Assembly: GCF_900142675.1 (NCBI RefSeq)
Contig: NZ_FRBS01000006.1
Location: forward strand, 248,001-312,000
Length of the DNA stretch: 64,000 bases
Origin: Shouchella rhizosphaerae
GTDB lineage: Bacteria > Bacillota > Bacilli > Bacillales > Bacillaceae_D
Direction of reading: 5' to 3'
Of the stretch, positions 1-64,000 are shown piece after piece (the first letter of the stretch is position 1; the number at the start of each line of letters is the position of its first letter). The notes under the pieces were generated by a model. It saw only the letters and a program-made list of their open reading frames with translations. It had not been told where the DNA came from and made no database searches. A program made the translations under genes and the position numbers.

Positions 1-115
1 CTAAGTGAAAACCCTTAATTCGTCCAATGAATGTAAACATTGTTCAGTATATGCGACGCAAATGCCTTGCTACAATGAATGTAAGGGCTTTCTTAAAAGA
101 AGAAAGGAGGCGGTC
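1..115. other. Left edge, leader of the ABC transporter operon
   Basis: No gene is supported here. The reading frame of the first permease stays open through this stretch, but the residues it would add are Cys-rich and unlike any permease N-terminus, and the only good ribosome binding site (AGAAAGGAGG at about 101-110) lies just before the ATG at 116. The promoter of the operon is probably outside the window or in this leader. Confidence 0.5.
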
Positions 116-1045
116 ATGAAACGTTTTATGAAACATCTCTATGATAACCGGGTATGGCTTGTAATGGTCCTCCCTGGAACGATTTGGTTTTTGTTGCTCG
201 CTTATTTGCCGATGGCCGGCAATATATTGGCCTTTAAAGATTTTCGCTACCACCCAGACGGATTTATCGAAAGCATTCGTACAAGCGAATGGGTCGGGTG
301 GGAGAATTTCCAGTTTCTTTTCTCAACAAGCGACGCCTGGATTATTACGAGAAATACAGTATTGTACAATGCTGTATTTATAGTGGTTGGCCTTATCTTA
401 GCTGTGGCGTTAGCGATTTTACTCAGCCAACTTGTCAACCGGAAGCTCGCCAAGATCTACCAGACAGGCATGTTGTTTCCCCATTTCTTATCCTGGGTAG
501 TCGTCAGTTACTTTGTGTTTACGTTTTTAAGCATGGATCGGGGATTAGCAAACACCATTTTAGGCTTTTTTAATATTCCTCCGATATCTTGGTACAATGA
601 GCCTGCTTATTGGCCATTTGTATTAACGTTCATCAATTTTTGGAAAGGTGTTGGGTTTGCTAGCATTGTTTACTTAGCTGCCATTGCTGGAATCAACCGC
701 GATTATTATGAAGCAGCGATGATTGATGGGGCAAACAAATGGCAACAAATTAAACATGTGACGCTGCCAGCGCTTATGCCACTCATTGTCATATTGACGA
801 TTCTCGATATCGGTAAAATATTCAGTGCTGATTTCGGCTTGTTTTACCAAGTGCCCCGTGATTCCGGCACATTGTACTCGGTGACAAATGTCATCGATAC
901 TTATGTGTACCGTGGGCTCATGCAAATGGGCGACATTAGTATGACGACGGCGGCTGGGCTATATCAAGCTTTTGTTGGTTTTCTTTTAGTGCTATTGACT
1001 AACTATATTGCCAAAAAGATAGATCCAGATTATGCGCTTTTTTAA
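116..1045 (+). CDS. ABC sugar transporter permease, LplB/YtcP-type (MalF side)
   Basis: Integral membrane permease of a carbohydrate ABC importer of the CUT1 type, LplB-like subgroup. The 309-aa product has about six hydrophobic segments; near the C-terminal third it carries the EAA loop (EAAMIDGANKWQQIKHVTLP), which docks the ATPase. The start was chosen at the ATG preceded by AGAAAGGAGG with about 5-nt spacing. It is followed 30 nt later by a second permease and then a lipoprotein, the normal order for an Lpl-type importer that takes up complex or uronic oligosaccharides and borrows a shared ATPase (MsmX type) encoded elsewhere. No ATPase gene is present in the cluster. The substrate cannot be read from the sequence. 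Confidence 0.9.
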   Translation: MKRFMKHLYDNRVWLVMVLPGTIWFLLLAYLPMAGNILAFKDFRYHPDGFIESIRTSEWVGWENFQFLFSTSDAWIITRNTVLYNAVFIVVGLILAVALAILLSQLVNRKLAKIYQTGMLFPHFLSWVVVSYFVFTFLSMDRGLANTILGFFNIPPISWYNEPAYWPFVLTFINFWKGVGFASIVYLAAIAGINRDYYEAAMIDGANKWQQIKHVTLPALMPLIVILTILDIGKIFSADFGLFYQVPRDSGTLYSVTNVIDTYVYRGLMQMGDISMTTAAGLYQAFVGFLLVLLTNYIAKKIDPDYALF

Positions 1046-1075
1046 AACGTTGTTGCCATTGAATGGAGGTGTCAA

Positions 1076-2026
1076 ATGGAGACGAACCGCGAGGCTGGGA
1101 AAATGACCGTTGCTCGCAAACGCAAGCAAGCAGGAAATGCCCACACATTTGGGCCAAAAACAAACGCCGTTATGGTCGTCATTCTTGGCTTGGCTGCGTT
1201 TATGTGCATCTTTCCGTTCCTTTATGTCATTGTTATTTCATTTACAGCTGAAGAATCGTTAGCATTAAATGGCTACCAACTGATCCCAGAGTCATGGTCA
1301 GTGGATGCGTATACGTATTTGTGGAATATGCGTGACCAGTTGCTGCAATCGTATGGCATTACTATTGTGGTAACGGTTCTAGGAACAATCATCAGCGTGT
1401 CGATGATTGCCCTTTATTCTTATGCGATCTCACGGCCGCAGTTTCGCTACCGCAAGTTTTTTACATTTTTTGCATTCTTCACGATGTTGTTCGGAGCAGG
1501 GCTTGTTCCGCTGTATATCGTCGTTTCACAAGTGCTTGGCCTTCGCAACACGATTTGGGCGCTCATTATTCCACTTGCGATGAATGCGTTTTACATCATT
1601 ATCATGCGCACTTTTTTTATGCGCTCCGTACCGGAGTCGATTCTGGAGTCGGCGCGCATTGATGGGGCTGGGGAATGGCGGATATTTTTTAAAATTGTTG
1701 CCCCGTTGGCTGTTCCTGGTATTGCCACCATTGCGCTGTTCACAACGCTTGGTTACTGGAACGACTGGTTTAATGCATTGCTGTTTATAGACAACCCAGA
1801 CTTGGTACCGCTGCAGTCGCTATTGATGAGGATTGAAAACAATATGGAATTCATGCGGCAAAACACCCAATTAGGTGCAGCGGCGCACCAAATTTATTCA
1901 ACGATCCCGCAAGATGCCGCTAAGATGGCAATGGTAGTCATCGCGACATTGCCGATCGCTGTTTCCTACCCGTTTTTTCAAAAGTATTTCATTAGCGGCC
2001 TGACGATTGGCGGGGTGAAAGAATAA
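1076..2026 (+). CDS. ABC sugar transporter permease, LplC/YtcP-type (MalG side)
   Basis: Second membrane subunit of the CUT1-type importer, 316 aa. A basic N-terminal stretch of about 30 residues precedes the first membrane segment; the EAA loop (ESARIDGAGEWRIFFKIVAP) lies about two thirds along, and the chain ends in the short GGVKE tail usual for LplC-type permeases. The ATG is preceded by TGGAGGTG. The stop codon abuts the reading frame of the binding lipoprotein, so the three genes are one transcription unit. Function in pairing with the upstream permease is established for the family; the sugar transported is unknown. Confidence 0.9.
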   Translation: METNREAGKMTVARKRKQAGNAHTFGPKTNAVMVVILGLAAFMCIFPFLYVIVISFTAEESLALNGYQLIPESWSVDAYTYLWNMRDQLLQSYGITIVVTVLGTIISVSMIALYSYAISRPQFRYRKFFTFFAFFTMLFGAGLVPLYIVVSQVLGLRNTIWALIIPLAMNAFYIIIMRTFFMRSVPESILESARIDGAGEWRIFFKIVAPLAVPGIATIALFTTLGYWNDWFNALLFIDNPDLVPLQSLLMRIENNMEFMRQNTQLGAAAHQIYSTIPQDAAKMAMVVIATLPIAVSYPFFQKYFISGLTIGGVKE

Positions 2027-2055
2027 TGATGATTGCAAAAGGGGGAGGCACTTAC

Positions 2056-3504
2056 ATGAAAACATTAAAAATGGCAGCGGCAGCTTCTGCTGTTGCGCTG
2101 TTTGTAGCAGGCTGCTCCAGTGACGAACCAGCCACCAATAATGCTGGCGACGTTACGGAATTGACATGGTATATGATTGGCACGCCACAGCCTGATTTAA
2201 ATGATGTCATGGCTGAATTAAATGCATATACAGAAGAAGAAATTGGTGTACGGGTCAATATGACACAAGTGGACTGGGGCGATTACGATGAACGGATGAA
2301 TATTATTACTTCTTCCGGAGAAAATTTTGACATCGCCTTTGCATCAGGGGGAACGTACACGTTAAACGCCCAAAGAGGCGCCTATCTAGGGCTTAACGAT
2401 TTGCTAGATTCACATGGGAAAGAAATGAAAGAAGCGATTGATGATGCGCTTCTTGAAGGAGCGAGCATTGAAGGGGAATTATACGGAATTCCAGCCAATA
2501 AAGAAATAGGGCAGCAGCGCGTGTTTGTTTTTAATGGAAACTTAGTGGAGAAATACGGCTTTGACACGTCGCAAGTATCCAGCTATGAAGATTTGGAACC
2601 GATGCTTGCCGAAATAAAGGAAAATGAACCGCAAATCACCCCGTTTCCAGCCTCGAGCACGTTCCAGCCAATCATGCCATTTGACTATGTGCTTGGAGCA
2701 GACATGCCCGTTGCTTTTCCTTTAACAGGGGATACGGAACAAGCCATTAACTTCCTGGAAACGGAAGAAGCGATGGCGGTGTTTAACACAATCCGCGACT
2801 TTTATGAGAAAGGCTATATTCCAGCCGATGCTGCCAGTTCAAATGATCCATGGCCTTATAATGTCGAGAACTGGTTTGTCCGTGTAGAAGAATACAATCC
2901 ATATGCAGAACTTTTATGGGAACGTGATGCGGGCTACCCAATCGTTACACAGCCGATCAATGATCCCGTTATTAAAAATGAATCGGTGACTGGCTCGCTG
3001 CAAGTCGTTTCTGCTACTTCGCGCCATCCAGAAAAAGCGGTTGAATTTTTAAATTTATTAAACACAGACCCATATGTTCGCAATCTCGTAAACTACGGTA
3101 TAGAAGGAACCCACTATGAACAAGTAGAGGAAGGGATTATCCGTGACTTGCCAGCACGAGTCGAAAATTACAACATGCCGACTTATGCTTTAGGCAACCA
3201 CTTTATTTTGCAGTTGTTTGAAAATGAGCCAGAAGACAAATGGGAAGCATTTGAAACGTTTAATGAATCGGCGGTCCCATCGCCAATTCTTGGTTTCCAT
3301 TTTGACCCTTCCAACGTACGAACAGAAATCGCCAATTTGTCCAATGTCGCGAGCGAATATTTGGCGCCAATTTATACGGGAAGCGTTGATCCAGAGGAGT
3401 ACGTGCCAATGGCAATTAAACGAATGGAAGACGCGGGGCTCGAAAAAGTAATGGATGAGGTACAGGCACAGTACGAAGAATGGAAAGAGGTTATGGAAGA
3501 GTAG
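2056..3504 (+). CDS. Extracellular solute-binding lipoprotein, LplA/YtcQ-type
   Basis: Substrate-binding lipoprotein of the importer, 482 aa, large as in LplA/YtcQ relatives. It has a short basic N-terminus, a hydrophobic core and a lipobox ending FVAGC, so it should be lipid-anchored on the outer face of the membrane after cleavage before Cys21. The mature part begins with an acidic Ser/Asp/Asn linker and then the SBP family 1 fold (LTWYMIGTPQPDLN). The ATG at this position was chosen because GGGGGAGG lies 8 nt upstream; an in-frame ATG at 2026 would overlap the permease stop and spoil the signal peptide. A strong terminator follows directly. Confidence 0.92.
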   Translation: MKTLKMAAAASAVALFVAGCSSDEPATNNAGDVTELTWYMIGTPQPDLNDVMAELNAYTEEEIGVRVNMTQVDWGDYDERMNIITSSGENFDIAFASGGTYTLNAQRGAYLGLNDLLDSHGKEMKEAIDDALLEGASIEGELYGIPANKEIGQQRVFVFNGNLVEKYGFDTSQVSSYEDLEPMLAEIKENEPQITPFPASSTFQPIMPFDYVLGADMPVAFPLTGDTEQAINFLETEEAMAVFNTIRDFYEKGYIPADAASSNDPWPYNVENWFVRVEEYNPYAELLWERDAGYPIVTQPINDPVIKNESVTGSLQVVSATSRHPEKAVEFLNLLNTDPYVRNLVNYGIEGTHYEQVEEGIIRDLPARVENYNMPTYALGNHFILQLFENEPEDKWEAFETFNESAVPSPILGFHFDPSNVRTEIANLSNVASEYLAPIYTGSVDPEEYVPMAIKRMEDAGLEKVMDEVQAQYEEWKEVMEE

Positions 3505-3511
3505 GCAAAGC

Positions 3512-3537
3512 CGGGCAGATGCATCTGCCCGTTTTTT
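3512..3537 (+). terminator. Intrinsic terminator between lipoprotein and ROK kinase genes
   Basis: A perfect 10-bp palindromic stem (CGGGCAGATG/CATCTGCCCG, 3512-3531) is followed by six T residues. It lies between the binding-protein gene and the ROK gene, whose RBS starts only a few bases later, so it likely lowers read-through into the kinase rather than isolating it. Confidence 0.85.
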
Positions 3538-3551
3538 GTGGAGGGGATGCG

Positions 3552-4433
3552 ATGTATTTAGCGATTGATCTAGGCGGCACATATATCAAGCGAGCTTTTT
3601 TTGAACAGGGCAACTGGTTTGCTCATGAGCAAATTAAAACGCCAGCAACGAAAAGAGAGCTACTGGCGCTTATTAGCAGTTGGGCAGGCCGTAACGGCAT
3701 AAAAGGAATAGCAGTCAGCTCTCCTGGCACGGTCACAAAACATGGATCGATTGAAGGGACAAGCGCGATTCCCTACATTCACGAAGGCCATTTGCTGCAA
3801 GAAATTGAGCGAGCGACTGGACTGGCCGTCTCGATTGAGAATGATGCTTGTTGCGCAGCATTAGCTGAAGTGTGGAAAGGGAACGGCGTGGGCTGCAAGG
3901 ATTTGGCTGTAATCGTGATTGGCACAGGCATTGGCGGAGCGTTGATCAAAGATGGCCAGTTGCACCGGGGATTTGACCTCCTCGGTGGTGAATTAGGATA
4001 CACACTCTTATCCATTGACCCTGTTCAGAGAACAGCTGTGCCATTTAGTGAGATGGCCTCCGCTTCTGCCATTGCCCGCCGCTACGCAACGTGGACAGGC
4101 CAGCCAGAGGATCGTTTAACCGCAAGTGATGTGTTTGCTGCTTATGAAGCAGGCGATCATGCTGCAAAAAAGGCCATCGATGCCTTTTACTTTTGTTTAG
4201 CGGCAGGTATCCATAATGTCCACTATGTTTACAATCCAGAAAAAATATTGCTTGGCGGCGGCATTTCAGCACGTGACGATTTATTAGACGGTGTCCGCCA
4301 TGCCTATATGCAATTGAAAGACCAGCTTTCCGACTACACCCTTCACATGCCACGCTTTGCACGTTGCCATTTCCAAGGAAACGCCAATCTCATTGGCGCT
4401 ATGCACCATTTCATGCAACAACAGGGGCAATAG
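3552..4433 (+). CDS. ROK family sugar kinase
   Basis: Cytoplasmic sugar kinase of the ROK family, 293 aa, probably phosphorylating the sugar released from the substrate of the adjacent importer. The N-terminal phosphate loop (AIDLGGTYIK), the catalytic region around ENDACCAAL, and the glycine-rich VIGTGIGGALI segment are present. The zinc motif CxCGxxGCxE, common in ROK glucokinases and repressors, is absent; the corresponding region reads GGELGYTLLSID, as in some glucoside and mannose kinases. The ATG with GGAGGGGATGCG upstream was chosen; the frame is open further upstream into the terminator but without a good start. There is no N-terminal helix-turn-helix, so it is an enzyme and not a repressor. 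Confidence 0.85.
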   Translation: MYLAIDLGGTYIKRAFFEQGNWFAHEQIKTPATKRELLALISSWAGRNGIKGIAVSSPGTVTKHGSIEGTSAIPYIHEGHLLQEIERATGLAVSIENDACCAALAEVWKGNGVGCKDLAVIVIGTGIGGALIKDGQLHRGFDLLGGELGYTLLSIDPVQRTAVPFSEMASASAIARRYATWTGQPEDRLTASDVFAAYEAGDHAAKKAIDAFYFCLAAGIHNVHYVYNPEKILLGGGISARDDLLDGVRHAYMQLKDQLSDYTLHMPRFARCHFQGNANLIGAMHHFMQQQGQ

Positions 4434-4516
4434 TGGCGATAAAACGAGTTTGAGATTATGTATATAAACGCTAAAAAGCCTTGTTATTTATTTAGCAGAT
4501 AAATGTTTTTTTAATC

Positions 4517-4544
4517 AATGGGCGCCATCAGGCGCCCATTTTTT
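4517..4544 (+). terminator. Intrinsic terminator after ROK kinase
   Basis: Perfect 10-bp stem (AATGGGCGCC/GGCGCCCATT) with an ATCA loop and a T run on the plus strand. It sits between convergent genes; on the minus strand the run after the stem is A-rich, so it acts mainly for the ROK gene. Confidence 0.8.
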
Positions 4545-4546
4545 GT

Positions 4547-5128
4547 TTAATAGACTTGGACGGTTACTTCTTGACGGCCGAATTGCAAAGCTTCGCTTTC
4601 ATTAGGGATAAACACGTCAATTTTATTGCCTTTAATAGCTCCGCCAATATCTGCGGCAATGGCTTCACCATAGCCTTCAACATAGACCTTACTGCCAAGA
4701 GGGATCACATTAGGGTCAACTGCGATTACTTTTTGGTTTGGGTTCGCATTTAAATCAATTCCTGTATAGGTAACGCCTGTGCAACCATTGCAACTGGCGG
4801 TATAGGCAGTTGCTTCAACAGTCAAAGTCGTTGAAGCTTCCTTCGGGCTGGACTCGGTTTCAGAAGGAGCTTGTTCATTTGTTTCCGTCTCGCCTTTCAA
4901 TTGCGGTTCGTTGCTTTCTTCAGCTCCTGGCATATTTAGCTCTTGCCCAGCAAAAATTAGATTCTTATCAGAAATTTGCGGGTTGGCCTCCATTAATGCC
5001 GTTACTGAAACTTGATTATTGTTAGCGATGCTGCTTAGCGTATCTCCACTTTGTACTTCATAAGCAAAAGCAGGAGAAGCAATAAGTATTGAGCCGACTA
5101 CTGCAAGTGAAGCGATTAGTTTTTTCAT
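4547..5128 (-). CDS. Secreted LysM and 3D-domain cell-wall protein (YocH-like)
   Basis: Exported peptidoglycan-binding protein of 193 aa. An N-terminal signal peptide (hydrophobic core, cleavage near SPAFA) is followed by one LysM repeat (residues about 26-66, beginning YEVQSGDTLSSIA), an acidic Ser/Thr/Glu-rich linker, and a C-terminal 3D domain of about 90 residues with the conserved acidic positions in AVDPNVIPLGS and AADIGGAIKGNKIDVF. The 3D fold is shared with MltA/RpfB-type lytic transglycosylases and with YocH, so a muralytic role is likely. The ATG with AAGGAG 10 nt upstream was chosen over an upstream in-frame GTG that touches the SD. The gene is monocistronic. Confidence 0.88.
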   Translation of the reverse strand: MKKLIASLAVVGSILIASPAFAYEVQSGDTLSSIANNNQVSVTALMEANPQISDKNLIFAGQELNMPGAEESNEPQLKGETETNEQAPSETESSPKEASTTLTVEATAYTASCNGCTGVTYTGIDLNANPNQKVIAVDPNVIPLGSKVYVEGYGEAIAADIGGAIKGNKIDVFIPNESEALQFGRQEVTVQVY

Positions 5129-5744
5129 GTCTTGCACTCTCCTTATTCAACTAGTGAATCCCCCAACACTAGTTTGTTTGTTTTAGAACATAACGAGTTA
5201 AAAAGGGGATGTTGTGTTCGCAAGTACACACTATACAGAAAGCAAAAGCCGTTTTCAACAGAATTGGCAACAAGTAATCTACTTGTAAGGGAATAGAAAT
5301 AGTGTTATTTCGCTGTAATAGCTAGTAATCAACAAAAAAGTCAGAATAATAGTGTAGGGTAGGGGAGACTATAAATGGGGTGAAATGCAAGATTGGAAGT
5401 TTCAATTCGATGAGAAAATTCGGGGCAGGAGAATTCTCATAAACGGGGTAGGCTCGTTTAAGTAGATGTGAGACTTGCTCTCTATTTAAACGGAAAATGA
5501 ACAGGCATTGTAAAGCCATAGAAACAAAGCCGCTTGTGTTTTTCAATAGTCCTTTTAAGAGAAAATAAACCCAACCGAATGGAGATCAGTTGGGCATAAT
5601 CAAGTAAGTTAGATTACAGGAATATCACTTGCCGTATAAGCGTTATAGTCATTCAATTATGACTTGTAATGCTTTTGTAATGCTAGTAGGCTATTCCCAT
5701 TTTAATTTAGTCGGTTGCTTAACAAAAGAGGTGATTCAAGAACT
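5129..5744. other. Intergenic region with one copy of a 65-bp repeat
   Basis: About 600 bases between two minus-strand genes. It should hold the promoter of the LysM/3D gene on its left side. Positions 5261-5328 carry the first copy of a repeat found again at 8782-8845. The stretch 5340-5560 contains a 74-residue open frame on the minus strand without recognisable domain or convincing RBS; it may be debris of an older element. No RNA gene was recognised. Confidence 0.5.
5261..5328. repeat. Intergenic repeat, copy A
   Basis: Direct repeat of the segment at 8782-8845, same orientation. By eye 60 of 64 aligned bases agree, with one 4-base indel; copy A keeps a small inverted repeat (ACAAGTA ATC TACTTGT) that copy B has lost. 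The two copies bracket the SIS/GntR/GlmU-like operon. Confidence 0.85.
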
Positions 5745-7097
5745 TTACCAACCGTATTTGTTTGGACCCCAATGCCGCTCAACGGTTTCTTGTTTTTTGA
5801 GCACGATGGTTTCATGAGGTACGTCCTTTTCAACAATTAAGCCAGGGTATAACGCGGAATTACTACCGATTTTATTTCCTGGCAAAAATACATTATTGAT
5901 GCCTGTACGGGTATAGTCTCCTATAAATACGGCGTTTGAATTTTTTGCTGTGTAAGTTTGGCCAGAGATTTTATGAGGTTGTTCTGTATCATTAAATCTC
6001 AAAATGCCGCATACGCATGCTGCCGCAATATCTACGTAACGTCCAATCACACCAAACATTTCACTATAATGAATGGCAGAGACACCCTTCATAGAAACGC
6101 CCTTGAATTCTGCATTGTGACCAAATTTGTTTTCTTTCCCAATTACTGTTGGTCCCTCAATCTTTGCATAATCTTTTACATACGAATGATCTCCAATAAG
6201 GATATTGCCGTTTAGAATGGCGCCATTGTCGATTACAACATTTTCGCCTATAACGACATTTCCGTTAATAATTACATTTTTTCCAATATAGGAGTTTTCC
6301 CCCATCTTCAATTTCCCGTTTATAGAAGCAGATGGTTCGATTTTCGCACTGGAGCTAATAGACTCTTCTGAAAGGAGATCGACTAATCGATTCAGATGAT
6401 AACTATTGGCATCGAGAATACTCCACGGAAACAATAGTTGAAATACGTTATATTGAGCAATGACACTTTTGATTTGATTTCCGGATTCAATAAATTGATT
6501 CAAGCCGTTTTCAATATAAAACTGATCAGGTATCATAGAACCAGAAATTCTTTTATCAAACCCATTTGAACTATGAATAACATAATCTAATGCTTGTTTG
6601 CTTAAACAATAGATACCAGCAACTTCATGGGTCACATAATGATCTCGGGGATGTCCTAAAAAATAAGTGATTTTTTCACTTGCCACTTTTGCACAAATGG
6701 CTTTCGTACTTTCCTGTTTCTCGGTTAACAATACAAAGTCTGTATCTTGGTGGTTGATCACTTGATGGAGATCTTCATTGACAAACACATAATCAGATTT
6801 CACAATAAGTGTTTGATCATCAAAGGTGGAGACATATGCTGAAAGAAATTCTCGGAAGTCTTTATAATTCTTACCTAAATGGATGCCTTCGTATTGTTTA
6901 AGAAGGGGAATCACTTGGTTTTGCTGATAGGCTAGATACACATATAGATCATTTGGCTGTATACCATTTTGTAGAAAAAAGTCGATTTGCCGAATAATAT
7001 TAGGCGTGTTTAAAATTTCTAGACTAGCCGTTTGCCATTCTTTATCATATGGAAACATCTTTTTTTGGTAATCGCTACACACCAATATTACTTTCAT
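5745..7097 (-). CDS. GlmU-like sugar nucleotidyltransferase/left-handed beta-helix protein with degenerate N-domain
   Basis: Cytoplasmic protein of 450 aa with the two-part layout of GlmU. Residues 1-230 resemble a nucleotidyltransferase fold, but the glycine-rich GxGTRM...PK signature needed for nucleotidyl transfer is missing; the start reads MKVILVCSDYQKKMFPYDKE. Residues about 250-430 are isoleucine-patch hexapeptides of a left-handed beta helix (IGKNVIINGNVVIGENVVI, later IGDYTRTGINNVFLPGNKIG), as in acetyltransferases that act on amino sugars. The RBS AAAGGAG sits 8 nt before the ATG. It is the last gene of an operon after an SIS-domain protein and a UTRA-type GntR regulator, so a role in amino-sugar metabolism is inferred. 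Either an acyltransferase with a vestigial partner domain or a UDP-sugar enzyme with unusual active site. Confidence 0.7.
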   Translation of the reverse strand: MKVILVCSDYQKKMFPYDKEWQTASLEILNTPNIIRQIDFFLQNGIQPNDLYVYLAYQQNQVIPLLKQYEGIHLGKNYKDFREFLSAYVSTFDDQTLIVKSDYVFVNEDLHQVINHQDTDFVLLTEKQESTKAICAKVASEKITYFLGHPRDHYVTHEVAGIYCLSKQALDYVIHSSNGFDKRISGSMIPDQFYIENGLNQFIESGNQIKSVIAQYNVFQLLFPWSILDANSYHLNRLVDLLSEESISSSAKIEPSASINGKLKMGENSYIGKNVIINGNVVIGENVVIDNGAILNGNILIGDHSYVKDYAKIEGPTVIGKENKFGHNAEFKGVSMKGVSAIHYSEMFGVIGRYVDIAAACVCGILRFNDTEQPHKISGQTYTAKNSNAVFIGDYTRTGINNVFLPGNKIGSNSALYPGLIVEKDVPHETIVLKKQETVERHWGPNKYGW

Positions 7098-7154
7098 CGT
7101 ATGATTCTCCTTTACGAAAGAAAAGCTTAATCCTTGATTGGGGCCATTTTGTCG

Positions 7155-7865
7155 TTATCGATAAATCGTATGCATTAAATAAAAGGAATCGGTTTGATAT
7201 AAAGCAAAGCCAACATTAAACGGTTTGCCATTTTTTAAACAAGCAATATTTTTAATTGATATGAGCGGAGACCCTATAGGAACACCTAAATGGTTTGAGG
7301 AAGTCTCATCAGCTAACACAGCAGAAATTTTTTGATCAACAAACTCATATTCAAGGCCCTTTTTTTCTAAAAATTCATAAATCGAATGTTTGCATATTTC
7401 TCCTGTAAGATCGCCCACCAAGTGATGATCAAAATACTCTAACTCATAAGATACGGCGATATTGTCTGCATATCGGATCCGCTCAACTAGCCATAATGGA
7501 TCGCCAATTGCCACTTGCATATCCTCTGCCTGTTTATCATCAGCAAACACTTTTGTTAATTGTAATAGTTCGGTGGAGGGTCGCATCCCTCTGTTTTTTG
7601 CTTCCAAAGTAAAGCTTACACCTGGCTTAAAACCCGTGTATTTAGGAAGGGGGTTCACAAATGTGCCCACCCCTTTTTTCTTTGTCAATACTTTATCATG
7701 CACCAATTCCTCTAACGCTCTTCTAATGGTTATTCTTGAGACATTCAGCTTTTCCATCAATTCTAATTCTGATTCAATAATTTGATGCGGCAAATAAACC
7801 CCTTTTTTTATTTGCGCCAATATATATTCTTTTACAACTTGATATTTCGGTAATGTTTCCTTCAT
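7155..7865 (-). CDS. GntR family (HutC/UTRA) transcriptional regulator
   Basis: DNA-binding repressor of 236 aa. Residues 1-70 form a winged helix (QVVKEYILAQIKKGVY, ELELMEKLNVSRITIRRALEEL, KKKGVGTFV), followed by a UTRA effector domain (about 90-230) that usually binds a phosphorylated sugar or amino sugar. ATG is preceded by AAGGACTG. It lies between the SIS gene and the GlmU-like gene on the same strand. A 15-bp sequence just upstream of its start is repeated inside a perfect inverted repeat over the promoter of the SIS gene, so it very likely represses the whole operon and itself. The effector is probably a sugar phosphate handled by its neighbours. Confidence 0.88.
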   Translation of the reverse strand: MKETLPKYQVVKEYILAQIKKGVYLPHQIIESELELMEKLNVSRITIRRALEELVHDKVLTKKKGVGTFVNPLPKYTGFKPGVSFTLEAKNRGMRPSTELLQLTKVFADDKQAEDMQVAIGDPLWLVERIRYADNIAVSYELEYFDHHLVGDLTGEICKHSIYEFLEKKGLEYEFVDQKISAVLADETSSNHLGVPIGSPLISIKNIACLKNGKPFNVGFALYQTDSFYLMHTIYR

Positions 7866-7901
7866 CCTTTTCAGTCCTTAAAGAAAATTTAATACATCTT
7901 A

Positions 7902-7916
7902 TTATAACATGTATGT
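7902..7916. promoter_or_regulatory. Putative GntR operator upstream of the regulator gene
   Basis: TTATAACATGTATGT, identical on the opposite strand to 8715-8729 within the SIS-gene operator. It lies over a TATAAT-like -10 (minus strand, complement of 7901-7906) in front of the regulator gene, suggesting an autoregulated internal promoter. Confidence 0.6.
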
Positions 7917-7949
7917 TCATTTTACTTGAAAATTGAGAAGGAGAAGGGA

Positions 7950-8690
7950 TTACTTCCAGTAACCGTAGTAAGTGTCAAATAGGTGATCGTTATATTTGTC
8001 TGCGCCATCTAAATTGGAACTTTGGAATACAGGAACATCCAATCCAGCTTCTTTTAACTTGTGGATGACACCAATGATAATCGTTTGGGCAATGCCTATT
8101 CCTGTGAAATCAGAGGTTGGTCCTAGTCCTGCTTTGACACCAGGCATTTGAAAGGCAGCGTCTCCTTTAGGAGCATGATTATCAATCGTCACATCTGCAA
8201 TTTCATGTATTTTTTTATTAGAGGAATGACGAGAAGACACATTTTTTGCATGGTCCATTGATGTCAATGCAATCACTTTTGTTCCTAGTTTCTTTGCCTC
8301 CAAACACATTTCTACAGGAATATTATTTCTTCCAGAATTCGAAACGACCATTAACGTATCCTTTTCATCCACTTTGTATAGATTTAGAATGCTTTTGGCG
8401 TATCCATCCAATCTTTCTAGATAAGTACTTTTATTAGGCATTTCATGCAACATTAATTCTGGAGGTAAAATTCCTTTTACATAGGCTAACCCACCGGCAC
8501 GAATATAGATTTCTTCGGCAATCATATGTGAGTGGCCAGATCCAAACACATAAAAACGGCCTCCATCTTTACAAGAATTAAAAATGAACTCAGCAGCTTG
8601 ATTAATGTGGTCAATTTCGTTTTCGGTGACAGACTTCCATGTTTCAGTCAAATAATCCAAGTACCGTGTAATTTCCGCTTTTGTTTCCAT
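7950..8690 (-). CDS. SIS-domain sugar phosphate isomerase-like protein (UPF0309 family)
   Basis: Cytoplasmic protein of 246 aa with a single SIS domain. Visible hallmarks are the FGSGHSHMIAEEI loop near residue 50 and the SNSGRNNIPVEM loop near residue 117, both of which in the SIS fold hold the phosphate of a sugar phosphate. The family (UPF0309) is found in Bacillus next to sugar operons but its reaction is not settled; isomerase or etherase-like chemistry on an N-acetylated sugar phosphate is plausible. The RBS AGGAGG precedes ATG. First gene of a three-gene operon with the GntR regulator and the GlmU-like protein; its promoter carries the best operator of that regulator. Confidence 0.82.
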   Translation of the reverse strand: METKAEITRYLDYLTETWKSVTENEIDHINQAAEFIFNSCKDGGRFYVFGSGHSHMIAEEIYIRAGGLAYVKGILPPELMLHEMPNKSTYLERLDGYAKSILNLYKVDEKDTLMVVSNSGRNNIPVEMCLEAKKLGTKVIALTSMDHAKNVSSRHSSNKKIHEIADVTIDNHAPKGDAAFQMPGVKAGLGPTSDFTGIGIAQTIIIGVIHKLKEAGLDVPVFQSSNLDGADKYNDHLFDTYYGYWK

Positions 8691-8704
8691 TCATTTCTCC
8701 TCCT

Positions 8705-8735
8705 AACTTGTTATACATACATGTTATAACAAGTT
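8705..8735. promoter_or_regulatory. Operator: perfect 11-bp inverted repeat over the SIS-gene promoter
   Basis: AACTTGTTATA at 8705-8715 and its exact complement TATAACAAGTT at 8725-8735 flank a 9-bp centre. It covers the -10 of the operon promoter and shares 15 bp with the site at 7902-7916, so it is the likely GntR binding site. Confidence 0.7.
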
Positions 8736-8750
8736 GTATTGACAAGTCAA
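8723..8750 (-). promoter_or_regulatory. Promoter of the SIS/gntR/GlmU-like operon
   Basis: On the minus strand TTGACT (8750-8745), a 16-bp spacer and TATAAC (8728-8723) form a SigA-type promoter about 35 bp upstream of the start codon. The -10 is inside the inverted repeat, so binding there would block polymerase. Confidence 0.65.
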
Positions 8751-8781
8751 TAGAAAGGTTTTAATGGAAATACGTTAAGAA

Positions 8782-8845
8782 GAATTGGCAACAAGTATTC
8801 TGTAAGGGAATAGGAATAGCGTTATTTCGCTGTAATAGTTAGTAA
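8782..8845. repeat. Intergenic repeat, copy B
   Basis: Second copy of the repeat at 5261-5328, same orientation, with four visible substitutions and a 4-base deletion. It lies in the 340-base gap between the SIS operon promoter and the response regulator gene; nothing else was recognised in that gap apart from the promoter and operator described separately. Confidence 0.85.
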
Positions 8846-9032
8846 ACGAACGGACATAAGCGCGAAAAGGTCAGCGCAATGTGGTGAGAAAGGACAGGCA
8901 TAATAAGGGCAAAACGCCTAATTTGGCTTGCCTTTTGTATTGTCCCCTCCTGTGCTATGATTTTATAAAAACTGGCTGGTTCGAGTATCCTATCAGAAAA
9001 GAGGGATGGAACAGGAAGAAACGGAGGAGCGA

Positions 9033-9719
9033 ATGAGCGGAGAATCAATCTTGATTATTGAGGATGAAAGAAAGATTGCCCGACTAATACAGTTAGAACT
9101 TGAACATGAAGGGTATGAAACAGAAGCAGCATCGACAGGATTTTCTGGGTTAGAAGCTTTTAAAAGAGGGCAATGGGACTTGGTGCTCCTCGATGTCATG
9201 CTTCCTGAATTAAGCGGAATGGAAGTGTTGAGGCGCATCCGTAGCATAAGTAAGACGCCAGTGATTTTACTAACAGCACGCGATTCATTGCCTGATAAAG
9301 TTAGCGGCCTCGATTTAGGGGCAAATGATTATATTACAAAACCTTTTGAAATTGAAGAGCTGCTTGCGAGGATTCGTGCCTGTTTGCGCATGTCAGTGGC
9401 TTACAAGGCTTCGCAAAAAGAGGAGCGGTACGAATTAGGCGATTTGGCAATCGATGTGCAAACAAGGGAAGTCACAAGAGAATCTAAGCCGATAGAATTG
9501 ACGCCAAGGGAGTTTGACTTGCTCGTTTTTCTTGTTTCTCATAAAAGCCAAGTACTGAGCCGCGAACAGATCATCGAGCACGTTTGGGGATACGATTATT
9601 ACGGAGAAACGAACGTTGTCGATGTTTATATACGCTATTTACGCAAAAAAGTTGACACACACTTTTCTAAGCCATACATCCATACGGTCCGGGGAGTTGG
9701 CTATACGATGAAGGAATGA
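9033..9719 (+). CDS. OmpR-family response regulator (YkoG/ArlR-like)
   Basis: Transcriptional response regulator of 228 aa. Receiver domain (about 1-115) has the acidic pair in IIEDERK, the phosphoacceptor Asp54 in VLLDVMLPE, Thr in LLTARDS and Lys in DYITKPFE; the C-terminal winged helix (about 130-227) ends VRGVGYTMKE. The in-frame ATG at 9006 has no proper RBS; GGAGG lies 6 nt before the ATG chosen. Three bases separate it from its kinase gene. With the two PepSY proteins downstream the locus has the same content as the B. subtilis ykoGHIJ group, whose signal is not well defined. Confidence 0.92.
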   Translation: MSGESILIIEDERKIARLIQLELEHEGYETEAASTGFSGLEAFKRGQWDLVLLDVMLPELSGMEVLRRIRSISKTPVILLTARDSLPDKVSGLDLGANDYITKPFEIEELLARIRACLRMSVAYKASQKEERYELGDLAIDVQTREVTRESKPIELTPREFDLLVFLVSHKSQVLSREQIIEHVWGYDYYGETNVVDVYIRYLRKKVDTHFSKPYIHTVRGVGYTMKE

Positions 9720-9722
9720 GCG

Positions 9723-11078
9723 ATGAATATTAAAAACCGGATTACCTTGTTCTCCACTATTTGGCTGCTTTTATTAGTGTTGGCGGCAAATGGGACGATT
9801 TATGTCGTTTTCCAAAAAACAATAGAGAATGAAGCAGTTGAGCGTGCTGAAACACAAATGGATAATATGGCCGAGGCATTGCACACCGCTGATGCCAGTA
9901 TGGATATGTCTCGCTTTCTAAGAGCTTATTTGCCTGCCGATTCGATGATTCGGATCATATCGGAAGATGGAAAAAGTTTGCTTGACGTAGCGAGAAGTCG
10001 AGAGATGACAGAGCTACCTACGGTTTACCGTGAAGGGGAACAGAGCGAAATGCGCCGCATAGAGGGGGAATTGTATACTGTAGCAGCTCATCCAGTCATT
10101 TGGGAGAATGGAGAAGTAGTGTCCCTTGAACTAACGGAAAAACAGGGGACTATGGAGAATACGCTCAGAGTGCTGCAAGTCATTTTGGCGATCGCCACCT
10201 TAATGATTGTAATTCCTTCTTTTATAGGCGGGCGCGTCTTAAGCAATTTGATTGTTAATCCGATTGCTGCCATGATCCAGACAATGGAGGAAATCCAAAA
10301 ACGTGGCACATTTAAACGTATCGCGTTTGAAAAGAAGTCAAATGACGAACTGACCAAAATGGCGCAAACGTTTAATCGAATGATGGATTTGCTTGAAACC
10401 AATTATAAAAAACAAGAACAATTTGTCTCCGACGCTTCCCACGAGCTAAAAACGCCATTAACGGTCGTAGAAAGTTATGCCAAATTGTTGAAAAGGTGGG
10501 GGAAGGAAAAGCCTGAGGTTTTGGAAGAAGCGGTAGAGGCCATTTACTCAGAATCTGTCCGCATGAAGGAGATGGCCCAGCAAATGTTGCTCTTGGCCGA
10601 AGATGAGTCGCAGTTTAAAATTGATTGCCAAAAAATCGACTTAGTGGAAGTGGCAAGGGAATCTGCGCTAAATTTAGAGAGAGCATTTGGACGGTCAATC
10701 ATTGTAGATGCAGCCACAAACAAAGTTGAATTGCACGGCGACCCCCAAAAAATAAAGCAGCTGCTGTTTATTTTATTGGACAATGCCATCAAATACAGCG
10801 CCGCGCCTGTCAAAATCACGGTTGCCTCAGTTGAAGCCGAAGCACAAATCGCAATAACAGACAGGGGCATAGGCATTCCGAAAGATGAATTAGACAACGT
10901 GTATAATCGCTTTTACCGCGTGGATAAGTCCCGCACAAGGGGAACAGGTGGAACTGGTTTAGGACTGCCGCTTGCTAAGCGAATCGTGGACGCCCATCAT
11001 GGAAAGATCGAGCTTGTAAGCAAAGAGGGCGAAGGGACAACCGCAACTGTTTATCTTCCGTTGCACCTAAATCACTGA
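9723..11078 (+). CDS. Sensor histidine kinase (YkoH/ArlS-like)
   Basis: Membrane-bound kinase of 451 aa, partner of the preceding regulator. A membrane segment at about 10-30, an extracytoplasmic domain of roughly 115 residues, a second membrane segment at about 150-175, HAMP, a HisKA domain with phosphoacceptor His240 (SDASHELKTPLT) and a HATPase domain with N box (LDNAIKYS), G1 (ITDRGIGIP) and G2 (GTGGTGLGLPLAK) are all in order. No frameshift is seen. The extracytoplasmic part may be the place where the PepSY proteins encoded next exert control, since PepSY domains often modulate membrane proteases or sensors. Confidence 0.92.
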   Translation: MNIKNRITLFSTIWLLLLVLAANGTIYVVFQKTIENEAVERAETQMDNMAEALHTADASMDMSRFLRAYLPADSMIRIISEDGKSLLDVARSREMTELPTVYREGEQSEMRRIEGELYTVAAHPVIWENGEVVSLELTEKQGTMENTLRVLQVILAIATLMIVIPSFIGGRVLSNLIVNPIAAMIQTMEEIQKRGTFKRIAFEKKSNDELTKMAQTFNRMMDLLETNYKKQEQFVSDASHELKTPLTVVESYAKLLKRWGKEKPEVLEEAVEAIYSESVRMKEMAQQMLLLAEDESQFKIDCQKIDLVEVARESALNLERAFGRSIIVDAATNKVELHGDPQKIKQLLFILLDNAIKYSAAPVKITVASVEAEAQIAITDRGIGIPKDELDNVYNRFYRVDKSRTRGTGGTGLGLPLAKRIVDAHHGKIELVSKEGEGTTATVYLPLHLNH

Positions 11079-11156
11079 GCTTCTCAGCAGATTTTAATGT
11101 CTTTTTCCTGTAGCTGTAATAAAGTTGGGGGAAAATGAGAAGGGAGGAGGATGGCT

Positions 11157-11882
11157 ATGAAAAGGAAATGGTATTGGGTAATAGGCATTGTTGTCGTTAC
11201 CACAGCAGCTGTATTTGGTACTACTACGATCGTAATGGGGACAAATGACCCGCTTTTGACGGAAGAGGAAGTCAGGCAAACAGTAAGTACCAAATATGAC
11301 GGCAACATTGTCTCCTCTGAACTGACGCACGCCAAGGGAAAAGAGCAATATAAAATTATACTAGAGGAAGACGCCAATACGTATGTGCTTTTTGTTGATG
11401 GAGGGACTGGAAAGATTGAGCAGCTTCAACAAGATAAGAAGAACAATGACAACCACCCCAATGATGGAGAGAATCAGGAGCCAATTCCACAAACAGACGC
11501 TGAAAAAATTGCCGCTACTGAAGGGAACGGCATAGTTGAGTCAATCGATTATGATGAGAAAAGGAACGTTTATAAAGTGATTGTAATAAAAGAGAACAGC
11601 CAAAAAATCGAAGTGGACATTGACGGGGGTAACGGTGACGTCATACGTTCCAAAGAAAAACCAGTTGAAACTGGGGGGCAAATTTCCGTCGAAGAGGCAA
11701 AGCAAATTGCTTTAGAGGAGTTGAATGGAACGGTTGTCGACAGTGAATTAGATGAAGAAGATGGTTTGCTTGTCTATGAGATTGAAATTGAAACAGACCG
11801 CGAAGAAGGAACAATTGTCGTCAATGCATTTACCGGGGCGATTGAGAGCGTCGCTATTGAAGGCCGTGACGATGATGATTAG
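11157..11882 (+). CDS. Membrane-anchored triple PepSY protein
   Basis: Exported or membrane-anchored protein of 241 aa. One N-terminal hydrophobic helix (about 5-27) acts as signal anchor; outside it are three PepSY repeats at about 35-95, 115-170 and 180-240, each starting with a helix of the type EEAKQIALEELNG and ending in a Gly-containing beta turn (GTGKIEQL, GNGDVIRSK, FTGAIESV). The product is very acidic, ending in a run of Asp. Two in-frame ATGs exist; the second is preferred because GGGAGGAGG touches the first. It follows the two-component genes by 78 bases and may be co-transcribed with them. PepSY domains are known as inhibitory or interaction modules; the target here is unknown. 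Confidence 0.8.
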   Translation: MKRKWYWVIGIVVVTTAAVFGTTTIVMGTNDPLLTEEEVRQTVSTKYDGNIVSSELTHAKGKEQYKIILEEDANTYVLFVDGGTGKIEQLQQDKKNNDNHPNDGENQEPIPQTDAEKIAATEGNGIVESIDYDEKRNVYKVIVIKENSQKIEVDIDGGNGDVIRSKEKPVETGGQISVEEAKQIALEELNGTVVDSELDEEDGLLVYEIEIETDREEGTIVVNAFTGAIESVAIEGRDDDD

Positions 11883-12027
11883 AAAAGACCGTCAATGCAG
11901 AAAGTTCGTTTTCACTAACGACTTGGTTGACACTAGACAGAAAGGTAGGGCTAGAAACATTTGTGTGACACTAGGTTAATCATTGTTCAATGACCAAACA
12001 CATTCTAAAGAGATTCTCATTGTTTTC

Positions 12028-12057
12028 TAATCTTTCCTTTCCTTTGTTTTAATCTTT
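12028..12057. promoter_or_regulatory. Direct repeat TAATCTTT, candidate response-regulator box
   Basis: TAATCTTT occurs at 12028-12035 and 12050-12057, exactly 22 bases apart (two helical turns), each preceded by a TTTT-rich stretch, just upstream of the second PepSY gene. This spacing fits a dimer of an OmpR-family regulator such as the one encoded at 9033-9719. The pairing is inference. Confidence 0.4.
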
Positions 12058-12097
12058 GTTGCTTATGATAAACATAACAACAACAAAGGAGTGGAAC

Positions 12098-12652
12098 ATG
12101 ATGAAACGAATGAATTTGGTGCTTGCGGGAACCGTTTTGATCAGTGGGCTTGCGTTGGGTGGATACGCTTTGAGCAGTGATGCCGTATTAGCGAATGAAA
12201 AGGCAGAGAATCAGTCAGGCATCACTTATAAAGAAGCAGAGGAGATTGCCATTCGTGAAACAGGAGGCGGCCATATTCTGCAATTGGAGCGAGATCGTGA
12301 TGACGGGGAAGATCACTATGAAGTAGAAATCCACAAAGATGGCCAAGAATATGAATTTGACATTGCTGCTGATACGGGCGAGGTCAAACAAAGGAAAAGT
12401 GAGCGCATAGACGACGAGGATAACGACGATGACGACGAAGGCAGCAAACTGCCAGCTGATGCGCTTTCCACCGATGAAGCCATCAAACGGGCCCTTGAAG
12501 AAGTAGATGGTACCGTATCGGAAGTGGAATTGGATAAAGAGGATGGGCAGTATGTGTATGAAATCGAAGTCGAAACCAGCAAGAATGATGAAACAACCAT
12601 TGACATTGCTGCTGTAAGCGGAGAAGTCTTAGAAGTGGAGATGGATGACTAA
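12098..12652 (+). CDS. Secreted double PepSY protein
   Basis: Exported protein of 184 aa with an N-terminal signal sequence (basic MMKRM, hydrophobic core, possible cleavage around SDAVLA) and two PepSY repeats, at about 38-90 and 120-184, joined by a strongly acidic Asp-rich linker. The repeats share the pattern seen in the preceding gene (ITYKEAEEIAIRETGG, DEAIKRALEEVDG). The AAAGGAG at about 12085-12091 with 6-nt spacing supports the ATG chosen. A separate promoter with a direct repeat lies upstream and a terminator follows. The two-component/PepSY pair arrangement suggests that the system produces its own extracytoplasmic modulators, possibly as feedback. Confidence 0.8.
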   Translation: MMKRMNLVLAGTVLISGLALGGYALSSDAVLANEKAENQSGITYKEAEEIAIRETGGGHILQLERDRDDGEDHYEVEIHKDGQEYEFDIAADTGEVKQRKSERIDDEDNDDDDEGSKLPADALSTDEAIKRALEEVDGTVSEVELDKEDGQYVYEIEVETSKNDETTIDIAAVSGEVLEVEMDD

Positions 12653-12678
12653 ATTATAATAAACCACACTTATACGAC

Positions 12679-12709
12679 CAGCTAGGCATTATGCCTAGCT
12701 GCTTTTTTT
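12679..12709 (+). terminator. Intrinsic terminator after the PepSY gene
   Basis: Stem CAGCTAGGC/GCCTAGCTG with a short ATTAT loop followed by C and seven T residues; ends the two-component/PepSY locus. Confidence 0.85.
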
Positions 12710-12832
12710 GTTGCTCTATATCGGTTTTTAAGCAAAATAAAACCGTTTTATAATTGTCTCTTCATATACTTCACAGCGCTTTCTATTTTTTGCTGTTTAT
12801 TCTTGGTTTATAAAAGTTAGGAGTGATCACTT

Positions 12833-13560
12833 ATGAATATTGTCTTGGCTCCATCAGGCTTTAAAGAGAGTGTCAGCGCAGAACATGTCGCTGCCAACAT
12901 GAAGGAGGGAATTATTTGGGCTTTGCCTGAGGCGAAGGTGATCTCTGTCCCTTTATTCGATGGAGGGGAAGGGTTTACAGAAACGATGGTAGCGTGGACG
13001 GACGGCACATTGCATTCAGCTGAGGTGACTGGACCAATAAACCAACAGGTGAAAGCGATATTTGGTTTTTTGGCACTGGTGAGAAACGTACGGCTGTGAT
13101 TGAAATTGCTTAAGCTGCGGGGTTGAAACATGTACCGAGAGAGAAGAGGAACCCGTTGTTCACGTCATCATTTGGTGTAGGGGAATTGATCAAAAAAGCC
13201 CTCGATTTTGGGGCGGAGCGTATCCTTGTTGGCTGTGGCGATTCAGGCATTAGTGATGGGCATAGGGATGGGACAAGCGTTAGGCATTCGTTTTTTCGAT
13301 CAAACTGGATCGGTATTCGACGCAAGGAAGGGGGCTGTTGTTTTGCCATCTATTGCTGCCATTGACCTTAGTGGCATAGACCGGTCTAGCTTATATCCCC
13401 ATAGATGTTGCTTGTAATTGGCATAACGTCTTATGTGGAAAAAATAGGGTTGCCCGTATTTTTGGGGCGCAAAAAGGCGCATCCCAGATGCAAATTGATT
13501 TATTGGATCGTGGTCTTCAAAATTTGGCAGAACGAATCGTGGAAACAACTAGCGTCCGTG
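12833..13560 (+). pseudogene. Glycerate kinase (GlxK/GarK type), decayed
   Basis: Remnant of a glycerate 2-kinase. The start is intact (RBS TTAGGAG, then MNIVLAPSGFKESVSAEHVA and FDGGEGFTETMV), but the frame breaks near 13095. Later pieces appear in other frames: GVGELIKKALDFGAERILVG and GCGDSGISD (about 13170-13260), MGQALGIRFFDQTGSVFDARKG (about 13268-13335) and VACNWHNVLCGKNRVARIFG with AQKGAS (about 13405-13490), matching the order of a normal glycerate kinase of about 370 aa. At least three frame changes and loss of the last third make a functional product very unlikely. No intact neighbour of glycerate metabolism remains. Confidence 0.85.
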
Positions 13561-14052
13561 TAAGGGACATTTCAGAATCCTTGACGATCTTTTTCCTGAT
13601 TGCTATTTGTATGAGCGCACACCTTTACATAGAGCGGTCATACTTGTCCCGCCATTGTTAGCTTTAGAGCTAGCAAAAGGCTTCAACCACAAGTGTTGTT
13701 GTTTATGACAATGGTTGCTCTTAATGATTGTTTAACTTTTCCAATTAGTTCTAAAGCGCTTTTAATTTATTTTGAAGAAAAACCGAGTTTTAAGGCGAAT
13801 GACTTATTTCTTTTTGAGCTGCTTACTGGCATTGGTTTATTTTGGGTTAATCATTCATATTTTTCAATACGTACTGGTGATGGCTCTATTAGTAAATTTG
13901 TCTAAAATGAGGGTTTCAGCCTAGTGAAATAGTAATAAAAACATTTCCCAACATGAATCTATTGCAAAGAAGCAGGGGTTCTGTTGGGGAAGCAGAATAA
14001 CCTGAGCAAACATAATTATTATGTTTTAAACCGCGAGGGAGGAGGGATGGCG
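13561..14052. other. Degraded DNA between pseudogene and RiPP-like cassette
   Basis: No gene can be supported. Short open frames exist (for example about 70 codons at 13693-13905) but lack an RBS and a recognisable domain; they look like further decay after the glycerate kinase remnant. The right part, AT-rich with a purine-rich RBS (GAGGGAGGAGGG at about 14035-14046), should contain the promoter and leader of the peptide gene; no convincing -35/-10 pair was identified. Confidence 0.45.
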
Positions 14053-14184
14053 ATGAAAAAGAAATCATCTAGCAACTTAAAACGAATCCGCTTGGACCAA
14101 GAGCAACCAAAAGACGGTATCACACTAGCTGTGGTTGGAGCAGGGACAGGTAGCGTGAAATTAGAAGACATGGAACTCAATTAA
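14053..14184 (+). CDS. Candidate RiPP precursor peptide, 43 aa
   Basis: Small ribosomal peptide immediately upstream of two radical SAM genes. The N-terminal half is basic and polar (MKKKSSSNLKRIRLDQEQ) and looks like a leader; the rest (after PKDG) is ITLAVVGAGTGSVKLEDMEL plus Asn, a hydrophobic, Gly/Thr/Val-rich segment as expected of a core. It contains no Cys, Trp, Tyr, Phe or His. A very strong SD (GAGGGAGGAGGG) precedes two in-frame ATGs, 14047 and 14053; the second has normal spacing. A hairpin between this gene and the first enzyme could keep peptide mRNA in excess. No named family was recognised. A modified peptide product is inferred from context and composition, not from similarity. 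Confidence 0.7.
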   Translation: MKKKSSSNLKRIRLDQEQPKDGITLAVVGAGTGSVKLEDMELN

Positions 14185-14198
14185 TTTAATTGGCCTTC

Positions 14199-14220
14199 GG
14201 GAGGTGCAACAGCGCCTCCC
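14199..14220 (+). promoter_or_regulatory. Hairpin between precursor and first radical SAM gene
   Basis: GGGAGGTG and CGCCTCCC can pair (one G-U) around a 6-base loop. It is followed by ATTAACAT and not by a T run, so it is more like a processing or stability hairpin, or a weak attenuator, than a full terminator. This is a common arrangement when a precursor must outnumber its enzymes. Confidence 0.6.
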
Positions 14221-14245
14221 ATTAACATAGTGGGTGGTGGTTTTA

Positions 14246-15538
14246 ATGGTAATGATTCCGTATCAAGTAAACGACGGAGGGATTGTCGGGCTGTTGCCGA
14301 CTGGGAAGGTTCACTTTTTTGAAGAGGCGGCCAAGGCGGAATTCGACCGGTTTAATAAAGGTGAGCGCATTGACCTCACAGCTTTAAATCGTTACATAAT
14401 CCCTGACCCGTTAGTCGATTTAAATAAATTTCATTTAAGCGCGCCTGCGATTGCGTTTATTGAAACAACGAATTTATGCAACTTGCGCTGCAAGCATTGT
14501 TACGCTAACTCGGCGTACAAAAGGCCAAATGAGATGTCAACCGAGTTAATCAAAGAGACGATTGACCAACTTGCAGACGCTGGCATTCTCCAACTGTTTT
14601 TAAGCGGGGGAGAAATTTTCGCTCATCGAGATGCGGTGGAAATTATCAACTACGCGAGAACAAAGCCTTTTTATACACAAGTTTTTACTAATGGCCTTCT
14701 CATTACAGAAGAAAAGCTGGCGGCGCTAGCGCCAAATACGTCTTTTTTCATTAGTTTTGATACCGCTGATCCAGAGCGGACGATTCGAGGGGGAATGGAT
14801 TTTCCGAAACTGAGGCAAAAGTTTGAATGGATGAAAAAGTATGGACATGCGTTCAGGACAGCGATTTCTGTCCATCGCTATAACTTAGATGACGCTGAGG
14901 AAATTTTTGAATGGTGTGCCCAAAACGGCTATCCGCGCCCGCAATGGCTCGAAACCCATCCAATTGGCCGAGCGCTTATGCATCCCGACATCTTGTTGCC
15001 GCCGGAACTCGTTAATAAATCAATTGCCATTTATAAGAAATGCATGGATCGTTTCAGCAAGCCCGAATTTGAGAAACCACCTGCTAGTGAACCAGTTGAA
15101 GCGACGCGGATGTTTAGTTTAGAAACGGTTAAGTTTTGCCAGAAAGTTGAACGAGAAACAAACCAAGAGAAATGTGGAAGGACGATTGCCTACATTAACA
15201 GTGCTGGAGATGTTTACCCTTGCAGCAATTGTATGAGCAACGACGATTACAAAGCAGGCAATTTACGAGATCATTCTTTTAAAGACATATGGGAACAAGG
15301 CTTTGACGAGTTTCGTAGCATTACATTTGATGAATTTGCAGGATGCCAAAGTTGTGATGTTTACCAAGAAGGCATTTGGTGCCAGTTCCGTTGCCCGCCA
15401 CTGGCAAAGAATGTTTCTGGCGACAAGCTTGGGTGTGGGGCAACCGAATATTTACAGCGCTTTATGCTCGAGGCAAACCGTTACTGGGAAGAGAGGAAGC
15501 GAGCAGGTTACAAATTGCAATTGCAAATTGACCAATAG
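14246..15538 (+). CDS. Radical SAM/SPASM peptide-modifying enzyme
   Basis: Probable maturase of the small peptide encoded just before. The product is about 430 aa. Residues 1-70 (GGIVGLLPTGKVHFFEEAAK) could form a PqqD-like peptide recognition element. The radical SAM core follows with the iron-sulfur motif CNLRCKHC near residue 75, the glycine-rich SAM contact LSGGE, and a TIM-barrel-like stretch. The C-terminal SPASM region (about 300-410) has many Cys: FCQKVERETNQEKCG, VYPCSNCMS, AGCQSCDVYQEGIWCQFRCP and GCG, enough for auxiliary clusters. RBS is weak (GGTGG), consistent with lower expression than the peptide; the ATG at 14252 is an alternative. It reads as a member of the anSME/SPASM group, exact reaction unknown. 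Confidence 0.85.
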   Translation: MVMIPYQVNDGGIVGLLPTGKVHFFEEAAKAEFDRFNKGERIDLTALNRYIIPDPLVDLNKFHLSAPAIAFIETTNLCNLRCKHCYANSAYKRPNEMSTELIKETIDQLADAGILQLFLSGGEIFAHRDAVEIINYARTKPFYTQVFTNGLLITEEKLAALAPNTSFFISFDTADPERTIRGGMDFPKLRQKFEWMKKYGHAFRTAISVHRYNLDDAEEIFEWCAQNGYPRPQWLETHPIGRALMHPDILLPPELVNKSIAIYKKCMDRFSKPEFEKPPASEPVEATRMFSLETVKFCQKVERETNQEKCGRTIAYINSAGDVYPCSNCMSNDDYKAGNLRDHSFKDIWEQGFDEFRSITFDEFAGCQSCDVYQEGIWCQFRCPPLAKNVSGDKLGCGATEYLQRFMLEANRYWEERKRAGYKLQLQIDQ

Positions 15539-15549
15539 GGGGAGTACAG

Positions 15550-16986
15550 ATGGCTCTGAATCAAACGGAATTGAATGTAGGCGAATTGCTTAAGAGGCAT
15601 CCTGAATTGCAAATTTCTCACAATAATTATAACATTAATGTAACTGCTAATTTCGGGGAAACAATTGAAGGAGCAGCGTTGGCTGATTTGTATAACCACT
15701 TTGATGGCGCAAACAAGCCAGCAACATTGTATTTTCATGTGCCTTTATGTTCCTACATCTGTTATTTTTGCAATTACGTGAAAAAGTATTTGCCTCAAAA
15801 TGGGAAAGAAGAAGAAGTGCTCGATCGGTGGGTAAACCTTTTAATTAAAGAATCAACCAGCACGATTGGACAAGCGCCTTGGGTAACGAAAGCAAAGATT
15901 GAATCGATTTACTTAGGCGGCGGGACTGCTTCACTGATGAAACCGCATCAACTGGCAAAGATTGTTGCACACATTAGGGAACATTACACGATCGCGAATG
16001 ACTGTGAAATATCACTCGAGGGAAATCCAGACAATTACCAGGGCGATGAAATTGAACAGGCGCTAGAAATGGGATTTAACCGCTTTAGCATGGGTGTGCA
16101 ATCATTGGAAGACGATGTGATTAAAGCGGTCGGCCGCAAACATGACAGAAAAATGTCAATTGATGCGATTAACAAGTTGCTTTTGTCTAACAAACCGTTC
16201 AATGTCGATATTATTTTTGGGTTGCCTCACCAAACAGCGAACAGTGTTGCCCGTGATATAGAAGTGCTCTGCGATATGGGTGTGCCGACGATTACGATTT
16301 ACCGTTTGCGCAATGCCGATAGGCAAAAGATGGGGATTGGCAATGTGTCATTATGGAATAATGACCGTGTGAGGGAAAAGATGGAAGCTGAGGGGCTATT
16401 TCCGACATTGGAGCAAACATATCAAATGCGCGAGGAGATTTTGAAGGTGTTCCTCAAGTATGGTTATGAGCCTAGCCCTTGCGGATGGTGGAGTCGAAAA
16501 AACACGTATCCTGAAGGGAATATTCCACAAATTTCGAAAAATAAATGGGAGCGCTATGACTCCATGATTGCCTACGGACCAGGCGTATATGGCTGGCTAA
16601 ATGATAAGGAAGGCACTATTTTGCAAACCCATAATGTTAGCGATATTAATCGCTACGTGGAACGGATGGAAAACGATGAATCACCGTCTTCTTTTGGCAG
16701 GATGCTAACGGGAAATGAAGCGATTTCCACTTCATTAGGGTTTAATTACAAGTCAAACCAACCAATTCAGTTGAGCCGCTATCAAAAAGAGTTTCATGTC
16801 GACTTGATCAATGACGAACCTTATGCAGGAGTCATTCGATCATTGCTCGAAAGTAATTTATTAATGAAACTGGATGACGACCGCTTGTTGCCTACCCTTG
16901 AAGGGGAAGCGCTGCATGAAGAAATCATCTCTGTCTATTTCCACGGGCAAATTGGGCAATTTTCTTCGGAAATTTGCCATAAGTAA
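15550..16986 (+). CDS. HemN/HemW-like radical SAM protein
   Basis: Second radical SAM enzyme, 478 aa, 11 bases after the SPASM enzyme and therefore co-translated. The cluster motif is CSYICYFC near residue 64 in FHVPLCSYICYF, the CX3CX2C spacing of the HemN family, followed by YLGGGTASLM, SLEGNPDNY, RFSMGVQS and DIIFGLPHQT, all typical HemN/HemW landmarks. The C-terminal part resembles a HemN winged-helix end. HemN-like proteins include coproporphyrinogen dehydrogenases, heme chaperones and class C radical SAM methyltransferases that use two SAM molecules. Because it stands inside a peptide-modification cassette and not near heme genes, C-methylation of the peptide or related chemistry is inferred. 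Confidence 0.82.
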   Translation: MALNQTELNVGELLKRHPELQISHNNYNINVTANFGETIEGAALADLYNHFDGANKPATLYFHVPLCSYICYFCNYVKKYLPQNGKEEEVLDRWVNLLIKESTSTIGQAPWVTKAKIESIYLGGGTASLMKPHQLAKIVAHIREHYTIANDCEISLEGNPDNYQGDEIEQALEMGFNRFSMGVQSLEDDVIKAVGRKHDRKMSIDAINKLLLSNKPFNVDIIFGLPHQTANSVARDIEVLCDMGVPTITIYRLRNADRQKMGIGNVSLWNNDRVREKMEAEGLFPTLEQTYQMREEILKVFLKYGYEPSPCGWWSRKNTYPEGNIPQISKNKWERYDSMIAYGPGVYGWLNDKEGTILQTHNVSDINRYVERMENDESPSSFGRMLTGNEAISTSLGFNYKSNQPIQLSRYQKEFHVDLINDEPYAGVIRSLLESNLLMKLDDDRLLPTLEGEALHEEIISVYFHGQIGQFSSEICHK

Positions 16987-16997
16987 GGCGATATCAC

Positions 16998-17678
16998 ATG
17001 GAAATGAATTCAACCAGATATCGATTGCACGAGAACATCCCTTTTCGTTCTAAAAAAATCGTTTTGATTGTCCAATCGGGGCAAATGGGAAAATTCGATG
17101 AAGAAGGCGCTGAAGGAGAGCGGAAGCTATACGACCAATTGGAAGCAAGTTTGGTCGAAGAAAAAATCGGTGTCTGCCGGTTTGATTTTCCTGACCGGGT
17201 CAACCGCAGAGAAAGCATATCAGACGAAGAGTATCGCGATCGGGCGTCGCGTTTAAGTGCGGTTTACCAACGGATTAAAACAGCACACCCTGCGTGTGGC
17301 CTTACGTTTATAGGGATGTCATTAGGAGCAAACCTCGTTTTAGAGAAGCTGCAAAGCGTTACAAGCCCTTCGTCAGCAGTGTTAATTGGTTTGTATGTTG
17401 ATGAGCCGGTTACTGTTGCCGAACAAGTTGAAGCGATCAGTCTTGTATATGGAAGCGAGGATTACATTGCGTTTGGTGAGAATATAAGCCTTGCTAATTT
17501 GATCGCGCCTGCGAAGTACAGCCAAACTGTGAGAAGCTGTATAAACAGCGCAGCGCCAGTCGAAACATTGATTTTAAAAGGATTGGGACACTCGCTCAAT
17601 CCAATGAACAGTGAGGCGGAAGGGCCAATTGCCCGTCTTGTTCGCCTAGTAGGAGGAGGAAAATCGATTCATGAATAA
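16998..17678 (+). CDS. Alpha/beta hydrolase
   Basis: Small hydrolase of 226 aa with a serine triad: nucleophile in FIGMSLGANL (near residue 112), acid in LVYGSEDYIAF (about 157) and His in KGLGHSLNP (about 199). No signal peptide or membrane segment. RBS AAGGCGAT is 7 nt before the ATG; the 3' end overlaps the methyltransferase gene by 8 bases. In a RiPP setting it could cleave the leader, an ester, or hydrolyse a lactone, or it could be a resistance enzyme; there is no direct evidence for any of these. It is not a member of the C39 or S41 leader peptidase families. Confidence 0.8.
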   Translation: MEMNSTRYRLHENIPFRSKKIVLIVQSGQMGKFDEEGAEGERKLYDQLEASLVEEKIGVCRFDFPDRVNRRESISDEEYRDRASRLSAVYQRIKTAHPACGLTFIGMSLGANLVLEKLQSVTSPSSAVLIGLYVDEPVTVAEQVEAISLVYGSEDYIAFGENISLANLIAPAKYSQTVRSCINSAAPVETLILKGLGHSLNPMNSEAEGPIARLVRLVGGGKSIHE

Positions 17679-18429
17679 AAGTGCCCAACGGTTTAACCAA
17701 ATCGCAGACAATTTTTTAAATAGCGAGGTCCACAAAGCAAGTCCTTCGATTGACCAGTTAAAGATGCTGTTAGGAGAGGTGCATGACAAAGCGATTTGTG
17801 ATGTTGCATGCGGATCGGGCCATTTGGGGTTGGCGCTTGCACCCCACTCATTGACGAGTGTTGACCCTTCTGAATCTATGTTGGCCAATGTTGAAAAGCT
17901 TGCTGCTACAAAAGGAAAAAGCGTTAAAACCGTTTGCGCTTACGCTGAGGACTTGCCTTTTGACTCGGAGCAATTTGACATTGTCGTAACGCGGCTGGCA
18001 GCCCACCATTTTACCGATATCGCGTTAGCGATAAAAGAAATGAAACGAGTAACCAAAAAAGGTGGAACAATCGCGATTATTGACTTGGAAGGGTATGAAG
18101 ACAAACAAGTTGACCAATTCAATCATGAATTGGAGCTGCTCCACGACGAAACGCATATTAAAAGCTACTCTTACCAAGAATGGCTCAACCTTTTTACACA
18201 CGAAGACCTAACAGTAGTAGAAGGATTTAGCGATTTAAGCGAAAAGCCAGGAGGCATCAGCATCAAACGGTGGTGTGAAATTGCTTCTTCTGGTTGGGAA
18301 GCAGAGCGTGAAATCCGCGCTAAATTGGAACAAGCACCTGCCCATTTTTTAAAGACGATGGGAATTGAAAAACGAGAAGATGATTTTTACATTCCTGTAA
18401 GGACAGCAATGTTCCTTCTGACGAAATGA
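17671..18429 (+). CDS. Class I SAM-dependent methyltransferase
   Basis: Cytoplasmic methyltransferase of 252 aa. The Rossmann fold signature is DVACGSGHLGLALA (about residues 44-57), followed by the acidic residue of SVDPSESML, AYAEDLPF and the DIVVTRLAAHHF strand, as in UbiE/ubiquinone-type methyltransferases (family 11). The RBS AGGAGGAGG lies in the end of the hydrolase gene, and the reading frames overlap, so translation is coupled. Its substrate is unknown; a methylation of the peptide (N-terminus, side chain or carboxylate) or of a small intermediate is likely from position. Confidence 0.82.
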   Translation: MNKSAQRFNQIADNFLNSEVHKASPSIDQLKMLLGEVHDKAICDVACGSGHLGLALAPHSLTSVDPSESMLANVEKLAATKGKSVKTVCAYAEDLPFDSEQFDIVVTRLAAHHFTDIALAIKEMKRVTKKGGTIAIIDLEGYEDKQVDQFNHELELLHDETHIKSYSYQEWLNLFTHEDLTVVEGFSDLSEKPGGISIKRWCEIASSGWEAEREIRAKLEQAPAHFLKTMGIEKREDDFYIPVRTAMFLLTK

Positions 18430-18439
18430 GGGAAAAGGG

Positions 18440-18793
18440 ATGCCAGTGATTACAATTCATTCGCCGCTTGACTGTCCCTCAAATGAAGAGTTACTAGGCA
18501 AAATCGCCAACACGGTCACAAAAGAGTTGGCGATCCCCGCAGACTATTGCTGGGTACTATGGAACAAAATTGAGCACGCCTATAAACAAGATTGGCTGAT
18601 GAACCCTTGTCCTGCTCCAATTGTCAAAATGGTTTGCAAACAAAGCCATTCATCTGAAAAACTAGAAGCGCTTTTGCCAAAAATGAAGCAAGTGATTGCT
18701 TATTGTGAAGGGTGTCAGGAAGAAGAGATTTTCATCTGTGTACAAAAGATTGAAAGAGGCTATTTGCTGATTCGAGACGAGGTGTGGACATGA
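18440..18793 (+). CDS. Tautomerase-superfamily-like protein
   Basis: Protein of 117 aa that starts Met-Pro (MPVITIHSPLDCPSNEELL), the signature of the 4-oxalocrotonate tautomerase superfamily, in which the exposed Pro1 is the catalytic base after Met removal. The first half fits one beta-alpha-beta unit; the second half (about 60-117) is less similar and contains several Cys (CEGCQEEE). It may act as a tautomerase on a keto/enol intermediate or simply be a binding protein; presence in a radical SAM cassette is unusual. It is tightly packed between two methylating enzymes and overlaps the next gene by ATGA. Confidence 0.6.
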   Translation: MPVITIHSPLDCPSNEELLGKIANTVTKELAIPADYCWVLWNKIEHAYKQDWLMNPCPAPIVKMVCKQSHSSEKLEALLPKMKQVIAYCEGCQEEEIFICVQKIERGYLLIRDEVWT

Positions 18794-19269
18794 CAGGCAA
18801 AAAGCAAACGACAACGATAGAATACATTGGCCACGTCCGTTCGCCGCGGACTGAAATGACTGATGACCATTGGGGCTCCGTCATTAGCGAAATTGTTGTG
18901 GACGAGAAGATTCCCCTTTCTGCCTTAAAAGGACTAGATTCTTTTTCCCATTTGGAAATCGTCTTCCACATGGATCAAGTGGACCAAAACAAAATTGTCT
19001 ACCAAGACCGCCATCCACGCAATAATACAGACTGGCCAAGCGTCGGCATATTTGCGCAAAGAGCGAAAGGCAGGCCGAACGCAATTGGTGTGTCTAGATG
19101 TGCGTTGTTGGAAATGAACGGAAATAAGCTAACTGTAAAAGCGTTAGACGCGATCGATGGCACCCCTGTCATTGACATTAAGCCCTATGTCAACGAGTTT
19201 GGCCCGATTGGTGAAGTTAGGCAACCGGGGTGGATCACCGAGTTGATGAAAAACTACTACAAGGATTGA
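18790..19269 (+). CDS. TrmO/TsaA-type SAM-binding protein
   Basis: Protein of 159 aa of the TrmO (TsaA, VirR) family. Seen are the starting strand TIEYIGHVRSP, the LDSFSHLEIVFHMDQV segment and the strongly conserved region GIFAQRAKGRPNAIGVSRC followed by ALDAIDGTPVIDIKPYV. In bacteria TrmO N6-methylates t6A in tRNA-Thr using a beta-barrel SAM fold; short versions occur in other pathways. The start ATG overlaps the stop of the preceding gene (ATGA). Its place in this operon suggests that the family has been recruited to methylate the peptide product, but a stand-alone tRNA role cannot be excluded. Confidence 0.78.
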   Translation: MTGKKQTTTIEYIGHVRSPRTEMTDDHWGSVISEIVVDEKIPLSALKGLDSFSHLEIVFHMDQVDQNKIVYQDRHPRNNTDWPSVGIFAQRAKGRPNAIGVSRCALLEMNGNKLTVKALDAIDGTPVIDIKPYVNEFGPIGEVRQPGWITELMKNYYKD

Positions 19270-19274
19270 AGCAG

Positions 19275-20498
19275 TTGAAGCTATTAGCAAACCGTAATTT
19301 CATTCTCTTTTTTTTCGGGTCGCTCGTCTCGAAAATAGGCGATAAGCTCTATTTGATTGCCATGCCATGGATCATTTACGAATTAACGGGCTCCTCTTTT
19401 TATATGGGAGTCATGTTCTTTCTAGAGACGATTCCTTTTTTGTTCGTCTCCCCATTGGCAGGGCTGTTGGCGGATCGCTTTTCCCATAAGTTGTTGCTGT
19501 TTCTTTCTGCTTTTTTACAAGGGTTCTTTTTGTTAACAATTGTCATTGGAAACGCAGCAGTTAGCCAAATTCCGATTATCTGGATTTTTGTTTGCGGATT
19601 TTTTATTGCTTGTGGGGGAGCGGTGTTTAGCGTTGTATTAAACAGTATCATTCCGTCAATGTTTCCAAAAGATAAAATTGTGAACGTGAATTCGTCATTT
19701 CAGTTCCTTGACTCCACTTCGCTGCTGTTTGGCAGTGCTTTGGCAGGGATGTTGATTAGCATGTTCGGCGGTTTTACGGTGTTGCTTTTTGACGCTATTT
19801 CGTTTTTTATCATTTGCGCCGTTGTCTTGTTTTACCGAATCAAAAAAGAAAACATTAAAAAGATTGCTGGCGGCAGCTCTTGGAAATATCTAGTTCAAGG
19901 AGCAAGCTACGTAAAAAACCATGAAATTCTTAAACCGCTTCTTTTGATTATGATGTTAGTCAACATTTCCAATGCCGTCGTTGTCGCCTTGCTTGTCTTT
20001 TTTGCAAGAGATACATTGGCTTTGGATTCATCACAGACGGGCCTTATTTATACGATCGCTGCCGTCTCGCAAGTGCTTCTGACGTTTTTTATTCCATTGA
20101 TTACGAAAACATTCAAACGAACGAACCGGATGCTCCTCGTATGCTTAATGGTCAGCAGCGGCGGCATTGGCATTATTTCGCTTAGCACAGGGTGGGTGAC
20201 GCTAGGCCTAGCGATGATGGTTCATACAGTGCCGATCATTATTTTTAATGTCGTTAATAAAACATTAAGGATGCAAATTGTCCCTGATGATTTAATTGGC
20301 CGAGTCAACGGACTGTTTTTAATGCTAAGCAAGTCGACGTTGCCTGTTGCTGGTTTAATCGGTGGTGTGGCGGCAGAGTTTATTCATATCCGTATCGTGT
20401 TCGCCTTGCTGTGTATTTTATCATTAGCGTTGATCGTACGCTATTGGTTCCATCCATTTAACCAGGAAGCGACCACTACGCTTGAAAGAATTAGCTAA
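19275..20498 (+). CDS. MFS efflux transporter
   Basis: Major facilitator superfamily protein of about 407 aa with twelve predicted membrane segments, of the EntS/NreB-like (MFS_3) type: NFILFFFGSLVSKIGDKLYL at the start, LAGLLADRFSH between helices 2 and 3, and PDDLIGRVNGLFLM in the second half. The start is uncertain: TTG at 19275 has AAGGA 9 nt upstream; the frame is open upstream inside the TrmO-like gene. As the only transporter in the cassette it is the candidate exporter of the final product or a self-resistance pump. Confidence 0.8.
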   Translation: MKLLANRNFILFFFGSLVSKIGDKLYLIAMPWIIYELTGSSFYMGVMFFLETIPFLFVSPLAGLLADRFSHKLLLFLSAFLQGFFLLTIVIGNAAVSQIPIIWIFVCGFFIACGGAVFSVVLNSIIPSMFPKDKIVNVNSSFQFLDSTSLLFGSALAGMLISMFGGFTVLLFDAISFFIICAVVLFYRIKKENIKKIAGGSSWKYLVQGASYVKNHEILKPLLLIMMLVNISNAVVVALLVFFARDTLALDSSQTGLIYTIAAVSQVLLTFFIPLITKTFKRTNRMLLVCLMVSSGGIGIISLSTGWVTLGLAMMVHTVPIIIFNVVNKTLRMQIVPDDLIGRVNGLFLMLSKSTLPVAGLIGGVAAEFIHIRIVFALLCILSLALIVRYWFHPFNQEATTTLERIS

Positions 20499-20512
20499 AG
20501 GGAGTGGAGAAG

Positions 20513-21061
20513 ATGAAACTGGCTCTACAGCCTTTGAATATGGAAGACATTGAATTGGTTGATGAAATGTACAATGATGAAGCGGTATTTCAAACCGCTA
20601 TTTTGGGATATAACTACCCGCAAAGCCGCTTGCTCCTTAAAGGGAAATTGGAGTCTTGGATTACGAATAAATCGCAAAAGCATTTTAAAATTATGGCTGA
20701 AGAAGCAGTTGGCATTGCGCAAATCCACGATATCCATGGAGTGAATCGTACGTGCAAATTAGGGATTATGATTAAGCCTGCTTTTTGGGGAAAGGGATAT
20801 GGGCCAGAAGTTCTTCGCCAACTTGAACATATATGCTTTAACGACATTGGGTTAAGGCGCATTGAAGCGGAAGTGCTGGCCACTAACGAACGGGTTTTGG
20901 CGATGATGGAACAAGGCCACTATGAACGTGAAGGTGTCCGCAAAGAGGCCGTTTTTAAAAATGGCCGCTTTGTCGATGTCCACTATTATGGAAAAATCAA
21001 TGACACATCCATGGATCTAGGAAGGTACGATTTAGGCAAGGAAGTCGAAAAGATAAAATAG
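20513..21061 (+). CDS. GNAT family N-acetyltransferase (RimJ/RimL-like)
   Basis: Acetyltransferase of 182 aa resembling SpeG/RimJ-type enzymes: LGIMIKPAFWGKGYGPEVLRQ forms the acetyl-CoA pyrophosphate loop (about residues 83-100), followed by RRIEAEVLATNERVLAMMEQ. RBS AAAGGGAG stands 8 nt before the ATG; the frame extends upstream to a GTG inside that SD. It is the last gene before the terminator of the radical SAM cassette. It may acetylate the product, for self-protection or as a finishing step, or acetylate an unrelated amine. Confidence 0.8.
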   Translation: MKLALQPLNMEDIELVDEMYNDEAVFQTAILGYNYPQSRLLLKGKLESWITNKSQKHFKIMAEEAVGIAQIHDIHGVNRTCKLGIMIKPAFWGKGYGPEVLRQLEHICFNDIGLRRIEAEVLATNERVLAMMEQGHYEREGVRKEAVFKNGRFVDVHYYGKINDTSMDLGRYDLGKEVEKIK

Positions 21062-21107
21062 GCGCATGCTTCCGGTGGCAGTACTTTTTCCCGACAAATC
21101 GCCACGC

Positions 21108-21136
21108 AAAACAGCACCTCCATTGGGTGCTGTTTT
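21108..21136 (+). terminator. Terminator of the radical SAM cassette
   Basis: Perfect 11-bp stem AAAACAGCACC/GGTGCTGTTTT with a 7-base loop and a T run. It marks the end of the cassette that begins with the small peptide gene. Confidence 0.9.
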
Positions 21137-21304
21137 TTGATGTTATCCGTTAGGGCCACATTTGCGCAAGCATCCGTTTAACAAGCCGATACATAAAAAC
21201 GTATTCCTAGTATCCAAGGAACTTAGTAAAGCACACCTACATGTGACCAGCATTTAAATTGACTCAGCTTTATTGGAATGCTCATTGACAGGCTCAGCGA
21301 TTAG

Positions 21305-22237
21305 TCAGTGGTGTTTAAACCACTCGACAGTCTGTCTTAATCCTTCCTGAAATGAAACGGTAGGGCGGTAGGCAATGAGCTTTTCGGCAAGGTGGATATC
21401 GGCAAGGGAATGTTTTACGTCCCCTGGCCGTTCAGACCCATAATTTGCCTGAATTTGTTTGCCTAAGAGTACATTGATTTCATCTACCAGGGAGTTGAGG
21501 TCAATGCTGGCTCCTCCCCCTATGTTTACCGATTCTCCTTGTAGTTTAGGGGCATTGGCTGCTAATAAATTGGCAGCAACGACATTGTCAATAAACGTAA
21601 AGTCACGTGATTGTGTGCCGTCGCCAAAAATAGTCGGTGGTTTGTCGTTTAGCATTGCCTTTATAAAGCTTGGGATAACGGCTGCATATTTGGAATTGGG
21701 GTCTTGACGAGGGCCAAAGACATTAAAGTAGCGAAGCGAAACGGTTTCCAAACCATAAAGGTTATAGAAAACTTTACAATAAAGCTCGCCTGTGTATTTG
21801 CTGACCGCATAGGGGGACATAGGGTTGCCAGGCAATTGTTCATGTTTAGGCAATGTTTCCGAGTCCCCATAAGCGGATGACGATGCCGCATAAATAAATC
21901 GACTTACTCTTGCTTCAACCGCACCTTGCAAGAGCTGAAGCGTACCAGAGACATTGGCATGGTTCGATTCAATCGGGTTTTGAATCGATTTCGGCACAGA
22001 CGGAATCGCTCCTTGATGAAAAACAACATCAACCTGCTTTAACGCAGATTGGACCGTTTTCTCGTTTGTAAAGTCGCCATCGATGACTTCAATCTCATCT
22101 ATAAATTCAGCGATGTTGTCTTTTTTTCCTGTATTAAAATTGTCTAAAATTTTGACTTTCTCTCCCTTTGCCACAAGTGCTTTAGCAATATTAGAGCCAA
22201 TAAAGCCAGCTCCCCCTGTAATTAGGTAAGTTGCCAC
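21305..22237 (-). CDS. NAD-dependent UDP-sugar 4-epimerase (WbpP/TviC-like)
   Basis: Short-chain dehydrogenase/reductase (extended) of 310 aa. The NAD loop TGGAGFIGSNIA is at residues 7-18, catalytic Ser/Tyr/Lys are in YAASSSAYGDS and SPYAVSKYTGE, and RYFNVFGPRQDPNS is the usual substrate-binding strand of UDP-GlcNAc(A) C4-epimerases of the WbpP/TviC/GalE group. GTG start with AAGGGGGTG upstream. With the UDP-sugar dehydrogenase 4.5 kb away it can supply UDP-galactosamine or galactosaminuronate for the glycosyltransferases between them. The exact sugar is inferred. Confidence 0.85.
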   Translation of the reverse strand: MATYLITGGAGFIGSNIAKALVAKGEKVKILDNFNTGKKDNIAEFIDEIEVIDGDFTNEKTVQSALKQVDVVFHQGAIPSVPKSIQNPIESNHANVSGTLQLLQGAVEARVSRFIYAASSSAYGDSETLPKHEQLPGNPMSPYAVSKYTGELYCKVFYNLYGLETVSLRYFNVFGPRQDPNSKYAAVIPSFIKAMLNDKPPTIFGDGTQSRDFTFIDNVVAANLLAANAPKLQGESVNIGGGASIDLNSLVDEINVLLGKQIQANYGSERPGDVKHSLADIHLAEKLIAYRPTVSFQEGLRQTVEWFKHH

Positions 22238-22437
22238 TTGGACACCCCCTTCTATTGGTAAACATCCCTCTTAGTTTATGCAAATAAAAATCCGGTGTTT
22301 CCAAAATTGAACAGGAGTCGTGATTCACCGTGCCAGCAACGCATAATAAAAAGCTTTTGGGCATACGATGGGTTATCAGAATAACGGTGAGGCTGAATGC
22401 ATAGTCTGCCTAACTATAAGTAAAGGAGATCGCAAGG

Positions 22438-23430
22438 GTGGTCAAACACTTGCTCGTGTATGATTGTGAGTGGTGGGTGTTAGGGGCAAAGGCGAGAATC
22501 ATTCAACAATATCATCCTTATTTGGACATTTGTTCCTTGAAAGAAGTGGAGGAAAACGTGAAAAGACAAGGCCAAGTCGCTAAAATCAATTTTGGTTATG
22601 AGGTTATTTCAGCTTTAGGCCTAGGAATTGCTCAGTCTTTGTTGTTGCTAGGGATACGGGTCGATTCTGCACAGATAGGATCATATAATTACATTACCAA
22701 AAACCATTTGTCATACCGAGAATGGAGCGATCCTTTTAAAGCCAATACTGATTTTTTTCATCGGATGATGAAAGCCTCTCGTTATGGGGCAATAAGCCCA
22801 AAATTAGCACGTGAGGTAAAGAAACGTCTCCCCCATAGGCATGTCTCGTTTATACGACCGTTTATTGATACCGATCAGTTTTGCCCGGAGTTCGACTTGC
22901 CTTCGCTTGATGAACGAAAACTAGTAATCGGGTGGGTTGGGAATGAACAGCGAAAAGTAAAAAATTACCAATCGCTATACAAAGGAATTGTGAAAGCATT
23001 CGCTAATGACCCTAGTATCGAATTTATCGAATCCACTCGGTCGTCTTATACCCCGTTAAAACAGATGCCTGCTTTTTACAACAGGTTGGATCTGCTGTTA
23101 ATTACCTCTTCAAATGAAGGGGGGCCTGCTCCGGCAATGGAAGCTTATGCTAGTGGGGTGCCCGTATTATCAACAAATGTTGGCTATGTGAAAACGGTGG
23201 CCGGCCCGAAGTGCCGATCTTTAATATTGAACAGCCTTTCTCCAGGAGAGTTTATCAAAAAAATTAATCAACTAAAAAAGGACAGAGTCTGGTTAAATGA
23301 GCTAAAAAAAGAAGCAAGGCAACAAATGGTTTCCTACTATACAGTCGATAAAACAATCGGCGATTGGCTAGAGGTGCTCTTTCTCATACAGCCTAACAAT
23401 CAAACAAAGGAGAATGCCTATGAGCAGTAA
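22438..23430 (+). CDS. Glycosyltransferase, GT4-like (GT-B fold)
   Basis: Cytoplasmic glycosyltransferase of 330 aa. The C-terminal half has GT-B features: VIGWVGNEQRKVKNY at the start of the nucleotide-binding half and SSNEGGPAPAMEAYASGVPVLST, the EX7E-like donor site of GT4 enzymes. The N-terminal half is not similar to well-known enzymes. GTG start with AAAGGAG about 9 nt upstream. The 3' end overlaps the next gene, so the four glycosyltransferases that follow are one operon. Acceptor and donor are unknown. Confidence 0.8.
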   Translation: MVKHLLVYDCEWWVLGAKARIIQQYHPYLDICSLKEVEENVKRQGQVAKINFGYEVISALGLGIAQSLLLLGIRVDSAQIGSYNYITKNHLSYREWSDPFKANTDFFHRMMKASRYGAISPKLAREVKKRLPHRHVSFIRPFIDTDQFCPEFDLPSLDERKLVIGWVGNEQRKVKNYQSLYKGIVKAFANDPSIEFIESTRSSYTPLKQMPAFYNRLDLLLITSSNEGGPAPAMEAYASGVPVLSTNVGYVKTVAGPKCRSLILNSLSPGEFIKKINQLKKDRVWLNELKKEARQQMVSYYTVDKTIGDWLEVLFLIQPNNQTKENAYEQ

Positions 23431-24247
23431 GTCTCTATGTGTAACAACCTATGTATTTGGAAATTACAAGCGGTACATCCCATATTTCGTTTACAGCGTT
23501 TTGAAAAGCTATCCCGAATATTTTGTGAAAGTATTTTCATATGACAACCTTTCTAAGAAAGAAACAGATAGTCTTGAGCGAATCAAACAACACTTGTCCA
23601 GTTCGTTTGAAATAAAGGAAAACTACTATACAGACAAAATATCGAAAGCGAGTGAGGGAAAAGCAAGGCGATTTTTATTGCCTCACTCTGAGTTTAAAGG
23701 GTTTACGTATGCATACATTGGCGATATTGATTTCCTGATTGTTAAAGAAGAACCGTCGCTGCTAGATTCTCATATAAAACATTGCCAAGACATAGGGCTG
23801 CCTTACAGCAATCAAGTTCGCCCTCAGTCAAGGCGGTTGACAGGGCTGCATTTTTTTAAAGTCAAGGAGTATTTTGAGAAAATGGAGCCAGTGATCAATG
23901 AGTATATAGACGCCCCTGAAAAAATCGAAGCCGCTTTTCGCACGGGAATTCGAAATGAAGAGTTTTTATATAATTTAATTGAGCAAACGATTGGCTTTGG
24001 AAAAATGAATGATCATCATTACCGCCCACACCACGGTTTCCATTTAGGGATTTTACGGAGCGGCGTTGATTCTTTTAAAAGCTATGTCGACAATGGCCCA
24101 AAAAATAAATTCCACCAACTTCCTAAATATGCAGTATTAAAAAAAGCGCTCCTGCGCTATTATAACGATCCATTGTTTAAGGAAATTGAGCGAATAAACC
24201 CTATTAAAGAAGTGCAAATACTGAAGAAGTTGTTGAGGCAACATTAG
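23420..24247 (+). CDS. Probable glycosyltransferase, GT-A fold
   Basis: Protein of 275 aa. A GT-A-like core is suggested by YVFGNYKRYIPYFVYSVLKS at the start, the metal site GDIDFL near residue 107 (DXD type) and HHGFHLG near residue 205. It resembles GT8/GT32-like enzymes only loosely. The second of two in-frame ATGs was chosen because AAAGGAG touches the first. It overlaps the preceding glycosyltransferase gene by 11 bases. The role is addition of a sugar to the surface glycan of this locus, by context. Confidence 0.65.
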   Translation: MSSKSLCVTTYVFGNYKRYIPYFVYSVLKSYPEYFVKVFSYDNLSKKETDSLERIKQHLSSSFEIKENYYTDKISKASEGKARRFLLPHSEFKGFTYAYIGDIDFLIVKEEPSLLDSHIKHCQDIGLPYSNQVRPQSRRLTGLHFFKVKEYFEKMEPVINEYIDAPEKIEAAFRTGIRNEEFLYNLIEQTIGFGKMNDHHYRPHHGFHLGILRSGVDSFKSYVDNGPKNKFHQLPKYAVLKKALLRYYNDPLFKEIERINPIKEVQILKKLLRQH

Positions 24248-24257
24248 GAGGGAGACA

Positions 24258-24947
24258 ATGATTGCGGTTGGGATGGCTGCTATGCCAAGCCGGTTTGAAA
24301 ACTTGAAGACAATTGTACCGCAGCTTCTAAAGCAGTGCGACCGGATGTATATCCATGTCAATGGTTTAAACGATTGCCCTGATTTTTTGAAAGAAGAAAG
24401 CAAAATTAGACTCTCGTTTTCCACAAAAAATTTAGGTGGACAAATGGCATTTAAAGGGTTTCCAGAAATAAAAGGCTACTATTTTTGTGTAGATGACGAC
24501 TTGATTTACCCTAATAATTACGTTGAGCGGATGGTTGCTTTAATGAAGAGCTATAACAACGAGATTATTGCCTGCGTCCACGGAGCCAGTTTTGATGTAA
24601 ACGCCCCTATCAAGAAAGTATTTAAAAATAAGACGAATTCCCACCGTTCGTACAAGGGATTAAACGAACATACACAGGTACTCATACCTGGGGTCGGTAC
24701 ATCATGCATGCATTCAGACTCTTTTGCCCTTACACCAAACGATTTCCCTTACCAAAACATGAGGGATGCCTTTATCGCTTGTAAAGCAGCAAAAGAGGGT
24801 GTTCCCATAATCGCGATTAAACGGCCAGAAAACTGGATTAATAAGATTGCTGGCCATACAGCGATTACCAAAAATGAGGAATACAACGACCGCATTGACC
24901 AATTGTTTGCCGAACATATTGATTACTTTAAAAAGCAGTTAGGCTAA
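24258..24947 (+). CDS. Glycosyltransferase, GT2-like
   Basis: Protein of 229 aa with a short GT-A core: AVGMAAMPSRFENLKTIVPQ at the start, FCVDDDLIYPNNYV as the metal/nucleotide site near residue 78, and GVGTSCMHSDS in the acceptor half. Compact length suggests a minimal catalytic domain without membrane segments. RBS GGAGGGAG 8 nt before ATG, 10 bases after the previous gene. Sugar specificity unknown. Confidence 0.75.
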   Translation: MIAVGMAAMPSRFENLKTIVPQLLKQCDRMYIHVNGLNDCPDFLKEESKIRLSFSTKNLGGQMAFKGFPEIKGYYFCVDDDLIYPNNYVERMVALMKSYNNEIIACVHGASFDVNAPIKKVFKNKTNSHRSYKGLNEHTQVLIPGVGTSCMHSDSFALTPNDFPYQNMRDAFIACKAAKEGVPIIAIKRPENWINKIAGHTAITKNEEYNDRIDQLFAEHIDYFKKQLG

Positions 24948-24978
24948 TCGCGATCCCGATGTTGAGAGGTTGATTTTT

Positions 24979-25893
24979 ATGAAAATCTTATTGGTTCCTG
25001 GTAACCCAGGATGGGCGTTTGATTATCGTGCCAAAGATCTCCTTTCTTTAAAGTTTGATGGAATCGAAGTAGAGCTTAAGTATGTCAAAAAGGTAATGGC
25101 AGACGATAAAAACCGCTATGATCTGATTTACCCAATGTCAATAAACATTGCTAAAAAACTACACAAGCGAACAGCGATCCCATACAACAAAATGGCAACA
25201 GGAATCACATCGATTCGCATCATCGATAACCATACAAATAACCACTCAGATGAAACCAATTTTGTCCGTTTTTTAAAAGGGTTTCGCGGCATTAATACGT
25301 CATCCGAAGAAATTAAAGACAGGTTAACTCCGTATATCCCTATTGCGAAAACGAGGGTAGGCATTGATGAAACACTATTTAAACCCTTACAAAAGCGGAA
25401 CGAAAACGAACGGTTTAAGGTGGGATGGGTTGGTAGAATTGATCAAGAAGATTACCGCCAGCTAAAAGGGTATGATTTAGTACTGGCGGCATTAAAGGAC
25501 ATCGATGTGGAGCTTGACATACGCACATATAAAGATCGAGTGCCACGGGAAGAGATGGCGGCGTTTTATCAACAATTGGATTGCTTTATTTGTTCTAGTA
25601 CGTCTGAACATATTCCGCTGCCACTGTTAGAAGCTGCTGCTTGCGGTGTTCCGCTCATTTCCACCCGTGTAGGGATTGCCCCAGAACTAATCACACATAA
25701 CAAAAATGGGTTTATTGTTCCAAGAAAGCCAGACGCATTTCAAAGCGCCGTGAAGGCATTAATGGATAGCCCCGAAAAAAGAAAGAAGTTTTCAAAGAGA
25801 ATTCGAGGTGAGGTTGTCAAACATTGGACACTAAAGGCCTGCAAAGCCGAGTGGGAAACATTCTTTTTATCATTGCAAAAATGCTCCAAATAG
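24979..25893 (+). CDS. Glycosyltransferase, GT4 family
   Basis: GT-B glycosyltransferase of 304 aa, last of the plus-strand set. FKVGWVGRIDQEDYRQLKGY marks the donor half, and SSTSEHIPLPLLEAAACGVPLIST is the EX7E motif region; IAPELITHNKNGFIVPRKP follows as usual in GT4. ATG preceded by GAGAGG. Paralogous in layout to the first GT4-like gene of the set. A terminator follows. Confidence 0.85.
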   Translation: MKILLVPGNPGWAFDYRAKDLLSLKFDGIEVELKYVKKVMADDKNRYDLIYPMSINIAKKLHKRTAIPYNKMATGITSIRIIDNHTNNHSDETNFVRFLKGFRGINTSSEEIKDRLTPYIPIAKTRVGIDETLFKPLQKRNENERFKVGWVGRIDQEDYRQLKGYDLVLAALKDIDVELDIRTYKDRVPREEMAAFYQQLDCFICSSTSEHIPLPLLEAAACGVPLISTRVGIAPELITHNKNGFIVPRKPDAFQSAVKALMDSPEKRKKFSKRIRGEVVKHWTLKACKAEWETFFLSLQKCSK

Positions 25894-25918
25894 AGGTACA
25901 ATTTTTCTCTGCATGCCC

Positions 25919-25946
25919 GGTGAAGTGATGGGACTTCACCCTTTTT
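25919..25946 (+). terminator. Terminator after the glycosyltransferase operon
   Basis: 8-bp perfect stem GGTGAAGT/ACTTCACC, 6-base loop, then CTTTTTA. Confidence 0.8.
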
Positions 25947-26011
25947 ACTGTTTCCGTCGGTCGATGCTTTAAAATATGTTGAGGCAAAGCTCAACTTTCG
26001 GTCTTTATTAA

Positions 26012-26698
26012 CTAGCCTGTGACCAAAGGTTTGTAGTCATCCGTATAAACAAGGTTGATGCAGCCCTTCAGCAAGTGTTCGTCACTTATTTTCCAAGTAT
26101 GATGGTTCGGGTTTCCAGACCTAATTACAGCGTGGTTATAGCGATCAGTGGAAAAAATCCGAAATCCTTTTGCTGCGCAATCTTTTTGGAATTTTTTATC
26201 GGAACCAACTTTCATTTTAGGAAAGCAAACGTCTTTTAATAGTTCTTTTCTGAATACTAATGTCGAGTCAACCACTTGTTTAGCAAACCGATCTTCATAC
26301 AAAGAAGGAAAAAAACCTAAGCATTTGCTTTTTTGGAAATAGAAATAAACGCTGCTTTTTCCCACAATATCCGCCTCGCCTTGTTTTTCAAAGGCAGACC
26401 ATGCTGACTCCAAATAGAGTGGAGCATAGTAATCGTCATCGTCAAATTTCGCAATATGGCTATAGGCTGTTTTTTCGGCGGCGATATTTTTGCATTCACC
26501 GACAGACAGGTGCTCTGGTACTTGGAAAACGGAAACGCGAGGCAGTTTTTTTGCTTGCTCTTTCCAAAAGCTAAGATCCATTTTGTCCTGATTCAAGATA
26601 ACAATAAGCTCTTTGTCTTTCATTGTTTGTCGCAAATAATTGTCAAATACTGTATTCATGCTGTCGTGTCTGTTTGTGCATGTAATGACTGAGATCAT
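26012..26698 (-). CDS. Glycosyltransferase family 2
   Basis: GT-A glycosyltransferase of 228 aa. It starts ISVITCTNRHDSMNTVFDNY, has the nucleotide-binding pattern AKFDDDDYYAPLYLESA near residue 80 and a downstream acceptor half with LGFFPSLYEDRFAKQVVDS. Its ATG overlaps the stop of the UDP-sugar dehydrogenase gene (ATGA), so the two are co-translated and the enzyme may well use the uronic acid made by that dehydrogenase. Confidence 0.82.
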   Translation of the reverse strand: MISVITCTNRHDSMNTVFDNYLRQTMKDKELIVILNQDKMDLSFWKEQAKKLPRVSVFQVPEHLSVGECKNIAAEKTAYSHIAKFDDDDYYAPLYLESAWSAFEKQGEADIVGKSSVYFYFQKSKCLGFFPSLYEDRFAKQVVDSTLVFRKELLKDVCFPKMKVGSDKKFQKDCAAKGFRIFSTDRYNHAVIRSGNPNHHTWKISDEHLLKGCINLVYTDDYKPLVTG

Positions 26699-28041
26699 CA
26701 GCTTTTTCCATCTGCTAGGTAGTGCGTTACCCCGCCCCCTAACACGACTGTCTTCGCTTTGCTTTTATACCCTTTTGTCACATTCTTTGTATCGTACACC
26801 ACTTTTGCATGTTCCAGAATCGATGTTATTGGCAAGTTGGAATGGTCGGTTAAAATGGCAACGAGATCGGCTTTTTCTAGCAACTCCTTAGTGAGTGGTT
26901 GCGAAGAATAGAGCGTTTGGCCGACTTCCACTGATGGAACATGGGGGTCATGATAACTGACGTTGGCGCCAGTCTGGATGAGCGCCTTCATAATATCAAG
27001 TGCAGGAGAGCTTCTGACGTCATTGGAATCTTTTTTATAAGAGAGCCCGTATAACACAATTGCCGCATCGGAAATGGGTTTGTCGGTTTCGGCTAGCTTT
27101 TTAATCTGTTCGATGACATAAGAGGTTATCGTCTGGTTCATTTGCTCCGATAACGATAAAAATTGGGTGTGGAAACCACGCTGTGCGCCAACCCAGTATA
27201 AATATAAAGGGTCGATCGGGATGCAGTGCCCGCCAATCCCGGGGCCAGGATAAAACGCCTGGTACCCATATGGTTTGGTATTTGCAGTTGCAATTGCCTC
27301 CCATAAATCAATGCCAAGTTTGTCGCAAAACATTGCCATTTCATTGATGAACGAAATATTAATAAAGCGGTAGCTGTTTTCTAAAAGCTTGGCAAGTTCG
27401 GCAACTTCCAGTGAGGAGGCAGGAACAATGGTATTAAACACACGCTCATAAAAGGCTGTGATACGCATGAGGCATTGCTCGGAAAGCCCACTTATAATTT
27501 TCGGAACTTCCTCAATTGAAAGCGATTTGTTTCCTGGATCAATTCGCTCAGGCGAATAAGCCAAGTGCAGCGTTTTTCCAGGGATGAGATTGCTTTTTTC
27601 TAAAATAGGTTGAATCACTTCACGTGTCGTACCAGGGTAAGTCGAACTTTCAACAATAACAAGCTGTTTTTCTTGCAGTCTAGGATAAAGGTCTTCACTC
27701 ACGTGCTTTAAATAGCGCAAATCAGGTTTGTTATCGCTTGCTAGCGGCGTAGGGACACATATGACGATAATATCCAAGTCTTCGATTCCGCTGTAATCAG
27801 CAGCAAACGTTAACTTGTTTGTAGCCAACACTTGAGCAAGTTCCCTATTTTCAATATCAGGAATATAGCTTGACGCTTGTTGTAGCGAGGCAACTTTGGT
27901 TGCATCAATGTCGATTCCTGTTACATGGTAGCCTTTTTTTGTAAACAACAGTGCAAGCGGAAGACCAACATATCCTAAACCAATAACGCCAACTTTCGTA
28001 TGGACGGGGTCATAATGTTGCGGTTTTTCTTGAGAACACAA
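26698..28041 (-). CDS. UDP-N-acetylhexosamine/UDP-sugar 6-dehydrogenase (WbpA/TviB/WecC-like)
   Basis: NAD-dependent nucleotide sugar dehydrogenase of 447 aa that oxidises C6 of a UDP-sugar to a uronate. N-terminal Rossmann motif GVIGLGYVGLPLA (about 18-30), the ESSTYPGTTREV segment, and the catalytic Cys in GPGIGGHCIPIDP (near 270) are clear; the C-terminal domain has YGLSYKKDSNDVRSSPAL. The frame offers only a TTG start with AGGAG 11 nt upstream. Sequence style is closer to the UDP-GlcNAc/ManNAc dehydrogenases than to UDP-glucose dehydrogenase. With the 4-epimerase it can make UDP-GalNAcA. Confidence 0.85.
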   Translation of the reverse strand: MCSQEKPQHYDPVHTKVGVIGLGYVGLPLALLFTKKGYHVTGIDIDATKVASLQQASSYIPDIENRELAQVLATNKLTFAADYSGIEDLDIIVICVPTPLASDNKPDLRYLKHVSEDLYPRLQEKQLVIVESSTYPGTTREVIQPILEKSNLIPGKTLHLAYSPERIDPGNKSLSIEEVPKIISGLSEQCLMRITAFYERVFNTIVPASSLEVAELAKLLENSYRFINISFINEMAMFCDKLGIDLWEAIATANTKPYGYQAFYPGPGIGGHCIPIDPLYLYWVGAQRGFHTQFLSLSEQMNQTITSYVIEQIKKLAETDKPISDAAIVLYGLSYKKDSNDVRSSPALDIMKALIQTGANVSYHDPHVPSVEVGQTLYSSQPLTKELLEKADLVAILTDHSNLPITSILEHAKVVYDTKNVTKGYKSKAKTVVLGGGVTHYLADGKS

Positions 28042-28288
28042 TTGGTTTCTAACTCCTCTCTCATCATTCTTTTTGTTGCTTCTTCATTCTATTTCGTTTC
28101 AAATAAACGGAAACGGCATTTGGCTCCGTCAGAGAACGAATTAGGCAAGTCGATGTGTGGCCATACGGCAATCAATTAATTATGTGGGACACGGGAAAAG
28201 TAGTGTGAGAGACGAGATGTGAGCCTGGGCAGTTAAAAGGGGCGGAACGGTTTTTCTTGTTGTATAATAACGTCGAGGTGGAGTCACA

Positions 28289-28765
28289 ATGGAGAGAACC
28301 AATCATATAGAATTAAAGCATTTTTCATACGAGCACATGGATACATTGAAGACGTTTGAACTGCCTGAAGAGCAAGTTCAATTTACATCATTGCCAACCT
28401 ATTATAAGGAAGTGGCAGAAGGTCAGTATCGAATTGTTATCCTGTACAGGACAGAACCAGTAGGTTTCTTTTTAATGCATTCGACGGATAGAGTAAAAGA
28501 GTATTCCGACAATCCACAGGCTATGTTGCTCACTGCATTATCCATTAACCAAGCGAAACATTGAAAAGGTTATGCAAAGCAGGCGATGTTGTTGCTAAAG
28601 GAGTTTGTCACCACGGAATTCCCTCACTGCAAGGAATTTGTATTAGAAGTAAACCATAAAAACATAGCTGCCCAACAACTTTATGGAAAAACGGGATTTC
28701 AAGATACAGGAAAAAGGAAAAGCGGCCCAATTGGCGAACTGCTTATTATGAGTTTAAAAGTGTAA
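28289..28765 (+). pseudogene. GNAT acetyltransferase with an in-frame stop
   Basis: The frame opens with MERTNHIELKHFSYEHMDTL after a GAGGTGGAG RBS and reads as a GNAT enzyme, but a TGA at 28562-28564 interrupts it exactly in the acetyl-CoA loop (INQAKH-stop-KGYAKQAM). The same frame then continues without break to 28765, with FVLEVNHKNIAAQQLYGKTGF as a good GNAT C-terminus. Compared with the usual QGKGYAKQ loop, two codons seem replaced by the stop. Either a recent pseudogene or a sequencing artefact; read-through is possible but not suggested by any signal. Confidence 0.8.
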
Positions 28766-28817
28766 TACTCGAAAAGGCACTTTTGCCGAGCAACCTATTA
28801 AAAATAAATTAGGATAC

Positions 28818-28863
28818 AAAGGATTATTCATTTTAGTCACAAGACTGCTGTGAATAATCCTTT
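28818..28863 (+). terminator. Hairpin after the broken GNAT gene
   Basis: 13-bp perfect stem AAAGGATTATTCA/TGAATAATCCTTT with a 20-base loop, followed by ATTTGTTT. It separates convergent genes and may serve both. Confidence 0.65.
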
Positions 28864-28908
28864 ATTTGTTTATATTGAAATGAACCTAGATAAACACATA
28901 CCTGTCTA

Positions 28909-30192
28909 TCAATCACTATCTGCGTAAGGCAAAAATGCATTCCATTTATGGTGATTGAGTCGGGTGATGCTTGTAGGATGTTCGCGAATGTTGTAAACAG
29001 TGAAATCGTCATAGCAAAAAACGGAATTAGGTTGCTTGATTAATTTCATTAACACACTCACGTCTTCATATAAGCGGCCGTTTTCAAAAGGTGTGACAGG
29101 AAACCCGTTTATTTGTTTTAACATCGTTGTGCGATAAATGCGGGGGCCTAGTGGAAATGGATAGGACATGAGTTCACTTGCTGAACGGACAGGTTTTCCT
29201 TTCGCTATTGTTTTATAAAGGAGCGTGCCTGTTGGCTGTTGTTTCCACCTTCTAAAATTGCCATATAAAACGGCAGCATGCTTAGGGAGATGTTGCAATT
29301 TTTTCTTGATTGTGAACAGGGCATCGGGGTCAAGCCAATCATCTGCATCTACCTCCATCACAAAGTCGGTTGTAATGTGAGGGAGCAATGCATTTAAAGC
29401 ACGGGCTTTGCCGCCGTTTTTTTGTTTGAACACCTTTACGCCCCGCTTTTTTTTCCACTTGCACATCTTTTCGTAGCTATTATCTTCTGACCCGTCGTCG
29501 ATCATGAGCAATTGGTCAGGCGGTGATTGTTGTAAAAAACAAGAGGCAATCGCCGTTTCAAGGTAGTCCGTCATATTAAAGGCGGACATGATGATGGCCA
29601 GGGTAGGCGAAGGGATCTCTGCTTTTGCTCGTCTGTATTTCATCATGTATGCATATTTCTCGCGTTCGCTTTTTGATGTGTTGGCTCTTGGCCGTTTGAT
29701 CCAGGGATCCTTTGTTTGAACAATTTGGCGTGTTTCTACGTTTTGCAGCCAAGCTGGAAATAATGCGTCTGGAAAAGGCAAGTGATCAAGATCAGCGAAC
29801 GTCTTTTCCTGGAAGAAAGCTGTCCGTACTAAGAAAGGCTGTTCCACATACTGGGTCCCAATTGCCTGCTTAAATGTCATTACTGCTTTACCAGAAGGAA
29901 GTGTCAAACGGTTAGGCTGTATGTTTGGACAAAGGGTGTCGCCGTTATGCAAGAAAAGGGCATACGTACTGTCGCATGTTTGGAGGAGAGTGTTTAAAGC
30001 GCCAGCAATTTCTCCATTGGGTACAGCGATGGTTTGTATTTCGTATTGAAATTGTTGCTTGTCAATAGCTGTTGGCGGGTGAATAAGGTAAACCGTCTTG
30101 ATTCGGGGTTTGAGAGAGCTGAGTGAAGACAGTGCTTGTTGCAATGAAACCCCGCTCTCATAGTTTAAAAAAAATACCAAGATGTCGCGCAT
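28909..30192 (-). CDS. Two-part glycosyltransferase, family 2
   Basis: Protein of 427 aa. The C-terminal half (about 195-427) is a normal GT2 domain: TLAIIMSAFNMTDYLETAIA, MIDDGSEDNS and VMEVDADDWLDPDAL (metal site). The N-terminal half (1-190), beginning RDILVFFLNYESGVSLQQAL and containing LFLHNGDTLCPN, looks like a worn-out second GT2-like fold without the acidic triad. Such tandem forms occur in glycan loci of Bacillaceae. RBS AAGGAGG, ATG start. It is separated from the other glycosyltransferases only by the broken GNAT gene and lies next to two small spore-type proteins. Confidence 0.8.
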   Translation of the reverse strand: MRDILVFFLNYESGVSLQQALSSLSSLKPRIKTVYLIHPPTAIDKQQFQYEIQTIAVPNGEIAGALNTLLQTCDSTYALFLHNGDTLCPNIQPNRLTLPSGKAVMTFKQAIGTQYVEQPFLVRTAFFQEKTFADLDHLPFPDALFPAWLQNVETRQIVQTKDPWIKRPRANTSKSEREKYAYMMKYRRAKAEIPSPTLAIIMSAFNMTDYLETAIASCFLQQSPPDQLLMIDDGSEDNSYEKMCKWKKKRGVKVFKQKNGGKARALNALLPHITTDFVMEVDADDWLDPDALFTIKKKLQHLPKHAAVLYGNFRRWKQQPTGTLLYKTIAKGKPVRSASELMSYPFPLGPRIYRTTMLKQINGFPVTPFENGRLYEDVSVLMKLIKQPNSVFCYDDFTVYNIREHPTSITRLNHHKWNAFLPYADSD

Positions 30193-30406
30193 CGTTCATT
30201 CCTCCTTATGTTGCCGACCATTTTTTCTAATGGGGCAAATGACAGACGGCTGTCTTATGAGCCATGGTATTCAAGTTAACCATTTGAAGGGAACTTGGAT
30301 TCCAGTGGAATTTTAGCAAAATAGGTTTAAAAAGTAGGAACGTATCTATACAAGATGACAAAATTCGCATTTATTGATTGTAGACAAGAAAGGAGTGTAA
30401 ATCATT

Positions 30407-30688
30407 ATGGCAAACGGAGAATTATCTCTCACTCTCGAGTTGTTAAACTTGTTATTGGAAATTCGGTTGGCGAAACAGACTAATGGAACAACTCCTCCAA
30501 ATGGGACAGGAGCCATTAGAGATTTGTTGCTTGGCTTAGTTGGTCAACCGGTAACGGTAACAACGCCATTTGGTGTAATAACAGGGACATTGCTTTCCGT
30601 CCTGACTGACTACATCGTGATAATTGAAGACACCGGGTCGCAAGTGCTTGTGCGTTTAGCAGAAATTGAATCAGCAAGCGGACAGTAA
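30407..30688 (+). CDS. Small Sm-fold-like protein (DUF2642-like)
   Basis: Protein of 93 aa. The N-terminal 45 residues are helical and rich in Leu and Asn/Thr; residues about 45-85 form a short beta barrel of the DUF2642 kind (GLVGQPVTVTTPFGVITGTL then DYIVIIEDTGSQVLVRLAEI). RBS AAAGGAGTG. The next gene encodes a protein with the same core, and the pair is closed by a strong terminator. DUF2642 proteins in Bacillus are small, often linked to spores (YuzF-type); a coat or exosporium role is a guess from that. Confidence 0.65.
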   Translation: MANGELSLTLELLNLLLEIRLAKQTNGTTPPNGTGAIRDLLLGLVGQPVTVTTPFGVITGTLLSVLTDYIVIIEDTGSQVLVRLAEIESASGQ

Positions 30689-30701
30689 AGGAGGGATATA
30701 C

Positions 30702-30902
30702 GTGTTTGAAAATTTGTTTACAAATGAGTTGGCGACCCGAATTGGCCAAACGGTTGAAATTGCAACAGATAACAACCTCATAGAAGGCATTCTCTTAAGT
30801 GCAACGGCAAATATTGTTGTTGTAATAACATCAACTGGATACGGGCCAAACATCCAGGTAAGTGTCGTCGTCGCCGCTATCAACTTTGTCCGTTTTCCGT
30901 AA
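30702..30902 (+). CDS. Small Sm-fold-like protein (DUF2642-like), second copy
   Basis: Protein of 66 aa that is almost only the barrel core of its neighbour: ELATRIGQTVEIATDNNLIEGILL then ANIVVVITSTG and INFVRFP at the end. Start is GTG with AAAGGAGGG 6 nt upstream; a longer reading from 30666 would overlap the preceding gene and lacks an RBS. Tandem, divergent copies suggest that the two products form a hetero-oligomer. Function unknown. Confidence 0.65.
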   Translation: MFENLFTNELATRIGQTVEIATDNNLIEGILLSATANIVVVITSTGYGPNIQVSVVVAAINFVRFP

Positions 30903-31040
30903 GTTTGGGCTTCCTAATAGGACAAAAAGCGGCCAGTAGCCTTTAAGGAAATGAGCAGAGAACGCGCTGTAATGGTTGAGTGGAATGCTTAAAAAAATGT
31001 GACTGGCTGTATAACAATTGTCTTGTAGATGTTCACTTTC

Positions 31041-31078
31041 GCGCTTCCTGTCTTGAAAAGGCAGGAAGCGCTTTTTTT
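31041..31078 (+). terminator. Terminator of the small-protein pair
   Basis: Perfect 10-bp stem GCGCTTCCTG/CAGGAAGCGC, 11-base loop, seven T. The 200 bases after it (31079-31280) hold no gene; only the RBS AGAAAAGGAGAAGGAG of the ATPase gene is evident. Confidence 0.9.
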
Positions 31079-31280
31079 GTCACTGTCTATGCAGCGAGAG
31101 AAAGCAGTTGAACTTATGGTGGGACGCATTACCGACGATCTCGCCCCTTTGAAAATATGATTGAAGCAACTTTGATGAATAAGCACGGATACTCCTAGGA
31201 CAAAAGTTGCGCTATACTTATGGGGAAGAAGGCTATGTTTTAGGAACTTCTTCAAGAGAAAAGGAGAAGGAGTAACGCAG

Positions 31281-32543
31281 ATGAAGTGCATTTATGAGCA
31301 AAGTGCAGACCAAAAAAACGACGTGAAAGGCTATCCAGGGTATGCGAGGTTGATTGGAGGCATTCAAGATGCATTGTTTGCTGCCTATGGCAAAACATTT
31401 GAGCCTTATCAAACGGATGACGCCCATTTTGAATTATGGACGATTTTTGAAGAAGACGTTAAAAATGAAAATCCAGAAGTGGAGCATGTAGCCAAAATTT
31501 TTGATAAGCTGGAGACACAAACGTTCGAGTATGATGAGGAAGCGCGTGAACCTGTTTATCGGGTGCATCGGGCACTCCAGAATAATGTGTATGCCTATAA
31601 AAAGGCAGGCATTGCTTTTGCTCGCATTCCGGTTTTTGATGATTCAAGCATTATGTACATGCAGTGTGTGTTGGCGACAAGTCCTCTAGAAATGGAAAAC
31701 TTCCTGCAAACGTTACGGAACCGGCTGTGGCATAAAAGTCGGAACGAAGTGCTTGTGTTTAAAGAAGGGATGGACGGGTTTGTTCAAGAACAGCAACCTG
31801 TAACGCGGGCTATTTCTCGGGAAGAGGTTGTGCTTCGGGCTGATGTAAAGGAAGAAATATACCAGATGTTGGACCATTTCTTCGCAGAAGACCGGTCTTT
31901 TTTTACCAAGTTTAACATTCCTTATAAACGGGGGATCTTGCTCTATGGCCCTCCTGGCAATGGCAAGACAACGCTCGTTAAATCAATTGCTGGCACCGTT
32001 GACGCCCCTGTGGCCTATTGGCAAATTACCGAATTTACTTCAAGTGAATCGATTAGCCAAGTGTTTGAGTCAGCGACACGTCTTGCGCCGATGATTTTAG
32101 TCATAGAAGACATCGACTCTATGCCTGAAGAAGCTCGTTCCTATTTCTTAAATACGCTTGATGGCGCTACTTCGAAAGAGGGGATTTTCTTAATTGGCAC
32201 AACCAACTATCCAGAAGAAATTGATCCAGGTTTGATTAACCGAGCTGGCCGATTTGACCGAGGCTATGAAATTCCTCTTCCTAATAAAGAGCTACGCCAT
32301 CGTTACGTAAAGGTTCTTAATTTCCAAACGGTTGTCCAAGGAGCCGATTTAGACAAAATTGTTAGTGAAACCGAAGGGTTTTCTTTTGCACAAATCAAAG
32401 AATTGTTTATAGCGGCGGCAATGGAACAGCATGCTGCTGGCAAAGTAGATATCAACAAACTGATCAAATCGATGAAAAAAGAACAAAAGAAAAGCAAGAC
32501 TGGCAAGTGGTGGGAAGGCGGCGACGAGCTAGGTTTTCATTAG
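31281..32543 (+). CDS. AAA+ ATPase with N-terminal domain of unknown function
   Basis: Cytoplasmic ATPase of 420 aa. Residues 1-190 form a domain not recognised, with acidic and aromatic residues. The AAA module follows: GILLYGPPGNGKTTLVKS (Walker A at about 223-230), MILVIEDIDSM (Walker B), LIGTTNYPEEIDPGLINRAGRFDR (sensor 1 and arginine finger) and a C-terminal helical lid; a basic tail ends the chain. It resembles the single-ring BCS1/proteasome-like AAA proteins found alone in Bacillaceae. Strong RBS, own terminator, so monocistronic. A chaperone-like or segregase role is likely; the substrate is unknown. Confidence 0.82.
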   Translation: MKCIYEQSADQKNDVKGYPGYARLIGGIQDALFAAYGKTFEPYQTDDAHFELWTIFEEDVKNENPEVEHVAKIFDKLETQTFEYDEEAREPVYRVHRALQNNVYAYKKAGIAFARIPVFDDSSIMYMQCVLATSPLEMENFLQTLRNRLWHKSRNEVLVFKEGMDGFVQEQQPVTRAISREEVVLRADVKEEIYQMLDHFFAEDRSFFTKFNIPYKRGILLYGPPGNGKTTLVKSIAGTVDAPVAYWQITEFTSSESISQVFESATRLAPMILVIEDIDSMPEEARSYFLNTLDGATSKEGIFLIGTTNYPEEIDPGLINRAGRFDRGYEIPLPNKELRHRYVKVLNFQTVVQGADLDKIVSETEGFSFAQIKELFIAAAMEQHAAGKVDINKLIKSMKKEQKKSKTGKWWEGGDELGFH

Positions 32544-32604
32544 GGAAAAGGTTTGTGGTGGTGTAAGGCAGGATTGTGTTGAACGGAAATTTAAATAGAA
32601 GAAC

Positions 32605-32636
32605 AGCCAGCTATCTGTCTAGTTAGCTGGCTTTTA
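32605..32636 (+). terminator. Terminator between convergent ATPase and SGNH genes
   Basis: 9-bp stem AGCCAGCTA/TAGCTGGCT, 10-base loop, then a short T run. Confidence 0.8.
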
Positions 32637-32658
32637 TGATGTAAATCAAGCGGGCTCT

Positions 32659-33267
32659 CTACAGAGGATGGAACCCCGTCTGATAAACTGCCTCAGCCAT
32701 CTTCTCATAGCCTCGGTTATTTGGGTGGATCCCATCTTTTGCTAGATAATGAACTCCGTTTGAAAGAAAGCTAATGTCAACGATCCGCACATTTGGATAG
32801 CGTTCCAACGTATATAAGCTCTGATTAAAACGAAACAGATGCGACTGAAGAACTGGAATATTTGGCAACGGGTTATAAAGGTTAAACACACGGACGATGT
32901 ATGGTGTTCGAGCATGTTGTTTTACGTAAGTGATGTGACGGATAAGGTGATGTAAACAGGCATAAACGCCAGCCGTTGTTTTAGGGAGATGATCGACAGA
33001 GCCTGTTCTACTCGTTTGCCGTAAGGCTGTTAAAAAATTGTTTCCTCCAGCTGTAATCGTTATGATATTGGCGCGCTCGATTTGTTTAGAATGCCTAAAA
33101 GTCAAACTGGAGATCTGTTCACAGGTTAGCCCGTTTCTAGCCAGTTTAATGAGTTGGATCGGCTGTCCTAATCGGCGGCTAGCCATGTCCCGATAAGGTA
33201 CGACAAATCCGTTGGTTGAGCCAACCCCTGTTACAAGCGAATCCCCAATTGCAACATATACATACAT
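32659..33267 (-). CDS. SGNH/GDSL-type esterase
   Basis: Hydrolase of 202 aa of the SGNH superfamily. The four blocks are visible: block I YVAIGDSLVTGVGS (Ser nucleophile at about 9), block II glycine region LARNGLTCEQISSL, block III TITAGGNNFL with Asn, and block V KDGIHPNNRGYEKMA with Asp/His. The ATG with AAGGAGGGAGG upstream is preferred over an in-frame ATG 60 bases earlier. There is no signal peptide, unlike many family members, so it should act in the cytoplasm; likely substrates are acyl esters or acetylated sugars. Confidence 0.85.
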   Translation of the reverse strand: MYVYVAIGDSLVTGVGSTNGFVVPYRDMASRRLGQPIQLIKLARNGLTCEQISSLTFRHSKQIERANIITITAGGNNFLTALRQTSRTGSVDHLPKTTAGVYACLHHLIRHITYVKQHARTPYIVRVFNLYNPLPNIPVLQSHLFRFNQSLYTLERYPNVRIVDISFLSNGVHYLAKDGIHPNNRGYEKMAEAVYQTGFHPL

Positions 33268-33456
33268 GGCCTCCCTCCTTTTCTTTAGTGTATGGACAGT
33301 CGGAAAAGGTGGAACGGCGGCCATCATACCCTAATTTATGTCGTGATATCAGGTGAAAAAAGGTTTGTTCCAAACATGGAGTTTTGGGCTGCCGTTTATG
33401 AAAATACAAGTAGGGCGAATGGGGAATCACCGAAACGAGCAAACTAGCAAACATTT

Positions 33457-33470
33457 TGAAAGCGCTTTGA
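33457..33470. promoter_or_regulatory. cre-like site (CcpA) upstream of the galactonate/KDG operon
   Basis: TGAAAGCGCTTTGA differs from the cre consensus TGWAANCGNTNWCA at one position (G for C). It lies just before the promoter of the IclR gene, so catabolite repression of this sugar-acid operon is plausible. Confidence 0.6.
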
Positions 33471-33475
33471 AAATT

Positions 33476-33503
33476 TTGTTGCAATAACGCAAATCGCTAT
33501 GTT
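33476..33503 (+). promoter_or_regulatory. Putative SigA promoter of the IclR operon
   Basis: TTGTTG, 16-bp spacer, TATGTT. It lies just downstream of the cre-like site and about 30 bp upstream of the 20-bp palindrome. Moderate match only. Confidence 0.4.
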
Positions 33504-33532
33504 AGAGTGTTTTCAAATCACATTAATGATCG

Positions 33533-33552
33533 AAAATCACATATGTGATTTT
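33533..33552. promoter_or_regulatory. Perfect 20-bp palindrome, likely IclR-family operator
   Basis: AAAATCACATATGTGATTTT is perfectly self-complementary, and a partial second copy (AAATCACATTAATGAT) lies just upstream at about 33515. It sits directly in front of the RBS of the IclR-type regulator, as expected for autoregulation and effector-controlled repression. Confidence 0.7.
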
Positions 33553-33567
33553 AGGAGGCGAGTATGA

Positions 33568-34317
33568 TTGTCCGTTAAATCAGCGGAAAGGGTTCTGCGT
33601 ATTTTTGAATTGTTAAGCAGCCATGTCAATGGCCTCAGTATTAAAGAAATTAGCGAAACCCTTGAGTTGCCGCAAAGTAGCACGTCAGCTTTAGTCCATA
33701 CGCTTTATCGTGAAAATTATTTATCTGTAAACCAAGCGAAAAAATTTGCTCTTGGTCCAAAACTGATTCCGATTGGCAATGCTGCTCGTGAATCACTCGA
33801 CCTTGCTTTGTTAAGCGCTGAATCGCTGCAACGGTTAGCTTCAGCAGTAGAGGAGACGGTATTTATGGCGCTACTAGCCAACCAGGAACTTGTATATGTG
33901 GCGAAAATCGATAGCAATCGCTCGATTCGGACGTCAGCGTATTTAGGCGGACGAAAGCCCCTTTATTGCACGGGACTTGGCAAGGCTTTTTTGACATTCA
34001 TGCCGGAGGAGCAACGTATCGATTACTTAAAACATGTATCCCTTAAGCGGATCACCCCCCACACAATTACCGATAAAGACACACTGCTGGCTCGTTTACA
34101 AGAATATGCACAGCTAGGTTACGCGATTGATGATGAAGAAAATGAAGAAGGGCTGTACTGTGTGGCGGCGCCCATATTTGATGCATCAAAAGGAATGCAG
34201 GCGGCGATTAGCGTAGCAGGGCCAAAAGAGCGGATGTTGAGACAAAAAAGTCAAATCGTGAACAACGTTATCGACACAGCAAACGGCATTTCACAAAAGC
34301 TTGGATACGTTTTGTAG
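33568..34317 (+). CDS. IclR family regulator (KdgR-like)
   Basis: Transcriptional regulator of 249 aa. N-terminal winged helix (KSAERVLRIFELLSSHVNGLSIKEIS, LPQSSTSALVHTLYRENYL) and a C-terminal IclR effector domain (about 75-245) with GLGKAFLTFMP and IDDEENEEGLYCVAAPIFD. Start is TTG with AGGAGG 9 nt upstream; an ATG 4 bases earlier opens only a four-codon frame (ATG ATT GTC CGT TAA) and is rejected as the start. First gene of the kdgK-eda-dgoD operon, so its effector is probably 2-keto-3-deoxygluconate/galactonate or its phosphate. Confidence 0.88.
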   Translation: MSVKSAERVLRIFELLSSHVNGLSIKEISETLELPQSSTSALVHTLYRENYLSVNQAKKFALGPKLIPIGNAARESLDLALLSAESLQRLASAVEETVFMALLANQELVYVAKIDSNRSIRTSAYLGGRKPLYCTGLGKAFLTFMPEEQRIDYLKHVSLKRITPHTITDKDTLLARLQEYAQLGYAIDDEENEEGLYCVAAPIFDASKGMQAAISVAGPKERMLRQKSQIVNNVIDTANGISQKLGYVL

Positions 34318-34346
34318 AGGAAGCCAGTACATGAAGAGGTGTTTGA

Positions 34347-35294
34347 ATGGATGTAGTAAGCATAGGCGAAACAATGGTGTTGTTTGCCTCTAAGGAGGAT
34401 GGTCAGCTTCGATACGCTTCTAATTTTTCAGCCCGTGTGGCCGGCGCAGAGACGAACACGCTGATCGGATTAGCGAAACTTGGTCATAAAACAGGCTGGA
34501 TTAGTCGAGTCGGCGCTGACGAGTTAGGAGCGAAAATCATCCAATCTGTCCGTGGTGAAGGCGTTGATACAACGTATGTAGCCATGGATGAGCAGGCTCC
34601 AACGGGGCTATTTTTGAAAGAACAAACGACTGTGAAGACGGCGAATATCCTCTACTACCGAAAGGGTTCTGCGGCGAGCCGTCTAGAGCCTGCCGATATT
34701 AATGAGGACTATGTTAAGAACGCGAAGTTTCTTTATTTAACAGGAATTACGCCATTATTGAGCAAATCATGCGAGCAGACAACATTCGTATTAATAGAAA
34801 TGGCCAAGAAGCATCATGTCAAAATCGTGTTTGACCCGAATATACGCAAAAAATTGCTGACGGAAGAGAAACAGAAGCATTTGTTAGAGCGTTTGATTGG
34901 CATTGCTGATATTGTTTTGCCAGGGTATGGAGAAGGCCACTATTTATTCGGCACGAACAATAGCGAGGAAATTGCCGATCGCTGTTTACAGCTTGGCGCC
35001 CAGCTAACCGTTGTCAAGCTCGGTGAGAAAGGTGCTTATTACAAGAGCACAGACCAGTCTGGCTATGTTGCTCCAATCCCAGTAAAGGAAGTGGTTGACC
35101 CAATTGGTGCTGGCGACGGATTTGCCGCAGGCGTTTTGTCTGGTTTGCTCGATGGGCTCGCCATTAAAGAGGCAGTCGGACGCGGTTGTGCGATAGGCGC
35201 TTTTGTGACCCAAGTGCACGGCGACATTGAAGGCTTGCCTTCTCGGCAAACATTGCATGCTTTCCAACAAAATCGAGAAGACGTGAATCGTTAG
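34347..35294 (+). CDS. kdgK: 2-keto-3-deoxygluconate/galactonate kinase (PfkB family)
   Basis: Ribokinase-like kinase of 315 aa that phosphorylates KDG or its galacto-epimer. N-terminal substrate region DVVSIGETMVLFAS and RVAGAETNTLIGLAKLG, and the C-terminal PfkB signature DPIGAGDGFAAGVLSGL with the catalytic Asp. RBS GAAGAGGTG. It is followed by an aldolase of the Eda type and an enolase-superfamily dehydratase, the three enzymes that take galactonate (or gluconate) to pyruvate plus glyceraldehyde-3-phosphate. Whether it prefers the gluco or galacto epimer cannot be decided here, but the dehydratase points to galactonate. Confidence 0.88.
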   Translation: MDVVSIGETMVLFASKEDGQLRYASNFSARVAGAETNTLIGLAKLGHKTGWISRVGADELGAKIIQSVRGEGVDTTYVAMDEQAPTGLFLKEQTTVKTANILYYRKGSAASRLEPADINEDYVKNAKFLYLTGITPLLSKSCEQTTFVLIEMAKKHHVKIVFDPNIRKKLLTEEKQKHLLERLIGIADIVLPGYGEGHYLFGTNNSEEIADRCLQLGAQLTVVKLGEKGAYYKSTDQSGYVAPIPVKEVVDPIGAGDGFAAGVLSGLLDGLAIKEAVGRGCAIGAFVTQVHGDIEGLPSRQTLHAFQQNREDVNR

Positions 35295-35303
35295 GAGGAA
35301 AAT

Positions 35304-35939
35304 ATGGAAACGTTACAAGCCATTTATCAGCACCAACTGATTGCGATTATCCGTGGCGTACCGCCAAAGGACGCAGTGAAAATTGGAAGCGCTCTTAAAG
35401 AGGGAGGCATTCGCTTAGTTGAAATGACCCTCAATTCCCCTGACGCATTCGAATCGATTCGGTTGTTATCAAGGGAACTGGGCCGCGAAATGAAGATTGG
35501 CGCTGGAACGGTGTTAGATCCAGAAGCGGCGTTTTTGTCGATTCAAGCGGGGGCCGATTTTATCCTTTCCCCGACTGTAAAAGCGGCAACGATTGAAACG
35601 ACGAAACGCTATGGCAAAGTCAGCATCCCTGGTGCCTATACGCCGACAGAAATTTTAAGCGCTTACGAGCTTGGCGCCGATATTGTCAAAGTTTTTCCGG
35701 CAAGTGCCGGCCCAGGCTACGTGAAAGACATTCGCGGGCCATTGTCCCATATCCCGCTTTTGCCAACAGGCGGAGTCAATGACCAGAACATTGCCGCTTT
35801 TAAACAAGCAGGCGCTGTCGGATTTGGCATTGGCAGTTCTTTAGTAGACAGCAAGGCCGAAGTGACGCCTGCCTATCTGCGTAAGCTTACGGCAAAAGCG
35901 AAAAATTATGTAGCGGCACTAGAGCAAGCAATGAAATAA
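35304..35939 (+). CDS. eda: 2-keto-3-deoxy-6-phosphogluconate/galactonate aldolase
   Basis: Class I aldolase of 211 aa (KHG/KDPG family). Marks are [20 protein letters not shown] at the start with the catalytic Glu following in [12 protein letters not shown], the [12 protein letters not shown] loop, the Schiff-base Lys in DIVKVFPAS (near 133) and LPTGGVN. TIM-barrel length is normal. RBS AGGAGGAAAAT directly before ATG; 10 bases after the kinase gene. It splits KDPG or KDPGal to pyruvate and glyceraldehyde-3-phosphate. Confidence 0.92.
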
Positions 35940-35961
35940 CAGAAAGAGGGGAGAACAACAA

Positions 35962-37110
35962 ATGAAAATTAAAAGCTATGAACTGTTCAAAGTCCAGCCA
36001 CGGTGGCTGTTTTTGAAAATAGAGACGGACGAAGGAATGACTGGCTGGGGAGAACCTGTAGTCGAGGGGCGTGCTGCTACTGTAGAGGCTGCTGTCCATG
36101 AGCTGATGGAATACTTGATTGGCAAAGATCCTTTTCATATTGAAGACCATTGGAATGTCCTGTACCGCGGCGGCTTTTATCGTGGTGGGCCAATATTGAT
36201 GAGCGCCATTTCCGGTATTGACCAAGCATTGTGGGATATTTTAGGGAAGTATCACAACGTACCTGTCCACCAGTTGCTTGGCGGCAAAGCACGGGAAAAG
36301 ATAAGAGTATACTCATGGATTGGCGGAGATCGCCCTAATGAAGTTGGCGCTGCAGCGAAACAAGTAGTTGACAAAGGCTTTACTGCAGTGAAAATGAATG
36401 CAACCGATGAAATGCAATACATTGATTCTTTCGAAAAAATTGACCGCGTCCTTTCTAATGTGGCTGCGATTCGCGAAGCTGTTGGCCCGTATGTCGGGAT
36501 AGGCGTTGATTTTCATGGACGCGTTCATAAACCAATGGCCAAAATACTAGCCAAAGAGTTAGAACCATTTAAGCCGATGTTTATTGAAGAGCCTGTGTTG
36601 CCAGAAAACAATGAAGCGTTACGGGAAATTGCCAGAAATACAGCTATTCCAATCGCAACAGGAGAGCGGATGTTTTCGAAATGGGATTTTAAACAAGTGC
36701 TCGTTGACGGCTATGTCGATATTATCCAGCCAGATTTGTCCCATGCTGGCGGCATTACTGAATGCAAGAAAATTCTATCAATGGCTGAGGCATTTGATGT
36801 GGCTGCCGCTCCCCATTGCCCACTCGGCCCGATTGCACTCGCGGCATGTTTGCAAGTGGATGCAACTTGCCACAATACGTTTATCCAAGAACAAAGCCTT
36901 GGCATCCATTACAATGAAGGATCTGATCTTCTCGATTATCTCGTCGATGGCAGCGTTTTCCACTATAAAGATGGGTATGTGGACATACCGAACAAACCTG
37001 GGCTTGGCATTGAAATCAATGAGGACCATGTCCGCAAGATGAGCGAAACAGGCCACAATTGGCGAAACCCTGTCTGGAGACATCAAGACAACAGCGTTGC
37101 AGAGTGGTAA
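35962..37110 (+). CDS. dgoD: D-galactonate dehydratase (enolase superfamily)
   Basis: Mandelate racemase/muconate lactonizing family enzyme of 382 aa, length and motifs of DgoD: the capping-domain start [20 protein letters not shown], metal ligands in [21 protein letters not shown] and [10 protein letters not shown], and the catalytic His in [14 protein letters not shown]. It dehydrates D-galactonate to 2-keto-3-deoxygalactonate, which the kinase and aldolase encoded just upstream then process. Last gene of the operon; no galactonate transporter or galactose dehydrogenase is encoded nearby, so uptake must come from elsewhere. Confidence 0.92.
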
Positions 37111-37214
37111 GCTGCTAAACATCATTGCTGAAATTTGGAGGTTATTACTTGGTTGATCGTCGAAAGGCGGCAGTGTATTGACTAAGCCGCCTAAAAAAGC
37201 GGACAAGTCATAGA

Positions 37215-37250
37215 CAAGCAGCTTCCTGTGTAGAGGCTGCTTGCTTTTTT
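37215..37250 (+). terminator. Terminator of the galactonate operon
   Basis: 8-bp stem CAAGCAGC/GCTGCTTG around a 13-base loop, then CTTTTTT. Confidence 0.85.
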
Positions 37251-37253
37251 CTA

Positions 37254-38072
37254 CTATTTGCTTCCGGTATACTCTAATGCCGACTTGACCAAGTGAGCAG
37301 AGTCCCATTCGCCTTTTGAAAAACGGGTAATGGGGTATGTCCGAGGAAACAGGCGCTTTTGGATTTCTTTAATGGGGAGTCCGCTTTTGTAAAGATCGTG
37401 GACTTGGTTGCTTAATGCTTCTAAATAGTCTCGTTTTTGTACTAGCTTTTTGCGGCCCTGCTTTAAATAGCCAGCATGACTGCAAAAAACGTCTTCAAAA
37501 TCATACTGCAGCAATTTATGGAGCGAGGCGATAATTTGTGGAACAGACTCACTGTCCATAATAAGTTTTGTTTTTGTTTGTACATAGAGGTCGCCTGTAA
37601 ACAGTTGCCCAGTCGATTTGTTTAGGAAGGCAACGTGGTCAGTGGCGTGTCCAGGCGTAAAAATACTGACCCAGTTCGAGTGCCTCGTTTGGAATGTTGC
37701 TGGAATTGCAGCTGGGTGAAACGGTTTGCGCTTGCCCCAAAACAGTTTTCGATAAAGGGGGTAGTCGCCAGTCTTCTTAGCAGCAGCAAGAGAAGAGTCG
37801 TGCAAGTAAATCGGAACATGCAGGTGTTGTTCAAACCAAGTGGCACAGCCTGTATGGTCTTCATGGAGATGGGTGCAATATAGAGCATCAATTGGCTGTT
37901 GTTTCCAGAAAGGGAGAAAGCCGTTTTTTAGTGCGGAAGCACCAGCGTCAATGATAATCCCATCGATAGCGAAGCTATATACATTTAAAGTGACCGAACG
38001 AAATGAAACGGTCCCGTTCGCCATGGACACGCCATTTACGGAATGTTGCTCCATCGTTTTCTTCATACGCAT
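37254..38072 (-). CDS. Metallo-beta-lactamase-fold hydrolase
   Basis: MBL-fold metallohydrolase of 272 aa. The metal motif CTHLHEDHTG (about 66-75) is complete (HxHxDH), followed by a His in IFTPGHATDHVAF, Asp in FTGDLYVQ and a late His in FCSHAGYLKQG. The C-terminal 60 residues form a helical tail like that of the YobT/GloB-like MBL proteins. RBS AGGTGG, ATG. The promoter carries a FadR-type palindrome, so the enzyme may be controlled by long-chain acyl-CoA and could act on a thioester or lactone; this is inference from the site alone. Confidence 0.82.
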   Translation of the reverse strand: MRMKKTMEQHSVNGVSMANGTVSFRSVTLNVYSFAIDGIIIDAGASALKNGFLPFWKQQPIDALYCTHLHEDHTGCATWFEQHLHVPIYLHDSSLAAAKKTGDYPLYRKLFWGKRKPFHPAAIPATFQTRHSNWVSIFTPGHATDHVAFLNKSTGQLFTGDLYVQTKTKLIMDSESVPQIIASLHKLLQYDFEDVFCSHAGYLKQGRKKLVQKRDYLEALSNQVHDLYKSGLPIKEIQKRLFPRTYPITRFSKGEWDSAHLVKSALEYTGSK

Positions 38073-38091
38073 CCTTGCTCCACCTCTTTTA

Positions 38092-38109
38092 TGAATGAGT
38101 AATCATTCA
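38092..38109. promoter_or_regulatory. FadR-like operator upstream of the MBL hydrolase gene
   Basis: TGAATGA GTAA TCATTCA, a perfect 7-bp inverted repeat. It matches the Bacillus FadR (YsiA) box TGAATGAMTANTCATTCA at every position but one. On the minus strand it follows a TATAAT -10 (complement of 38114-38119) and so should cover the transcription start. Confidence 0.6.
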
Positions 38110-38238
38110 CTACATTATAACAAAAAGAATTATTTTCTGGCTATTGCGTTTGCCGCTTTGGCTGCCTTATACCATGTGTTTGATTTAATTGCTAGAAGGA
38201 AAGACTAATAATAGTGAACGATTAAGGAGGTTGGGAGA

Positions 38239-38709
38239 ATGCCAAAGCCGATGAAGCAGGAACTGCGGCACTTGTACTTAAAACGCAATCTTTGGTCCGG
38301 CGTGTTAGTTGGCGTCGGCATCGCTGCTTTTTTAGATGAAGTCTTGTTCCATCAATTATTGCAATGGCATCATTTCTACGACAAGTCGACTAGAACAATA
38401 GGGATCATTTCGGATGGTATCTTTCATGCATTTGGCTGGTTTGCGAGCGTTTCGGGGATGTTCTTGCTGGCCGACCTGAAATCCCGCCGCGGTTGGTGGG
38501 GCAAAAGGTGGCTTGGCGGAATTCTACTTGGCTCAGGGGCTTTCCAATTGTATGATGGCACGATTCAACATAAGTGGATGCGGATTCATCAAATTCGCTA
38601 CGTGGAAAATGTGTATATCTATGATAGTGTCTGGAATGCGATTGCCATTCTTTTAGTGATCTGCGGTGCCGTTCTTGTATACAGAACAGGCCAAAGGCGG
38701 CAGCCATGA
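38239..38709 (+). CDS. DUF2243 membrane protein
   Basis: Membrane protein of 156 aa with four hydrophobic segments (starting near residues 18, 55, 90 and 130). Conserved DUF2243 features are LDEVLFHQLLQWHHFYD near residue 35, a His-rich turn, and DGTIQHKWMRIHQIR near 112, both with His residues inside or near membrane segments. RBS AAGGAGG. It overlaps the ctaG-like gene by ATGA. DUF2243 proteins commonly sit beside CtaG-like proteins, suggesting a role in copper or haem handling for the terminal oxidase. Confidence 0.85.
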   Translation: MPKPMKQELRHLYLKRNLWSGVLVGVGIAAFLDEVLFHQLLQWHHFYDKSTRTIGIISDGIFHAFGWFASVSGMFLLADLKSRRGWWGKRWLGGILLGSGAFQLYDGTIQHKWMRIHQIRYVENVYIYDSVWNAIAILLVICGAVLVYRTGQRRQP

Positions 38710-39521
38710 ACCACCCAGCTATGGCAAACGAGTTAGAATGGTTTTTTGCCCAATTGTTACTCACATTGCCGTTTGTCGGTGCTTTCGTTTTCTATATCGT
38801 TGCTGCTTTATTATCCTATAGGACTCGAAAGCCATGGCCCCTTTACCGGTCGCTCATTTGGATCGCCGGCTGTTTCGCCGCCTATCTAGCGGGGGCGGGG
38901 CCAATAGCGGAAAAGGCACATACTGATTTTGCCTTCCATATGATCGGACACTTGCTGTTAGGAATGCTTGCGCCTCTGTTGATGGCATTAGCGGCGCCGG
39001 TGACGCTGTTGGTGCGGACATTGCCTGTGCCAATGGCAAAAGGCGTTAGCCAATTATTACGCAGCAAGATACCACAAATGATTGCCGATCCTAGTGTAGC
39101 ATCGTTATTAAACATTGGCGCTTTATGGCTTCTTTATACAACAAGCTTGTTTGCATTCATGCATGCCCATCCATTTCTTTACTTTTTGATCCACATTCAC
39201 GTTTTTTTGGCAGGCTATATGTTCACGATTTCCATGATCTACATTGACCCTGTGTCACATCGCAAACCTTTTTTGTACAGGGCGATTGTGCTAGTCATCG
39301 CGCTCGCTGGACACGGCATTTTATCGAAATGGATTTATGCCAATCCGCCCGTAGGTGTTGCTCCTGAACAAGCACAGACAGGGGCGATGCTCATGTATTA
39401 TGGCGGGGATGCAATCGACTTGTTTCTTCTAGTTGTTTTTTGTTTTCAGTGGTACAAAGCAACGCGCCGGAGTGCACGCGCCTCTTTATTGTTGCAAGAA
39501 AACAGCAGAGCGAACATATAA
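38706..39521 (+). CDS. ctaG: Cytochrome c oxidase assembly factor CtaG-like (caa3 type)
   Basis: Polytopic membrane protein of 271 aa with about seven membrane segments. Conserved His residues lie in DFAFHMIGHLLLGMLAPLL (about 80), FAFMHAHPFLYFLIHIHVF (about 155) and the C-terminal half has GHGILSKWIY. This is the CtaG/DUF1404-like caa3 oxidase assembly family of Bacillus, unrelated to the Cox11 type CtaG. Translation is coupled to the DUF2243 gene. A terminator follows. Confidence 0.82.
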   Translation: MNHPAMANELEWFFAQLLLTLPFVGAFVFYIVAALLSYRTRKPWPLYRSLIWIAGCFAAYLAGAGPIAEKAHTDFAFHMIGHLLLGMLAPLLMALAAPVTLLVRTLPVPMAKGVSQLLRSKIPQMIADPSVASLLNIGALWLLYTTSLFAFMHAHPFLYFLIHIHVFLAGYMFTISMIYIDPVSHRKPFLYRAIVLVIALAGHGILSKWIYANPPVGVAPEQAQTGAMLMYYGGDAIDLFLLVVFCFQWYKATRRSARASLLLQENSRANI

Positions 39522-39570
39522 ATAGAAATGGCCCTAGTTGTAACGAAATGGCGACAACACAACAACTTTT

Positions 39571-39605
39571 AGGAACGCTTTGGCAAACGCAAGCGTTCCT
39601 TGTTT
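39571..39605. terminator. Bidirectional terminator between ctaG and the sensor kinase
   Basis: Perfect 10-bp stem AGGAACGCTT/AAGCGTTCCT with a 10-base loop, flanked by TTGTTT to the right and AAAA-poor sequence to the left; genes on both sides converge on it. Confidence 0.75.
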
Positions 39606-39609
39606 CGCG

Positions 39610-40916
39610 TTAATTGTCTCCAGGCAGCCAACCACTTATGAACGCCCCGCCATCTAAGTGGTTCTTGGCAGCTAGTTCGCCCCCGTGTTGCTTTATAATT
39701 CGTTGAGAAATCGTTAATCCTAGCCCACTTCCTCCTGTGGAACGGTTTCGTGACACTTCGCCACGAAATAGAGGTTCAAACACACGCTCTAATTCTTCAG
39801 AGGAGAAGCCTGGCCCTGTATCTTTTAAAGAAAACGTCACGTTAGCGTCTTCCTTATAACAACGGACAACGATATTGCCCGATGAGGGTGTATGGCGAAT
39901 GGCATTATCGAAAAGGTTGTTCAAAGCACGTTCTAGCAAGTGGCTGTCGCCGCGAATCATGCAGTTCTCTTCAAAATCTGTTGAGATCGAGATGTGTTTT
40001 TGTTGGGCGAGTGGGCGGAAGCCGTCAATCGTCTGTTGAAAAAGGTCTTTTAAATCAATTGGACGTACATTCTTTTGCTGCTCCATATACTCCATCGTTG
40101 TAAAGGTAAACAAATCCTCTACTAGCCGGTCCAATTGCCTTGACTTTTCCTTACAAACCGCCACATACTTTGTTATTTTGTCTGGAGACTTAGCAATGCC
40201 TTGTTCTAGCCCATCTAAATATCCCCGTAAGGCGAACAGCGGCGTTCGCAAATCGTGGGCAATCGCTGCAATCATGAAGCGCCGTTCTTCTTCCAGTGCC
40301 ATTTGTTTATGCTGGGATGTCCGCAGTCCTTTCATCATCACTTCAAATCCAGCGCCTACATCGGCAATTTCTGTTATCCTGCCTATTGGCAATTGTCCAT
40401 CAAACTCTCCGGCGGCTATTTTTCGAGCGACCAAACCCATTCTTTCGAGTGGTTGAAGAAAGAACCTGCGCAAGGCGATGCCAACAATGATAAATGCGAG
40501 CAAAAAGCCAACGATTGCTGAAATCGTCGGGACCATTCGTGAGCTTGGCACGTAAATGACCACTTTGCCAAGTAACTGGCCGTCCTCGATGAGGGAGAAT
40601 CGTTCTGTTGACGAAAACCAACTGCTGCTTTCTGGATTCGAGCGATACATTTCCTGATTAGACGCCGCCGACAAAATCGCAACTTCCAAATTGGCCTTCC
40701 GCAGTTGGGTTTCTAGTTGGCGTCTGTCCAGTTGTCTGCATTTGTTTCGATCGTATGAATGGTCTCGGTTACATGCCTTTGCAAGTTTTCATCAGGTGTA
40801 GAGAAGCGAAACGTTTTTGTTTCTATGAAGTGTGCTGTCACATAAAAAATCCACGGTAATGATAGAATGAAGAAAAAACAGAGTACTGTAAATGTACGGA
40901 TACGCAGTGCAGGCAT
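39610..40916 (-). pseudogene. Sensor histidine kinase interrupted by a frameshift
   Basis: Partner of the response regulator just upstream. The start is sound (AAGGAGG, ATG at 40916, first membrane segment at about 8-28), but after ETNADNWTDAN the frame stops at 40713. The remainder, in another frame, joins cleanly if one base is shifted near 40715-40730 (RRQLETQLRKANLEVAILSA), and then gives the rest of the outer domain, a second membrane segment, HAMP, the HisKA motif AIAHDLRTPLFALRG, and a HATPase domain (LFDNAIRHT, KDTGPGFS, GGSGLGLTISQR). Everything else is intact, so either a recent inactivation, phase variation, or a sequencing error. Confidence 0.8.
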
Positions 40917-40917
40917 G

Positions 40918-41601
40918 TTATCCTCCTTCGAAGCGATACCCAATTCCCCATACGTTTACAATATATTGAGGGTCATTCGGGTTCGCTTCTATTTTCTCGC
41001 GAAGACGGCTAAGATGAACGCGAACGGTGTGCTTGTCGCCTACGCCATCCCACAGCTTATCGAGAAGTTGGTCATAGGAAAAAACATGCCTGGGGTGTTC
41101 TAAAAATAATTGCAGCAGTTCATATTCCTTTGGGGTCAGCATCACGTTTTTTCCGTCCACAGCAAGTTCTCGTGTTGTCAGATTTAACGTAAGGTGGCCA
41201 AATTCCAAGATCGTTTCAGTCGGTGGCTGATTTGAAGCAGAGCGTCGTAGGACGGCTTTCACTCTGGCAACAATTTCTCCCGGCGAAGCCGTTTTTACAA
41301 TATAATCGTCGCCTCCAAGGGTCAGGCCGCGAATTTTGTCGACATCAGCGCTCCGTGCACTCAAGAACAAGATCGGAACGTCACTTTTTGCGCGAATCCG
41401 ACGACAGAACGCAAATCCATTTTCTCCAGGCATCATGATATCCAGGATTAGACAATCGACAGCGCTTTGCTGGAAAGCCTCCCATGCTTCCTCTGTATTG
41501 GGGGCGGTTAACACGTAAAAATGATCGTTTTCAAAAAAATCCCTTAACAAATCGGCAATACTTTGGTCATCGTCGACAACGAGTATGGTCTTTGCATTCA
41601 T
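40918..41601 (-). CDS. OmpR-family response regulator
   Basis: Transcriptional regulator of 227 aa. Receiver domain with acidic pocket VVDDDQS, phosphoacceptor Asp54 in LILDIMMPGENGFA, Ser in LFLSARS and Lys in DDYIVKTASPGE; the usual Lys-Pro is Lys-Thr here. The winged helix (about 130-227) has LTPKEYELLQLFLEHP, VRVHLSRLREKI and VWGIGYRFE. The stop codon overlaps the RBS of the broken kinase gene. Three 11-bp tandem boxes upstream of the gene are likely its own binding sites and also face the DJ-1-like operon on the other strand. Confidence 0.9.
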   Translation of the reverse strand: MNAKTILVVDDDQSIADLLRDFFENDHFYVLTAPNTEEAWEAFQQSAVDCLILDIMMPGENGFAFCRRIRAKSDVPILFLSARSADVDKIRGLTLGGDDYIVKTASPGEIVARVKAVLRRSASNQPPTETILEFGHLTLNLTTRELAVDGKNVMLTPKEYELLQLFLEHPRHVFSYDQLLDKLWDGVGDKHTVRVHLSRLREKIEANPNDPQYIVNVWGIGYRFEGG

Positions 41602-41663
41602 AAACTTCCCACCTTTGCCCTTTAGTTTATCATTTTTCCGGTCAAAACCAATGCAGACGCCTG

Positions 41664-41696
41664 TTTTGTGATCGATTGTTGATCGTTTTGTGATTT
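41664..41696. promoter_or_regulatory. Three tandem 11-bp repeats, likely response-regulator boxes
   Basis: TTTTGTGATCG, ATTGTTGATCG and TTTTGTGATTT follow each other without gap, one per helical turn, the pattern bound by OmpR-family dimers. On the plus strand they end just upstream of the -35 position of a TATGAT -10 (41728-41733) that has no good -35, as expected for an activated promoter of the DJ-1-like gene. Confidence 0.6.
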
Positions 41697-41813
41697 TTTT
41701 CTCACGTCATTTGAGAGTGTTCGTTGTTATGATTTGTATCGAAGCAGTTCCCCTCGTTTTCCAATGCAAGGAGCTCAGTTTGTTAACTAAATGGATGTGG
41801 AGGAGAAACGAAG

Positions 41814-42848
41814 ATGGTATCGATACAAATTGTTCTATTTGATGGATTCGACCTTTTGGATGCAATTGCCCCCTATGAAGTTTTTCACGCAGCTTCAATG
41901 AATGTCAAAGACAATCTCAGCGTCGAATTTGTGACTGCTGAAGGACCAAGATCTGTGAAGAGCGGCGTCAACGACGTCCTACTCGAAGCAGAGGAAAAAC
42001 TAGACCCGACACGTCCAGGAATCATTCTCGTCCCTGGCGCAGCCGGGGCTGTCGATGGGGAGGGGCCTGATTCAATCCCGGCGATATTAGGCCGGGCGAT
42101 GAATACAGAATTAACCAGAATGGTCGAGCATGCCCTCCACCAGAAAGACATGGTCATCGCTGGGGTGTGCGGCGGCTCCCTGTTGTTAGCGATGGGTGGC
42201 TTGCTGGAAGGCAGACATGGGGTTACACATCATCTAGGCATGGATGCACTTGCTGCTACTGGCGTGACCACTGTCCAAGCACGTGTCGTTGATGATGGCA
42301 ATTTCGTAAGCAGCGGCGGTGTCACATCGGGACTGGATCTTGCCCTCTATCTTGTTGAACGAGAACTTGGCCCTCGCATCGCCCATGCTGTTGAGCAGCT
42401 ATTTGAATTTGAACGGAGGGGAACGGTTTGGCGAGACGTAGGACTTGTCCCACGTCATGGTACAGCGAAGGCAGAGGACGATGAAAACAGTACAACGAAT
42501 AAAGTTGGACATACAGATAGCGCCATGCTTAACCAATCTAGAATAGCGTCTGTCTTCGAGGGCGAATGGGCCACAGAAATCATGACGCCAATTGGAAAAC
42601 TGGATGTTGCACTATCGATCTCGACAGACAAGGAGACGATCCGTGGCAAAGCCACACAAGGAGAGGAAACGGTCCAATTCATCCATCCCGTCATTCAAGG
42701 CAATAAACTGACTTGGTCGCTGCCCATTACAAAACCTTTGCGTTTAAATTTGAAATTTGAAGTCAGTGTAGACGGAGACAAGATGATAGGAACTGCTAAG
42801 GCTGGTGTGTTGCCTGCGTCGAAATTGATCGGGAAGCGGATTTTATGA
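41814..42848 (+). CDS. DJ-1/PfpI family protein fused to a C-terminal beta-rich domain
   Basis: Protein of 344 aa. Residues 1-205 are a DJ-1/PfpI domain of the ThiJ/isonitrile-hydratase-like type: VLFDGFDLLDAIAPYEVF, the nucleophile elbow IAGVCGGSLLLA with Cys119, and GVTSGLDLALYLVERELG. After a Thr/Asn/Asp-rich linker (about 222-243) comes a domain of about 95 residues, VFEGEWATEIMTPIGKLDVA to KAGVLPASKLIGKRI, that resembles the small beta-barrel tails seen on some FAD-dependent dehydrogenases. No AraC DNA-binding domain is present. RBS GGAGGAG. Possibly a stress-linked hydratase or glyoxalase controlled by the adjacent two-component system. Confidence 0.8.
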   Translation: MVSIQIVLFDGFDLLDAIAPYEVFHAASMNVKDNLSVEFVTAEGPRSVKSGVNDVLLEAEEKLDPTRPGIILVPGAAGAVDGEGPDSIPAILGRAMNTELTRMVEHALHQKDMVIAGVCGGSLLLAMGGLLEGRHGVTHHLGMDALAATGVTTVQARVVDDGNFVSSGGVTSGLDLALYLVERELGPRIAHAVEQLFEFERRGTVWRDVGLVPRHGTAKAEDDENSTTNKVGHTDSAMLNQSRIASVFEGEWATEIMTPIGKLDVALSISTDKETIRGKATQGEETVQFIHPVIQGNKLTWSLPITKPLRLNLKFEVSVDGDKMIGTAKAGVLPASKLIGKRIL

Positions 42849-42870
42849 CGAAAATGGGGTTTTATTATAC

Positions 42871-43509
42871 ATGAATAAGCAGAAAATGTTCTTTAGGCTA
42901 CTCGTCTGCATCAGTATTGTTTTTATCGTTTACGCGTTCGTATACAATTATGTCATTGACCCAGGAGCAGAAACATTTTTAAGCCATAAAACCGGGCTCA
43001 CGCGAGAGTTAAATGTGCCGGTCTGGCTAAACGTAATGTACATTCATGTGGCGTTTGCCTGTGTTGCGATGGCGGCGGGACTCCTTAACTTTTCAAAACG
43101 AATCTTTGCCAAAAGTCGCAAGTTCCACCGCTTAAACGGCTACCTTTATTTCGTATCTGTCTTTATTGTCGTCCTCACGTCAGGCTACATGGCTCCATAC
43201 GCAACAGGAGGCAAAATCGTCAGCATTGGTTTCAATGCAATCAACATCATTTGGCCGCTTATCACAATAATCGCGCTCGTTCAGATCAAAAAGAAACGAA
43301 TGACCCAACATCGCAATTGGATGATCCGCAGTTACGCCTTTTGTTTTACGAACATGGTTCTTCATTTAATTACTGCCATGGTGAACCGAGGATTTGGCCT
43401 TGATTATCCAACTAGCTATACAATCGGTGTTTATGGCGCCATTGTAGTGCTGCTCGTTATTCCTGCTATCATCATCCGCTTGATCGGCGATTGGCAAGTG
43501 ACTTCATAG
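42871..43509 (+). CDS. DUF2306 membrane protein
   Basis: Membrane protein of 212 aa with an N-terminal segment (about 10-30) and five to six further segments. The DUF2306 marks are MYIHVAFACVAMAAGLLNF, RKFHRLNGYLYFVSVFIV and KRMTQHRNWMIRSYAFCF, with paired His residues that could bind haem. It follows the DJ-1-like gene by 22 bases without a clear RBS of its own, so it is probably expressed from the same transcript. Function unknown. Confidence 0.78.
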   Translation: MNKQKMFFRLLVCISIVFIVYAFVYNYVIDPGAETFLSHKTGLTRELNVPVWLNVMYIHVAFACVAMAAGLLNFSKRIFAKSRKFHRLNGYLYFVSVFIVVLTSGYMAPYATGGKIVSIGFNAINIIWPLITIIALVQIKKKRMTQHRNWMIRSYAFCFTNMVLHLITAMVNRGFGLDYPTSYTIGVYGAIVVLLVIPAIIIRLIGDWQVTS

Positions 43510-43600
43510 CAAAATCTATATTTGTTTTCTACTTTAGCTTACATCGCTGAAACTGAAATGATAGACTAATTAAAAAGCGATAGGAGCAAGGGGGAGGCAA

Positions 43601-44710
43601 ATGACAACAATTATAGTTGGAGCCGGGATAGTTGGGGCAAGCGCGGCCTATCATCTAGCCCGAAAAGGGGAAGACGTTATTTTGGTCGATAAACGTTTTA
43701 AAGGGGAAGCAACAGCCGCAGGCGCGGGCATTGTTTGTCCGTGGATCTCGAAAACAGATGATCCAGATTGGTACAGGCTTGCTCGTAACGGAGCGCTTTA
43801 CTACCCAGAGCTGATGGAAAGACTGAAACAAGATGGGGAGGAGCATGTTGGCTTTGCTTTCGTCGGAGCACTAGGTGTCAATGAAGAGGAGAGCGAGCTT
43901 GCCGCAATGGAAGCCCGCGCCCATCAAAGGAAACAAGATACCCCAGAAGTAGGCGAAATTAAACGGTTATCGTATGGGGAGGCGAAGGCGTTATTCCCAC
44001 CGCTAAAGGAAGGGCTAGAAGCTGTTTATGTCGAAGGAGCTGCCCGCCTTGACGGTCGGTTGTTACGCGACGCTTTGTGCCGTGCCGCTAAAAAGCATGG
44101 CGCACAAGTAGTTGAGGGTGAAGCGTGTCTTGTATACGAGGAAGAAGCCATTTGCGGCGTTGAAGTAGAGGGGACCGTATATGAAGGCGACACGGTCATT
44201 GCCGCATCAGGGGCATGGGCGAAACAATTGGCCGAGTCTATTGGAATAACGATAGAAGTTGAGCCGCAAAAAGGACAAATTGCCCACATTGGCATGGAAG
44301 GGTATGATACGTCGAAATGGCCAGTCGTCCTTCCACAAACGAGCCATTATCTAGTCTGTTTTGATGATGCCCGGGTCGTCATTGGGGCAACGAGAGAAAC
44401 AGGATCAGGGTTTGATTACCGCCTAACGGCAGGGGGCGTCTATGAAGTACTTGATGAAGGGCTCCGTGTTGCCCCTGGACTAAGTGAAGGTTCGCTACGC
44501 GAAGTCCGAATCGGTTTTCGCCCAGCAAGCAAAGACTTAAAGCCTCTTCTAGGCAGAGTAAAAGCATTAAAAGGGCTAGTGATCGCAACAGGGCTTGGCG
44601 CATCAGGTTTGACAATGGGGCCTTATGTAGGGACGTTAGCAGCCGCTTTGGCAGTAGGCGAGGAGCCACCTATTGATTTAGCTCCATACGATCCATTGCG
44701 GAAGTGTTAA
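43601..44710 (+). CDS. FAD-dependent amino acid oxidase-like protein (DAO family)
   Basis: Flavoprotein oxidoreductase of 369 aa of the DadA/glycine oxidase family. The dinucleotide motif IIVGAGIVGASAAYHLARKG is at the N-terminus, followed by AAGAGIVCPW, ASGAWAKQLAESIGI and EPQKGQIAHIG in the middle, and the FAD-binding C-terminus GLVIATGLGASGLTMGPYVG. RBS GGGGGAGG. Such enzymes oxidise D-amino acids or glycine-like amines to keto acids. Own terminator, monocistronic. The amine substrate is not clear. Confidence 0.85.
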   Translation: MTTIIVGAGIVGASAAYHLARKGEDVILVDKRFKGEATAAGAGIVCPWISKTDDPDWYRLARNGALYYPELMERLKQDGEEHVGFAFVGALGVNEEESELAAMEARAHQRKQDTPEVGEIKRLSYGEAKALFPPLKEGLEAVYVEGAARLDGRLLRDALCRAAKKHGAQVVEGEACLVYEEEAICGVEVEGTVYEGDTVIAASGAWAKQLAESIGITIEVEPQKGQIAHIGMEGYDTSKWPVVLPQTSHYLVCFDDARVVIGATRETGSGFDYRLTAGGVYEVLDEGLRVAPGLSEGSLREVRIGFRPASKDLKPLLGRVKALKGLVIATGLGASGLTMGPYVGTLAAALAVGEEPPIDLAPYDPLRKC

Positions 44711-44722
44711 GTTTTTCTTAAA

Positions 44723-44764
44723 TAGAGCGAGCTTATTGCAGCTCGCTCTATTTCACGTTTTTTT
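44723..44764. terminator. Terminator between the oxidase and vanZ-like genes
   Basis: Perfect 10-bp stem TAGAGCGAGC/GCTCGCTCTA with 8-base loop, then ATTTCACG and seven T; separates convergent genes. Confidence 0.8.
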
Positions 44765-45205
44765 CCTAAAAAGGTGGAGGACGAGCGAGAATATGCCTAT
44801 GCCTGTTGCCGCCCCAGCAGTGTCAATAAGCACATCGGTAAATTGGCCGCTGCGTCCTGGAATGAACAGTTGGTGGATTTCGTCGGTGATCGCATACAAA
44901 AAGCATAAGAAGAGCGCCAAGACCGCCGCCTTCACCCCTTTGCCGCCAACTTGGCGAAGTCCATTCAGCATGAGGATACCAAGAATAAAGTAAGCGCCAA
45001 AATGGGCACCTTTGCGGACAACTGTGTGGAGAAGATCGGCATGCATCTCTACCTGTGGCATCATCGCCGATAGCGACTGCATGAAAAAGTCAAGCACACC
45101 CAAACTTAGCTTTGAAGAGTCGTTTGCTGGCTGGTGGGAGAGAAGAAAAATCGTAGCCATCCATAAAATCGCCGCTATCCAGGAAACAATTGCCTTGTTG
45201 TACAT
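44753..45205 (-). CDS. VanZ-like membrane protein
   Basis: Membrane protein of 150 aa with four membrane segments. The VanZ family marks are IFLLSHQPANDSSKLS near residue 20, VRKGAHFGAYFILGILML near 65 and AITDEIHQLFIPGRSGQFTDVLIDTAGAATG near 105-135. VanZ proteins are linked to low-level teicoplanin resistance and to membrane or wall homeostasis, but most chromosomal members have no assigned role. RBS GAAAGG. Confidence 0.85.
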   Translation of the reverse strand: MYNKAIVSWIAAILWMATIFLLSHQPANDSSKLSLGVLDFFMQSLSAMMPQVEMHADLLHTVVRKGAHFGAYFILGILMLNGLRQVGGKGVKAAVLALFLCFLYAITDEIHQLFIPGRSGQFTDVLIDTAGAATGIGIFSLVLHLFRKKT

Positions 45206-45260
45206 AAACGTCTGCCTTTCCTACTCGTTTGTTATTATTTTAGCATAGGACGAAAAAAGA

Positions 45261-45278
45261 TATATTAAATTCGAGATA
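45261..45278. promoter_or_regulatory. MhqR-like operator upstream of wrbA
   Basis: TATATTAAATTCGAGATA. The right half TTCGAGATA matches the Bacillus MhqR box TATCTCGAANTCGAGATA fully; the left half matches at 6 of 9 positions. It overlaps the -35 region of a TATAAT -10 (45291-45296) in front of the quinone reductase gene, so control by quinones via a MarR/DUF24-type repressor is plausible. Confidence 0.5.
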
Positions 45279-45318
45279 AATGGGTATACATATAATAAAG
45301 TAAAAAGGAGGTTTGAAA

Positions 45319-45933
45319 ATGGCAAATGTGAAAACAGCGGTCATCTATTATAGTTCCACCGGAACAAACTACCAATTGGCAAAATGGGCAAAAGAGTCAG
45401 CTGAAAAAGAAGGCGCGGAAGTGCGGTTATTAAAGTTTCCAGAACTTGCTCCAGATGCAGCAATTGACTCCAATCCAGCCTGGCGTGCCCATGTGGAAGC
45501 GACGAAAGACGTGCCAGAAGTAACACCAGATGACATGGAATGGGCCGATTCCTATATCTTTAGCGTGCCTTCACGTTTTGGCGTTCTTCCAGCACAAGCT
45601 AAACAATTTTTTGATACGCTCGGCGGCTTGTGGGCACAAGGCAAACTCGCTAACAAGGTAGTAAGCGCCATGTCCTCTGCCTCTAATCCACACGGCGGCC
45701 AAGAAGCGACGATTTTGTCTGTGTATACAACGATGTACCATTGGGGTGCAATTGTTGTTGCGCCTGGTTATACGGACCAAAGTGCTTTCACTTCAGGCGG
45801 CAATCCTTACGGCACGAGCGTGACAATTGACCAAGACGGAAATCAAATAGAAGACGTCGAACAGGCTGTCAAACAGCAAGCAAAACGGACAGTCACAGTC
45901 GCTAAAGCTATTGTTACAGGCTTGCAAACTTGA
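45319..45933 (+). CDS. wrbA: NAD(P)H:quinone oxidoreductase type IV (WrbA)
   Basis: Flavodoxin-like FMN enzyme of 204 aa. The FMN phosphate loop VIYYSSTGTNYQLAKWA is at the start, FSVPSRFGVLPAQAKQFFDTLGGLWAQGKL in the centre is a strong WrbA signature, and APGYTDQSAFTSGGNPYGTS closes the fold. It reduces quinones by two electrons and so avoids redox cycling. ATG at this position has AAGGAGG 6 nt upstream; TTG six bases earlier overlaps that SD. Likely induced by quinone stress through the operator-like element in its promoter. Confidence 0.92.
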   Translation: MANVKTAVIYYSSTGTNYQLAKWAKESAEKEGAEVRLLKFPELAPDAAIDSNPAWRAHVEATKDVPEVTPDDMEWADSYIFSVPSRFGVLPAQAKQFFDTLGGLWAQGKLANKVVSAMSSASNPHGGQEATILSVYTTMYHWGAIVVAPGYTDQSAFTSGGNPYGTSVTIDQDGNQIEDVEQAVKQQAKRTVTVAKAIVTGLQT

Positions 45934-45992
45934 GACTGAAAGAAATCGACTTGCCAGAGCTATAGGCAAAACGAGGGTGCGATGGTGTGCCA

Positions 45993-46036
45993 ACAGGAAA
46001 AAACCGCCTTTGGATCGGAGGGCGGTTTTTTCCTGT
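45993..46036. terminator. Long bidirectional terminator
   Basis: Perfect 16-bp stem ACAGGAAAAAACCGCC/GGCGGTTTTTTCCTGT with a 12-base loop; the A and T runs in the arms allow termination in both directions, between wrbA and the convergent GNAT gene. Confidence 0.9.
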
Positions 46037-46116
46037 CGCAACAGCGACGTGACTATTCTCATTTTCATTGCGCTTTCCTGCTGCTATCAGTCGTGAAGGC
46101 GCTTCGGGAAGCCTTC

Positions 46117-46584
46117 TCAATTCTGGCGAAGCATGCCTTTGTAAATCCCTGGCTTTGAGTTTGGAATGGCGATCGCGCCTAGCGCTTTTTCGTAAAAATC
46201 TACTGGACCAGCGCCACCGATGATGCCATAGCCGTATCCTGATTCGCGCATGGCATGGAAAGAGCGGAGCAATAGCGCTTTTCCGATTCCTTGGCCACGG
46301 GCGTCCTCTTTCACGCCAGTAGGCCCAAAAAAATTTTTAAGCGTTGCATCATAGCAGGCAAAGCCGAGAAGCTCCTCACCACTTACAGCGAGGTAGCAAG
46401 AAACAGGAGCCCGGCTAAAAGCAACGTCGCATTCATCAGCCCAGCCTTGGCTAAAATGGGATTTGACCCAGTTAAGCACAACCGTTTTCTCTGGGGCAAG
46501 TGCGCGTCTAATAGTGATTTCCTTTGAAACGGATGGTTCCTCAGGCAGGCTATATAACGGGACAAGCATGTCACTCAACATCAT
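46117..46584 (-). CDS. GNAT family N-acetyltransferase
   Basis: Acetyltransferase of 155 aa. The catalytic region is FGPTGVKEDARGQGIGKALLLRSF (acetyl-CoA loop, about residues 95-118), after LLGFACYDATLKNF, with IGGAGPVDFYEKALGA as the C-terminal strand. ATG with AAAGG upstream preferred; the frame is open 45 bases further but without RBS. Substrate unknown. It is divergent from aroD. Confidence 0.8.
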   Translation of the reverse strand: MMLSDMLVPLYSLPEEPSVSKEITIRRALAPEKTVVLNWVKSHFSQGWADECDVAFSRAPVSCYLAVSGEELLGFACYDATLKNFFGPTGVKEDARGQGIGKALLLRSFHAMRESGYGYGIIGGAGPVDFYEKALGAIAIPNSKPGIYKGMLRQN

Positions 46585-46671
46585 CAGCGCCTTTCTGTTT
46601 GGAGCTACAGGTGAGTTCGTTGCAAGCACAGCATTTTCCTGTTTGGCGCCATAAAAGAAATAAGAAAAAGG

Positions 46672-46700
46672 TTGACAGTGCTGCTTTAAAGCGCAAAAAT
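46672..46700 (+). promoter_or_regulatory. Possible aroD promoter
   Basis: A perfect TTGACA (46672-46677) is followed after 17 bp by AAAAAT, a poor -10. It is about 65 bases before the aroD start codon. Only the -35 is convincing. Confidence 0.4.
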
Positions 46701-46763
46701 AAAGGCATTGTGAACTAGAAAAGCCGCTTGCCGATTGACCAAATGGGATAAAGGGGTGTTTGC

Positions 46764-47534
46764 ATGGGCAAACCGATTCAAAAAACAGATGGGCCTACGC
46801 CACAAAGGCCATTGATTTGTGCGCCGCTAGTCGGAAAAACAAAAGCAGCGCTGATAGAAGAAATCGACGCTGTCGCTGCAAAAAAGCCGGATCTTCTAGA
46901 GTGGAGAGTCGATTTTTATAAACATATTGGCGAAACCGAGGATGTCCTTGAGACGGCTTCCCTTTTAAAGGCGCATAGCAAAGGGATCCCGATTTTGTTT
47001 ACGCGCAGATCGATCCGAGAAGGGGGCGAACCGATCACTGTCAGCGAGCAGGAAGTGACTGTGCTCTATGAGCAAGTAATGAAACAAGGGCTTGTCGACG
47101 TAGTTGACGTAGAGCTTAGCTGCCCAGAAGCCGAAAAGGAGCGCCTGAGAGCGATTGCTAAGGAAACGGAAACGCAATGGATTCTGTCCTACCATGATTT
47201 TCAGCGGACGCCGTCTGAGGCGGATATATTGGCAAAACTGCAAGAAGCGGAAACGTATGGTGCCGATGTAGGCAAGGTCGCAGTGATGCCCGAGACAATG
47301 GCCGATGTGCTCACTTTAATGCAGGCAACGCAAAAAGCCGCCTCCACACTGACAATTCCAGTCATCACCATGGCCATGGGCCGTCTAGGTACATTATCAA
47401 GAATGGCAGGCGGCACCTGTGGGTCAGCACTTACGTTTGCGATCGCCAATGAAAGCTCCGCTCCTGGACAAATGCCGATTGAGGAGCTTCGTGTTGTTTT
47501 AGATGTCATCGACCGATATGTCACTGGGCCATAA
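46764..47534 (+). CDS. aroD: 3-dehydroquinate dehydratase, type I
   Basis: Shikimate pathway enzyme of 256 aa that dehydrates 3-dehydroquinate to 3-dehydroshikimate. Class I features are DLLEWRVDFY near residue 44, catalytic His144 in ILSYHDFQRTP, Schiff-base Lys171 in DVGKVAVMP and MAMGRLGTLSRMAGGTCGSALTF near the end. RBS AAAGGGGTG. It is alone here, away from other aro genes, which is common for the type I enzyme in Bacillus. Confidence 0.95.
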   Translation: MGKPIQKTDGPTPQRPLICAPLVGKTKAALIEEIDAVAAKKPDLLEWRVDFYKHIGETEDVLETASLLKAHSKGIPILFTRRSIREGGEPITVSEQEVTVLYEQVMKQGLVDVVDVELSCPEAEKERLRAIAKETETQWILSYHDFQRTPSEADILAKLQEAETYGADVGKVAVMPETMADVLTLMQATQKAASTLTIPVITMAMGRLGTLSRMAGGTCGSALTFAIANESSAPGQMPIEELRVVLDVIDRYVTGP

Positions 47535-47560
47535 ACGTGCTTATTGCCGTTCTACTAAAA

Positions 47561-47591
47561 GATCCCGTCCTGCTCTGTGCGGCACGGGATC
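47561..47591. terminator. Hairpin between convergent aroD and helicase genes
   Basis: 8-bp stem GATCCCGT/ACGGGATC flanked by AAAA on the left and CGTTTGTTT on the right; could end transcripts from both sides. Confidence 0.6.
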
Positions 47592-47598
47592 CGTTTGT

Positions 47599-50280
47599 TT
47601 ACCGCCAAGCGCTAATTCGTTCAGACCGAGGCACAAATACAGCCGACATCGCTTTTACCCGTCCTTGCAACAGGAATTGCCTGCCTTCAAAACTGCGGGT
47701 GTAGACAAGTTCTGCTTTGCCAAGATGTTTTTTCCATTCACGGTGGAACATTTCAGCAGTAGCTTTCTTACGCCCTAGTTCGGTAGGAACGGCAAAATAG
47801 TCTTTGCGCGTGCGGAAATGGGCCTTTGATTGCCGGTTTAGAAGGTAACGAGGATCTTCAATCGGATCGATCACTTCTTGGAGCGCTTTTAGAAAAACGG
47901 TTTTCTCATACGTTGTCCCGATTTTAAGCCAGCATTCGAGGGTGCCATGCCCTGCTTTTATAGTCGAGATCGCATCTTTCTCCCATGGAGTCTCGACAAT
48001 GCCCGCTTGATGTAGTGCTTTGTAAAGGGCTTCCCCAACACTCTCCATGCTTTTTTCAATCGTCGAATTGCGCCACCAAATCCGAATCGCTTTCCAAAAA
48101 AATGGGGCCGCAAAAAGGGCGCTAACGACAATTGGGTAAACAAGGTAAAAGGTCATCTCTGTTTTGCTACCATAACTAGAAGGACGCTCTACAGTTACGC
48201 CCTGCCATAAAGTAAGAAAGCCAATCACAATCATCGCCTTTAATGTTGTTCCAAACCAAAGTGGTCGAGGGATAGAACGAGCATCGGCGCTTATTTCTTC
48301 AGTCGGCCTTCCCTCCATCGCAACCGCTTTTTTCCAACGGTCGGCAAGTAGTTGCCGATTTGCTGCCTGGGCAAACGTCTTTTCATTTGACTCTTTCAAT
48401 AAACGGCGGCGATAACGTGGTTTAGGGAAAGCAAGGCGGTTGATGCCTGACTCGATGATATTGTCCTCTGTGCCAAGGCCGATAAGCGACTTAAAGCGGC
48501 GTTGGAGCGAGAGGCAATCATGGCCACCATCATACTGTTCCGTGTCTATGCAAACCATGTGCCAAATATTGGCGGTTTTATTTGGATTATCTCGTTCAAT
48601 TCGCAGCGCCCGGCCGCGCATTTGATTAGACAACATGAATGAGCCGACATAGGATGCCATAATAAGCGTATTGATGCTAGGTGCGTCCCAGCCCTCTCCT
48701 AGCAGCGCCGTTGTGCCGATTAGGACGTGAATGCCGCCAGTTGTAAAAACAGCGGTGATAATGCTAACCATGTTGGCGCGTGTGTTGTCATCAACGGTAA
48801 GCAGTAAGTAATTCGGATCATGGGCCAACGGTTGCAGCTTGAGCTCCAATCCTACTTTTTCAGCCTCTTTTTCGGCTCGTTTCTTAGCTGAAGTGGGGAT
48901 AATAACCGTCGAGCCAGTCAGGACCGCTAGCTTAACTTTCGAATCGATGTGCCGGCGCAGCTGCTCAAAAATTGGGATGACCCCTAATCGTGTTAATGGT
49001 TGCTCATCACCTCGGTGTTTGGGCAAATCAATAAGACGGATGTAGTCAGCGAGAATGACAAGGCGAAGCTTGTCTTCTAACTTGCTTGCTTCAAAAGAAA
49101 CAATGTCTGTCATTGCATCAAGCTTCGATAGACTATTGACAAGAGAACGGTCAAACGTTTTCGTAGAACGAAGCGTGACTTTTCTACGCTCGATAGCGCC
49201 AATTCGCTGTAGATGTTGTCTAATGTCCTTTAATGGCGACTGCTTTTCATCCATTTCGGCATTTTTAAACAGCAGATGGTCTAAAAGCTCTTCCGCCCAC
49301 TCCTCTTCAAAAGGTGGGATGTTTTTTTCATAAAGGCCAGCCAATTTTGCCGGCTGTTTCCACGCTTCGCTACCACATGCATGCAAAAAAATAAGCAAAC
49401 TTGAAAAGTAAGCCTGATTGGCGAGCATTTCTTGGGCTTGATTTGCTGGATCAGTGATGTAGCGGTGCTGTTCTACAAACGAAATAAACGCTTTATCGGT
49501 TTTAAGCTGCTGCATAAATGACGTAACTTCGTTGTGAAACGCAAGGAGCGGCTCGGCTTCTTTCACCGTTGGCGTTGTCGCATAAATATAATCTTGATGA
49601 GGGCAAAGGTCGCCTTCTTTAACCAATTCGGCGACGTGAATTTCTGCATCAATCGGCCCGCACAGATCAATATAGTTTTTCCATTCTTTTTGGGAAACGT
49701 CGTAAGGTGGAGTGGCAGTAAGTGCGACAATCGTTGGCTTGTTAAGGGAACGCCGAAAATCGATCGTGCTTTTCCACCAAGCGGCACGCAAATGATGGGC
49801 TTCATCGACAATCAACGTTTGAAAGTCCATGTCTAGCAATCGCTTGTATGCCTCCTTCCTCTCTTTTCCCCCTAGTGATTCCGTTTGATGTTCAGTCGCA
49901 ATGTCTACGTCATCTCCCTCAAAGCCTCCACTATCTTCAAAGCTGCAAAGGCTGTGCAACCCTTGATAAGTGGCAATCGTCACAAAAGCAGGTTGGCGGA
50001 TGTCTGTACTAATCCAATCCGGCGTTTTATCGCCTTGCCAGAACAGTTCTAGAAATCGCTCCGCCCATTGGTTGCGAATCGCCACTGTGGGAGCCAATAT
50101 AAACGTTGGCTTGTTTAAGCGCACCATTAGTTCAAGCCCTAAAACTGTTTTGCCAGAGCCTGGCGGCGCAACGAGATGGACGCGTTTGTTTTGGAGAAGG
50201 GCAGCCATGTCCGCTAAGATCTTTTTTTGGTATGTACGCCATTGATAACGAAATTGAATCGATTGTGGAAATTCGTTCAC
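47599..50280 (-). CDS. SF2 DEAH-box helicase with C-terminal membrane segments
   Basis: Large ATPase of 893 aa. The first RecA domain has a Q-like start (FRYQWRTYQKKILADMAALL), Walker A APPGSGKT (39-45), motif Ia ILAPTVAIRNQW, DEAH at 159-162 and ALTATPP. The second has TTALLGEGWDAPSINTLI and motif VI QMRGRALRIE (near 560). After it come two hydrophobic stretches at about 678-697 and 706-730, then a basic domain of about 160 residues with repeated Trp/Lys/Arg. Membrane segments are not usual in SF2 helicases. GTG start with GGGGGAATC. No nuclease domain is seen. It could be a surface-linked nucleic acid translocase or defence protein; monocistronic between aroD and the LXG operon. Confidence 0.78.
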   Translation of the reverse strand: MNEFPQSIQFRYQWRTYQKKILADMAALLQNKRVHLVAPPGSGKTVLGLELMVRLNKPTFILAPTVAIRNQWAERFLELFWQGDKTPDWISTDIRQPAFVTIATYQGLHSLCSFEDSGGFEGDDVDIATEHQTESLGGKERKEAYKRLLDMDFQTLIVDEAHHLRAAWWKSTIDFRRSLNKPTIVALTATPPYDVSQKEWKNYIDLCGPIDAEIHVAELVKEGDLCPHQDYIYATTPTVKEAEPLLAFHNEVTSFMQQLKTDKAFISFVEQHRYITDPANQAQEMLANQAYFSSLLIFLHACGSEAWKQPAKLAGLYEKNIPPFEEEWAEELLDHLLFKNAEMDEKQSPLKDIRQHLQRIGAIERRKVTLRSTKTFDRSLVNSLSKLDAMTDIVSFEASKLEDKLRLVILADYIRLIDLPKHRGDEQPLTRLGVIPIFEQLRRHIDSKVKLAVLTGSTVIIPTSAKKRAEKEAEKVGLELKLQPLAHDPNYLLLTVDDNTRANMVSIITAVFTTGGIHVLIGTTALLGEGWDAPSINTLIMASYVGSFMLSNQMRGRALRIERDNPNKTANIWHMVCIDTEQYDGGHDCLSLQRRFKSLIGLGTEDNIIESGINRLAFPKPRYRRRLLKESNEKTFAQAANRQLLADRWKKAVAMEGRPTEEISADARSIPRPLWFGTTLKAMIVIGFLTLWQGVTVERPSSYGSKTEMTFYLVYPIVVSALFAAPFFWKAIRIWWRNSTIEKSMESVGEALYKALHQAGIVETPWEKDAISTIKAGHGTLECWLKIGTTYEKTVFLKALQEVIDPIEDPRYLLNRQSKAHFRTRKDYFAVPTELGRKKATAEMFHREWKKHLGKAELVYTRSFEGRQFLLQGRVKAMSAVFVPRSERISAWR

Positions 50281-50489
50281 GTTGATTCCCCCAGTCTATT
50301 AAAACGGTATTAGTAGTAGTTTACCAGGAATAAACAAGCTAGTAGAAGAGGGGAGCGGCATAAACGTTTTGGCGCTAGGAAGCCTCCATTTTATGTAAAA
50401 TGGTTGATTTGAACGAAAGAACTAGGTAATAAGAATCTTTTTCATTCAAATTTTTGTTTTTGTTAGGCGTGGTTAGGGCTATTGGTATA

Positions 50490-50518
50490 TTGAACATCCT
50501 GCCACAGTCTTTTATGCT
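50490..50518 (+). promoter_or_regulatory. SigA-type promoter of the LXG operon
   Basis: TTGAAC, 17-bp spacer, TATGCT, ending about 40 bases before the first start codon of the LXG operon. Confidence 0.6.
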
Positions 50519-50555
50519 AGTTATATATGGAAATGGTAGAAGGTGACGTATACGA

Positions 50556-50945
50556 ATGGATTATTCAATGAGCATTCAACGACTTCAGCAGGAAATGGGT
50601 TCGCTTCGGGGAGATATTGTAACTGCCCAGCAAGATGTGAAGCGGCTGCAGGAAGCAAAGAGCACATTAATAGAAGAGCAGAACATTCTCCACCAAGACA
50701 AGACGTATCTCCAAGATCCAGAATTAAGCTATGACGCTTGGCGTGGAAATGAGGCCAACGACCATGACGGCAAACGATTTTATTTGGAAACGTCTTATCA
50801 ACACTCCCAAGACCATCTTGAGGAAATCATTTCATCGATTGAAACAAAAATAAGCGACTTGCAAAGCAGTATTGAAAACAGCTACCGATTAATTGATGCA
50901 AAACAAGCACAAGTATCGATGTTCAAGCGCTTGCAAAAACAATGA
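50556..50945 (+). CDS. LXG-associated helper protein (DUF5082/YwqH-like)
   Basis: Small all-helical protein of 129 aa, mostly coiled coil (MSIQRLQQEMGSLRGDIVTA, then LEEIISSIETKISDLQSSIE). Length, composition and position as first gene before an LXG toxin match the YwqH (DUF5082) family, WXG100-like partners that bind the LXG domain and guide it to the type VIIb secretion system. There is a Trp-containing turn (DAWRGNEAND) rather than a strict WXG. RBS AAGGTG. Confidence 0.8.
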   Translation: MDYSMSIQRLQQEMGSLRGDIVTAQQDVKRLQEAKSTLIEEQNILHQDKTYLQDPELSYDAWRGNEANDHDGKRFYLETSYQHSQDHLEEIISSIETKISDLQSSIENSYRLIDAKQAQVSMFKRLQKQ

Positions 50946-50959
50946 GGTGAAGGAAAACG

Positions 50960-51226
50960 ATGGCAGAAATTAAAGTGAACGAAGCTGAAGCACTCGAAGT
51001 ATTCGAAAATGTCGCCAATGCCGCCAATGGCTTTACGCCAACAAACGCGAATATCGAAATGGCGACATCGTTACTCGAATTTCTTGAGAAAGTCAATCAA
51101 ATAGAGGACGGTTATAAAGCGCAAATACAAGCGTATATGGAAGCACTCAACAAAATGGAACAGGAAAGCCAGCGCCTTATTAAAGTGTACGGTGAGACGG
51201 ACAGGGCCTTGGCAAACCAAGGGTAA
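50960..51226 (+). CDS. LXG-associated helper protein (DUF5344/YwqI-like)
   Basis: Helical protein of 88 aa (AEIKVNEAEALEVFENVANA to TDRALANQG) of the YwqI/DUF5344 group, with the length of WXG100 proteins but without WXG. RBS GAGGTGAAGG; 14 bases after the first helper and 14 before the toxin. In studied LXG systems such a pair of small helical proteins forms a heteromeric complex with the LXG domain needed for export through the T7SSb membrane complex, which is not encoded in this window. Confidence 0.8.
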   Translation: MAEIKVNEAEALEVFENVANAANGFTPTNANIEMATSLLEFLEKVNQIEDGYKAQIQAYMEALNKMEQESQRLIKVYGETDRALANQG

Positions 51227-51240
51227 GGGGAGCCAAAGAG

Positions 51241-52812
51241 ATGAAAGTATTAGATGTCCAGGAAGTAATCAATGGCATTGATAAGTTAGTTGATGCGAAA
51301 AAAGAAGACATTGCCCAGCTAGAAGCGGTGGAATCAAGCATTCGCAAAATCCATAATCTCCATTCACTCCAAGGAGAAGGGGGAGAAGCGATTAAAAACC
51401 ATTTTTCACAGCTGCACTTGCCGGCGCTGCGCTTTTTCGTTACCTATCTCGAGCAGTACATCGAGCAACTCGGGAAAATGAAAAACAATCTATTAAACTT
51501 CGAAGCAAGCAACGCGTTGCTTCGCCAAGATTTTCTAACAGAAACAATCCCAAATGGCATCAACCGCATAAAACAAAATGCCGAAGCGAGCACAGAGGCA
51601 ATTAACAGTGCGTGCGCCTCGATCCAAGACTTAGTCCACACCGGCACATTCACAATGGATGGCGTGCAATCATGGGCAGACATGTTAAAACAACATGCCC
51701 AAGACACAGCCGATCGTCTCGAAGAACTGGATGCAGAAAACATCAATCTCGCCAACGAAGCTGAAGCGACGTTAACAGAATTGATGCAGTCAACTGAAAA
51801 GGTCATTAACTGGACAACGGGAGGGCCAATTGCTTCCCCGGCTGTACAAGAAGAAATTGACCGTTATTTTATGGAAAACGATGTCTATTACAATATGTGG
51901 TCAGAAGCAATGGAGCTTGCTTCCATTGAAGACCCAACACTGATGGGTGCAATCGCCGACTTTTTTATTAACGCAGGTACCTTTTATAAAGGGATGAATG
52001 TTGCCAAAGGCATTGGCGCTCTTGCCGTTATTGCCTCGGGAAAATTAAAGTTTGAGAAAGTCGGCAACGGCGTTTTCAGCGTTAAAAACCATCAAGACTG
52101 GGTAAAGAAAAATGGTGTCTACAACTCAAAGCTAGCAGCAGGCCTAAACTCGATCATGCGCAAATTCGGCAATAAAAATTCACCGATTAAGTTGTTCAAG
52201 GAACTTGGCAGGCTCAATAACCAACCTACGAACATTTTGAGAAAACTAGTCAATGTAGATCCGAGCCAATCCTATGTAACATTTGCTAAGTTATTCCGCA
52301 AAAATGCCTCCGGCGTGGCTATCAACGAAACGAAAGCGAAACAATACGTCGCTAGACCGGACCTAAAAGCAACAGCCAAAGAAGCCAAAAAGACATTTGT
52401 CAATACGTTTAAGCGCGTGCCTTATGTAGGTACGATTGTGTCAGCCGGAAGCAACATAATGGAAGCATTTAAGGATGAAAATAAAGAGAAAAGTGCCGCA
52501 GAAAAAACTGGCAGAGTAGCAGCTGGGTTCGCAATGGATGCTGGTGTAGCTGGACTAACCGCTGGAGGAGCGGCAATCGGTTCCATGATTCTGCCAGGGC
52601 CAGGCACAGTCATTGGCGGGGCAGTAGGAGCGACAGTTGGAATCATTGGATCGATCGCTTTGGATGAGAAAGTGAAGGATTTGGGAGAGAAGGTAGGAAA
52701 ACAAATAGATAAGGGTGTTGATAAAATAAAGGAGACGGCCTCAAAGGTGGCAGACAATATTGGCGATACCGTTAATAGTGCCAAAAAATTTGTTACCAGC
52801 TGGTTTAAGTAG
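51241..52812 (+). CDS. LXG-domain polymorphic toxin with glycine-zipper C-terminus
   Basis: Secreted toxin of 523 aa. Residues 1-215 are an LXG domain (MKVLDVQEVINGIDKLVDAK, helical, ending near TGGPIASPAVQEEIDRYF). A middle region of about 190 residues is basic. The C-terminal 110 residues differ from nuclease or NADase toxins: AAGFAMDAGVAGLTAGGAAI, GPGTVIGGAVGATVGIIGSI are glycine-zipper membrane-inserting stretches, followed by an amphipathic helix (KVGKQIDKGVDKIKETASKV) and a basic-aromatic end TSWFK. This looks like a pore-forming or depolarising effector, similar in design to TelE-type LXG toxins. Membrane immunity candidates downstream fit that view. T7SSb-dependent export is inferred. 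Confidence 0.82.
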   Translation: MKVLDVQEVINGIDKLVDAKKEDIAQLEAVESSIRKIHNLHSLQGEGGEAIKNHFSQLHLPALRFFVTYLEQYIEQLGKMKNNLLNFEASNALLRQDFLTETIPNGINRIKQNAEASTEAINSACASIQDLVHTGTFTMDGVQSWADMLKQHAQDTADRLEELDAENINLANEAEATLTELMQSTEKVINWTTGGPIASPAVQEEIDRYFMENDVYYNMWSEAMELASIEDPTLMGAIADFFINAGTFYKGMNVAKGIGALAVIASGKLKFEKVGNGVFSVKNHQDWVKKNGVYNSKLAAGLNSIMRKFGNKNSPIKLFKELGRLNNQPTNILRKLVNVDPSQSYVTFAKLFRKNASGVAINETKAKQYVARPDLKATAKEAKKTFVNTFKRVPYVGTIVSAGSNIMEAFKDENKEKSAAEKTGRVAAGFAMDAGVAGLTAGGAAIGSMILPGPGTVIGGAVGATVGIIGSIALDEKVKDLGEKVGKQIDKGVDKIKETASKVADNIGDTVNSAKKFVTSWFK

Positions 52813-52842
52813 TTTAATCCAGACAGACAATAGGAGATTGTA

Positions 52843-53463
52843 ATGTTTTCACTAAAAAAAAGTCTAAAAACATTGGCCAAAGGGCAGTTTTGTTTCCTTC
52901 TTATGACATTCATTTTGCTGACCAATGTTTCGCATTGGCGTGATCCACTAGCATCTTGGGTTTTAATTCTAATGTTAATCCAGCCGGGCATTTTCTTGCT
53001 GGCATTTGTTGATGGCTTCCGTACAAAAAAGGCAGTTGAAGTGGAACCCGAAGAAAGAGGGAGTGTGTTTTCATTAAAAGGGTTTCTCAAAAGTTTATGG
53101 TTTCTCGCTCCTGTGCTACTATTTATGACATTAACGATGGGGCATTTTGACCGTGATGCTGTTGTTCCCTTTCCTTCTGCCTTAATCTTAGGGTTTTTGC
53201 TGGTAAATGGATTCTTTAATTTCTTATCATTGTTTGTGCCAAGTTACGTGGTTTTGTTTTATGTAGCGAATGCGTATGACAAAGCAAACACTGCGTGGAG
53301 CGAGGGTTTTCGCTATATAGCTATTTATTTCTCTGGATTAAATGCGGAGATACAAAATCTATTATCCCGTTTCCCTTTTTACATTCAAAGGCCGATTACA
53401 CTTCTTCTGTGTATATGGTATATCTTTGCTTATATATCTATTGGATCGTTGTTTGGTTGGTAA
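52843..53463 (+). CDS. Membrane protein, candidate immunity factor, copy 1
   Basis: Polytopic membrane protein of 206 aa with about five membrane segments: two near 18-60, then, after FRTKKAVEVEPEERGSVFSL and FLKSLWFLAPVLLFMT, further segments, ending with RPITLLLCIWYIF. RBS TAGGAG. It directly follows the LXG toxin, has a close paralog of equal length 200 bases later, and no known enzymatic motif. A membrane-located immunity protein is what a pore-forming toxin would need. Family related to YesL-like/DUF624 proteins by general look only. Confidence 0.7.
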   Translation: MFSLKKSLKTLAKGQFCFLLMTFILLTNVSHWRDPLASWVLILMLIQPGIFLLAFVDGFRTKKAVEVEPEERGSVFSLKGFLKSLWFLAPVLLFMTLTMGHFDRDAVVPFPSALILGFLLVNGFFNFLSLFVPSYVVLFYVANAYDKANTAWSEGFRYIAIYFSGLNAEIQNLLSRFPFYIQRPITLLLCIWYIFAYISIGSLFGW

Positions 53464-53662
53464 TAGGTTGGAGGGGAAGGAAGAGGGAATCCGTCTGTTT
53501 TTAAAGGTTTTCCTTAAGTGAAAGACTTCTCCTTCCTTCGTAACAGGGCTTTAATCGTGGCAGACTTTTAAGTTGACACTATTATTATCTAGTGTGAATC
53601 TAAAAAGGTATTTATGAATGTCCTCCTAAAAAAATTAGTTTTCTAAGCCAGGAGCGTACTAA

Positions 53663-54283
53663 ATGTTTTCCATCCGCAAGAGTCTAAAAACATTTGTCAA
53701 AGGGCAGCTATGGTTCCTTCTAATGCTGTTAATACTCCTAAGCTATGTTACATATTGGCAAGATCCTTATTTGGCTTGGACACTCATTGTTTTATTTATA
53801 CAGCCTGTCATTTTCCTACTTGCCTTTATTGACGGCTTTCGTACAAAAAAGACAGTTGAGATTGAACCGGAAGAAAGAGGGAATGTGTTTACTTTTAGAG
53901 GGTTTCTCAAAAGTTTATGGTTTCTCATTCCTGTCCTGCTATTTTTTACGCTCGTCACTTGGTATGCAGATTTTGATGGAGGACTTCCTTTTCCGTCAGG
54001 AATTTTAGCGGTTTTTCTTATGGTTAATTGTTCGCTTAGTTTTTTATCCTTCATCATGCCAAGTTATGTGTTGACGTTTTATGCAGCGAATGCATATGAC
54101 AAATCGAAAACGGCATGGAGTGAGGGCTTTCGCTATATCGCTATCTATTTCTGTGGATTGAATGGCGAGATTCAAAATCTATTATCCCGTTTTCCTTTCT
54201 ACGTTCAGAGGCCGATTACGCTGCTTTTGTGTATCTGGTATTTTCTTGTATTAGGTGGGATTATTAATATGTTTGGCTTGTAA
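53663..54283 (+). CDS. Membrane protein, candidate immunity factor, copy 2
   Basis: Paralog of the preceding gene, also 206 aa. Identity is highest in the blocks FLLAFIDGFRTKKTVEIEPE, GFLKSLWFL, WSEGFRYIAIYFCGLN and EIQNLLSRFPFY, lowest in the outer loops between about 60-80 and 110-130. RBS CCAGGAG. It has its own upstream gap of 200 bases with a TTGACA-like element and a terminator behind it, so it could be made independently. Recent tandem duplication and divergence fits immunity against related toxins. Confidence 0.7.
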   Translation: MFSIRKSLKTFVKGQLWFLLMLLILLSYVTYWQDPYLAWTLIVLFIQPVIFLLAFIDGFRTKKTVEIEPEERGNVFTFRGFLKSLWFLIPVLLFFTLVTWYADFDGGLPFPSGILAVFLMVNCSLSFLSFIMPSYVLTFYAANAYDKSKTAWSEGFRYIAIYFCGLNGEIQNLLSRFPFYVQRPITLLLCIWYFLVLGGIINMFGL

Positions 54284-54318
54284 AAAAAGGGAAACGTAAA
54301 GCGTAGTTGATCGTAGTT

Positions 54319-54357
54319 AAAAGGGAGAGTGGTGGAGGGAAGGTTACTCCCCTTTTT
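54319..54357 (+). terminator. Probable terminator after second immunity gene
   Basis: AAAAGGGA pairs with TCCCCTTTT (one bulge) over a loop of about 20 bases, followed by TTTT. Confidence 0.55.
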
Positions 54358-54401
54358 ATCGAATCATCTTGAAAATAACAATAGGAGTTGGGGGGTTCTT
54401 T

Positions 54402-54509
54402 CTGGACAATAAAGAAAAGAAAGACGTAATGAAAGTATTATCTCTTTTTACTATAGGGGGAATTCTTGTTTTATTAGTCCCTGTTTTTTATCATTCTGTC
54501 CTCCCATAA
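54402..54509 (+). CDS. Tiny single-span membrane peptide (uncertain)
   Basis: 35-codon frame LDNKEKKDVMKVLSLFTIGG then ILVLLVPVFYHSVLP: a charged N-terminus and one membrane helix. The start is unclear; a CTG is 15 nt after AGGAG, and an ATG at 54429 would give 26 aa without good RBS. The same pattern KKDV-x-K/R-V-hydrophobic occurs at about 60418-60520. It may be an immunity or regulatory micropeptide, or the leftover of a longer gene. Confidence 0.3.
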   Translation: MDNKEKKDVMKVLSLFTIGGILVLLVPVFYHSVLP

Positions 54510-54602
54510 CTTACTTTCGCTTGAAAAAGACAACCAAAACAGTTTTTATCGCCCATTTAGATAAATCTATACAAATAAAACTAAAAAATTGAGGTGGAAT
54601 GG

Positions 54603-55400
54603 ATGATACAGGACAAGCAAATCGCCCTTTCGACAGAGGAATTTGTTGCTGCGTTAGTGTTATGTGGGTATGAGGAAGCGGCTGCAGATATTATAAATGA
54701 ATTGCAATTAGCGGAAACGGAGGAGCAGCTTGTTACGTTTTCAAACCAGGCGGAAACCCTTTTAAACAACCGTGGTTACTGGGACGAAACACGCTCTAGC
54801 AATCTTGTCAAAGGGTTGGAAAGTTTTATCCACTTGCTGATCAAATCGCAGAAAAAAACACGCTGTGTCCATGGGAACCATGTGTTGATTTTTCATCAAA
54901 TTGAAGGGGACGAAATGATTGTCCAAACGTTTAAAGGCATGGAGCATCGTTTTGAGCTGTGCAAACATTCGGATTCGCTATGGGAGCGTATGGCTGATTT
55001 CTTTGGCTTAGCAGACGAGGACGTTGACTTGCCCGAGAATTTTAGACTGAGATCCCAAGGGTTTGATCTGTTTTCGCAAGCGACAAGCGAGGAAATTGAT
55101 GCGATTATCCGTGATCAAATTTATCCGGAGAACTTTAATATTTTTTTAGATGATTTTCGCAACCATGGCTTTTCACTGGACAACATCTCCATGATGATCT
55201 CTCATTATACCCGTGATGAAAGTGAGCTCATTCAAGTTAATTTCTTTCTAAAAAGCAGCAAAGGGTTCATGTGGTACGTCGACTATAGTCTAATTGAAGA
55301 AACAAACGAAATTCATGTAAAAGCACTGGCCCCAAAAGAGTGTTTTGAGGCCGCGGTCTATGTGATGCTCGATTTTTACAAGCACGATGCAGTGGAATAG
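54603..55400 (+). CDS. Uncharacterised protein linked to the LXG operon
   Basis: Cytoplasmic protein of 265 aa with no recognised family. It starts MIQDKQIALSTEEFVAALVL, has a helical first 90 residues, a central beta-rich part (GNHVLIFHQIEGDEMIVQTF) and ends with a beta-alpha part (IHVKALAPKECFEAAVYVML). The alternation of strands and helices and the position next to a type VIIb effector are reminiscent of EspG-like chaperones that hold secreted partners in ESX systems; this is only structural guesswork. RBS GAGGTGG. The convergent symporter gene ends three bases after it, so no space for a terminator. Confidence 0.6.
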   Translation: MIQDKQIALSTEEFVAALVLCGYEEAAADIINELQLAETEEQLVTFSNQAETLLNNRGYWDETRSSNLVKGLESFIHLLIKSQKKTRCVHGNHVLIFHQIEGDEMIVQTFKGMEHRFELCKHSDSLWERMADFFGLADEDVDLPENFRLRSQGFDLFSQATSEEIDAIIRDQIYPENFNIFLDDFRNHGFSLDNISMMISHYTRDESELIQVNFFLKSSKGFMWYVDYSLIEETNEIHVKALAPKECFEAAVYVMLDFYKHDAVE

Positions 55401-55403
55401 GCC

Positions 55404-56933
55404 TTATCCGATTGTTGCTTTTTTGTCACGGAAGTCCGCGACTTTTAATTCCGTTCGTGCGATTGCTTTCTCTTGTTCTTCATGAGAAGCTGGCGCGATT
55501 AGTGAACCGATCACACAAATAGAGACATTTAAAGCAAGTCCAAGCACGCCGCCGTGAATACCGTAAAAGGTGTTGTTGCCTGTGAGTGTCATCAGCCCGG
55601 CGAGGAGCGCTCCAGCTAACATGCCGATAAAAACAGGTTTAGGGGCAAGCTTCTTCCAGTAGAGGCCAAGCCCAAATGCCGGGAACACTTGAACAAGCAA
55701 TTCGAATTTCAAGACGAATATTTGGTACAACGTTCCTGGAGGGTTCCAAGCAATCCATAGCAGCAAGGCAACAGCGATTACACCGGCAACTTTGCCTACT
55801 TTTACTTTTTGTGCTTCTGTTGCTTTACGGTTTATGTATTCGCCATAAATATCTTTGGAAATGATCGAAGAAAAGCTAAGCAAAGCCGAATCGGCGGTTG
55901 AGATGATGGCTGATACGATCGCCCCGAAAAAAATGACCATTGCCCAATAATAGATGCTGTTTAAGGCTGCTACATCATTGGCAAGGATGCCAATCAGCTG
56001 TTCGGACTGGGCAACATCGAGATTCGGATACAGGGAAAGGCAAATAATGCCGACGATGAACACAAAACCAGTTGTAACTGGCGGCATCCACGCCATTCTT
56101 GCCAGCGACCGTTTTAACGTCCGTTCGCTTTTGGAAGAATAAATTCGCTGAATCGCATGGGGATAGATGATCGCACCAAACCCGATCAGCACAATCATGC
56201 TTAGCCAGTTGATCGATGTGATCGTGTCAGGGACGCCTATTTTCTCTGGAACGGTGTTTGCTAAATCTTGTGTCATTTCCGCGAAGTTGCCACCTGTCAA
56301 TGTGAGGGCGCCAATTAGCAAGATAATGATGCCAACTAATAAGGACAGGCCTTGTAGGACATCGGTATAGGCAACTGCCTTCATGCCGCCCATCCATTCA
56401 TAAGCAAGCATGACAAGAATAAACCCGATCACTGCATATTCATACGGAATCGCCCCGCCAGTTAGGCCGGCAACCGCATGGCCGATGGCAACAAGCTGCT
56501 CAAGCAAATAGTTGCAAAGCGCCCAAAGCATTAAGGCAACAGCGAGAAGCGTGACGCTTTTTGAGCGGAACCGGTGTGTGATCCAATCAGCGGGTGTGAT
56601 AAATTGAAAACGTTTGGATAATACATAAAGGCGCGGCGCGATTAGCAAATACATGCCAATAATGATCGTCATAAAAGGAATCGATTGCAGCCACGAAAAG
56701 CCTTCCCGGTATGCGGTTGGTGCATAGCCGACAACGTTGTTTCCGCTATATTGGGTGGCATACAGCGTGAAAAATAGGGCAATCAGCCCTAGGTTTTTGC
56801 CTGCTAAATAATAATCGCCGAGTGTATTGCTCACTTTCTCGCCCCTGCCTGCCCACCAACCAATCAATAACGTGATGACAGCGTACGCACATAAAATAAT
56901 GATTCCGTCTGTTCCGGAAAACGTTAAGTTCAT
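55404..56933 (-). CDS. Sodium:solute symporter (SSS family)
   Basis: Transporter of 509 aa with about 13 membrane segments. SSS features are GWWAGRGEKVSNTLGDYYLA near residue 25, ATQYSGNNVVGYAPTAYREG near 60, WITHRFRSKSVTLLAVAL, GGMKAVAYTDVLQG near 185, and STADSALLSFSSIISKDIY near 345, including the residues around the sodium site. It overlaps the small DUF3311 gene (ATGA) and follows the CoA transferase gene, so its cargo is probably a carboxylate that is then CoA-activated. Related to PanF-type and monocarboxylate symporters. Confidence 0.9.
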   Translation of the reverse strand: MNLTFSGTDGIIILCAYAVITLLIGWWAGRGEKVSNTLGDYYLAGKNLGLIALFFTLYATQYSGNNVVGYAPTAYREGFSWLQSIPFMTIIIGMYLLIAPRLYVLSKRFQFITPADWITHRFRSKSVTLLAVALMLWALCNYLLEQLVAIGHAVAGLTGGAIPYEYAVIGFILVMLAYEWMGGMKAVAYTDVLQGLSLLVGIIILLIGALTLTGGNFAEMTQDLANTVPEKIGVPDTITSINWLSMIVLIGFGAIIYPHAIQRIYSSKSERTLKRSLARMAWMPPVTTGFVFIVGIICLSLYPNLDVAQSEQLIGILANDVAALNSIYYWAMVIFFGAIVSAIISTADSALLSFSSIISKDIYGEYINRKATEAQKVKVGKVAGVIAVALLLWIAWNPPGTLYQIFVLKFELLVQVFPAFGLGLYWKKLAPKPVFIGMLAGALLAGLMTLTGNNTFYGIHGGVLGLALNVSICVIGSLIAPASHEEQEKAIARTELKVADFRDKKATIG

Positions 56934-57190
56934 AGGCTGCTCCTTCTTTCTTCGTCGGATTCTTCTTCAACGTCTTCAACAATATTCCACTGGCTAAACA
57001 TTAACCAATTGATATAGCCGCATAGGGCGAGTGAGAGGATAATGGTAATCACAGCCCAATACGGGAACCCAAATATAAAAGGCTCAGCGCTACCCCGAGG
57101 CAAATACCATGGCGCGTTAAAAAGGACGAGCAAGCCCATTACCACCCAAATCCATGGCTTTTTCACAGGTTCTTTTATGTTCTTATCCAT
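56930..57190 (-). CDS. DUF3311 small membrane protein
   Basis: Protein of 86 aa with two membrane segments (about 12-30 and 42-65) and an acidic C-terminal tail (EDVEEESDEERRS). DUF3311 proteins are almost always encoded directly before an SSS symporter and may be an accessory subunit, like YhdT-PanF. Good RBS (GGAGGTGCC) and 4-base overlap with the symporter gene. Confidence 0.82.
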   Translation of the reverse strand: MDKNIKEPVKKPWIWVVMGLLVLFNAPWYLPRGSAEPFIFGFPYWAVITIILSLALCGYINWLMFSQWNIVEDVEEESDEERRSSL

Positions 57191-57204
57191 TTGGCACCTC
57201 CGTT

Positions 57205-58416
57205 TTATATAATTTGTCGTTTCTGCAAAGCGGATAACGCCTCATTGTCAAGGTTCAGCAACTGCCCGTAGACGGCTTCATTATCGCTACCAGGAGCAAG
57301 AGAGCCAGTGTGTTTGATCGCTCCTGGCGTCCGGCTAAGTTTAGGAACAACACTAGGCATTGGAAAAGGCCCAAGTGTAGGGTGATCGACGTGGACAATC
57401 ATTTCCCGCGCTTGGTAGTGAGGGTCTTCAACCATCTCTTTTGCCGAATAAATCAGTCCAGACGGAACGCCTTTTTGTTCGAGAATCGCAAGCGCCTCCT
57501 CGGCAGAAAGAGAGGTTGTCCACCTTTCAATTCGTTCATCAAGCGCTTTCATATTTTCCCCGCGTGCTTCATGGCTGCAATAATCGGGATGGTTTGCCAA
57601 CTCCGGTTCGCCCATCGCTTCACAAAGCCGGCGAAACACGCCATCTGCATTAGCGCCAATGACAATGAAGGTACGGTCTTTTGTCAAATAAATGTTAGAA
57701 GGAGCGATGCCAGGAAGCGTATTGCCCATCCGTTCACGGATCGCCCCTGCGAGCAAGTAGTCAGGCACTGTGCTTTCCATGACGGCAAAGACCGATTCAT
57801 AAATCGCGGTATCGACGATTTGGCCTTTGCCTGAACGGTTGCGCTCTTGCAATGCAGCCAAGCAGCCGATTGCCGAAAATAAAGCCGCTAGTGTATCGCC
57901 AATCGATATGCCAATCCGGGATGGAGGACGGTCTTCGTAGCCAGTTACGTGGCGAATGCCGCCCATTGCTTCGCCAACGCTACCAAAGCCAGCACGGTTT
58001 TTGTATGGTCCTGTTTGCCCGAAACCGGATGTGCGTACCATAATCAGCCCTTCATTTTCTTTAGAAAGCGTTTCATACGAGAGTCCCCATTTCTCCATCG
58101 TGCCAGGGCGGAAATTTTCAATGATGATGTCCGATTTTTCGGAAAGCTTTTTAAAGAGTTGTTGCCCTTCTTGTTCCCGTAAGTTCAGTGTAATGGAGCG
58201 TTTATTCCTTGATTGGATCGGCCACCACAGCCCGATGCCATTTTTATGTTTTCCCCACTTTCGCATGGGATCTGGCTTATCCGGTGATTCGATTTTAATG
58301 ACTTCTGCGCCAAAGTCGGCAAGCAATCTGCCCGTAAAAGGGCCGGCAATCAAAGATCCTAATTCAAGCACGCGAATGCCGTCCAATGGTAAAGGCGCTG
58401 GTGTTGAGTGTGACAT
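57205..58416 (-). CDS. CaiB/BaiF-type family III CoA transferase
   Basis: CoA transferase of 403 aa. N-terminal LELGSLIAGPFTGRLLADFGAEVIKIE and RNKRSITLNLRE are family marks; the catalytic Asp should be in ISIGDTLAALFSAIG near residue 170. Such enzymes move CoA between carboxylic acids, often succinyl-CoA to a substrate acid. RBS AGGAGGG before ATG. First gene of the minus-strand operon with DUF3311 and the symporter; divergent from the regulator and HMG-CoA lyase-like genes. Together: import, CoA activation, retro-aldol cleavage. Confidence 0.9.
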   Translation of the reverse strand: MSHSTPAPLPLDGIRVLELGSLIAGPFTGRLLADFGAEVIKIESPDKPDPMRKWGKHKNGIGLWWPIQSRNKRSITLNLREQEGQQLFKKLSEKSDIIIENFRPGTMEKWGLSYETLSKENEGLIMVRTSGFGQTGPYKNRAGFGSVGEAMGGIRHVTGYEDRPPSRIGISIGDTLAALFSAIGCLAALQERNRSGKGQIVDTAIYESVFAVMESTVPDYLLAGAIRERMGNTLPGIAPSNIYLTKDRTFIVIGANADGVFRRLCEAMGEPELANHPDYCSHEARGENMKALDERIERWTTSLSAEEALAILEQKGVPSGLIYSAKEMVEDPHYQAREMIVHVDHPTLGPFPMPSVVPKLSRTPGAIKHTGSLAPGSDNEAVYGQLLNLDNEALSALQKRQII

Positions 58417-58430
58417 ACATACCCTCCTGT

Positions 58431-58444
58431 TGTTAGCGCTTTCT
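58431..58444. promoter_or_regulatory. cre-like site upstream of the CoA transferase gene
   Basis: On the minus strand AGAAAGCGCTAACA, one mismatch (first base) to the cre consensus. It is between the promoter region and the start codon of the catabolic operon, a position where CcpA acts as roadblock. Confidence 0.6.
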
Positions 58445-58463
58445 TTTAAAACAATCTATCACT

Positions 58464-58473
58464 TTGTATACAA
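58464..58473. promoter_or_regulatory. TTGTATACAA palindrome, operator of the divergent GntR regulator (left)
   Basis: Perfect palindrome, extended to TTTGTATACAAA. The same sequence recurs at 58713-58722. FadR/FCD-type GntR regulators bind GT-N-AC type palindromes, so both are likely sites for the regulator encoded at 58780. The rest of the 360-base divergent region shows no gene. Confidence 0.65.
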
Positions 58474-58712
58474 AAAGTCTATCTTATTTGTTAGAAAAAT
58501 TAGATATTGAGTCTTTTTACCTAGTATAGAATATTGGAATTTAAAGAGATAAATAGATTTAAAGGCGAATGATAACCACGTTTTAGCCAGTTAAATGTTT
58601 GTTATACGCGTCAATGTCGATTTTAAACAGAGTTTCTTTCTGTTAATATTCGTCTTTTTGTAGTGAGTGTATGATGAGGGAAAATACTTACTAAGATCGA
58701 GTGGGGATTGTT

Positions 58713-58722
58713 TTGTATACAA
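58713..58722. promoter_or_regulatory. TTGTATACAA palindrome (right)
   Basis: Second exact copy, about 60 bases before the regulator start codon, hence likely autoregulation. Distance between the two copies is about 250 bases, which would allow looping. Confidence 0.65.
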
Positions 58723-58779
58723 CTTAAGCGTTGCCATCATTGGGAACATCAGCTACACTAATTTGAAAGAGGTGTGGCA

Positions 58780-59430
58780 ATGAGCGTATACGAACTAATT
58801 AAAGAGGCCATCATAACTGGCCGCTACAAACAAGGAGAACGCCTAACTGAGGAAGCGCTTTCGATTGACTGGAATGTGAGCAGGACGCCTATTCGAAGCG
58901 CGTTAAAACAGCTTGAATTTGATGGGCTAGTCCAACCGCTAAAACGGGGATTTTTCGTCCGCTCCTTTTCAAAAGAAGATTTACGGCAAATTTACGATTT
59001 ACGGGCAATGCTTGAAAGCTATGGCGCCGGGCAAGCTGCTCTACATCACCAATCAGAAGATTTGGCGGCCATCCAACAAGCAAACAGCCAGTATGAACAA
59101 ACGATATTGGATTCGTCCTTGCCCCATGAAGAGCGGATCAGTGCGGTCATTGCTGCCAACACTCAATTTCATGATGCGGTATACCGTGCGAGCCGCAACC
59201 AGCATATCCAAGAATTAATCGCAAAAGTAGTCGTGTTGCCTTTTATTTACCGATCTTTTTATTGGTTTGGCGAAGAAGGGTTGCAGCAGTCTCTCGCTGC
59301 CCATAAAACGATTGTGGCAGCGATTGAAGAGAGGGATGGGGAACGGGCAAAAGCGGCAATGAACGAACATATTTTCAAAGGCAGGGATTATGTGCTTCAT
59401 TATTACGAGGGAGGGGACAAATTTGGTTGA
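58780..59430 (+). CDS. GntR family regulator, FadR/FCD subgroup
   Basis: Transcriptional regulator of 216 aa. Winged helix at 1-70 (VYELIKEAIITGRYKQGERL, EEALSIDWNVSRTPIRSALKQLEFDG) and an all-helical FCD effector domain at about 75-210 with the metal/ligand positions DLRAMLESYGA, NTQFHDAVYRAS (Asp/His) and SLAAHKTIVAAIEERD (His). ATG preceded by AGAGGTG. It overlaps the HMG-CoA lyase-like gene by 8 bases. Its operators in the divergent promoter region point to control of the symporter/CoA transferase operon by a carboxylate. Confidence 0.88.
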   Translation: MSVYELIKEAIITGRYKQGERLTEEALSIDWNVSRTPIRSALKQLEFDGLVQPLKRGFFVRSFSKEDLRQIYDLRAMLESYGAGQAALHHQSEDLAAIQQANSQYEQTILDSSLPHEERISAVIAANTQFHDAVYRASRNQHIQELIAKVVVLPFIYRSFYWFGEEGLQQSLAAHKTIVAAIEERDGERAKAAMNEHIFKGRDYVLHYYEGGDKFG

Positions 59431-60319
59431 GATTTGTGAGGTTGGACCTAGAGATGGGCTACAAAATGAACAGGTAAGGCTGTCGGTGGAACAAAAAATA
59501 GAGATGATGGAACACGCTGCTCGTTCTGGCATTTCAAAAATTGAAGCCGTTTCCTTTGTAAACAAAAAGCTCGTTCCGGCCATGGCTGATGCCGAAGAAG
59601 TAATGGCCGCATGGCATCGCCGGGAAGGTGTCCGCATCGCCGGATTAGCGCTATCTCGTTCAGGAATAACACGTGCATTGCAAACACCAATTGACGTTCT
59701 CCATATTACCATTTCAGCAAGTGATGCATTTAATAAGAGAAATGCCAACAAAACCGTTGCTGAAGGCTTAAGCGATTTGCTTCCGGTTGTAGGCGAGGCA
59801 AGTACCCACTTGCCAGTTGTCGCGGTCATTTCCACTTCTTTTGGCTGTCCTTTTAGCGGGGACGTGCAAATGGAGACCGTGTTTTCGGTATGCGAGTCTT
59901 TCCTTAAAGCTGGTGCAACGGAAATGGTCTTGGCTGACACGACAGGGATGGCAAACCCTCGCCAAGTAGCAGAAACTGTTCGTGGGTTCTATCGTACATT
60001 TGGAGAGGATATTCCTTTAGGCCTCCATTTCCACAATACGCGGGGGCTCGGGCTGGCTAATGCAGTGGCAGGGTATGATGCAGGCGTCAGACGCTTTGAT
60101 TCGGCTGTTGGAGGTCTTGGTGGCTGTCCCTTTGCGCCAAAAGCCACAGGAAACATTTGTACAGAGGACTTAGTCCACATGTTCCATGAAATGGGCATTG
60201 ACACAGGCACCGACCTGGATGGCCTTATTACACTTGCCCAACAAGTTGAAAAGTGGATGGGAAAACGCCTTGAAGGCCTTGTCATGAAGGCAGGGAAGCG
60301 GTCAGAGCTTGCTGTGTAA
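59423..60319 (+). CDS. Hydroxymethylglutaryl-CoA lyase-like enzyme
   Basis: DRE-TIM lyase of 298 aa. The start EICEVGPRDGLQNEQ carries the Arg-Asp active site, GCPFSGDVQ follows in the middle, LADTTGMANP and LHFHNTRGLGLANA provide the metal His pair, and GGLGGCPFAPKATGN holds the catalytic Cys loop. TTG start with GAGGGAGGGG upstream. HMG-CoA lyases cleave HMG-CoA to acetoacetate and acetyl-CoA; related enzymes cleave citramalyl-CoA-like or longer 3-hydroxy-acyl-CoA esters. With the CoA transferase and symporter next door a pathway for 3-hydroxy-3-methylglutarate or a similar acid is inferred; no leucine-degradation genes are present. Confidence 0.9.
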   Translation: MVEICEVGPRDGLQNEQVRLSVEQKIEMMEHAARSGISKIEAVSFVNKKLVPAMADAEEVMAAWHRREGVRIAGLALSRSGITRALQTPIDVLHITISASDAFNKRNANKTVAEGLSDLLPVVGEASTHLPVVAVISTSFGCPFSGDVQMETVFSVCESFLKAGATEMVLADTTGMANPRQVAETVRGFYRTFGEDIPLGLHFHNTRGLGLANAVAGYDAGVRRFDSAVGGLGGCPFAPKATGNICTEDLVHMFHEMGIDTGTDLDGLITLAQQVEKWMGKRLEGLVMKAGKRSELAV

Positions 60320-60430
60320 ACGTAGTAGTAAGCGTGTACTTAATAAAGGGTGTTTCGGATTCGGCTCCGCTTAGATCGAAAGCGCTGGTCAGCCAAGATG
60401 TGAAAGCACAGTAAAAAAGATGTAATAAGA

Positions 60431-60580
60431 GTGGTATCAATTGGTGGCGTGGGTAGCATTTTATTGTTAAGCGTGCCTATCCTTTTTACTTCATTTTTAA
60501 GTAAAAATGGTAAAAAAGCAGATAACACCCCGAAAATGAGGATTCACTTCATTGTCGGGGTGTTTTTACTAAAAATTTGA
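60431..60580 (+). other. Small hydrophobic open frame overlapping a terminator (uncertain)
   Basis: Frame of up to 49 codons starting GTG, reading VSIGGVGSILLLSVPILFTS then FLSKNGKK. Together with the in-frame residues just upstream (KKDVIRV) it resembles the tiny frame at 54402-54509. Its 3' part runs into a terminator hairpin and no RBS is visible, so it may be only a remnant. The surrounding gap 60320-60822 (500 bases) otherwise holds the terminator and, at the right end, the leader of the MFS gene. Confidence 0.25.
60524..60566 (+). terminator. Terminator of the regulator/HMG-CoA lyase operon
   Basis: 9-bp stem AACACCCCG/CGGGGTGTT with a long inner loop that can pair further, then TTTTT. 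It lies 200 bases after the lyase gene. Confidence 0.75.
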
Positions 60581-60822
60581 TCATAACTCTGCCAAACTAA
60601 CTTTTTTTGAGTGAATTTCATAACTCGCTGTTTTCAGTTCCGGAAATTTTCAAGCGTTAAAAAAAGGAGTCCTCCTTAAACAGTCGAAATGAGTTAACAT
60701 GCGTTGTGTAGGAAAAGGATAACCCTCCACAACGCTTTTTTGTACATTGATTTTTCGTTGGAGAGGATTTGAAGAAGTTTGTATAAAATCCTGGCTTAAA
60801 AAATGGGGGAGGAGTTTACTAC

Positions 60823-62061
60823 TTGGGGAATCGGGAACGAAAACTATCGATCGAGCCTTCACACTCTCTTTGGAAAAATCGCCCTTTTTTATTGTTATTA
60901 GGGAGTGATGCAACTAGTAACTTAGGGCTTTACATGTATATTGTCATGATTCCTTTATTGATGTATGACTTGACGGAAAGTGCATTGCTTATTAGTACAA
61001 TGCGCTTAATGGAGTTTTTAGTAAGTGGCCTACTAGGGGTTGCTGCAGGCATTTTGGTTGACCGGATCAACCGTAAAAAAGTACTTGTTACAGCGGCGGG
61101 GCTTCAATGGGTGACAATCGCTCTTTTAACATTACTTTTGTTTTTTGAAAATGTACAGCTATGGAGTTTGTACTTCCTAGGTTTCTTCTTTGCTACGTCC
61201 GGTCTTCTACATACAAACGCCACACATGCTGCACTCCCACAGGTGGTACAGAAAGACCAGCTAACTGAGGGAAATGCAAAACTAGGCATCGTTTCAAACG
61301 TTGTGCGCTTGATTGGACCTATGTTTGCTGGGTTAACGCTTGCTGCCTTAAGCTTTGCTGGAACTATGGCTGTCCAGCTTGTCTTTATAACACTAACACT
61401 TCTATGTACGGTACTGCTGCCCTCTCTAAAAATAGAGGGGCTAGAAGATCGTGAAAAGATCACCTTTTGGAAAGATGCTAAAGAAGGGTTCCATGAACTC
61501 TTTAACAATTCACTGCTAAAAGTGACAACCGTCGTGATCTTTTTTCAAAACTTTGGCTTTAGTTTGATGATGGGAGTTTTGGTCTTTTTCGCAGTCGATC
61601 AGCTGCAAGCAACAGAAGCACAAGTTGGCTTGTATATTAGCATTGGTGCAGCGGGCGGGCTTGTCGGAGTGCTTATTGTTAAAAAGTTAGCCACACTCTT
61701 GCCAAGAGGGAAAATCTATACATATACGAACATGTTTGATGTGGTTGCTTTTACGATCCTTGCTTTCGCTACCTCTTGGTGGATGATTGCAATTGCTATG
61801 GCTTTATTTAATTTTTCCACAAGCGTATCGAATGTGATTTATCTTGCTGTCCGGCAAGAGATTACCCCTAATCAGATGCTGGGACGGGTTTCAGGCTCAA
61901 TAGCAACGCTCGTGCAAATGACGATGCCGCTCGGGATTATCGCTGGCGGCTTATGGGCAGAGTTCCTTAATATTCGGTTTTTATTCGTGATTAATATTGT
62001 GTTATCCGCTGTTATCTTGATAAGTTTATTGCGCACGACTTTTCATAAAACGGTTAAATAG
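60823..62061 (+). CDS. MFS transporter
   Basis: Major facilitator of 412 aa with twelve predicted segments; MFS_3/EntS-like: NRERKLSIEPSHSLWKNRPF before helix 1, AAGILVDRINRKKVLV between helices 2 and 3, and ITPNQMLGRVSGSIATLVQM late. Start is TTG with GGGGGAGGAG 8 nt upstream. It is similar in type to the exporter of the radical SAM cassette but clearly different in sequence. No linked enzyme; may export a drug or the bacteriocin encoded on the other strand, though there is no evidence of the latter. Confidence 0.82.
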   Translation: MGNRERKLSIEPSHSLWKNRPFLLLLGSDATSNLGLYMYIVMIPLLMYDLTESALLISTMRLMEFLVSGLLGVAAGILVDRINRKKVLVTAAGLQWVTIALLTLLLFFENVQLWSLYFLGFFFATSGLLHTNATHAALPQVVQKDQLTEGNAKLGIVSNVVRLIGPMFAGLTLAALSFAGTMAVQLVFITLTLLCTVLLPSLKIEGLEDREKITFWKDAKEGFHELFNNSLLKVTTVVIFFQNFGFSLMMGVLVFFAVDQLQATEAQVGLYISIGAAGGLVGVLIVKKLATLLPRGKIYTYTNMFDVVAFTILAFATSWWMIAIAMALFNFSTSVSNVIYLAVRQEITPNQMLGRVSGSIATLVQMTMPLGIIAGGLWAEFLNIRFLFVINIVLSAVILISLLRTTFHKTVK

Positions 62062-62214
62062 TATTTTTGTACAAAAAAGAAATCATAATGAGGCCGTTTC
62101 AACCCCGAGTTCCTTCATCCGCATCACGCCAGTAAAGGCTCACGGCAAGCCAGGTCAACACTCTAACCAAGGGGGAATTCACTTAATAACTTTGGGATTT
62201 AATCCGCTATATAC

Positions 62215-62248
62215 AGTAAGAGTGCAGTCATAATTCTGCACTCTTACT
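62215..62248 (-). terminator. Hairpin after the bacteriocin-like gene
   Basis: Perfect 13-bp stem AGTAAGAGTGCAG/CTGCACTCTTACT with an 8-base loop, 10 bases beyond the stop codon of the minus-strand gene. T run is poor, so efficiency is uncertain. Confidence 0.6.
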
Positions 62249-62257
62249 ATTGTGTAA

Positions 62258-63091
62258 TTAAATTTGGTTACACAGCCATGAAGTACCAAAACCACAAATT
62301 GTGCTACAACTCAATCCACAAATAATAGCTGTTTTCAGCCCACCAGCTGAACAAGCTAAAGCCCATGAAACTCCACAGTGGTATATACATACAGCTTGAG
62401 TAGCATAACCGCAATACTCCGAGTTATTTGAATTATACAAATCGTTAGCCGGAGCCTCTCCTCTTAACTCATTTAGCTCATTTTCTAGAGATTCTGCATC
62501 GTTGTGTACGTCAGTGTAGCCATATCCAGAAATAAATGATTGTGCTTCTGAGAATGTAAACTCTTCTGTACCTTCTACGATTCCGCTAAAATACTGTGCA
62601 TGCACATGTATTAATTCATTAGATTCCTTGTCATATACAACATCAATATTCCCAATTGAGTTACCATTCTCATGTCCAAAAATAACTTTTGACTCGTATA
62701 CATCATTTACAGTTCCAGATACAACTGTAAGCTTATCATACCCAACAGTTCCTGCACTATCCTCGATCCTCTCAAACCCTTTCGATTTCAACCACTGGAC
62801 AGCTTTAGAATAGTCGTTTTCAGTTCCACCTATGCTGTTTTCAAACCCTTTTAGTGTACTAAGTGCTTCACTAGGGTCTAGGAATTGAACCCCTTCTGAT
62901 TGAGCGTTAATCTCTTCAATCGAAACATTCTCTGAAACATCTTCTTCTGCACCACAGTCACAACTCTCTGTAGATAGATTCTGATGGGCAGAAGCTTGTC
63001 CCACCATAGAAAACATGTTGGCTACTACCAAAGAGAATACGAAGAATAAAATGAATATTCTGTTTGTTATCGGCGTGTTTAGCCCTTGCAT
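62258..63091 (-). CDS. Secreted halocin-C8-like bacteriocin precursor
   Basis: Exported protein of 277 aa. A basic start and long hydrophobic signal (IFILFFVFSLVVANMFSM, cleavage near QASAH) are followed by an acidic proregion, residues about 40-215, with PepSY-like pattern, and a distinct C-terminal 56-residue segment with eight Cys: EYCGYATQAVCIYHCG, ALACSAGG, IICGLSCSTICGFG and SWLCNQI. Total length and layout match halocin C8 precursors, where the N-part is released as immunity protein and the Cys-rich C-part is the toxin. RBS AAGGAG. The gene is AT-rich relative to the flanking genes. A small membrane protein is encoded just upstream. Toxin activity is inferred from layout. Confidence 0.7.
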   Translation of the reverse strand: MQGLNTPITNRIFILFFVFSLVVANMFSMVGQASAHQNLSTESCDCGAEEDVSENVSIEEINAQSEGVQFLDPSEALSTLKGFENSIGGTENDYSKAVQWLKSKGFERIEDSAGTVGYDKLTVVSGTVNDVYESKVIFGHENGNSIGNIDVVYDKESNELIHVHAQYFSGIVEGTEEFTFSEAQSFISGYGYTDVHNDAESLENELNELRGEAPANDLYNSNNSEYCGYATQAVCIYHCGVSWALACSAGGLKTAIICGLSCSTICGFGTSWLCNQI

Positions 63092-63149
63092 CCAATCACT
63101 CCTTCAAAGGTTTGTTTTATTTTAAAAGCCGTTTTACGGCTTTTAAAAC

Positions 63150-63338
63150 CTAATTGAGTTTCTTAATGATTAGAGCTGTCAAGATAAAAAAGATAAAAGC
63201 CATTAATCCTAAAATGATGGTTGCAAGTGCGTGAATAGTAAAATTAAAAACTGTAAATATAGTGATGGAAAGTAGTGCGATACTAACACCAACTATTAAA
63301 CCGCTAAACACAATCGTAATAGGAGATGCATTTTTCAA
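63150..63338 (-). CDS. Small two-span membrane protein next to the bacteriocin gene
   Basis: Protein of 62 aa that is almost wholly hydrophobic: segments at about 8-30 and 36-58 (ITIVFSGLIVGVSIALLSIT, LATIILGLMAFIFFILTALI) with a KKLN tail. TTG start with AAAGGGTGAT upstream. It is 58 bases before the bacteriocin-like gene, same strand, so both are probably one operon. Small hydrophobic proteins of this type often give producer immunity; unproven here. Confidence 0.65.
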   Translation of the reverse strand: MKNASPITIVFSGLIVGVSIALLSITIFTVFNFTIHALATIILGLMAFIFFILTALIIKKLN

Positions 63339-63697
63339 GATGTATCACCCTTTTAAAATTTTCTGTTATATATACGGTAACATCCATAAACTTTACGAGT
63401 CAACCCAAATTTAGAATAATTTCAATGAAAATTATTAATGAAATAAAAGAATAAATAAGATATTTCGGTATAGCCTAAAATTCCATGTATCAGCGTAAAA
63501 AGTGGTCAATAGGCCAAGAAATACTCTTCTTCTATAAAGGGAAAAATAAATAATATAGTAATTTAATGTAGTGAAACAAACAGAATAAAGCCTTTATTGT
63601 AGTTAAATTACAGAGAATAGAGGATATAAAGCAATTTAGAGTTGTGTAAGCGGTTATTTTGTAGTAAACTTACTAACATTGAAGGGGGTGTTGTTGC
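63339..63697. other. AT-rich intergenic region
   Basis: About 360 bases, clearly richer in A and T than most of the window. It should hold the promoter of the bacteriocin operon (TATATAAC on the minus strand near 63366-63374) and that of the RpiR-type gene. No gene or RNA was recognised. Confidence 0.5.
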
Positions 63698-64000
63698 TTG
63701 GCTCGTTTTCAAGAACGGATTAAACAAAATGAAGCGTCATTGACAGGTTCAGAGAAGAAAATTATTACTCAACTAAAAAAGCATGAAAAGCCATTTTTGT
63801 TGTCCATGAATGAATTGGCGCTTTTAAGCAAAGTGAGTGAACCAAGCGTTGTTCGCTTATATAAAAAGTTGGGCTACAGCAGCTACCAAGAGCTAAAAGT
63901 CGCGCTTGCTCAGGAACTAGCTGAAATCAAACCGGCATCAAAAGAAAGCGCTGACATTAAGGCTGAGGATCTGGCTGATACGGTGTTTGTCAAAATGAGT
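63698..64000 (+). CDS. MurR/RpiR family regulator (5' part, cut by window end)
   Basis: First 101 residues of a sugar phosphate-sensing regulator. The N-terminal helix-turn-helix is clear: ARFQERIKQNEASLTGSEKK, MNELALLSKVSEPSVVRLYK and LGYSSYQELKVALAQEL; a C-terminal SIS domain is expected beyond the edge. TTG start with GAAGGGGGTG 7 nt upstream. RpiR-type regulators usually control an adjacent sugar or amino-sugar operon, which must lie outside the window. Confidence 0.85.
   Translation, partial: MARFQERIKQNEASLTGSEKKIITQLKKHEKPFLLSMNELALLSKVSEPSVVRLYKKLGYSSYQELKVALAQELAEIKPASKESADIKAEDLADTVFVKMS

Follow-up and report, generated by a model that had tools for sequence, protein, structure and literature searches.

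What is made by an operon in which the gene of a 43-aa peptide is followed by the genes of two radical SAM enzymes, and is the peptide itself the starting material? Such an operon lies in the window, i.e. the whole stretch of 64,000 nucleotides of Shouchella rhizosphaerae DNA that was analysed. The sequence-only reading had proposed that it represents a new RiPP class with SAM-dependent tailoring. Our analysis supports this through the conservation of the peptide in four of five lineages and through its codon pattern, and the operon very probably directs the biosynthesis of a RiPP belonging to a family without a match to any named one. In our judgement, this RiPP family is new, depends on a SPASM enzyme and has aliphatic residues as its targets.

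Organization of the operon

Nine genes, all on the plus strand, occupy positions 14053-21061 of the window (Table 1). All ORFs are present as originally listed, in the same order, on a single strand and tightly packed: the 43-aa peptide, a SPASM radical SAM enzyme, a HemN-like radical SAM enzyme, a hydrolase, a methyltransferase, a tautomerase, a TrmO homologue, an MFS protein and a GNAT. From the SPASM gene to the GNAT gene, neighbouring genes overlap or are at most 11 nt apart, the overlap between the TrmO and MFS genes being 7 to 40 nt, depending on the MFS start chosen. The gap between the peptide and SPASM genes is 49 or 61 nt, according to the SPASM start, and contains a hairpin. The closing terminator was also recovered; its stem is the longest of such sites in the region, where the number of terminator-like sites (8) is not above that of shuffled sequences (mean 8.6). 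Family scans of the nine genes detected no recognised peptidase family, no thiazole-forming or dehydratase genes and no peptidase-ABC exporter.

Table 1 Features of the operon, in coordinates of the window.
Feature	Position	Strand	Basis
Precursor peptide gene (putative), 43 aa	14053..14184	+	ORF, homologues in L005, L092, L093
Hairpin in the peptide/SPASM gap	14199..14220	+	Folding z-score
Radical SAM/SPASM peptide maturase	14246..15538	+	Family scan, motifs, fold model
HemN-like radical SAM enzyme, class C methylase type	15550..16986	+	Family scan, motifs
Alpha/beta hydrolase	16998..17678	+	Ser108, Asp155, His198 (GMSLGA, GSED, GH)
Class I SAM-dependent methyltransferase, UbiE/YcgJ-like	17671..18429	+	Family scan
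Tautomerase-superfamily protein	18440..18793	+	Pro straight after start Met
TrmO/TsaA-type SAM methyltransferase	18784..19269	+	Family scan
MFS exporter, start codon uncertain (~19230)	19230..20498	+	Family scan
GNAT acetyltransferase	20504..21061	+	Family scan
Terminator-like stem at operon end	21108..21136	+	12 pairs and T run

The cassette proteins co-occur across genomes: six enzymes form a core whose gene order is the same in five lineages, namely Shouchella, a second genus within its family, two further families within its class, and Taibaiella soli, from a different phylum. The cassette is rare; the carriers found are members of the Shouchella group and a small number of distantly related bacteria.

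The precursor peptide

The peptide gene is preceded by AGGAGG, 7 nt upstream of its ATG. As the sequence-only reading had described, the peptide has a basic leader, in which we recognize an I-R-L motif, and a Gly/Val/Thr-rich second half, an aliphatic core (GITLAVVGAGTGSVK). It lacks Cys, Tyr, Trp, Phe and His. As far as we know, radical SAM enzymes seldom act on precursors devoid of Cys, Tyr, Trp and Phe.

Conservation of the small ORF had been set beforehand as the refutation test of the RiPP claim. It held in four of the five lineages, where a homologous peptide is encoded upstream of the SPASM gene, the adjacent conserved precursor typical of SPASM RiPPs; in T. soli, the corresponding ORF has no significant similarity. 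Within Shouchella (L006, L007 and L094) the peptide is identical and codon changes are exclusively synonymous. In L005, L092 and L093 it is the top-scoring of 213, 228 and 261 ORFs of 20-120 aa, respectively. A tblastn search at E 1e-3 matched only Shouchella and L005, with no peptide match in L092, L093 or L008; the assignment in L092 and L093 therefore rests on position and ranking. Comparison of the window with L005 (G117 copy) revealed 11 synonymous and 0 non-synonymous differences over the 19-codon core, and 14 synonymous and 2 non-synonymous ones over 29 codons that include part of the leader. The core pattern implies selection on amino acids rather than on codons, and together with the ORF ranking it marks the peptide as more than a chance ORF.

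The conserved stretch spans about 16 residues, and its motif occurs singly (AVVGAG, AVVGAA or SAVGAG), not as a TVGG repeat. All five ORFs at the precursor position are devoid of Cys, which separates them from the thioether-bearing sactipeptides and ranthipeptides, while the absence of Tyr, Trp and Phe from the four homologous precursors separates these from the cyclophane, streptide, mycofactocin and PQQ types. His occurs in two of the four, and the T. soli ORF contains two Phe. This last ORF, although it ranks second of 301 short ORFs, was not accepted as a homologue, since 343 of 5000 shuffled sequences reach its score; a search of 146 further genomes from the same family gave no match to it. 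An NCBIfam match of the window peptide to CbiT (E 0.012) was dismissed as a chance match (15.9 bits vs a cut-off of 78.3).

In each of the five lineages, a hairpin lies behind the peptide gene. Its folding z-score is -3.1 in the window and ranges from -3.0 to -7.2 at the equivalent position in L005, L092, L093, L008 and L006, as calculated on stretches of 53-62 nt that were picked by eye. It likely marks the end of the precursor mRNA or an attenuator.

The two radical SAM enzymes

The SPASM ORF starts with a GTG at 14234; an ATG at 14246 agrees with the homologues. The protein matches the SPASM domain PF13186 (44.5 bits, cut-off 21.5), and among its NCBIfam matches the models of PqqE and of the mycofactocin maturase take second and third place (96 bits vs cut-offs of 381 and 265, respectively). 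It has the CxxxCxxC motif and the SPASM cysteines, the full set of which is present in four of the five lineages; in T. soli, 3 of the 8 SPASM-region cysteines that the other four share are missing. A fold model (mean pLDDT 76.1) was built on an alignment of the window, L006 and L008 proteins with 54 others, 21-28% identical to the window protein. A Foldseek search with this model placed peptide-modifying SPASM enzymes on top (5why/5wgg, SkfB, anSME, PqqE and SuiB; TM 0.50-0.66). The structure 5why/5wgg is a sactipeptide-type thioether enzyme, which we take to be CteB. The N-terminus of the model folds as strand-strand-strand-helix with pLDDT mostly below 50, and no Pfam match to an RRE/PqqD domain was found in four SPASM N-termini.

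The SPASM search listed 79 loci, three of them known cassette carriers; the other 76 served only as alignment depth. Of the 79, 66 were entered for the alignment, and 60 of these passed its filter. Among plasmids, it found only 3 Mesorhizobium records (about 29.5% identity, unrelated context), and among phages only 4 records with distant radical SAM matches. A plasmid search with the HemN-like protein gave no match at E 1e-30, and one scan of viral contigs no relative.

The best NCBIfam match of the HemN-like protein is HutW (182.4 bits, under its cut-off of 400), and NocN is one of its two PDB sequence matches. CxxxCxxC, a Tyr six residues upstream of it, and the NRFS and FNVD motifs are conserved in all five lineages; by motif, the features of a class C methylase, i.e. 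CxxxCxxC and the residues that bind two SAM molecules, are present throughout. In HemN and NocN, a Tyr at the matching position forms a stacking interaction with the second SAM (PMC12871812). We read NRFS and FNVD as the motifs that probably hold the SAM-contacting Arg and Asp.

Hydrolase, tautomerase and TrmO homologue

The hydrolase and the tautomerase are assigned on conserved catalytic residues, family matches being weak for both. The hydrolase has a Pfam match under the cut-off (E 0.011), and its Ser, Asp and His are invariant in the five lineages; its fold model, obtained from 4 sequences, was poor (pLDDT 57.5) and was set aside. The tautomerase has an NCBIfam match (E 0.0075) and no Pfam match, HMM cut-offs not being reached; its Met-Pro start, which supplies the N-terminal catalytic Pro (Pro1), is present in all five lineages. 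The TrmO homologue reaches the curated cut-off of TIGR00104 (94.9 vs 93.25 bits) and can be aligned with TrmO-type proteins of solved structure over their conserved end. A search of 6 carriers gave no TrmO_N match outside the cassette, and 2 Shouchella without the cassette gave no TrmO_N match at all.

Exporter and end modules

The exporter is present in four of the five lineages. In L092 and L093, an ATP-grasp L-amino-acid ligase stands at the place of the Shouchella GNAT. It matches LAL_C2 (75.9 and 61.1 bits, cut-off 29.4), its best NCBIfam match is PRK02186 (154.3 and 135.1 bits, cut-off 625), and it scores 60.6 and 37.5 bits against BacD (cut-off 850). As judged by these matches, it is a distant relative of BacD only.

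Comparison with known systems

Mycofactocin and PQQ arise from short precursors, on which a SPASM enzyme acts and from which a small molecule is excised; both use a Tyr of the precursor. The window system resembles them in that the corresponding maturase models are among the top NCBIfam matches of its SPASM enzyme, but its precursor has no Tyr. The ligase of L092 and L093 recalls BacD, the alanine-anticapsin ligase of bacilysin, in matching an L-amino-acid ligase domain; it is, however, nearer to PRK02186.

The TVG pathway of Halomonas anticariensis, in which the SPASM enzyme TvgB converts Val to cyclopropylglycine, is similar in that its precursor, too, has a core of Val/Gly/Thr type and is the substrate of a radical SAM enzyme with a SPASM domain, as far as the available part of PMC9062424 describes it. 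PMC9062424 also lists 22 SPASM pathways as unexplored. In contrast to the single, non-repeated core of the window peptide, TvgA repeats TVGG, and the tvg cluster has a dioxygenase and peptidase/transporters, while that part of PMC9062424 names no HemN-like enzyme, tautomerase, TrmO or GNAT for it. The window cassette is set apart from TVG by description and core motif. The thiopeptide enzymes NosN/NocN, TbtI and PbtM2/3 provide HemN-like dual-SAM motifs in a RiPP setting (excerpts of PMC12871812 and PMC11285071); unlike thiopeptide clusters, the window operon combines a Cys-free aliphatic core with a lack of thiazole-forming and dehydratase genes. In the CC-1065 pathway, C10P/C10Q (the two-component cyclopropanase) likewise joins a HemN-like enzyme and a separate methyltransferase, as outlined in the accessible text of PMC6050322; that pathway is not a RiPP one and, compared by description, differs from the window, where a hydrolase gene separates the two. 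A limited search of the open literature found no description of a RiPP with the enzyme set of the window, in agreement with the sequence-only reading, and no RiPP cluster that pairs SPASM and HemN-like enzymes.

Proposed pathway and alternatives

The cluster product is most likely a heavily modified, exported compound derived from a tiny peptide. We infer the chemical steps, their order, the release and the capping as follows. The 43-aa peptide would be the precursor, its basic N-terminal half serving as leader and the Gly/Val/Thr-rich second half as core. The SPASM enzyme would act first, on aliphatic core residues, as the precursor offers no Cys, Tyr, Trp or Phe; its target would most likely be the Val-Gly-Ala-Gly-(Thr/His) stretch. 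The HemN-like enzyme, using two SAM, may then add a one-carbon unit to an sp2 carbon arising from the first step, either alone or jointly with the class I methyltransferase. Further adjustment of the product may fall to the tautomerase and the TrmO homologue; the putative serine hydrolase, assigned by its triad, would cut the product from the peptide. The MFS protein would export it, and the GNAT, or the amino-acid ligase in two relatives, would cap a free amine, plausibly for self-protection.

A bolder version of this pathway, doubtful as it is, can be put as one joint claim: the peptide might serve as a scaffold, and a relay of the SPASM enzyme, the HemN-like enzyme and the methyltransferase might convert one or two of its aliphatic residues to a non-protein amino acid that is C1-elaborated and possibly carries a cyclopropyl group, with the Pro1 tautomerase and the TrmO-fold enzyme as new kinds of RiPP tailoring enzyme, and the hydrolase might excise an antimetabolite masked by N-acetylation or, in the other branch, by aminoacyl ligation.

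The product may instead be the whole modified core peptide, bacteriocin-like rather than a small excised molecule, and this has nearly an even chance of being right. Known SPASM RiPPs are mostly whole peptides, and both the length of the conserved stretch and the widespread exporter fit such a product. The exporter, however, is of the MFS type and no peptidase-ABC exporter accompanies it; MFS exporters and BacD-like ligases usually handle small molecules, and the set of enzymes is large for a core that is short and has no reactive side chains. It is very improbable that the peptide is a regulatory leader, whose translation would control a small-molecule pathway through the hairpin while the SPASM enzyme acts elsewhere. 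The hairpin behind the peptide gene in every lineage is what attenuators would show, but the core differs from that of L005 at 11 of 19 codons, always synonymously, the peptide has no run of one amino acid, and most of the structures closest to the SPASM model are enzymes that modify peptides. Also at issue is the TrmO homologue, which could be a self-protection tRNA methyltransferase instead of a tailoring enzyme; the target of the product would then be decoding or a tRNA synthetase. Its score above the TrmO cut-off and its alignment with solved TrmO-type proteins speak for this role, which we nevertheless consider unlikely: in every one of the five lineages the gene lies amid the biosynthetic genes, and in T. 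soli it looks broken while the other cassette genes are open.

The cassette, with five lineages, a short precursor and two interchangeable end modules, constitutes a compact, testable family. If the proposed RiPP pathway is true, a tautomerase and a TrmO-fold methyltransferase enter RiPP biosynthesis. Carriers of the cassette include members of the Shouchella clausii group. To judge from literature titles, strains of this group are studied as probiotics, and a secreted product could therefore be of practical relevance.

Conservation of the cassette and its proposed precursor peptide

The cassette is very probably a real, conserved and new family of SPASM-dependent RiPP clusters. All nine genes of the sequence-only reading are present on a single strand and in the order it described (precursor peptide, SPASM radical SAM enzyme, HemN-like radical SAM enzyme, hydrolase, methyltransferase, tautomerase, TrmO homologue, MFS and GNAT). 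The tight packing was borne out from the SPASM to the GNAT gene, where neighbouring genes either overlap or have gaps of no more than 11 nt, and a terminator-like stem of 12 pairs was found at the operon end, where a closing terminator had been proposed. The peptide gene precedes the SPASM gene by 49 or 61 nt, depending on the start chosen, with a hairpin inside this gap. The genome of the window measures 4.24 Mb, and its nearest named relatives by cassette are Shouchella clausii AKU0647 and S. tritolerans (SPASM protein identity 98%). Upstream of the operon, a glycerate kinase gene is broken and reads as a decayed gene beside the cassette.

Comparison of the nine window proteins with seven loci by tblastn showed an identical order from SPASM to TrmO at each of them. 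Identities of the SPASM and HemN-like proteins to those of the window are 82% and 72% in G117, 66% and 61% in G1014, 66% and 64% in G943, and 47% and 52% in Taibaiella soli; the T. soli hydrolase is a weak match (23%), and neither MFS nor GNAT of the window had a tblastn match at that locus. The end module is exchanged: Shouchella and G117 carry the MFS and GNAT genes, G1014 and G943 a different MFS (23-26% identity) and an ATP-grasp L-amino-acid ligase.

The proposal that a small ORF is conserved upstream of the SPASM gene holds for Shouchella, G117, G1014 and G943; in T. soli the similarity is not significant. The four Shouchella copies encode an identical 43-aa peptide (0 to 4 synonymous codon differences, none otherwise). 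The 19-residue core of the G117 peptide is identical to that of the window, with 11 synonymous and no non-synonymous codon differences; when part of the leader is counted in (29 codons), the totals are 14 and 2, respectively. At E 1e-3, tblastn detected the peptide in Shouchella and G117, and not at the G1014, G943 and T. soli loci. When every ORF of 20-120 aa per locus was scored by similarity to the window peptide, the ORF directly upstream of SPASM ranked first in G117 (of 213) and at both loci of G1014 and G943, L092 (of 228) and L093 (of 261). Shuffles as good as the real score numbered 1/5000 for L092 and 14/5000 for L093 against the window peptide, and 0/5000 when these two peptides were compared with each other. 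Read by eye, the leader common to the precursors is basic and contains the motif I-[RH]-[LMI], and the core follows the pattern G-x-x-x-[AS]-[VA]-V-G-A-[GA]-(TG or H)-[ST]-V-[KR]. A 65-aa ORF at the matching place in T. soli ranked 2/301 and was not significant (343/5000 shuffles as good), and a search of 146 further genomes of its family did not detect it.

In each of the five lineages, the peptide ORF is followed by a hairpin (z between -3.0 and -7.2 for six sequences, the stretches being picked by eye). In one Shouchella copy (L006), about 178 bases are extra relative to the window, flanked on each side by the hairpin sequence, which occurs once in the window; L007 has the same two copies and L094 a matching pair. 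The arrangement suggests that bases were inserted or duplicated at the hairpin, or else lost in the window.

Coordinates of features in the window and at related loci
Locus	Position	Feature
Window	12833-13362	Glycerate kinase; PF02595 matches in two ORFs, different frames
Window	14053-21061 (+)	Cassette
L006 (Shouchella)	9789-9986	Extra bases between peptide and SPASM genes
L008 (T. soli)	9989-11269	SPASM enzyme
L008 (T. soli)	14363-14748	TrmO
L005 (G117)	4150-5424; 15880-16941	Group II intron reverse transcriptase ORFs, either side of cassette
L005 (G117)	18187-20000	81% match to Alkalihalophilus plasmid, beyond one flank
L003 (Mesorhizobium huakuii plasmid)	8127-21146	Distant SPASM relative and neighbours

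Enzymes and proposed chemistry

Pfam and NCBIfam back the radical SAM and SPASM, HemN/HutW-kind radical SAM, methyltransferase, TrmO, MFS and GNAT assignments. None of the best 25 of 84 NCBIfam matches of the SPASM protein reached its curated cut-off, nor did any of 24 for the HemN-like protein; TrmO is only just above its own. The hydrolase and tautomerase gave weak HMM matches; Ser108/Asp155/His198 of the former and the Pro after Met1 of the latter are invariant among the five lineages compared. The HemN-like protein keeps CxxxCxxC, a Tyr six residues ahead and NRFS/FNVD in all five; by our own reading, NRFS and FNVD would carry the Arg and Asp with which NocN contacts SAM.

The model of the SPASM enzyme (57 sequences, mean pLDDT 76.1) best matches the folds of the sactipeptide-type maturase 5why/5wgg, SkfB, anSME, PqqE and SuiB (TM 0.50-0.66, identity low). 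Its residues 1-37 are predicted as strand-strand-strand-helix, with pLDDT mostly <50. An RRE begins in this order; the four SPASM N-termini tested had no Pfam match. Of the eight SPASM-region cysteines kept in the other four lineages, three are missing from the T. soli enzyme, two being replaced by Asp, so that an auxiliary cluster may be absent there or have other ligands.

Because Cys, Tyr, Trp and Phe are absent from all four homologous precursors (His occurs in two), thioether, cyclophane, PQQ-type and mycofactocin-type chemistry, as known, would not be possible on the core. PMC9062424 offers a precedent for SPASM action on a Val/Gly/Thr core in TvgB, which converts Val to cyclopropylglycine, its authors proposing a dehydrovaline intermediate. 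Class C enzymes work by adding a methylene radical, derived from SAM, to an sp2 carbon (PMC12871812), and C10P closes a cyclopropane jointly with the methyltransferase C10Q (PMC6050322). We propose that the SPASM enzyme would desaturate the core, the HemN-like enzyme add one carbon and the methyltransferase complete the product, a chain that is coherent because of these precedents and each step of which we infer.

The cassette copy is the sole TrmO_N match in each of six carrier genomes searched (partial in T. soli), and the two searched of nine cassette-free Shouchella genomes had none. This confinement suggests arrival with the cassette rather than a housekeeping gene; TrmO may either tailor the product or serve to protect the host. 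In T. soli TrmO, about 30 internal residues are absent and the last part matches in another frame, either a broken gene or a sequence error.

In limited searches of the open-access literature, no paper was found that joins a radical SAM RiPP or gene cluster with TrmO/TsaA, that combines radical SAM and precursor peptide with L-amino acid ligase or with tautomerase, or that matches five of six cassette terms. The window cassette could be among the 22 unexplored SPASM pathways given in PMC9062424.

Distribution and possible mobility

The cassette is rare and scattered among the genomes sampled. Among 397 genomes of the order, searching with the SPASM protein found two carriers, the window's genome and G117 (another genus, same family). 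With the HemN-like profile, relatives score E <1e-230; in four carrier genomes the runner-up is no better than 1.6e-30. Carriers number 4/13 in the genus, 3/398 in the class, 1/398 in the phylum, 1/294 and 1/320 in the family and class of T. soli, and 1/10 and 1/1 in the families of G1014 and G943, in overlapping samples that each count the centre genome as a carrier. A two-peptide-pattern scan of 84,980 named species returned S. tritolerans, S. clausii and Taibaiella soli (Bacteroidota). The G943 and G1014 SPASM proteins spell neither pattern, so the scan is blind to them and may have missed further carriers of their kind.

Given its surroundings on a 124-kb contig, the G117 cassette is possibly plasmid-borne and mobile. 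The distant SPASM relative in M. huakuii (29.5%) neighbours genes for a B12-binding radical SAM protein, alanine racemase, a TldD-related peptidase, transketolase and a P450, possibly another unexplored pathway.
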